Source: a virus. Taken from it: a stretch of 20,510 bases of DNA. Positions 1 to 20,510 of the stretch are shown here, one piece after another. Both the position numbers and the translations under genes were made by a program. Within the stretch, counting starts at the first letter, position 1, and each line of letters begins with the position of its first letter. The DNA is taken from IMG/VR virus record IMGVR_UViG_3300008448_000844, positions 1 to 20,510 of that record, one strand, 5' to 3'. The notes beneath the pieces were generated by a model. That model had not been told where the DNA came from. It made no database searches and saw nothing but the letters and a program-made list of their open reading frames with translations.

Positions 1-27
1 TAGCAGTTCAGCCTGTATGGCAGTCAT
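1..27 (-). CDS. Start of a gene running off the left edge (partial)
   Basis: An ATG at 27-25 opens a reading frame (M T A I Q A E L L) that is still open at the window edge. The only support is its position: it begins exactly 6 nt after the -10 element of a near-consensus sigma70-type promoter (34-62) and there is no Shine-Dalgarno in front of it, the same arrangement as at 6337. Only nine codons are visible, so no function can be suggested. If the arrangement is real the mRNA would be leaderless. Confidence 0.4.
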
Positions 28-33
28 GCTATT

Positions 34-62
34 ATTTTAGCTTCTATAGAGTATTTTGTCAA
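34..62 (-). promoter_or_regulatory. Sigma70-type promoter, near consensus
   Basis: On the minus strand TTGACA (62-57) is followed after exactly 17 nt by TAAAAT (39-34). It overlaps the 3' end and stop codon (39-37) of the preceding structural gene and points off the left edge. The predicted start site falls on the ATG at 27. It has the same -35 hexamer and spacer as the promoters at 6344-6372 and 9237-9265, which makes chance unlikely. Confidence 0.7.
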
Positions 63-825
63 TAGAACCGATAGTCTTAGTATACCTAAACATTAGATAA
101 TTGATATTATCTATATCAGTTATTGTAATTGGCGATGTGCCATTTTCAGATGAGTATGACTCAGTAGTGATTGGGGTGCAGGCATCCCAGCTAGTTGGTG
201 CAGAATTTGACAATGAACCTCTAATTTCTAAATTGCCTGTAAAATTGGTAAAGTATGCTTGTATTGAATGTGTACCATTATTTCCTTTACCATCTCTATT
301 GGTAGATATTGGACCTGAAGTGTAGATATTGTTCTGACCTTGCAAAAATGATAACTCTTCACTAGGAATAAATTTAGAAATAATTCCGTCAACAACTTCT
401 ATTTTTCCCTGTAAATCGCTAGCACCGTCAATATATGTTGGCAATAGTTGAGTATTTGAAACTTGTAAAATACTATACACATACTGACCTGATTTGAAAC
501 TTGTAGGGATATCATTTACGGTTAATGTTAGTTGTGTTTTACCTTTTAAATTAAATGTTTCACCGTCATCTAGCACAGTTAAATTTTTAGAAACAACTTC
601 TTTATTAGTGACATAGTCAAACAGTTTAAATACAAAGGTCTTTGTACTAACATCAATAGGACGTTGATCGCCGTTTAAAAAGTTGAATTGAAGCGTGTTG
701 GTAACGCCTTTTGCTAGTTTTGCATATCCGTGATACATTATATCCACCCCATGTTTGGTAGAATTTTCCAAATCTAAAAAGACCCGGATGGCTGGAGTAT
801 ATAAATAGACTGGTAAATTCAACAT
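37..825 (-). CDS. Conserved virion structural protein of marine T4-like phages
   Basis: A 262-aa protein beginning M-L-N-L-P-V-Y-L-Y. The block around 'AKGVTNTLQFNFLNGDQRP' followed by 'TFVFKLFD' and 'LTVLDDGETFNLKG' is a beta-rich pattern that I recall from structural proteins of cyanophage-type myoviruses, and it resembles N-terminal domains of baseplate or receptor-binding proteins; the exact role is unknown. The frame extends to an ATG at 888, but the start at 825 is preferred: family members begin near this point, a late-type octamer AATAAATA (838-831) lies 5 nt before this ATG, and 888 has no properly spaced Shine-Dalgarno. No Shine-Dalgarno precedes 825 either, which suggests a leaderless late transcript. 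The 5' part of the gene overlaps the promoter of the opposite-strand gene at 858. Confidence 0.75.
   Translation of the reverse strand: MLNLPVYLYTPAIRVFLDLENSTKHGVDIMYHGYAKLAKGVTNTLQFNFLNGDQRPIDVSTKTFVFKLFDYVTNKEVVSKNLTVLDDGETFNLKGKTQLTLTVNDIPTSFKSGQYVYSILQVSNTQLLPTYIDGASDLQGKIEVVDGIISKFIPSEELSFLQGQNNIYTSGPISTNRDGKGNNGTHSIQAYFTNFTGNLEIRGSLSNSAPTSWDACTPITTESYSSENGTSPITITDIDNINYLMFRYTKTIGSIDKILYRS
800..807 (+). promoter_or_regulatory. T4 late promoter octamer TATAAATA
   Basis: A perfect match to the T4 late promoter core TATAAATA on the plus strand, lying inside the 5' coding region of the opposite-strand structural gene. The expected start site is about 813, giving a leader of about 45 nt to the GTG at 858. 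It is the only perfect plus-strand copy I noticed, and it sits in front of the only plus-strand gene. Confidence 0.7.
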
Positions 826-830
826 GCACG

Positions 831-838
831 TATTTATT
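831..838 (-). promoter_or_regulatory. Late-type promoter octamer AATAAATA
   Basis: One mismatch to TATAAATA. It ends 5 nt before the ATG at 825, so the T4-type start site (about 6 nt after the octamer) would coincide with the A of the ATG. Identical spacing is seen at 11921-11928 and 13511-13518. Confidence 0.6.
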
Positions 839-857
839 GTTACAGGAATTCTAGAAG

Positions 858-1235
858 GTGAACGAACTATTGAAAAACAATTTCCCATTCCTAACCTGCA
901 TCAGATGCAATGAGATTGAGATCGTAGGGATCATAATCAATCAAAATGACAGCGTTTTAAGCATCTACGATTTTGGGGCTATACACAACGACACTGAAAA
1001 ACAGCAACTCTTAGATTTAGGGGATCAGTGGTGGTGGGAAAGCAATCGAAAGATCCCAATTAATATTTTCCTAAAAGGCGAAATGGACTTGTTTCGCAGA
1101 TATATCAAAACACTGAACAGCAAGGATATAGAGCTTGTTTTTGGTCCAGTTGTTAATTTAAATGATATATCAGAAAAAAGGGTTAAACGTAAAAGTATTC
1201 AGCTAGTTCGGTCTGTTAAGAAAACCCGTAGCTGA
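858..1235 (+). CDS. Conserved hypothetical protein, only plus-strand gene
   Basis: A 125-aa protein starting at GTG, the only usual start possible in this stretch because an in-frame TAG lies at 852-854; AGGA at 844-847 is a moderate ribosome site. Motifs seen: 'KNNFPFLTCIRCNE' at the N terminus, 'LGDQWWWESNRKIPINIFL' in the centre, and a basic C terminus (KRVKRKSIQLVRSVKKTRS). I recall a family with the same FPFLTCI / WWWESNR / KRxxIQLV signature in marine T4-like phages, without known function. It converges on and overlaps the mini-DnaE gene tail-to-tail by 20 bp, and its 5' end overlaps the region upstream of the structural gene at 825. A perfect late promoter at 800-807 suggests late expression; as an antisense transcript it could also affect the early run ending at 1216. 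Confidence 0.8.
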   Translation: MNELLKNNFPFLTCIRCNEIEIVGIIINQNDSVLSIYDFGAIHNDTEKQQLLDLGDQWWWESNRKIPINIFLKGEMDLFRRYIKTLNSKDIELVFGPVVNLNDISEKRVKRKSIQLVRSVKKTRS

Positions 1236-1803
1236 TACCTTCACAAATTTTGTTCATTTGAACAACAATAGCGTGGGCATACGCAACTGCGTGACTCTTT
1301 TTAAAACTATAAGAATCGTCTGTCTTTTCCCATATTTCATCTTTAATACTATCCCAACCTTTTGTTTCACAAGTTGGAACTAGGTGTTTCTTACCTGGAC
1401 GTAGTATTGCTAAGAACATGGCTAATTGTTCAATGCTACGTGGCTTTAATCGTGCAATTAAATCATGATAACCATTGACGTGGAAGATTAAGTCACAAAA
1501 TTCTTTTTGTTCTAATAAATCCCATAGTGGTTCAATTTTTAGTAAATTTACAATCTCTTCTTCAGATTTTATATCTTTATAGATACCAACATTTAAAAAG
1601 TCTACTTTAAAGTATCCTCTTTTTTCAGCATCATCATAATCTAAACTGGCAAGACCTGTTAATGGATCAGTTGGGACTTGATGCAAGTAGACACCAGTAT
1701 TGTGTTTTTTGATTTCATCATTATCAATTCTTGATGCAGGAATATGCTTTAACAATTTTAAAGCAATGTCTCTATCAAAAAAATCAATATCAATATCAGG
1801 CAA
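1216..1803 (-). CDS. Miniature C-family DNA polymerase (DnaE palm-like)
   Basis: A 195-aa protein collinear with blocks of bacterial DNA polymerase III alpha. Residues 1-8 (MPDIDIDF) match the DnaE 'MPDFDVDF' motif with the two catalytic aspartates (here D3, D5). 'KHNTGVYLHQVP' (33-44) matches the KHAGGVVIAP region. 'GYFKVDFLNVG' (63-73) matches 'GLVKFDFLGL' with the third catalytic aspartate (D68). Residues 104-137, ending 'LAILRPG', match the DnaE region ending 'ALFRPGP'. 'FKKSHAVAYA' (167-176) matches 'FNKSHSAAYA'. The PHP, thumb, beta-binding, OB and tau-binding parts are absent, as is most of the insert between the first blocks. The start is TTG at 1803: a stop at 1828-1830 blocks extension and AGGAG lies 7 nt upstream. 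It overlaps the zinc-finger gene by 8 bp. Homology is well supported by motif order; activity is unknown. Confidence 0.85.
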   Translation of the reverse strand: MPDIDIDFFDRDIALKLLKHIPASRIDNDEIKKHNTGVYLHQVPTDPLTGLASLDYDDAEKRGYFKVDFLNVGIYKDIKSEEEIVNLLKIEPLWDLLEQKEFCDLIFHVNGYHDLIARLKPRSIEQLAMFLAILRPGKKHLVPTCETKGWDSIKDEIWEKTDDSYSFKKSHAVAYAHAIVVQMNKICEGISYGFS

Positions 1804-2476
1804 TGCCAGTCTCCTTACATATTTCTTTTACCAGTGCAATTTCACTAGGATATGTTTTAAATCTTTTTACCCAATAGGATGGATCAATAATAGTTGCCAC
1901 AATATCTAATTGTTCGTCATTAAATTTTGACAACATATCAGTTCCGCTTTTACAATTTAAAAGTAACCACGGACTAATGAGTCCATCTGCAATTTGTCTA
2001 ACTGCACGATTAATATTAACATAGTTGAAATAGTGTGTAAAATCTGCTTGATTTTCGTCTGCCCATTCCATCATAGTTGACAATGATCTCTGTATGGCAG
2101 CATCAGCTGGTTCTGTTTTTATTATTTCGGATAGATAGGTATAGTAGAGTTCATCGCGGCACCAATGATCGAGCTTAACTCCGGATTTGATAACATAATC
2201 CACAAACTTGTCAGGGTAGATAGGATTAACATTATTGACAAAAGAACCAAACTTAACGAAGGCGTTATAGTAAGGGCTTTTACAAAATTCTTCATACGTT
2301 TTATCTTTTTTAGCATTTTGTGTCAATCTGTAAAATCTATTATATGTCATAAAGCCTGCTTGCACACGCTTCTCATCTTTTTGTAGAGCTCTACGCTTAT
2401 TCTCACACATGTGGGCAACTAAAGTAGCTTCTTTAGTATAGCCTTTACCACAGTGAACACAAGTGTAATTACTCAT
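1796..2476 (-). CDS. Zinc-finger protein conserved in T4-like phages
   Basis: A 226-aa protein with an N-terminal zinc-finger-like motif: C6-x2-C9 and H22-x1-C24 within 'YTCVHCGKGY...VAHMC', followed by a basic helix (ENKRRALQKDEKR). The rest is a globular domain with 'YEEFCKSPYYNAFVKFG' and 'DHWCRDELY', blocks I recall as conserved in marine T4-like phages, function unknown. The frame runs upstream to an ATG at 2533, but the ATG at 2476 is preferred because it places the finger at the N terminus, has a purine-rich ribosome site, and overlaps the previous gene by only 8 bp. It sits in the uvsW unit, directly before the mini-DnaE with which it overlaps, so a nucleic-acid-binding partner role in replication or transcription is a reasonable inference but not shown. 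Confidence 0.8.
   Translation of the reverse strand: MSNYTCVHCGKGYTKEATLVAHMCENKRRALQKDEKRVQAGFMTYNRFYRLTQNAKKDKTYEEFCKSPYYNAFVKFGSFVNNVNPIYPDKFVDYVIKSGVKLDHWCRDELYYTYLSEIIKTEPADAAIQRSLSTMMEWADENQADFTHYFNYVNINRAVRQIADGLISPWLLLNCKSGTDMLSKFNDEQLDIVATIIDPSYWVKRFKTYPSEIALVKEICKETGIA
1811..1815 (-). promoter_or_regulatory. Shine-Dalgarno deciding a TTG start
   Basis: AGGAG on the minus strand, part of a longer AAGGAG, with 7 nt to the TTG at 1803. It lies inside the end of the zinc-finger gene. It fixes the start of the mini-DnaE directly at its catalytic PDxDxDF motif. Confidence 0.75.
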
Positions 2477-2924
2477 ATTCTTTTCTTTGCTTCTTGTCGA
2501 ACCCCAACTGGTCAAATAAACTTTCGATGTCATTTTTATCCATTAAACTTGCTTGTAACTTAACGTCACTCATCTTCATAGCTGGGTTAAGTTCGGCAAT
2601 TAATTTTTCAATTTTAACTGCTTTCTCTTTTTTACCTGCGGCTAGATACGGGTGATATGCTTTTGCACCTGTACCACAACCTGCAAATAATTTCCAAAGT
2701 AGACCTTTGTGATCTTTACTCAATGACCAATGATTCTTATTCACAAGTTCATTGGTCATTTCTACAAACCATTCTTGTACATCTCTGTCACCTTGTACAT
2801 TACTAACATAGCGCATCAAAATATACGGACTAAAAGATTTACGTTCTTCATCAGTCCAATTATTAAATGCGTCTTTATCACGCATATCTACACCATTTAA
2901 TTCTTTCTTAATATCAAGTGCCAT
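2469..2924 (-). CDS. Conserved phage protein, possible clamp-loader small-subunit type
   Basis: A 151-aa helical, charged protein. Visible landmarks are 'FSPYILMRYVSN' near residue 31, 'NKNHWSLSKDHKGLLWKLFAGCG' in the middle, and a C terminus 'DIESLFDQLGFDKKQRKEYE'. The F-x-P-[FY]-I-x-x-R-x-[LV]-S block early in a small helical protein is reminiscent of T4-type gp62 clamp-loader subunits of marine phages, but the similarity is weak and I cannot confirm it, so no symbol is given. It overlaps its upstream neighbour by 11 bp and its downstream neighbour by 8 bp, so it is almost certainly translated as part of the uvsW run. Confidence 0.7.
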   Translation of the reverse strand: MALDIKKELNGVDMRDKDAFNNWTDEERKSFSPYILMRYVSNVQGDRDVQEWFVEMTNELVNKNHWSLSKDHKGLLWKLFAGCGTGAKAYHPYLAAGKKEKAVKIEKLIAELNPAMKMSDVKLQASLMDKNDIESLFDQLGFDKKQRKEYE

Positions 2925-3207
2925 GGTCTTTACTCAAGTTATATATTAGTATACATTGATCTAGTGCATGACGCAATGCCTCATTTGTTTGGGCTTCTCT
3001 TCGAATTTCTCCCCAAAGTTTACTTTCCATTATGTGACTGTGCAATGATCTTCCATCACCAGTTCTAGGATCAAAGTTTGGATCCTCTGGATCGTAGTCC
3101 CAACCAACAACTGTGCGTGTGCTAGGATCTGCACCAAATTCTCTAGAATACACAACGTTGTCGTGACGTTCGTATATTAATTTTGTGCCTGGTTTAAGTT
3201 GTCCCAT
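2914..3207 (-). CDS. Conserved hypothetical protein, 97 aa
   Basis: A small protein starting M-G-Q-L-K-P-G-T with 'IYERHDNVVYSREFGADPSTR' then 'VGWDYDPEDP', and a C-terminal helix 'LWGEIRREAQTNEALRHAL'. I recall similar small proteins in marine T4-like phages, always without function. There are no membrane segments or signal peptide. It starts 4 nt after the preceding gene ends (3212) and overlaps the next by 11 bp, so it belongs to the uvsW transcription unit. Confidence 0.75.
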   Translation of the reverse strand: MGQLKPGTKLIYERHDNVVYSREFGADPSTRTVVGWDYDPEDPNFDPRTGDGRSLHSHIMESKLWGEIRREAQTNEALRHALDQCILIYNLSKDHGT

Positions 3208-3211
3208 AATA

Positions 3212-3718
3212 TCACCAACATTTAGAATAATCTAATATCTCACTTTGACGACTGACTTCTTTAACAAAGTAAGCACATACTGGATTTTCTCCGGCATGTA
3301 ATGGAGTTGCCAATAATTGTCCAATACGCATTTTTGGAAAATACCATTTGACATCTTGATAAACATTGACAATGTCTACAGGATAAAATTCTGGTTTGAA
3401 ACTACTAAGTGGATTGAAAGTAAAAGCACTAAATCCCCTGTCATTCAAACTAGTAAGTGGTAGCACTTCCATTTCACCAGTACTTTCTGGATCGCCAACT
3501 ACCATGCACCAATCCAGTGGCATCTGAATTTGCCAAGGGCCAATTTGCAATACTGCCGCAGGACATGTAAATGATTCTAAAAAAATCAATGGTTGAAAAA
3601 AGTAATCTGGATTTTGATTGTCGCTGTTATCTAGTACAGCAAATCTACAGTCCTCGTCTACTTCTTCTGGTAGATCATTCAAATAGAATGTCTCATCTTT
3701 GAGTGTTAAAATTTGCAT
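3212..3718 (-). CDS. Conserved hypothetical protein, 168 aa, translationally coupled to uvsW
   Basis: The protein starts M-Q-I-L-T-L-K-D-E. It is acidic at the N terminus and beta-rich later ('AAVLQIGPWQIQMPLDWCMV', 'DVKWYFPKMRIGQLLATPL', 'CAYFVKEVSRQSEILDY'). I recognise it as a protein conserved next to recombination genes in marine T4-like phages, but not its function. The ATG shares one base with the uvsW stop (TAATG, bases 3720-3716), so translation is probably coupled to UvsW. No catalytic motif could be identified. Confidence 0.75.
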   Translation of the reverse strand: MQILTLKDETFYLNDLPEEVDEDCRFAVLDNSDNQNPDYFFQPLIFLESFTCPAAVLQIGPWQIQMPLDWCMVVGDPESTGEMEVLPLTSLNDRGFSAFTFNPLSSFKPEFYPVDIVNVYQDVKWYFPKMRIGQLLATPLHAGENPVCAYFVKEVSRQSEILDYSKCW

Positions 3719-5175
3719 TAATATTTCACCTTATCTATTGTAAATGGGTACTTTGCTTCTTTGTAGAATTTTTTACGTTCTGTTAAATGTCTTTTAGCGT
3801 ATTTGGTACTAGCAGTTATATCCCAAATTTGGACGAAGTCTTTGTCTTCCGCTTTTCTAATACCACGTCCAATAGATTGGATAACGCGGACAAAGCTCTT
3901 TCCGGGTTCAATAAGAACCAAATTAAAGATCCTAGGAATATTAAGGCCCACAGCGGCCACACCATAAGTCGCCACAATAATCTTATCATCACTTGTACGT
4001 ACTTCATCATATTCTGTTTTCCTGTCTTTTGTCTTTACAGTGCCATTAACAAAAACACTGTTCGGCAAATTTTCTGTTAAAAACTTTCCACACTCAATTC
4101 TATCAACTAGAACAAGCGTATTACCTGATTCGTTAATGCCAGCTATCATACCAGCAATATGTGCCAGTCTATCCTTGTCAGTTACTAGATATTTTAATTC
4201 TTCTGCGTAACCGCCAAACTCTTTCCATTCTTGTGTTTGGATAACATTAACATGACAATTAGCAAGATGGCCTGCCTCTTGTAGTTCATGTGCCGCAATT
4301 CCACCAACAACTGGTCCTAAACTTGCAACAATGCCCTCAAGTTCATAATGTGCCTTTGGTACTGTGCCTGTTAATCCCCAACGTATTGGACAATGTGCAA
4401 ATGCTCCTGTTAATAAATTTTTTAATACATCTGCTTTAGCCATATGTACTTCGTCAACAATAACACAAACAACGCCTTCAATAAACTCTAACAAGCTCAT
4501 TGCATCGTCTATTTCTTTACCCTTCTTTTCAAGGATATTAAGTGACTGCCAAGTGCAAATTGTGTGTGTCTTGTCTAAGTCTTTACGGTCACCATAATAC
4601 ACACCAACATCTAAACCAACGTTACGATAATCTTCTTCTGTTTGTTCTACAAGTCCTTTGTTTGGTACAATAACAAGTGTACGACCATATTTCTCACACA
4701 TATGACTCATTGTCGCAGTCATAATAGTTTTACCAGCACCAGTCGCAAGTTCCTGTATACTTTGAGGATTTTCAAAGAAACGATTAATTGCATCAGGCTG
4801 GTAATCACGCAACATAATGGGCTCGCCTTCTTTGACGTGTCCCTTAGGCCAAGTTTTACCTTTATCAGACCAATAAGATTCAGTTACTTTTTCAAACTCT
4901 AATTTAATTGGTTTACGTAAGTCTACTAAATCAATATCATATTTGTCTTGCTCAATAATTGGCAAAACTCTGTCTAGCATACTTAGATAAGTTGTACCAC
5001 CTAATCCAAAGAAGCTAACTGTCCCGTCCCAACGTCCTAATTTAAACGCAGGCATATGGCGTGCATACGGCAACTCGTACTTAAACTTAGACACTAATTT
5101 TTTTCTTGTGTCCAAGTCCAAGCCTTCAATTTTTACATTGACTTCATCTTTTAAAATTATTTTACAAGTTGACAA
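3718..5175 (-). CDS. uvsW: UvsW-type DNA/RNA helicase (superfamily 2)
   Basis: About 485 aa, close to T4 UvsW (503). After a short N-terminal substrate-binding domain ('AFKLGRWDGTVSFF', the counterpart of T4 'RFRYGNWDGRIRLL') come the SF2 motifs: 'MLRDYQ', Walker A 'ATGAGKT' (residues about 144-150), 'VDEVHMAK' (DExH, about 240), 'WGLTGT', and motif VI 'QSIGRGIRK'. In T4, UvsW unwinds branched recombination intermediates and R-loops, and it drives the switch away from origin-dependent replication. The frame is open to an ATG at 5265, but this would overlap the previous gene by 104 bp and prepend a hydrophobic stretch absent from the family. The preferred start is TTG at 5175, with AGAGG 6 nt upstream and a 14-bp overlap. 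Confidence 0.93.
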   Translation of the reverse strand: MSTCKIILKDEVNVKIEGLDLDTRKKLVSKFKYELPYARHMPAFKLGRWDGTVSFFGLGGTTYLSMLDRVLPIIEQDKYDIDLVDLRKPIKLEFEKVTESYWSDKGKTWPKGHVKEGEPIMLRDYQPDAINRFFENPQSIQELATGAGKTIMTATMSHMCEKYGRTLVIVPNKGLVEQTEEDYRNVGLDVGVYYGDRKDLDKTHTICTWQSLNILEKKGKEIDDAMSLLEFIEGVVCVIVDEVHMAKADVLKNLLTGAFAHCPIRWGLTGTVPKAHYELEGIVASLGPVVGGIAAHELQEAGHLANCHVNVIQTQEWKEFGGYAEELKYLVTDKDRLAHIAGMIAGINESGNTLVLVDRIECGKFLTENLPNSVFVNGTVKTKDRKTEYDEVRTSDDKIIVATYGVAAVGLNIPRIFNLVLIEPGKSFVRVIQSIGRGIRKAEDKDFVQIWDITASTKYAKRHLTERKKFYKEAKYPFTIDKVKY

Positions 5176-6337
5176 TGTCTGCCTCTGCTGATTTATGTTC
5201 GTTGTACTGCAAAGAAAAAATAGAATTTTTAACGGTATTGATAATACTGTAATGAGATGTAACATATCTGTTTACAAACAAACAGACATCAATATTGTGG
5301 TGATTTTTTAATAAACTTTTTGGAAATTTATTGCTCAAAAATACCCAATTGGGAGCAGAAGACGCTTCTTTATTCAAACCAAAGTCTTTAATCACTTTAT
5401 TAAAAGTGACGCCGTCCTCTTCATTTTTTCTTCTAAAAAATACGCCTATTTGATCTAAGCTAACTCCAACATTGATTAGATCACTAACCCATTCATTTAA
5501 AGTATCTGCACTAATATTTTCGTCAACAAATACAGCAGTATTCACGTTCATTTCTTTAATTAAAGAAAGAACTTCTGTCCTAGAGTGCTTTGCTTTGTCA
5601 ATAAAGAATTTTTGATTATGACTTTGTTCGTATATTTTGTACAAAGAATTTAATTTGATTAGTTCTGATATTTCATCAGCAACATTGTCTGCATAAATGT
5701 GAACACCTAATTTAGTACTTTCAATTAATGCTGATTTTAAATCGTTTGTTTCAAAATCACTCTTAATATTTTTAAATTTATAACTATCGTTTTCTTTTAT
5801 TAATGTTGGCACAAAATTTTCAAATTCATCTTTGATTTGATTATATTTGTCAATATAGTTTTTGATTTCGTCATCAATAACAAAACTATCAGACAAATTG
5901 TCTAATATAAAGGCCAAACTGACTTCGTTTAGATCCAGTGTCCAGTTTTTATTATCAGGATCCCATTCAGCTCTGGTGAGCTTTTCTTTAGTATTAAGTG
6001 TTCTAAACAATGTTAACAAATTTTGATCAAAGGGAAACTTAATAATAAATCTTTTAGAAATTGGATCTAATGTAACAGATTTTGTGTTATCAATAGTTCT
6101 TAAATTAAATTTATAAACTGGAGTCTCTAACATATTTTCTATGTCAGTGACGCCAATTTTTTTAAATTGATTTCGATATTTTTTGACAAGTCGTAAAGCA
6201 ATATCGGCCTGTTTATGCGTAAATGCTTTACCATTGAAAATTTGGTTAGCTAGACTTTGAGATATTTTTTCATCAAAGTTACTGACGTGTATACGTCCTA
6301 AACCAAACTGTTCGACTAAATCTTCAATATATTTCAT
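5162..6337 (-). CDS. HARP-like domain protein next to uvsW, motor-less helicase relative?
   Basis: A 391-aa protein with three regions. Residues about 20-60 ('SLANQIFNGKAFTHKQADIA...VKKY') resemble the short N-terminal helix region found in front of some phage SF2 helicases. Residues about 88-148 ('KRFIIKFPFDQ', then 'AEWDPDNKNWTLDL') have the pattern of the HARP/SMARCAL1 DNA-annealing domain, in which a pair of tryptophans frames a WxxxxKxW motif. The C-terminal part contains 'TAVFVDENISADTLNEWVSDL' and 'PNWVFLSNKFPKSLLKN', with a RecA-like alternation of strands and helices, but no Walker A or DExx motif is visible anywhere. It heads a seven-gene unit under a consensus promoter, with the ATG 6 nt after the -10 and no Shine-Dalgarno. 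The domain call is an inference from pattern; it may equally be a family of its own. Confidence 0.75.
   Translation of the reverse strand: MKYIEDLVEQFGLGRIHVSNFDEKISQSLANQIFNGKAFTHKQADIALRLVKKYRNQFKKIGVTDIENMLETPVYKFNLRTIDNTKSVTLDPISKRFIIKFPFDQNLLTLFRTLNTKEKLTRAEWDPDNKNWTLDLNEVSLAFILDNLSDSFVIDDEIKNYIDKYNQIKDEFENFVPTLIKENDSYKFKNIKSDFETNDLKSALIESTKLGVHIYADNVADEISELIKLNSLYKIYEQSHNQKFFIDKAKHSRTEVLSLIKEMNVNTAVFVDENISADTLNEWVSDLINVGVSLDQIGVFFRRKNEEDGVTFNKVIKDFGLNKEASSAPNWVFLSNKFPKSLLKNHHNIDVCLFVNRYVTSHYSIINTVKNSIFSLQYNEHKSAEADIVNL
5182..5186 (-). promoter_or_regulatory. Shine-Dalgarno supporting the TTG start of uvsW
   Basis: AGAGG on the minus strand, 6 nt before the TTG at 5175, inside the last codons of the upstream gene. 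It is the reason for choosing TTG rather than the distant ATG at 5265. Confidence 0.55.
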
Positions 6338-6343
6338 ACTAAT

Positions 6344-6372
6344 ATTATAGTTGATATTGAAGCGTTTGTCAA
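6344..6372 (-). promoter_or_regulatory. Perfect consensus sigma70-type promoter
   Basis: On the minus strand TTGACA (6372-6367), exactly 17 nt, TATAAT (6349-6344): a full consensus match. It lies in the 37-nt gap after uvsY. The predicted start site, 7 nt after the -10, is the A of the ATG at 6337, so the transcript of the HARP-like gene would have no leader. It probably serves early or middle expression by host RNA polymerase of the run from 6337 to 1216. Confidence 0.88.
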
Positions 6373-6374
6373 TA

Positions 6375-6827
6375 CTATAATGTAATGTCTTCCATTCCAG
6401 CAGTTCTTAGTTTAATGATATTACTCATTTGCCATTGCTTTATATCAAGGCTTTTGATAATACCCAACCATTTATTTCTAATCAATGCAAACTCATTAAT
6501 TAGCTTTTCAAAGTCAACTACGTCTGCTTCACCATCAACATATTTTTCTACGTCTCGACTGCTTAACGCTCTTTGATAATTTTCTAGATATTTTCTAAAT
6601 GTTTTACTACGTAGACGTCTAAGTTCTATATTAAGATATTCTAATATAGCTTCAATTTCTTGAAGTTGGTTGAATCTCTGCTCAACCACGCCTGGTAACT
6701 GAGCAGAGAGTTTTTCAATATTACCGTATATTTTACATTCTGTCTGTGCTTGAGCTAACTCATTATAGTAGTACTCAAGGCAAGCAGGTAGTTCAGAAAG
6801 ATCTTTACTTACCTTGTTGTACCACAT
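6375..6827 (-). CDS. uvsY: UvsY-type recombination mediator
   Basis: A 150-aa, highly helical, charged protein, near the size of T4 UvsY (137 aa). The C-terminal half ('RKYLENYQRALSSRDVEKYVDG', then 'LINEFALIRNKWLGIIKSL' and 'QMSNIIKLRTAGMEDI') follows the UvsY layout, and position supports it: it follows uvsX and the acidic small gene by 2 nt and precedes the uvsW unit, as in marine T4-like phages. In T4, UvsY loads UvsX recombinase onto gp32-covered single-stranded DNA. Sequence similarity to T4 itself is low, so the call rests on length, helical pattern and neighbours. Confidence 0.8.
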   Translation of the reverse strand: MWYNKVSKDLSELPACLEYYYNELAQAQTECKIYGNIEKLSAQLPGVVEQRFNQLQEIEAILEYLNIELRRLRSKTFRKYLENYQRALSSRDVEKYVDGEADVVDFEKLINEFALIRNKWLGIIKSLDIKQWQMSNIIKLRTAGMEDITL

Positions 6828-6829
6828 TA

Positions 6830-7075
6830 TTAGTCCTCGTCTTCGTAATATTCTTCATCTTCACCTTCGTCATCATAGCCTGCTTCCTCACGAAGTAGTG
6901 CTTTGATAGCTTCATCAAGATGATTATCAAGACCTTGCAAACCTTCTAGAGTGTCTGTACTAACATCATTATCAACTAAAAAGTCAACAAAATGATTAGC
7001 GGCAGTATCCATATTTTTTGCAGGGATATATTCTTTGAACAAGTCCCAGATTTCAATGATTAGTTGTTCTTCCAT
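6830..7075 (-). CDS. Small acidic protein between uvsX and uvsY
   Basis: 81 aa; a helical N-terminal part ('LIIEIWDLFKEYIPAKNMDTAANHF') followed by a very acidic tail (GYDDEGEDEEYYEDED). The genes on both sides are only 2 nt away, so it is co-translated with UvsX and UvsY. I recall a similar small acidic gene near recombination genes in marine T4-like phages, but with no established function. The tail could mimic nucleic acid or contact gp32/UvsX (inference only). It is not long enough and has no motif to call gp33. Confidence 0.75.
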   Translation of the reverse strand: MEEQLIIEIWDLFKEYIPAKNMDTAANHFVDFLVDNDVSTDTLEGLQGLDNHLDEAIKALLREEAGYDDEGEDEEYYEDED

Positions 7076-7077
7076 GA

Positions 7078-8139
7078 TTACGCATTTTCCTCTACAATAT
7101 CTTCAACCTCAGCTTTTGCCAGTGAAGTATTATAATTAGCCATAATGACATTAAGACCGTCTTTTTCGTTACGTTCCCACGCTTTACGGAATTGTTTAAT
7201 AATTTCGCCTTCAGGTGTTACATAAACAAGACTGTTACCTTCTTTCTTTAGAAGACCTTTACTTTCTGCAAGATCAACTAATCCACTAAACGGGCTCATA
7301 CCTGTTTCATATGGAATCTCAACCTGAACAGATTCAAAGGGTTTAGCATACCTTGTTTTCATAATCTTACAAGCGGCACGAATACCGTTAACTGTGGTAG
7401 TCTTATTACCATCAGCATCTGTTTTAAGTTTTAACTTACGCATAGCAACAACAATACTAGATGCATAAATGAAACCTTGACCACCACTGATCTTGTCATC
7501 AGGGTCAAACATATCTTGGCTTGCGTATGTGTGATTGGTTGCTACCAATCCCACGTTATAACTACCAAACATATTAACACAGTTACGAACAAGTGCTGTC
7601 AGTGCTTTAGGCTTACGACCCATGTCACCTTTCAAATCACCTGCTTCAAATTGATTAATATCAGTTGGAGTCAGCAACATGCCCAATGAGTCAATAACAA
7701 ACAATACTTTTGGTCTGTTACCATCTTCCATTGTTTTGTACTCTTTCATGAATTCGTGAATAGTTTTTGCCACGTCATCAATCATAGCCATGTTAAGTTT
7801 GAGCAGTTTGTCTTCACTAGTATCTACACCAAGTGCGTGTAGCCATGCTTCATCTAGTGCGTTTTCACTGTCAATTAGAACAACATAAATGCCTTGTTCT
7901 TGTGCGTGTCTTACAATGTTGCCTGAGCAAATATAAGATTTACCTGCACCACTTTCACCAGCAAATACAGTAACTTTACCAAGAGGAATACCTTTGTTAA
8001 AATCGCCACTGATCAGGTAGTTGAGTGCATAATTACCTGTTGAAATCCAGTCTGTAGGATCGTTAAAACCAACACCAAGCCCGTCAATAGACTTAGTGAG
8101 GGTTTTACGAAACTTCGAGACATCAAATGCCTTACCCAT
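7078..8139 (-). CDS. uvsX: UvsX RecA-like recombinase
   Basis: 353 aa (T4 UvsX is 391). Walker A 'GESGAGKS' at residues 61-68, a RecA-type acidic motif 'VVLIDSENALDEAW', Walker B 'KVLFVIDSLGML' about residue 145, and 'GLVATNHTY' corresponding to the motif after L1. 'KISGGQGFIYASSIVVAMRK' covers the L2 region. It catalyses strand invasion on single-stranded DNA covered by gp32, with UvsY as loader, for recombination-dependent replication. A strong Shine-Dalgarno (AGGAGG at about 8148-8153) lies in the 19-nt gap after gp32, so it is expressed in one unit with gp32, the acidic protein and UvsY. The C terminus is shorter than T4's and ends in an acidic 'EVEDIVEENA'. Confidence 0.96.
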   Translation of the reverse strand: MGKAFDVSKFRKTLTKSIDGLGVGFNDPTDWISTGNYALNYLISGDFNKGIPLGKVTVFAGESGAGKSYICSGNIVRHAQEQGIYVVLIDSENALDEAWLHALGVDTSEDKLLKLNMAMIDDVAKTIHEFMKEYKTMEDGNRPKVLFVIDSLGMLLTPTDINQFEAGDLKGDMGRKPKALTALVRNCVNMFGSYNVGLVATNHTYASQDMFDPDDKISGGQGFIYASSIVVAMRKLKLKTDADGNKTTTVNGIRAACKIMKTRYAKPFESVQVEIPYETGMSPFSGLVDLAESKGLLKKEGNSLVYVTPEGEIIKQFRKAWERNEKDGLNVIMANYNTSLAKAEVEDIVEENA

Positions 8140-8158
8140 TCGTAAACCCTCCTAATTA

Positions 8159-9157
8159 TTATTCTGATTTATTTTGACGTGCGCGAATTGCGGCTAAAAT
8201 GTCTTGAGCACGTTCGCTACCGCTACCACTTGCTGGTGCTGAAGCTTTTGTGCTTGGTTCATCTTCCCACGGTGCAGTCTCTGCCTTTTCAGCTTTTGGT
8301 GCAACTTTAGGCGCCGCATCAACTGCGCCAACATCTGCTTCTGCATCGTTGCTACGACCACTACCAGTCATACCTGCTGGTTTGAAGTACTGACCCCAAC
8401 GGTCCATGTCAAATGCTTCGCCATCAACAGATGCTTCAAACATCTCTTTGATAACTTTCAATTCAACATCTGTTGGCTTCTTAGGAAGGAAGTCACGTAG
8501 ATTGAAAAGACCTCTTTCTTTTACTGCGCTTTGTTCGTCATCACTAAGAGCACGTTCACGACGTCCCCACTTACTTGTGGAGTAATCAGCATAACCACCT
8601 TTAGTTGTTTTAACGATTTTGAAGTCAAGACCACGAACGTAGTCTGTTGGCAATTCTTCAATTTCATTATCCATCAACGCACCTTTAATAATATTAAAGA
8701 TTTGTGGACCAATAATAAAACGACGAATTGGATTTTCTGGAGTTCTATCTTCTTTGAACTTGCCAGCGTCAACAACAAAACCTTGGAATACGTAAGACTT
8801 TTTCTTCCAGTACTTACGACCCATATCTTCCAAACTCTTATCCTTGAACCAAGGACGTACTTCAGTTAGAATTGGGCAAGTTTCACCCCACATTTCCATA
8901 CAAGGAACTTGTACAGTAACAGGACGTGAATCTGTTTGACCTTTGATGCCAGCAAATGGCAACTTGATCATGGCACGTTCTGCCCAAAAGAAAGTATTGT
9001 TTGGATCGTTGTCTGGAAGGAAACGGACAGTTACTTCTTGTCCTTCTGCAATATTCCAGTGTGGGAAAATGGCGTTGTCGCCACCTGTTTGACTACCGCC
9101 TGACTGACGGTTATTTTGTTCTTGAAGCTTTGCTCTAATTTCTGCTAAAGATGCCAT
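8159..9157 (-). CDS. gp32: gp32 single-stranded DNA-binding protein
   Basis: 332 aa, with the three-part layout of T4 gp32: a short basic N terminus for cooperativity ('LAEIRAKLQEQ'), a core with the marine-phage blocks 'PWFKDKSLEDMGRKYWKKKSY', 'PENPIRRFIIGPQIF' and 'LPTDYVRGLDFKIVKT', and a low-complexity Ala/Glu/Pro-rich tail ending 'AQDILAAIRARQNKSE'. It coats single-stranded DNA in replication, recombination and repair, and contacts UvsX, UvsY and the replisome. The zinc site looks reduced: C86 and C94 are present, but the position of the last T4 cysteine (C-P-x-C) is leucine (CPIL). A strong Shine-Dalgarno (TAAGGAG) lies 7-8 nt upstream. It heads the recombination unit and is transcribed from a promoter at 9237-9265 through a structured leader. 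Confidence 0.95.
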   Translation of the reverse strand: MASLAEIRAKLQEQNNRQSGGSQTGGDNAIFPHWNIAEGQEVTVRFLPDNDPNNTFFWAERAMIKLPFAGIKGQTDSRPVTVQVPCMEMWGETCPILTEVRPWFKDKSLEDMGRKYWKKKSYVFQGFVVDAGKFKEDRTPENPIRRFIIGPQIFNIIKGALMDNEIEELPTDYVRGLDFKIVKTTKGGYADYSTSKWGRRERALSDDEQSAVKERGLFNLRDFLPKKPTDVELKVIKEMFEASVDGEAFDMDRWGQYFKPAGMTGSGRSNDAEADVGAVDAAPKVAPKAEKAETAPWEDEPSTKASAPASGSGSERAQDILAAIRARQNKSE

Positions 9158-9182
9158 AATGTTTCTCCTTATAATATGCCTT

Positions 9183-9220
9183 TAGTTTGCCTTTATTTGT
9201 CTGTGCCACTACACAAACAA
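9183..9220 (-). promoter_or_regulatory. Hairpin and possible pseudoknot in the gp32 mRNA leader
   Basis: In the minus-strand RNA, TTGTTTGTG (9220-9212) can pair with CACAGACAA (9205-9197): 9 bp including one U-G pair, with loop UAGUGG. The loop bases UAGU can pair with ACUA at 9186-9183, which gives an H-type pseudoknot. An A-rich, G-poor stretch and the Shine-Dalgarno follow. T4 gp32 represses its own translation by binding a leader with a pseudoknot next to an unstructured A/U-rich segment; the same design here is an inference from layout. Confidence 0.5.
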
Positions 9221-9251
9221 AAAGCGCATACGTTTAATTGTATGCGCTTTT
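9220..9251 (-). terminator. Rho-independent terminator of the late unit
   Basis: A perfect 12-bp inverted repeat (AAAAGCGCATAC / GTATGCGCTTTT) with an 8-nt loop, lying 28 bases beyond the stop of the 878-aa gene. On the minus strand the GC-rich stem is followed by TTTTTG, a short U tract. It separates the late terminase unit from the gp32 unit and overlaps the gp32 promoter. Confidence 0.8.
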
Positions 9252-9265
9252 ATTTATCTTGTCAA
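9237..9265 (-). promoter_or_regulatory. Sigma70-type promoter for gp32, nested in the terminator
   Basis: TTGACA (9265-9260), 17 nt, TACAAT (9242-9237) on the minus strand. The -10 lies in the left arm and loop of the terminator hairpin, and the start site (about 9231-9229) lies past the loop. The gp32 transcript therefore carries only the second arm and cannot form the hairpin. The leader is about 72 nt. A late-type octamer GATAAATA (9258-9251) also lies in the spacer; whether it is used is unknown. Confidence 0.75.
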
Positions 9266-9278
9266 CTGGAATTTAGGA

Positions 9279-11915
9279 TTAGATTCCGGCTAACTTTTTC
9301 AAATCAATTACTTCGCCTGTTTGTTTATTTGATTGAGATTTTGTGCCTATTCCAGCTAATTTCTTTAAGTCGATAAAATCAGTACTTTCATTGACCTTCA
9401 TAGTTTTTACTGGAGACTTATTAATAGCTACTAATGCGCTATCTCTTTTCACTTGTCCACTTAACACTTTAATATCTTCAAACATTTGTGCTTCGTGACT
9501 TTGTGAGGCTAGTTTTTGAATTAAACGTTCTGCAAGTTGTCCTGCCTTGTCGCCAAATTCTTTTTCAACTTTAATTTTGACACCTGTTTCGCCTAATGGG
9601 AAATTGCCTGTGTTACGGTCATAAAAGCCCATAATAAATTCTGCAATTTCTTTCATTGGTGCTCCACCAGATTTTTTCTTTTCATCTGTTTGTAGTTCTT
9701 CACCTTCATCTACATCTGCACCAAAACCTGTAGTGTCTTGTTTAATACCACCACTCTTTGCCTTATTGCGTAGATTGGAAATAAATTGTGCATCGTCATC
9801 TTCTTCACTGCCTTTAATGCCACGTAGTTCTGCATCAATGTCCGCATCGCTCATTGCTGAACGTTTTGGTGCTTCATTTGATCCAGTAATGCGACTCCAT
9901 GCGGTCATTGTTTTTTCATCACTTACACCTAACATTGGCAATGTATTGAAGAATTCTTGTTCAACTTCTTCTGGCTGTACTTCGCCACTTTTAATTGCGC
10001 GAGCAATGTTTTGTAGATATTCCATTGCGTGACGTTTTTCTTCTGGAGTTTGATCCATATTTTCTCTTGTAATAGGTGTGTGACGATTTGGGTCAAGTAT
10101 ATGATCTGGTTTTTCTTTGCCTGGATTTACCATATAATCTTGTGCGTCCTTTTCTGCTTTTTCTGCTTTTTCTTTGTCGTTGTAATATTTTCCACCAGCA
10201 GCCACACCAGCACCAGTTACACCAAGTCTTGTTACTGGATTAAAAGCAAAACTAGTAATAGCTTTATCTGCTAAGTCGCCTACTGCACTGCCTAATTTAC
10301 CAACTGATTTTGTCCAATGTTCTTGTACTTCAGATTGCTGTGATTCATGCAAACTGTCAAAAACTAATTCATGTAGTAGATCACCATGCTCGTCTCTTAA
10401 CATTTCTAACTCTTCATCAGACATGTCCGACCCATCTTCAAATTGTCCGTCACTGAAATATGCATCTGAAAAATCTGGATAATCCCTAGTATCAACACCG
10501 TCAACTTGCAGACTGTTTACATCAACTTCTTTTCCATTAATAGTGATGCCTTGTTGCATACCTTCTTGAACAGGTGTTTGTTGTACATCCAATGCGTTAT
10601 AAATTTCTGGTTGGAATTTGCTTAAGAATTCCATTACAACGTCGGCTGCGTTTGCATCTGGACCTTGTTGTTCTGCCAGTTGTGCCAACTGAATTTTAGT
10701 TGCATCTGGAACATCAATGCCTAATTCTTCTAGTGTGCCTGTTACATTGTCCCCATTGAGTCCAACAGGGAAATGCTCACTTAATAATTCGCCTAATTTT
10801 GAAAGATCTTCAGGATCTAATCTAGTTTCTACTAATGTATGTGCCCAATCATAAAATACACTCTCTGGTGTTAGGGTTGCTACATCTTCTAAACTTAATT
10901 CTGGTGTTTGGTCTTCTAATTGAGCAACTTCTTCTAAATCAATTTCATTTTCCTGCATGATACGATGTAACAATGGGAAAACTTCTGCAATGTCTTCTTT
11001 AAAACTTTTAACAGTAAATTTATCTTTATAATCTTCTAATGTGATGTCATCAATTAAAGGCATGTCACCGCTCATACCTGATTCACATTCTTGTTTAAAT
11101 GCCTCATAATGATGTTGCATACTTATTTTATTGATCTTATCTTTCAACTCTTGAAGTTTAACTTGTGCTCGTTCAACTATGTTGCTAGTTCCACTATTCA
11201 TTAGGTCTTCACGGTAGACATAGTTTTTAAAGTTTGATAACTTAGCCATGTCTTCGCTCATCTGTATAATTTTTTGACCAACTGGATCATGAGGATATCC
11301 TTCATTTGCCACGTGACGTTGCATTGCCTTTGCACCAGCCAAATGTTTAAATGGATATTTGAACCTTTCTCCTGAAGCGTTTTCAATAAACAGACTTTCT
11401 AAATTTCTACTTCTTGCGCCTGGAATTGATTCGTCTACTGGTTTGCTGTGACGAATAATTAGTTTGGTTCTTTGTAATGCTTCTAGAGGTCTATAACTAG
11501 TGCGACTAGTGCCTCTCATCATTGATTCACTCATAACAGGTCCTTTATTGGCCAAATAGCCATAATCTCTTTTATCTAAATTTGTTTTGCTGATATCTCT
11601 AGTATCAAAGCTCATTAATCTTTTCATGGCAAATTTTCTCATTTCTCTTAGGAAAGAATACCAAGTTTTAGAAGTTAACTCGTCAGCATCTTCTAATATG
11701 TTCTTGTTAAAATATAATTTTAAGCTGCCTGGCTCGTTGATGCTAATGCTAACTGTGCCTAAATTGCTTTCATTAAAAATTGCGTCAAAATCAAAGAATC
11801 TGCCCTTGGCAGCTTCAAATGTGGACTGCCCGCTCTCATCGCCCATCTCCATTTTAGGGAATCGGCTACGTATCTTATAGAACAGGTCTTGGGCAATAAT
11901 ATCTTGATTAATCAT
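9279..11915 (-). CDS. Large conserved virion protein (possible internal head/ejected protein)
   Basis: 878 aa. Residues about 50-260 form the conserved part ('TWYSFLREMRKFAMKRLMSF', 'NLDKRDYGYLA', 'MSESMMRGTSRTSYR', 'GERFKYPFKHLAGAKAMQRHV'), a signature I recall from T4-like marine phages, annotated without function. The middle is acidic and helical. A Gly/Ala-rich hydrophobic stretch ('VTRLGVTGAGVAAGG', about residues 555-573) follows, then a charged coil and disordered tail. The motif IDLKKLAGI occurs twice at the C terminus (848-856 and 870-878). The gene follows gp17 by 18 nt and is last in the late unit before the terminator. A late-type octamer CATAAATA stands 5 nt before the ATG, with no Shine-Dalgarno. 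An internal or DNA-ejected head protein is plausible, but unproven. Confidence 0.8.
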   Translation of the reverse strand: MINQDIIAQDLFYKIRSRFPKMEMGDESGQSTFEAAKGRFFDFDAIFNESNLGTVSISINEPGSLKLYFNKNILEDADELTSKTWYSFLREMRKFAMKRLMSFDTRDISKTNLDKRDYGYLANKGPVMSESMMRGTSRTSYRPLEALQRTKLIIRHSKPVDESIPGARSRNLESLFIENASGERFKYPFKHLAGAKAMQRHVANEGYPHDPVGQKIIQMSEDMAKLSNFKNYVYREDLMNSGTSNIVERAQVKLQELKDKINKISMQHHYEAFKQECESGMSGDMPLIDDITLEDYKDKFTVKSFKEDIAEVFPLLHRIMQENEIDLEEVAQLEDQTPELSLEDVATLTPESVFYDWAHTLVETRLDPEDLSKLGELLSEHFPVGLNGDNVTGTLEELGIDVPDATKIQLAQLAEQQGPDANAADVVMEFLSKFQPEIYNALDVQQTPVQEGMQQGITINGKEVDVNSLQVDGVDTRDYPDFSDAYFSDGQFEDGSDMSDEELEMLRDEHGDLLHELVFDSLHESQQSEVQEHWTKSVGKLGSAVGDLADKAITSFAFNPVTRLGVTGAGVAAGGKYYNDKEKAEKAEKDAQDYMVNPGKEKPDHILDPNRHTPITRENMDQTPEEKRHAMEYLQNIARAIKSGEVQPEEVEQEFFNTLPMLGVSDEKTMTAWSRITGSNEAPKRSAMSDADIDAELRGIKGSEEDDDAQFISNLRNKAKSGGIKQDTTGFGADVDEGEELQTDEKKKSGGAPMKEIAEFIMGFYDRNTGNFPLGETGVKIKVEKEFGDKAGQLAERLIQKLASQSHEAQMFEDIKVLSGQVKRDSALVAINKSPVKTMKVNESTDFIDLKKLAGIGTKSQSNKQTGEVIDLKKLAGI
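9282..9374 (-). repeat. Duplicated IDLKKLAGI motif at a protein C terminus
   Basis: Two identical nonapeptides, separated by 13 residues, end the 878-aa virion protein. The DNA of the two copies differs at several codon positions, so it is the peptide that is conserved, not a recent duplication. A looser relative (ADILKLSG) occurs in the 437-aa protein. Confidence 0.8.
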
Positions 11916-11920
11916 AATGA

Positions 11921-11928
11921 TATTTATG
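11921..11928 (-). promoter_or_regulatory. Late-type promoter octamer CATAAATA
   Basis: One mismatch to the T4 late core. It lies in the 18-nt gap between gp17 and the 878-aa gene, ending exactly 5 nt before the ATG at 11915. The predicted start site is the ATG itself. Confidence 0.65.
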
Positions 11929-11933
11929 CTTTC

Positions 11934-13505
11934 TTAGTTTATGAATATAGGCATGGGCATTATGGTTTCTTCAGTGTTTCTTAGGATATCGTAGACTGAA
12001 GGATCCCAGTCACTGAGAACTCCCATCATTCTAACACATAATAACATGCTCATTACAAGGTCATCATGATCCCCGTTTTTTGCCTCAAAACTGCTGCCTG
12101 AAGCAACAAACGATTTTAGTTGACTCACTAGAGATTTGCTCTTTATTTCTATGGTTTTATTTTCTACTAGTTGCTTGAATTTAGCGCAGGCAGCAATTTT
12201 AGCATTGTGCGTGGTGTTAAATCCTTTACGGAATTTACGAACATGCCCTCTTCTAATAGGTTCGCTGATAAACAATCCTTGTATATTATCTTCGCCAATT
12301 TCATTAATAGCTACCAATGCGGCTTCGCCTACTGTGTTGTTTTCCACACTGTAATAGACTTTGGGACTGTCTATTCCCCCTCCTGCTTCTTCACTGATAT
12401 ACTTGCAGATGTCTCTCATTATTCTAACCTGTTGCTGTATAGGAGTCATATTATGTTGCCACTCTGCAATTTGTTTCATGCCAGGAATTTCAAATACTTC
12501 TATACCAGAATAGTCGCCGCCAGTTCCTAAACTTGGATCCAATGCCACAAGATATGACTTACCTTTTTGTATTTTGCCATACCAACGAACCTGTCCCATA
12601 CGCATAACTGGTTCTACACCTTCCATCTCTGCTAGAACTAATGCGCTAATCAATGTTTCATCAAAGATAATAAATTCGCATTCGTGTTCACGACGGAAAC
12701 GTTCTTCGCCAATACGTGCTCGTTCTTCAGAAGCCCATTTTTCATCTCTATCAGGGTGCTCACTCCAATGTGCTCTAAATGGATGAAACCCGTTGATACC
12801 AACATCTTTCTCATCACCGTATTCATCAAATAATTTGTTGGCTTCTTTCCATATTGTAGCAAATTGGTCTTCGTCGCTGTTAGGAGTGCTGGTAATAATT
12901 GCTTTACCACCAGTGCTCAACGTTGGGGAGATAGAAGTCCAGAATTCACTAGCAATGTTTGGTGGGACGAAGGCAAACTCATCACAATATAATAATGAAA
13001 TAGCCATACCACGACCTGTATTACTGGTTGTAGTTTGACTTACTATTCGACTACCATTGTCAAATTCAATACTGCCTTTATTATAACTTGTAACACCTGC
13101 ACGTAGAAAGTCAGGACATAGTTCGTAGGCATAACGAACACGTTGCATGATTTCCTGCGCACCTGAATATTTGTGTGCGGCAACTAGGATTGTGCTATCT
13201 GGTATGAACATAGCATACCAAAGCAAATACCCTGCTGCCGTAGTTGTTTTACCAGTTTGACGTGGCATCATGTTTACATTAAATCTGTAATCATGATAAC
13301 TGTGTAAAAGTTTAACTTGAAAGTCAAATGGCTCAAATAGCATTTGACCTTTGGTTGGGTGCTGTATGTAAAAGAAATTACGAATAAAGTATTCGGGTCC
13401 CGTAATAGGATCCGCACACAACAGCATCTGTTGTATTTCTTCTTCAGTCCACTTTTGCCTTATGTGGGCTTTTTTAATTAATACGCCTTCTAAGCTCTTT
13501 GCCAT
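11934..13505 (-). CDS. gp17: Terminase large subunit, gp17
   Basis: 523 aa; packages DNA into the prohead using ATP and cuts the concatemer. ATPase domain: Walker A 'MPRQTGKT' (80-87), Walker B 'LLYCDEF' with D175/E176, coupling motif 'TSTPN' (205-209). Nuclease domain of RNase H fold: D323 in 'VALDPSLGTGGDYSG', E388 in 'YSVENN', and 'GDHDDLVMSML' near residue 475, corresponding to the T4 catalytic triad D401/E458/D542. T4 gp17 is 610 aa; the shorter length is mostly at the N terminus. It follows a UACG-loop hairpin and a late-type octamer AGTAAATA 5 nt before the ATG, without Shine-Dalgarno. Unlike T4, it is not next to gp16: four virion genes (about 5 kb) lie between. Confidence 0.97.
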   Translation of the reverse strand: MAKSLEGVLIKKAHIRQKWTEEEIQQMLLCADPITGPEYFIRNFFYIQHPTKGQMLFEPFDFQVKLLHSYHDYRFNVNMMPRQTGKTTTAAGYLLWYAMFIPDSTILVAAHKYSGAQEIMQRVRYAYELCPDFLRAGVTSYNKGSIEFDNGSRIVSQTTTSNTGRGMAISLLYCDEFAFVPPNIASEFWTSISPTLSTGGKAIITSTPNSDEDQFATIWKEANKLFDEYGDEKDVGINGFHPFRAHWSEHPDRDEKWASEERARIGEERFRREHECEFIIFDETLISALVLAEMEGVEPVMRMGQVRWYGKIQKGKSYLVALDPSLGTGGDYSGIEVFEIPGMKQIAEWQHNMTPIQQQVRIMRDICKYISEEAGGGIDSPKVYYSVENNTVGEAALVAINEIGEDNIQGLFISEPIRRGHVRKFRKGFNTTHNAKIAACAKFKQLVENKTIEIKSKSLVSQLKSFVASGSSFEAKNGDHDDLVMSMLLCVRMMGVLSDWDPSVYDILRNTEETIMPMPIFIN

Positions 13506-13510
13506 AACTT

Positions 13511-13518
13511 TATTTACT
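13511..13518 (-). promoter_or_regulatory. Late-type promoter octamer AGTAAATA
   Basis: Two mismatches to TATAAATA, so weak alone, but it ends exactly 5 nt before the gp17 ATG, as at 825 and 11915, and it directly follows the hairpin at 13526-13545 that would isolate this unit from upstream transcription. Confidence 0.5.
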
Positions 13519-13525
13519 GAAACAA

Positions 13526-13545
13526 ATAGGCTCCGTAGAGCCTAT
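13526..13545 (-). terminator. UACG-tetraloop hairpin between structural gene and gp17
   Basis: A perfect 8-bp stem (ATAGGCTC / GAGCCTAT). In the minus-strand RNA the loop is UACG closed by C-G, a member of the very stable UNCG tetraloop class. It is followed by TTGTTTC, a poor U tract, so it may be a partial terminator, an mRNA 3'-end stabiliser or a processing site. It lies in the 65-nt gap before gp17. Confidence 0.6.
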
Positions 13546-13570
13546 CTGAAACTTCCTTTTAAGGAATTAA

Positions 13571-13978
13571 TTAAGCAGTTGTAAAGGATGTTGCATCAGC
13601 TACAGTAGTTCCACTGATATCTTTATCATTTGGTCCAACGCTAGTAACAGAATAGGTAAATGTGCTAACACCTGTTCTAACAGCAGTAGAGTCAGCACCA
13701 ATTTGACGAATTCTATGCTGTAGATCTGCGGCACTGGCATTGTAATCCATAACTAGATAAATCTTACCAGTATTGTCATTAGCAACAAAAAATGCCAATG
13801 GGTTAACTTCTCTAACTATTTGTTCAACTGTTTCTTCAACTGTATCATCTTCTGCACTAATATCTACAGCAGTACCGCCAGTGTTTTTTACTGTGCAAAG
13901 AAATAATTTGCTGTTTAATGGGTAAATGGTTCCAGCTGTGCAAGCTAGTCCATTAATTCTTGTAAATCCGGCTGACAT
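13571..13978 (-). CDS. Small virion structural protein, possible capsid decoration
   Basis: 135 aa, beta-rich, Thr/Ala/Val-rich, with only three lysines. It starts 'MSAGFTRINGLACTAGTIYP', continues 'EDDTVEETVEQIVREVNPLAFFVANDN' and ends 'DISGTTVADATSFTTA'. The composition and placement among head genes suggest a capsid-associated or decoration protein, but no known family is certain. A strong Shine-Dalgarno (AAGGAG) lies in the 10-nt gap upstream. The UACG hairpin follows it, so it may be the last and most abundant gene of its unit. A tail-fibre or neck role cannot be excluded. Confidence 0.75.
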   Translation of the reverse strand: MSAGFTRINGLACTAGTIYPLNSKLFLCTVKNTGGTAVDISAEDDTVEETVEQIVREVNPLAFFVANDNTGKIYLVMDYNASAADLQHRIRQIGADSTAVRTGVSTFTYSVTSVGPNDKDISGTTVADATSFTTA

Positions 13979-13988
13979 TTAGTTCTCC

Positions 13989-15302
13989 TTATTGACCGTT
14001 TTTAAATTGGGTGTATGCTTGTAGTAGGCTCTCTTTAGTCATTACTGGAAAACCTTTTGGCATAGTGCCATCCATTCTGTCGCCTACATCAACTGCATTA
14101 GGCTGGTAAGCATGAGCATTTGTATCTAACTCTGGTACCTCTCTTGGATCTTTAGGAGTATTGCCATACTCTTCTTCCATACTGCCAGTTAATGTTTCTT
14201 TATCATCGTGGTCGTGATCATGATGATGACTATTCATGCTATCTGAATCACCACGAGAAATGATATCAATTGCTTTAACAATCGGCATTGGAGGCATTGG
14301 GGAGGATCCCAACATATCGCCTGTTACAGGTTTAACTCCTGCTAGATTCATAATAGCTGCCAACATATTAGCAACTTCTTGTCCGTTGCCAGCAGTGGCA
14401 TTAATACTTAAACTGGCTGTTTGATTTGGTGTGCTAGGCATCATTCCACATTCTTCCAATTGAGTTGATTCATGCAGTGCTACGATTTCTTTTGGTTTAA
14501 TAATGCCTGCAATATTGTCGCGTTCTGTAATTGACTTTTGACCAGATAATTTTAAAATATCAGCAATACTTTCTTTAGTGGTTTCTGGTTCTACTTGTCT
14601 ACTATCGCTAGCGTCTCGTCTTTCCCCTTCTTGTCCGGCACCATCTACTGGTGTATCACCTGCATCTCGATCTTTAAATGCTCCTTGTGCTATGCCAGCC
14701 GGAGTGCCAAATATCTTACGTGCCCCTGCACCCACTATATCGGTTCCAAGATCAACTAGACTATCACCTGTAGGATCTGCCTCTGAGCTTGTTGCGGCTC
14801 GGTAACCTAATTCTGCTGTGCCAACTGGTGCAGACCATTGCCAAATACTTTGAGAAGTAGGATCTGGTTTATCTACCTTTGCAGGAGTTACTATTTTACT
14901 GGCAGCATCTTTCTTAATTGCGTCTTGCCTTCCAACTATATTGTCAAGTCTAGAAGTGTCGCGACCACGAGTAGTTAGCTTATCTCGCATTTTGTCTAAC
15001 TTGTCAATTCGAGCATCTGCTTTATCTTGTCTTGCTACTTGAGCAAGATTTTTTTCTGCTTGTTTTTCTGCGGCCGCTACCTGAGTTTTGTAGGTATCAA
15101 GAACTCCGCCTGGCTTTGAATCGGCACTGGAATAAGTTGTTTTAATATCTTTGTTCCAAATCTGTCTTGGATCCATTTTTTTAACTTGATTGCTTAGCCA
15201 TTCACCACTAGCACCAAGTAAGTCGCTAGTTGCTCCTGCAAGTTTGGCTGTTTTTTCAACTTTTTTAGCTGGGCCTTCGTTCATCAATTCATTCATTTTC
15301 AT
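13989..15302 (-). CDS. Putative internal head protein with leader peptide, 437 aa
   Basis: The N terminus 'MKMNELMNEGPAKK' resembles the short capsid-targeting leader of T4 internal proteins (MKTYQEFIAE), which is removed by the gp21 protease after x-x-E. The rest is low-complexity and charged, with a basic coiled region (about 80-140), a Gly/Ala segment 'DLVDLGTDIVGAGARKIFG' (about 176-196), the motif 'SIADILKLSGQKS', an ordered-looking block 'SLSINATAGNGQEVANMLAAIMNLAGVK', a His/Asp cluster HHHDHDHDD (14202-14228), and the ending 'ESLLQAYTQFKNGQ'. I recall the 'ECGMMP...SLSINA' arrangement from marine T4-like phages. It is 8 nt after the 881-aa gene. The internal head role is inferred from leader, composition and location; there is no enzymatic motif. 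Confidence 0.75.
   Translation of the reverse strand: MKMNELMNEGPAKKVEKTAKLAGATSDLLGASGEWLSNQVKKMDPRQIWNKDIKTTYSSADSKPGGVLDTYKTQVAAAEKQAEKNLAQVARQDKADARIDKLDKMRDKLTTRGRDTSRLDNIVGRQDAIKKDAASKIVTPAKVDKPDPTSQSIWQWSAPVGTAELGYRAATSSEADPTGDSLVDLGTDIVGAGARKIFGTPAGIAQGAFKDRDAGDTPVDGAGQEGERRDASDSRQVEPETTKESIADILKLSGQKSITERDNIAGIIKPKEIVALHESTQLEECGMMPSTPNQTASLSINATAGNGQEVANMLAAIMNLAGVKPVTGDMLGSSPMPPMPIVKAIDIISRGDSDSMNSHHHDHDHDDKETLTGSMEEEYGNTPKDPREVPELDTNAHAYQPNAVDVGDRMDGTMPKGFPVMTKESLLQAYTQFKNGQ
14202..14228 (-). repeat. His/Asp-rich cluster coding segment
   Basis: Codes for HHHDHDHDD in the 437-aa protein. Such clusters bind divalent metals in other proteins; no such role is shown here. Confidence 0.6.
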
Positions 15303-15310
15303 AATAATTC

Positions 15311-17956
15311 TTACCTTCTAGATAAATGTTTAATTCTTTCTAACTCAGAAGATGGATCTTCTTTAACAGCGCGAGCAACATTTGTTGCCATTGCTGCCGC
15401 ATCTCTTTTATTGACATCTCCTAGTTTATCAGCGGCCCATTGCACACCGTCACCAGCTTTGTCAACTCCAGCAGAAAATGCAATATCTCCTGCTAGTGCT
15501 TTTCCACCACCTTTTAATAAATCTGCTTTGCTATTAGCTTGATTTGCCAGTGCTCTAGCTTCTGGACTAGTTGCTACAGCTTTTACTCCTTGTGCAACAT
15601 TTTTGCCACCTTGATAAGTCTTATGTAACATATTAGCTAAACGACCACCACGGGCAACAGCCGCTGTGCCTGCAATAGGTGCGGCTAATCCGCCAGTTGC
15701 GTAGGTTGCTAGGGCACCAAGACCTGTGATTCCAGCATCAATGGCTAGATCCTTATAATCATAATCAAAGTCTGGATGTAGTCTGTCACTCATACTCCAT
15801 TCTATCAGTTCGTCTTTTAAAGAGTTTAATTGCAAAGACATTTCTTTTAAAGTTAGATCTTCCTTGACACTACCAGCGGCATGTTGGAGTGCTGGCGCAA
15901 TGTCCTTCCCATCTTTTTGATCCTGTGCAATCATTTTTTGTAAATCGTTGGCACTTATTGTTGTTAAATCAATGTTACCTGGTGTAGAAGATTTTGTTCG
16001 TAGTCTATTACCAGTATTTTGAGATGATTGATCAGCAGGCTGTCCTCTAAGGGCTTGTAATCTAGCAAGATCATCTGCGCTAATTATTTGCGATCTTTGT
16101 CTATCATAGATTGCTTTGCCTTCTGCACTATCACTTGCAGGACCAATCCATCCAAGACCTGGACGCTCTTTGAATCCTTGTCCTGCTACTGTATCATCAA
16201 TCTCCCAGCTACCATGCACTGGATGTTGACCAGCGGGGGCGGCACGCCATCTCATTACATTACCAGTCTTAGGATCAACATCTCTGTCACCTTGTTTTAA
16301 ATCAAAATGGCTTTTTTTCATGTTACCTGTGGAAACTCGAAGAGAACTAGGATCAGATGATCCATATCTTGCCATTAAGTCTTTGTCTCGTTGTCTACCT
16401 TGAGCCGCTGCCAAATCGTCTAATCTTTTCTTTTCGGCTGCTAGAACTTCTTGATCTTTTCTTTCTTGTTCTTGTTTAGCATCGTCTGCCGCACGTTGTT
16501 CTGGAGTCCTTGGTACTAGACTAAAATCTGTTTTGGGCATTTCTGGGACTACATACTTACCGTCTTTATCAAATGTCATGGTAGTACCATCTTTAAAATG
16601 AACGGTTCTACCTTTTCCTTCACCTGGCACTATTTTAGCTACGTCTTTTTCATCATAAAAGGTATTGGTGCCGCCAGTAGCACTTGGAACAACAGCGGCC
16701 TGGGCAGCACCATTGCCGCCACCACCAGTAGTTACAGTAGCAGTGCCATCTACCTTGCCATCTACCTTGCCATCTACCTTGCCATCACCTCCACCGCTAG
16801 GATTTTGTCTAAAGTGAGCTAATAATGCTAGATTTGCTGCCGCGGTGCCTGCGGTATATTTTCCTTTACCTAATATAGAATCAACTTTCTCTTGATTTAA
16901 TCTATCAGTTCTATTTTTAAATGCACCATTACTTGCTAAGGCTAGTTGTGCTCCTACACTTGTTCCTGTAGACGTGCCAGTACTTGCACCGCCTGCATCA
17001 TTTTTACCGCCTTTACCGTCTTTACCGTCTTTACCGCCTTCAGCTTCCCTACGTTTCTTTTCTTCGGCTGCGGCGGCTTCTTTTCTTTTCCTTTCAGCTT
17101 CAGCATCCTCTTCTCTTTTTTTCCTTGCGGCTTCTTCCTCTTCTCTTTTTTTCCTTGCGGCTTCCTCTTCATCTTTTTTCTTTTTTGCGTCAGCTGAATT
17201 TGTATCAGATGCTGGAGGACGTTCTTGTGCCGAACTATCAGCTGACGCCCCTCGCTTAGGATCAGCGGCCTTGGCTAGTTTCCATGTATTTGCATCAAGA
17301 TTGTCTACAATTTGTTGTCTCAAATTTTCATCCGATACTTTCCATATATCGCCTGGATTTTTTTTAACGTGAGCAATGTAAGCTCTCATTCTTCTAGCAT
17401 CAGCACTATCACCGGTAGCAACGTCTTTATACGATTTGACGGTGTCCTTTCTATCTCTAATTATTTCCCACCATTCTTTTCTTCTTGCTTCTTCTAGTGG
17501 TTCACCTGGCTTAGGTGTGTCAATTTTTCTAGGACCTTGTTCAACATCTTTTTGTTGTTGTACACTAGCACTGGTGTTAGGTTGTATAGTTGGCTGTGAA
17601 GGCTGTGTTCGTTGACCAGCAACTGCTCCTAGAGCCGCCTTCATAAGTTCAATGTCTTTTTTTGGATCACTATATTTGGCTGGCTCAGCATCTGGCTTTT
17701 GATTTGGAAACTGTAGTGCCTTTAATTGTTCTGGCGACAACTGATTAGGTTTATCGTAATCTGGTTGTTTGCCAGGAATTTTGTCTTGTGCATTAGGAGA
17801 AATTGAAGTAGGATTTTGATCAACTTCAGAACCTGTTGGACTAGTACCCTGCATCTTTGACATTTTATTTGCCATTACCAGATCTGGCATTGACATCTTA
17901 TCTGGCATTGACTGATCTAATTCATCTAATCTAGTAAAGAGTTCTCTAAAATTCAT
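15311..17956 (-). CDS. Large low-complexity virion protein with leader peptide, 881 aa
   Basis: The N terminus 'MNFRELFTRLDELDQS' looks like a capsid-targeting leader with a possible protease site after LDE (residues 10-12). A disordered Pro/Gln/Lys region follows, then a small folded block around 'RRKEWWEIIRDRKDTVKSYKD', a strongly charged helix of repeated AARKKREEE units (about 255-294), a short Gly-rich collagen-like run (GKDGKDGKGG), four VDG/GK units (16745-16786), another charged coil, and a Gly/Ala-rich hydrophobic segment 'AIDAGITGLGALATYATGG' (about 743-762), ending 'SSELERIKHLSRR'. There is no enzymatic motif. Three copies of the same design (leader, coils, Gly/Ala segment) in this region suggest internal head or DNA-ejected proteins. 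The ATG follows the 194-aa gene by 2 nt. Confidence 0.78.
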   Translation of the reverse strand: MNFRELFTRLDELDQSMPDKMSMPDLVMANKMSKMQGTSPTGSEVDQNPTSISPNAQDKIPGKQPDYDKPNQLSPEQLKALQFPNQKPDAEPAKYSDPKKDIELMKAALGAVAGQRTQPSQPTIQPNTSASVQQQKDVEQGPRKIDTPKPGEPLEEARRKEWWEIIRDRKDTVKSYKDVATGDSADARRMRAYIAHVKKNPGDIWKVSDENLRQQIVDNLDANTWKLAKAADPKRGASADSSAQERPPASDTNSADAKKKKDEEEAARKKREEEEAARKKREEDAEAERKRKEAAAAEEKKRREAEGGKDGKDGKGGKNDAGGASTGTSTGTSVGAQLALASNGAFKNRTDRLNQEKVDSILGKGKYTAGTAAANLALLAHFRQNPSGGGDGKVDGKVDGKVDGTATVTTGGGGNGAAQAAVVPSATGGTNTFYDEKDVAKIVPGEGKGRTVHFKDGTTMTFDKDGKYVVPEMPKTDFSLVPRTPEQRAADDAKQEQERKDQEVLAAEKKRLDDLAAAQGRQRDKDLMARYGSSDPSSLRVSTGNMKKSHFDLKQGDRDVDPKTGNVMRWRAAPAGQHPVHGSWEIDDTVAGQGFKERPGLGWIGPASDSAEGKAIYDRQRSQIISADDLARLQALRGQPADQSSQNTGNRLRTKSSTPGNIDLTTISANDLQKMIAQDQKDGKDIAPALQHAAGSVKEDLTLKEMSLQLNSLKDELIEWSMSDRLHPDFDYDYKDLAIDAGITGLGALATYATGGLAAPIAGTAAVARGGRLANMLHKTYQGGKNVAQGVKAVATSPEARALANQANSKADLLKGGGKALAGDIAFSAGVDKAGDGVQWAADKLGDVNKRDAAAMATNVARAVKEDPSSELERIKHLSRR
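16745..16786 (-). repeat. 12-bp tandem repeat, 3.5 copies
   Basis: The unit GCCATCTACCTT on the plus strand is repeated exactly at 16745, 16757 and 16769, with a half copy at 16781. It codes for GKVD units in the 881-aa protein. Perfect identity indicates recent slippage, so copy number may vary between relatives. Confidence 0.95.
17003..17038 (-). repeat. 9-bp repeats coding a collagen-like Gly-Lys-x run
   Basis: Four 9-bp units (TTTACCGCC or TTTACCGTC on the plus strand) code for a GGKDGKDGKGGK stretch, a minimal Gly-x-y repeat. Confidence 0.85.
17106..17164 (-). repeat. 30-bp direct repeat coding a charged helix
   Basis: A 29-base identical segment occurs at 17106-17134 and 17136-17164 (period 30), coding AARKKREEE-type decapeptides of a predicted single alpha helix or coiled coil in the 881-aa protein. 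Confidence 0.85.
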
Positions 17957-17958
17957 AA

Positions 17959-18543
17959 TTATTTCTTCCCGCTAATTGGACTTGTGCTTGAACCTTCACT
18001 AAATTCAGGAGATGATTTAGAACCTTCACTAGGTATTTTTTCTCCTCGATCTTTTGCACGTGCCTTGCTTTCTTTAGCAAGATCTTTTAAAAGGCTCTGA
18101 TTATATTTGCTACCATAATAATCATCTGATTTAACTTTTGGTAGTTCTTTGTAATTTGGGTCGTCTAGTAGAGCGTTTTTACGCTTTTCATCAGTTTCTG
18201 CTTGATAGCCTTCGCTTGGCTCATTTGGATTACGTACAACAACATTGCCTGCTCCTAATTTTGCACCTGAGCAAAGATACTCATGTAATTCTTGAGGTGT
18301 TGTTGGATAATTTAAAGATACATCAAAGATGCTGACATTAACGTTTTTTAATGTAGGAAAATCCAAAGGCAGTCCTTGGATAGGTGTTGTGCTTTGTTTT
18401 GTAAAGTTGTCAACACCGTATTTTTCAAGTAGACTTTTGATGCTTTTCTCTTGATCTTCTGTGATATCCCCAGCAATTTTCAGCTTGAAGACATACTTCT
18501 TCTTTTCGAATGATTCAGTAATATAATCTTTTAAAGTTTTCAT
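17959..18543 (-). CDS. Putative internal head protein with T4-like capsid-targeting leader, 194 aa
   Basis: Residues 1-11 (MKTLKDYITES) closely resemble the T4 capsid-targeting sequence MKTYQEFIAE of internal proteins, with a possible gp21-type cleavage after ITE. A folded-looking domain ('KKYVFKLKIAGDITEDQEKSIKSLLEKYGV', 'LDFPTLKNVNVSIFDVSLNYPTT') follows, with the beta-alpha-beta pattern of a small ferredoxin-like fold. 'YLCSGAKLGAGNVVVRNPNEPSE' comes next, and a Ser/Glu/Lys-rich disordered tail ends in SGKK. I recall the 'FDVSLDYPTTPQEL' style of protein from marine T4-like phages. A weak ribosome site (AAAGGG) lies 10 nt upstream. The role in the capsid interior is inferred from the leader and from its place between gp16 and other head genes. 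Confidence 0.78.
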   Translation of the reverse strand: MKTLKDYITESFEKKKYVFKLKIAGDITEDQEKSIKSLLEKYGVDNFTKQSTTPIQGLPLDFPTLKNVNVSIFDVSLNYPTTPQELHEYLCSGAKLGAGNVVVRNPNEPSEGYQAETDEKRKNALLDDPNYKELPKVKSDDYYGSKYNQSLLKDLAKESKARAKDRGEKIPSEGSKSSPEFSEGSSTSPISGKK

Positions 18544-18562
18544 AACTCTATGACCCTTTGAT

Positions 18563-19051
18563 TTATTTATCTATGTTTTTTAACTTTTGCAACAGGCTAT
18601 TCCTGTCAGTGACCACGAATCCTTTGCCCTCAACTAGGTTTCCATCGTCCCCATTCTGCTTCTGATCTAGGGCCTGTTTTTTGAGCTGTAATTCGATCAT
18701 TTTAAGTTTTTTGTCTATCTTAGCAGATTTAGCTTCAATTGCATTTTTCAGCATACTGCTGGCTACTTCAAATATTCTTGATCCGTAACGTGCTTCTACA
18801 TTCATACCTAGATCCATGAGATCATCATAAGCATCTGTGGCTCTTTGAGCCAAAGCATCTAATTCGTTATCACTTAATTCGCCCAAGCCTTTGACCTGAG
18901 GCAGTGCAGAGCTGATTTTGTCAAACTCTTCTATTGTACGAATTCGTTGTTCTGCGGTCTCCTGAATTTCCTCAGGTTTAATTATTTCTGCCGATATTTT
19001 CTTATCTGGATTTGGTGGCAGGTCTAGTAGTTCTTCAAGTTTCTTTGTCAT
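18563..19051 (-). CDS. gp16: Terminase small subunit, gp16-like
   Basis: 162 aa (T4 gp16 is 164). It begins 'MTKKLEELLDLPP', the typical start of marine-phage gp16. The central helical pair, 'LAQRATDAYDDLMDLGMNVEARYGSRIFEVASSMLKNAIEAK', corresponds to the T4 oligomerising coiled coil ('...SPRHMEVFATLMGQM...'), and 'KLKMIELQLKKQ' follows. 'GFVVTDRNSLLQKLKN' at the C terminus matches the T4 'ATVFMGSPTELMDEI' position. It recognises concatemeric DNA and stimulates gp17. The start codon overlaps the gp4 stop (ATGA), so translation is coupled. The call rests on length, architecture and location; gp17 itself is 5 kb away. Confidence 0.8.
   Translation of the reverse strand: MTKKLEELLDLPPNPDKKISAEIIKPEEIQETAEQRIRTIEEFDKISSALPQVKGLGELSDNELDALAQRATDAYDDLMDLGMNVEARYGSRIFEVASSMLKNAIEAKSAKIDKKLKMIELQLKKQALDQKQNGDDGNLVEGKGFVVTDRNSLLQKLKNIDK
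18564..18571 (-). promoter_or_regulatory. Late-type promoter octamer GATAAATA
   Basis: One mismatch to the T4 late core; it overlaps the gp16 stop codon. The predicted start near 18558 gives a leader of about 15 nt containing AAGGG before the ATG at 18543. It would allow the internal-protein genes to be transcribed separately from gp4-gp16. Confidence 0.45.
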
Positions 19052-19497
19052 CTTTTATTTTTCTTTGGATTATGAAATATGTCTTGCTCATTAATTATCC
19101 TAAAGACAATTCCGTTTTGTTTACACCAGGCCCCTGCTGCCGCCCACTTTGCTTGATTTTTTACATACTGTGCCTGATTGTAAACATTTTTACCTACACG
19201 CTCCTTAAGCATTTGACTAGCAGGTTTGATCTCTACTAGTTCAGTTCTTTTATTGCCATGCTTGTCTTCATACTGTATTAAAAAATCTGGTACATAAACA
19301 GTTTGTCTGCCAGATAAAGGATCTTGATAAGGTATCTTCACACTTTCACTGGCCCAGTTTGTGATGTTAGGATGACTATCACACATATTCATAAAAGTCC
19401 ACTCCCAACTGCTACGGTATATAGGTTCTCTACCTCCTACATACTTTGAAGGATTTTTTAAAAGAAATTTACCTTTAGAAAAATTACCTAAACTCAT
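19048..19497 (-). CDS. gp4: Head completion protein gp4
   Basis: 149 aa, same size as T4 gp4 (150). Blocks: 'GKFLLKNPSKYVGGREPIYRSSWEWTFM', 'NITNWASESVKIPYQDPLSG', 'YVPDFLIQYEDKHGNKRTELVEIKP'. The last has the PD-(D/E)xK nuclease pattern (PDF...ELVEIKP: D, E, K), seen also in Tn7 TnsA-type nucleases, with the upstream E in 'SSWEW'. In T4, gp4 is needed to complete the filled head so that tails can join. It overlaps both neighbours by ATGA, so it is tightly coupled with gp16 and the preceding structural gene. Confidence 0.93.
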   Translation of the reverse strand: MSLGNFSKGKFLLKNPSKYVGGREPIYRSSWEWTFMNMCDSHPNITNWASESVKIPYQDPLSGRQTVYVPDFLIQYEDKHGNKRTELVEIKPASQMLKERVGKNVYNQAQYVKNQAKWAAAGAWCKQNGIVFRIINEQDIFHNPKKNKR

Positions 19498-19868
19498 GCT
19501 CTTATATTTCTTTGTACCAAGTTAATAGGATTGGTTTTATAAATGATTCCAAGACTACTGGTTTTTACTCTGTTGTAGTTCATTATACTTAATAAAAATT
19601 CATTTAGCTGTAATGGATTATAACCTTTTAACGAATCAATAATTTCCTGTGGCTTGTAATTACTTTCTTTGGCAGTTTTTAAAATAACATAGGTTATATT
19701 TTCTGCCGCTGACGATTCAAATCCTTTACTTTCAAAAAATCCTTTTAAAAGATCAATATCTTCAACTACCAAATCAATTGGCTTAGAATAATAGTTGTCA
19801 AAATATTTAACAACTTTTTGAAGACTGTTCTTGTCTGGACTGTTAGGTAAATTATTATATGTTGTCAT
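19494..19868 (-). CDS. Small conserved virion protein, 124 aa
   Basis: An acidic-to-basic helical protein: 'YFDNYYSKPIDLVVEDIDLLKGFFESKGFESSAAENI', 'QEIIDSLKGYNPLQLNEFLLSIMNYNRVKTSSLGI', ending 'NLVQRNIRA'. I recall the 'FFExxGF...IDxLKGxxxxQLNxxLxxxxNxNRxxTSxLG...RNI' pattern from small structural genes upstream of gp4 or next to neck/baseplate genes in marine T4-like phages, function unknown. The stop overlaps the gp4 start (ATGA) and the start follows the preceding gene by 2 nt, so it belongs to the late virion unit. Confidence 0.78.
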   Translation of the reverse strand: MTTYNNLPNSPDKNSLQKVVKYFDNYYSKPIDLVVEDIDLLKGFFESKGFESSAAENITYVILKTAKESNYKPQEIIDSLKGYNPLQLNEFLLSIMNYNRVKTSSLGIIYKTNPINLVQRNIRA

Positions 19869-19870
19869 AT

Positions 19871-20510
19871 TTAAAATAGGCCATTTATTGATTCAAAATT
19901 GTTAACAGCAAATTTAGCTATTTCAAAAGTCCATAATGTCTTAGCCGCCACATTTGCATCTTCTAATGTTCCATTATCAACTAAAACTTGATTAGCGGCT
20001 TTAGAAGCATTTTTATTAATAGCCACTATCAATGACTCTGGCATTTTATCGTAGACTTTCTTTAATTCTAAATTTGTTAGTAACGAAGTTAAAACAGTTC
20101 TAACTATTGAATCTGATTCATCAGTTGTGCTCAATGTACTAGCATTAGATTCTACATAATAAGAAACTGTACCACCACCTATCAATAGTCTTGCTGCCGC
20201 AGATGAAACGACATCAGGATTAGATTCGCTTTCATAAATTTGAGTTACAGCTTTGGCAGCTAAATTATATAATTCATTTTTCTGTGATCCAGACAAATTA
20301 TTATATGTTTCTACTAGATATGTGTTTTGATTTCTTTGTAATGCATCAATAGCATTATTAACTATTGCAGTGTTATTTAAATTTACATTTGTTGCAATAT
20401 TAGAAGTTGAAATTGTTACTCTATTTTGTTCTAATGGTGCTATTTGTACATTTACGGCTCTAGGACTTACATTTGATCTACTAGTTGCTTCAGTATAAAA
20501 TTCGCTAAAC
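19871..20510 (-). CDS. Virion structural protein, 5' end beyond the window
   Basis: The frame is open without a stop from 20510 to the stop at 19871, so at least 213 C-terminal residues are visible and the start lies outside the window. A TTG at 20296 could be read as a start, but codons before it continue a similar sequence ('VNVQIAPLEQNRVTIS', 'NIATNVNLNNTAIVNNAIDALQ'), so it is internal. Composition is Asn/Ser/Thr/Ala-rich with helical blocks ('ELYNLAAKAVTQIYESESNPDVVSSAA', 'ESLIVAINKNASKAANQVL', 'WTFEIAKFAVNNFESINGLF'), consistent with a structural protein. No named family is recognised. It is 2 nt from the 124-aa gene, so co-transcribed with it. Confidence 0.8.
   Translation of the reverse strand, partial: FSEFYTEATSRSNVSPRAVNVQIAPLEQNRVTISTSNIATNVNLNNTAIVNNAIDALQRNQNTYLVETYNNLSGSQKNELYNLAAKAVTQIYESESNPDVVSSAAARLLIGGGTVSYYVESNASTLSTTDESDSIVRTVLTSLLTNLELKKVYDKMPESLIVAINKNASKAANQVLVDNGTLEDANVAAKTLWTFEIAKFAVNNFESINGLF

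Follow-up and report, generated by a model that had tools for sequence, protein, structure and literature searches.

A strongly conserved phage gene as the probable C-terminal half of a split, minimal DNA polymerase III alpha

The small gene analysed here lies on a metagenomic viral fragment of 20,510 nucleotides (IMG/VR record IMGVR_UViG_3300008448_000844, hereafter the window) and is very probably the C-terminal half (C-half) of a split enzyme of the DNA polymerase III type, the other half (N-half) being a separate gene in related phages. Since Iyer et al. had described a split minimal Pol III in jumbo phages, the window gene represents a further member of a known system. In that description, the group 2.2 jumbo phages have a phage-specific minimal Pol III alpha, made up of an N-terminal NTP-binding protein and a C-terminal Mg- and template-binding protein encoded by distant genes; it occurs alongside a family-B polymerase and may have been left over from an ancestral form (Iyer et al., 2021; PMC7824862). 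The family studied here has the same two-piece layout, the same profiles (PHROG 11127 and PHROG 11778) and the same co-resident family-B polymerase, and genomes of that system (among them Atu_ph07, CBB, RaK2, PA5oct, and 121Q) contain homologues. Unlike those members, the window copy comes from a metagenomic fragment beyond which its N-half would lie, and it is less than 50% identical to the C-half of any named phage. To the earlier account the present analysis adds the exact seam between the halves, their pairing in 17 records, residue invariance and dN/dS values, as well as the missing fingers segment, a 141-kb non-jumbo genome (Slicko01), and the conserved neighbourhood.

A small, conserved gene related to DnaE

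Inspection of the open reading frame and its upstream sequence placed the gene and its start where a preliminary description, made from the letters alone, had put them: the TTG start has AGGAG 7 bases upstream, and extension is blocked by an in-frame stop 9 codons upstream (Table 1). Most C-half relatives share this start site, there as ATG. Over its whole length the gene product matches the PHROG 11778 profile (annotated as 'DNA polymerase', 197 positions; E=1.2e-66), and it also matches PHROG 405, the profile of full-length phage DnaE, at E=6e-6; the only Pfam match is a weak one, below cut-off, to the fingers family PF17657 (E=0.008). Judged by sequence comparison, the homology to DnaE exceeds chance.

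Table 1. Features of the window discussed in the text (positions are those of the window)
Feature	Position	Strand	Remarks
C-terminal half of split minimal DNA polymerase III alpha (PHROG 11778), very probable	1216..1803	-	195 aa
First catalytic motif LPDIDID (D3, D5; D7 = DnaE-specific D405)	1783..1803	-	invariant 53/53
KVDFL motif (residues 66-70), containing the third catalytic Asp D68 (E. coli D555) and the invariant K66	1594..1608	-	
YSFKKSHAVAYAH, residues 165-177, fingers motif at the incoming-nucleotide pocket	1273..1311	-	
C2H2 zinc-finger-like protein (PHROG 11058, unknown function)	1796..2533	-	overlaps C-half start by 8 bases
Small convergent gene (PHROG 11637, unknown function)	858..1235	+	overlaps C-half 3' end by 20 bases
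391-aa ORF between UvsY and UvsW, without PHROG match	5162..6337	-	overlaps UvsW ORF start by 104 bases
881-aa ORF, without PHROG match	15311..17956	-	long low-complexity K/E/A-rich stretch

About 80 C-half loci were retained from IMG/VR, and 91 of 50,697 phage records gave matches. The named phages that carry the gene are mostly jumbo myoviruses (RaK2, CBB, GAP32, 121Q, PBECO4, PA5oct, Atu_ph07, SCTP-2, and Phosso). Values of dN/dS in the family range from 0.02 to 0.30, with a median of 0.09, and the window copy gave 0.073 and 0.064 against two relatives (L003 and L045). The proposal that the conserved catalytic set reflects selection was thus borne out, with strong purifying selection (dN/dS about 0.07-0.1) and aspartates that are constant in all sequences aligned, and the ORF is a genuine, strongly conserved gene. 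The C-half was also seen on twelve GTDB MAG contigs (L195-L206) assigned to unrelated bacteria and archaea, which are probably jumbo-phage DNA binned into MAGs; as these contigs resemble phage DNA and no plasmid match was found, a host or plasmid gene was rejected.

The five DnaE blocks recognised at the outset do map in order onto E. coli DnaE, with PDIDIDF at 400-406, KHxxGV at 510-515, KxDFL at 553-557, LRPG at about 641, and FKKSHAxAYA at 756-765. By profile match and alignment, the counterparts of D3, D5, and D68 in E. coli are D401, D403, and D555, which bind metal and are absolutely conserved in C-family polymerases (PMC3919608), and that of D7 is D405. In a set of 53 C-half sequences, which takes in named phages at about 35% identity, eleven positions never vary: the three catalytic aspartates said to be kept, and likewise D7, together with H34, G37, K66, R135, P136, H171, and Y175. 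The last two belong to the fingers motif YSFKKSHAVAYAH, in which F167 is found in 51 of the 53 sequences. The position of D405 is conserved in DnaE but is Asn in PolC, the C-family replicase of Gram-positive bacteria (PMC3919608); its invariant Asp marks the C-half as DnaE-type. PolC nevertheless has the same catalytic aspartates, and its Y-x-F...Y nucleotide-pocket spacing recurs in the C-half, where the Y, F, and Y around FKKSHAxAY are spaced exactly as PolC Y1274, F1276, and Y1284, suggesting that they are equivalents of these residues; F1276 helps position the incoming nucleotide (PMC12592400).

Fold comparisons gave the same picture. When a profile of 41 C-half relatives was searched against PDB chains, each of the nine sequences found at E<=1 was a DNA polymerase III alpha, and the matching segments fell on E. 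coli DnaE 399-420, about 554-641, and 746-768. An AlphaFold model of the C-half (pLDDT 87) returned Pol III alpha as all of its ten best Foldseek matches, seven of them at probability 0.95-1.00, with noise from rank 11 onward; in both kinds of search, the matches above noise were to Pol III alpha alone. The C-half ends near E. coli position 770, and its alignment contains no counterpart of about 421-509 (the thumb) or of about 642-745 (the fingers helices with YQEQVM and LRRAMGKK). What it shares with bacterial DnaE is therefore the set of palm catalytic motifs, part of the fingers, and the DnaE-specific aspartate, whereas the PHP domain, the thumb, the YQEQVM/LRRAMGKK segment, and the clamp-binding, tau-binding, and OB regions are all absent from the split enzyme, which moreover consists of two genes. 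Neither half matches E. coli 1-319 or 421-509, where the PHP domain and thumb lie. The one clamp-like pentapeptide in the C-half, QLAMF at 126-130, is present in 10 of 41 relatives and sits at the position of a DnaE fingers helix, so that no clamp motif occurs at an equivalent position. With the PHP, clamp-binding, and tau-binding parts absent as well, the suggestion that the protein is a decoy for the host clamp or clamp loader was abandoned.

The N-half and the pairing of the two genes

It had been thought that everything else of the enzyme was missing; instead, a separate gene encodes the palm segment that precedes the C-half. A search with PF07733 found one further gene of about 170 aa per record in eight near-complete relatives, above the curated cut-off. 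This N-half family corresponds to PHROG 11127 (about 170 aa, with the triphosphate-binding GRGSS); its members contain WGVGRGSSVxSYVLYLIGVHxxDSIKYxLDxxEFL and then stop. A single-sequence search recovered six loci and an alignment search at least 600 rows, and GRGSS is invariant in 48 of 48 N-half sequences (median dN/dS 0.12). Against the PDB, the N-half profile matches Pol III alpha alone, covering E. coli 320-393, and in a Foldseek search with its AlphaFold model only Pol III stood above noise (DnaE and PolC at the top, with high probability and weak E-values, the best being 0.06). One member, CBB_328, had been noted in the CBB paper as a truncated alpha subunit of 172 aa (PMC5259590). In the genomes inspected, the neighbours of the N-half are a GroES-like gene, a gp44-like clamp loader or other AAA ATPase, and/or PhoH.

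On E. coli DnaE the two halves lie side by side with no overlap. Residue 393 is the last one covered by the N-half profile and residue 399 the first of the C-half, and on the PHROG 405 profile (1190 positions) the N-half takes up 357-437 and the C-half 433-455, 576-679, and 761-809. It is this split that makes the C-half gene begin with the first catalytic motif. A search of ten relatives with PHROG 405 gave no convincing Pol III alpha piece beyond these two tiles (the one weak match, in Phosso, had an E-value of 0.01), and the idea of a third fragment elsewhere in the genome was dropped. No fusion of the halves was seen among the approximately 80 C-half loci; a 405-aa frame considered as a fused variant (in G016) has a weak PHROG 11778 match (E 3e-4) and lacks the motifs, and was judged a chance hit.

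Exactly one N-half and one C-half were present in all ten records of at least 270 kb, and seven further phages with a C-half, one of them the 141-kb Alishewanella phage Slicko01, have one N-half each; all 17 C-half genomes or long contigs checked therefore have the N-half as a single copy. This co-occurrence within one phage lineage partly reflects shared ancestry. In most complete relatives, the N-half gene lies tens to hundreds of kilobases from the C-half, and, as such a distance would predict, shorter contigs usually show one half alone. In Slicko01 (L188), both halves lie within 12 kb; given the size of this genome, the pair is not confined to jumbo phages. The N-half is found neither in the 20.5-kb window record nor in a 66.7-kb contig with an identical C-half; neither reaches the N-half locus, and we infer the partner in the window's phage from its relatives. 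The expectation that the gene occurs in phages with a B-family polymerase was confirmed in 11 of 11 C-half relatives checked, all of them among these 17 records; in the window's case, the family-B locus would lie outside the fragment. The family-B polymerase is itself in two open frames in Atu_ph07 (578+418 aa), PA5oct, Slicko01, and one further genome (G003, L066 record).

Other divided DnaE enzymes have been recorded. In Cellulophaga phage phi13:1 (L208, KC821625), gp038 and gp039 make up a DnaE divided into two proteins near the same place, but there the genes are adjacent and together near full length (525 + 673 aa). Cyanobacterial DnaE is also encoded in two pieces, which carry split inteins (PMC3919608). 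The phage pair differs in that most C-halves start within a few residues of the catalytic motif and the N-half ends in EFLK or EFLR; this leaves no room for an intein in either half, and a split intein at the seam was rejected.

Genomic neighbourhood of the C-half

In the window, the C-half comes after gp32, UvsX, UvsY, UvsW, and the zinc-finger gene. The block uvsW, 168-aa gene, 151-aa gene, zinc-finger gene, C-half, and convergent gene is found in nearly all sufficiently long IMG/VR loci, and in named phages it runs on to the gp61 primase and gp41 helicase. All 64 eligible loci have the zinc-finger gene upstream of the C-half, and the PHROG 11637 gene is tail-to-tail with it in 72 of 72 eligible IMG/VR loci. 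The preliminary description offered, as one option, a product-binding protein working with the overlapping zinc-finger protein. The two genes do form a conserved neighbourhood, but the entire block starting at uvsW is conserved to almost the same degree; lying next to each other is therefore weak evidence of coupling by itself, and a special coupling to either the zinc-finger or the convergent gene was not retained. The PHROG 11637 protein has an FPFLT...WWW[QE]SNRxIP motif and a basic KRIKRR tail. Its gene occurs in 85 phage records, a set almost identical to that of the C-half; a convergent gene follows the C-half in the 12 named phages checked (in two with one gene between), and in 11 of the 12 phmmer detects homology to the window copy.

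Proposed activity and alternative readings

The reading we favour, and consider fairly likely, is that the two halves rebuild a DNA nucleotidyltransferase of low processivity that would fill gaps or perform synthesis linked to recombination, the replicase being the family-B enzyme. The C-half would supply the metal-binding palm strands and part of the fingers of a minimal, DnaE-type C-family nucleotidyltransferase, and the N-half the helical palm segment with its triphosphate-binding GRGSS loop. We infer that the halves physically assemble; they would associate non-covalently to form one active site, with three aspartates from the C-half, GRGSS from the N-half, and nucleotide-pocket residues from FKKSHAxAY. 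Having neither the thumb nor most of the fingers, nor any clamp, tau, or PHP part, such an enzyme would add nucleotides distributively, and its most likely job would be the filling of short gaps, or synthesis linked to recombination or repair, alongside gp43. The reading is supported by the homology, the complementarity of the halves, their pairing in genomes, residue invariance, purifying selection, and the predicted folds, and a replication and recombination context is supported by the location of the C-half in a conserved block with UvsX, UvsY, UvsW, gp61, and gp41. No experimental test of the split pair was found in the literature searched. The split enzyme is probably catalytically active; for accessory DNA synthesis as its role, the case is about evenly balanced.

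With the thumb and fingers helices lacking a counterpart, conventional template copying may be impossible. A bolder version, which we regard as speculative, has two proteins of roughly 170-195 aa come together in trans as a C-family polymerase without a thumb, dedicated to gap-filling, recombination-coupled, or template-independent synthesis and possibly joined by a third, DNA-binding partner, the PHROG 11637 protein. It is similarly unlikely that the pair, its fingers mostly lost, is no DNA-copying polymerase but a nucleotidyltransferase adding nucleotides untemplated to DNA ends, RNA, or protein. The loss of the thumb and YQEQVM/LRRAMGKK segment with all palm catalytic residues kept fits this reading, as does the pol-beta-like fold, which is common to template-independent transferases; however, the fingers residues beside the incoming base (F167, H171, and Y175) are conserved, and the C-half gene sits among replication and recombination genes. 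Less probable still is a catalytically dead scaffold or regulator with the shape of DnaE, such as a decoy or organiser in the phage replisome. The large losses relative to DnaE and the absence of activity reports from the literature searched would suit this, but the catalytic aspartates, K66, and GRGSS are invariant at identities down to about 35%, and a decoy would need the clamp, tau, and PHP regions, which are gone.

The main proposal of the preliminary description, that the 195-aa protein alone is a complete miniature polymerase or terminal transferase, survives in part. The protein is a DnaE derivative under strong selection, with all three metal-binding aspartates and a confident predicted fold by itself, but a stand-alone enzyme is very improbable, since the GRGSS-bearing palm segment is a separate gene conserved in every checked genome. 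A recent pseudogene or leftover piece of a degraded DnaE gene, which small size and a TTG start might suggest, is refuted by the dN/dS of about 0.07 against near relatives and by the roughly 80 contigs and 91 phage records that share its boundaries.

C-family polymerases copy every bacterial chromosome, and we know of no definition of their minimal working core. These phages retain the palm and a scrap of the fingers alone, in two strongly selected genes, beside a complete family-B replicase. An active pair would define the minimal core of the C family and mean that large phages have a second polymerase; a pair that copies no template would represent a new use of the C-family fold. Should the thumb-less two-protein enzyme prove real, it would rank as the smallest C-family enzyme that works and offer a model of the ancestral core.

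Follow-up and report, generated by a model that had tools for sequence, protein, structure and literature searches.

The window analysed here is a 20,510-nt stretch, a 20.5-kb virus record that is itself a fragment of the genome of an uncultured T4-superfamily phage. Its nearest named gp32 relatives are Sinorhizobium phage Phosso, the PA5oct-like phages and Atu_ph07, with genomes of 280–490 kb. The minus strand is home to the main genes of the window:

8159–9157, minus strand: gp32, single-strand DNA binding protein (phrog_1192, 1.3e-65)
9279–11915, minus strand: virion structural protein, the gene upstream of gp32 and last of the packaging/structural unit (phrog_13484, 3.6e-14; similar gene order in isolates)
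11934–13505, minus strand: terminase large subunit
minus strand: UvsX, a UvsY-like protein and a UvsW-like helicase

In all nine isolates examined, terminase is likewise followed by one or two structural or hypothetical genes and then by gp32; Kaldavass has two extra tiny ORFs between terminase and gp32. The promoter/terminator block that is the subject of this work occupies the gap separating the structural unit from gp32.

Some further features of the window were recorded. Residues 209–249 of the structural protein (9279–11915) match the late sigma family phrog_234 weakly (5.4e-5), which may be chance. Its C-terminus (window 9279–9375) contains a repeated DLKKLAGI, and many relatives have, by eye, a similar LAGLAK ending. 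Several proteins encoded at 13989–18543 begin with short motifs like MKTLKDYITES or MNFRELF, which we take to be reminiscent of T4 capsid-targeting sequences. A perfect TTGACA-17-TATAAT promoter lies at 6344–6372 on the minus strand, directly before a 391-aa ORF. An Rfam search gave no match within the window.

The block spans 46 bases, and its elements and those of the gp32 leader that follows it are:

9260–9265, minus strand: TTGACA, −35 hexamer of the sigma-70 promoter predicted to drive gp32 early; TTG is invariant in 25 aligned relatives with a U-run, rows that were chosen for carrying the composite
9251–9258, minus strand: late-promoter octamer GATAAATA in the promoter spacer; the predicted late +1 is the 6th base after the octamer, the G at 9245
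9237–9242, minus strand: −10 hexamer TACAAT, split equally between the 5′ arm and the loop; spacer 17
9240–9251, minus strand: 5′ arm of the 12-bp terminator stem, AAAAGCGCATAC (fold and covariation)
9220–9231, minus strand: 3′ arm of the stem, GTATGCGCTTTT, the sole arm in the predicted early RNA (fold)
9215–9223, minus strand: U-run of the putative intrinsic terminator, TGTTT directly after the 3′ arm (terminator exclusivity in relatives)
9226–9245, minus strand: predicted 5′-terminal hairpin of the late gp32 mRNA, GCAUAC/GUAUGC, 6 bp from +1 (folding and stem-start statistics)
9158–9219, minus strand: gp32 leader, in which a second hairpin directly follows the U-run and two AGGCA repeats precede the Shine-Dalgarno

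Scans of window positions 1–20000 ranked both main elements highly. The gp32 promoter matches the consensus at 11 of 12 bases, has a 17-bp spacer and is among four sites scoring 11–12/12, and the block stem is the top terminator-like site. The latter consists of 12 Watson-Crick pairs (−16.2 kcal/mol, z −5.2, 0/200 shuffles as good) with UGUUU next, that is, a stable GC-containing stem directly before a U-run, as in an intrinsic terminator. The −35 and −10 hexamers are conserved and lie at the 16–18 bp of a sigma-70 early promoter. The overlap of a TTGACA-17-TACAAT promoter with a 12-bp terminator stem, as described in the first-pass annotation, was confirmed in coordinates and letters: the promoter lies at 9265–9237, the stem with its U-run at 9251–9220. 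In the leader, the second hairpin (within 9190–9219) has, by eye, a counterpart at the same place in many relatives. The AGGCA repeats, with a mean of 1.97 copies in the last 75 nt of gp32 leaders vs 0.05 in shuffles and about 15 nt apart, are a possible gp32 autoregulatory site.

We then considered the block across relatives. A scan with the gp32 of the window yielded 80 contigs; once the hits of four more scans with relatives, the isolates and the window itself were added, the set comprised 358 loci, of which 352 had a gp32 start and 337 had 110 nt upstream. Dropping identical last-110-nt regions left 238, and later counts are subsets of these: the 172 with the composite, or fewer with enough sequence (77 + 92 for terminator exclusivity). 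The composite, a −35-like hexamer, TAAATA in the spacer and a −10 with a joint score ≥8, was present in 172 of the 238 distinct gp32 upstream regions vs 1.8% of dinucleotide shuffles. The spacing of −35, octamer and −10 is fixed among these relatives, the spacer being 17 in 154 of the 172 composites. The loci are related rather than independent, forming 25 gp32 clusters, 15 of which contain at least one composite. The composite is missing in 8 of the 9 isolates examined, Atu_ph07 passing weakly; Phosso has TATAAATA and TACAAT, plus a separate terminator-like hairpin farther upstream. Among the 66 of 238 loci without the composite in this form, a looser promoter search found a U-run stem in 42, and in 38 of these 42 the octamer lies upstream of the −35 and ends 26–27 nt before the start of the −10. 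This octamer-upstream set (a subset of L252–L369) keeps a terminator over the −10; by eye, pairing of the inferred late 5′ end frequently spans the entire terminator.

When terminators were sought blind to promoters in the last 130 nt of the 238 relatives, 87 were found, and a promoter −10 (score ≥8) lay over 86 of them. Random 20-nt windows in those upstream regions overlapped a −10 in 428/1190 cases, a background that is high since the promoter itself lies in these regions. Stems kept without the promoter hexamers, which according to the first-pass annotation would speak against the arrangement, were looked for in this way and are nearly absent. Across six records, a promoter scoring ≥9 overlapped 9 of 192 terminators, two of the nine at gp32.

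The terminator role was addressed by looking for a second terminator nearby. The 75 nt preceding the −35 hold a separate terminator in 3 of 77 U-run loci vs 41 of 92 loci without a U-run (hereafter no-U loci; Fisher p 3e-10); in one no-U spacing class, mostly TAGACA, none of 20 had a separate one in these 75 nt. On this pattern and its own structure, the block is very probably the operon terminator in the window, and the proposal that a terminator and the gp32 sigma-70 promoter share one block is supported. It had also been suggested that the arrangement isolates the gp32 unit from late read-through. The exclusivity of the terminator agrees with this, but isolation is not the sole job of the stem, since the stem persists in relatives without a U-run.

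To follow how the stem itself is kept, we aligned the window with 35 of 55 U-run loci, hand-picked for diversity, and retained the 25 of these 36 rows near one stem register; the other 11 were left out because their pairs fall in other columns. (A further alignment, with 16 of the 28 loci in a single no-U spacing class, contributes to no counts.) In the 25 relatives, 98.3% of pair cells are standard, and two-sided changes occur in 27 cells vs 9.1 in shuffles (0/500), with slid controls far lower. Mismatches in the stem core of U-run loci are G.U rather than A.C in a ratio of 32:1 (G.U and A.C scored alike; p 8e-9); in no-U loci the ratio is just 25:11 (p 0.03). Of the 92 no-U stems, only 39 did better than all 30 of their shuffles. 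Because the stem covaries and tolerates G.U and not A.C, it is kept as sense RNA. A sense-strand A.C is an antisense G.U, and therefore it is in RNA transcribed in the direction of gp32 that the hairpin counts. For U-run loci we reject a DNA cruciform on this ratio, and the hairpin extrusion in supercoiled DNA put forward in the first-pass annotation is not supported.

The octamer in the spacer had been mentioned only as an aside. Our analysis indicates that it is probably a true T4-type late promoter, with its +1 at the base of the stem core: GATAAATA is a TATAAATA-like octamer of the kind found in such promoters. In 320 kb of a near relative, 33 of 59 ATAAATA sites are intergenic, in a sequence about 7% intergenic by a crude gene model, compared with 5/56, 14/69 and 17/68 for control words. 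At 51 of the 54 [AC]TAAATA sites listed for this relative, the next gene is on the same strand. Over five records and the window, an ATG stands exactly at nt 6 after [AC]TAAATA at 24 of 133 intergenic sites, with 5 at nt 5 and 6 at nt 7; among 150 coding sites used as a control, nt 5 had 9 and nt 6 had 8. Examples are positions 44060, 69440, 162007 and 243182 of record G001. Since the T4 late octamer spans −13 to −6 (PMC1524935; PMC2988020), nt 6 corresponds to +1 and genes with an ATG there look leaderless. Leaderless late mRNAs are thus probable in this jumbo-phage lineage, which may reuse elsewhere, for such mRNAs, the +1 position seen at gp32. A C precedes TAAATA in 55 of the 172 blocks, and CTAAATA is the late motif reported for Aeh1 (PMC1524935). 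T4 gp55 homologues were found in three of five records (G001, G002 and G003; E 3e-8 to 2e-6), while the same search found none in G004 and G005, possibly fragments.

The stem is positioned with respect to this octamer. In no-U loci, the best stem begins at nt 4–6 after the octamer in 76 of 92 cases (null 12–18%). With the octamer 3, 4 or 5 nt downstream of the −35, the lock holds in 20/27, 35/42 and 20/22 loci, respectively; these differing distances shift the octamer relative to the −10, and the stem start follows the octamer. The lock is found in 10 of 12 clusters. In U-run loci, the stem mostly extends back to nt 1 or 2 after the octamer, because the A-run pairs with the U-run.

Whole leaders were then folded from the inferred +1. 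The probability that +1 is paired exceeded 0.5 in 61/65, 8/8, 27/28, 18/33 and 16/22 leaders, and in 19/32 loci with the octamer upstream of the −35 (nulls 18–35% in both cases). The late leader of the window (−23.1 kcal/mol, z −4.5) folds with a 6-bp hairpin beginning at nt 1 and another hairpin further on, and leaves the ribosome site open. In this predicted fold the 5′ end is paired from the first nucleotides, as in a stabilising 5′-terminal hairpin. The remnant stem that a late RNA would hold has 6 bp and −6.1 kcal/mol and stops two bases from the U-run, compared with −16.2 for the full stem. Among long-leader late promoters, 13 of 29 have a hairpin at p ≤0.05, five of the 13 being gp32, vs 7 of 150 coding controls. 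A general rule that all long-leader late RNAs begin with a hairpin at +1 was rejected, the other eight hairpins lying at varied offsets.

Taken together, we lean slightly towards a three-in-one junction between the late structural operon and gp32, in which terminator, early promoter and late promoter share the same bases. Read-through RNA from the structural genes would hold the full 12-bp stem and the U-run and be terminated. Early in infection, host sigma-70 polymerase on TTGACA-17-TACAAT would start near 9229–9232, beyond the 5′ arm, so that the early gp32 RNA should be unable to form the hairpin; this start beyond the loop is a prediction that follows from sigma-70 geometry. Late in infection, a gp55-type sigma on GATAAATA in the spacer would start at 9245, the base of the stem core. 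Because the stem left in the late RNA is just the inner 6 bp and stops two bases before the U-run, this RNA should escape termination, although it could still terminate there, and it would thereby gain a 5′-terminal hairpin. The likely benefit would be a late gp32 mRNA shielded from 5′-end-dependent decay. Gp32 is required in stoichiometric amounts from early through late infection. RppH and RNase E depend on single-stranded 5′ ends and paired ends resist (PMC3997798); this dependence, together with the stability of the T4 gene 32 mRNA, makes protection a natural guess. It is a tentative proposal, to which we give somewhat less than even weight, that promoter choice in the overlapping block determines whether a gp32 mRNA has a protected 5′ end from the outset, and that in this clade the hairpin which terminates the upstream late operon lets the late gp32 RNA pass because the late start has cut it short.

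Other readings of the block have to be weighed against this three-in-one junction. An intrinsic terminator and an early promoter might simply share DNA for economy, TAAATA arising incidentally from the A-rich sequence that flanks the terminator. Neither the terminator exclusivity nor the stem covariation requires a late promoter, and the A-run does pair with the U-run; but TAAATA is retained in loci without a U-run, in 38 of the 42 loci of the further set it is found on the upstream side of the −35 and so apart from the stem, and the motif is late-promoter-like genome-wide. We regard this two-element version as unlikely. It is less probable still that the inverted repeat covering the −10 acts as a DNA operator, to which a phage repressor dimer binds to shut the early promoter, and that it became a terminator later in one clade. 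Such an operator would fit the dyad that covers the −10 in no-U loci and the ratio of just 25:11 there, and is hard to reconcile with the G.U bias of 32:1 in U-run loci, with half-sites that vary between clades (e.g. GCGCATA, TGTATATTA and ACGTATACT) and with a stem edge that follows the octamer and not the −10.

The late promoter could also be attenuated, RNA from 9245 being mostly terminated at the U-run to give a short RNA and keep gp32 low late. In the U-run clade the hairpin and U-run indeed fall within ~30 nt of the inferred late start. We nevertheless consider attenuation very improbable, as the remnant stem has 6 bp and −6.1 kcal/mol and ends two bases from the U-run, and the hairpin is kept without any U-run in other clades. 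Translational effects were also considered. In the early leader fold, the free 3′ arm pairs with GCAUAU shortly before the Shine-Dalgarno, suggesting early repression. A translation switch was rejected, however: over five groups with 152 distinct leaders in all, the ribosome site was paired to about the same extent in the early and the late RNA.

Several known systems resemble the proposed junction in part. PeSLs (promoter early stem-loops) occur as repeated, recombining copies in hyperplastic regions. They are reported from T4-like phages as composites that join an early promoter to a stem-loop terminator (Arbiol 2010; Comeau 2014). The gp32 block likewise combines an early promoter and a terminator stem-loop in one small unit, but it is fixed at a core-gene junction, carries a late octamer in the spacer and has a stem that survives without a U-run. 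In the leader of T4 gene e (lysozyme), read-through RNA forms a hairpin, and transcription from a late promoter begins within its 5′ arm, so that early and late RNAs fold differently (PMC3014915). A late start within a hairpin arm is what we predict for gp32; in gene e, however, the hairpin hides the ribosome site and the late RNA loses it, whereas the late gp32 RNA would keep a terminal hairpin, with the ribosome site equally open in both RNAs. T4 gene 32 itself is transcribed under temporal regulation, has a structured leader and gives the most stable mRNA of T4 (PMC3014915, section 24). T4 relies on RNase E cleavage at −71 and a pseudoknot, while our block predicts a primary 5′ end that is already paired. 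Escherichia coli ompA and papA have 5′-terminal stabilising stem-loops on single-promoter leaders. The predicted paired 5′ end is similar, but at gp32 the presence of the hairpin would be set by promoter choice. Our literature search, which mostly covered less than full texts, did not find a late start at the base of a hairpin common to an early promoter and a terminator. Within that coverage, promoter-terminator composites are already known as PeSLs, and the late start at the hairpin base appears to be new.

If the proposed working of the junction is true, it would be a compact route to two mRNAs of differing 5′ structure from one gene, with a terminator in the same bases, and start sites would be predicted to the base across many uncultured phages. 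The 6-nt distance from octamer to +1 would moreover provide a handle, from sequence only, on late start sites in this lineage.
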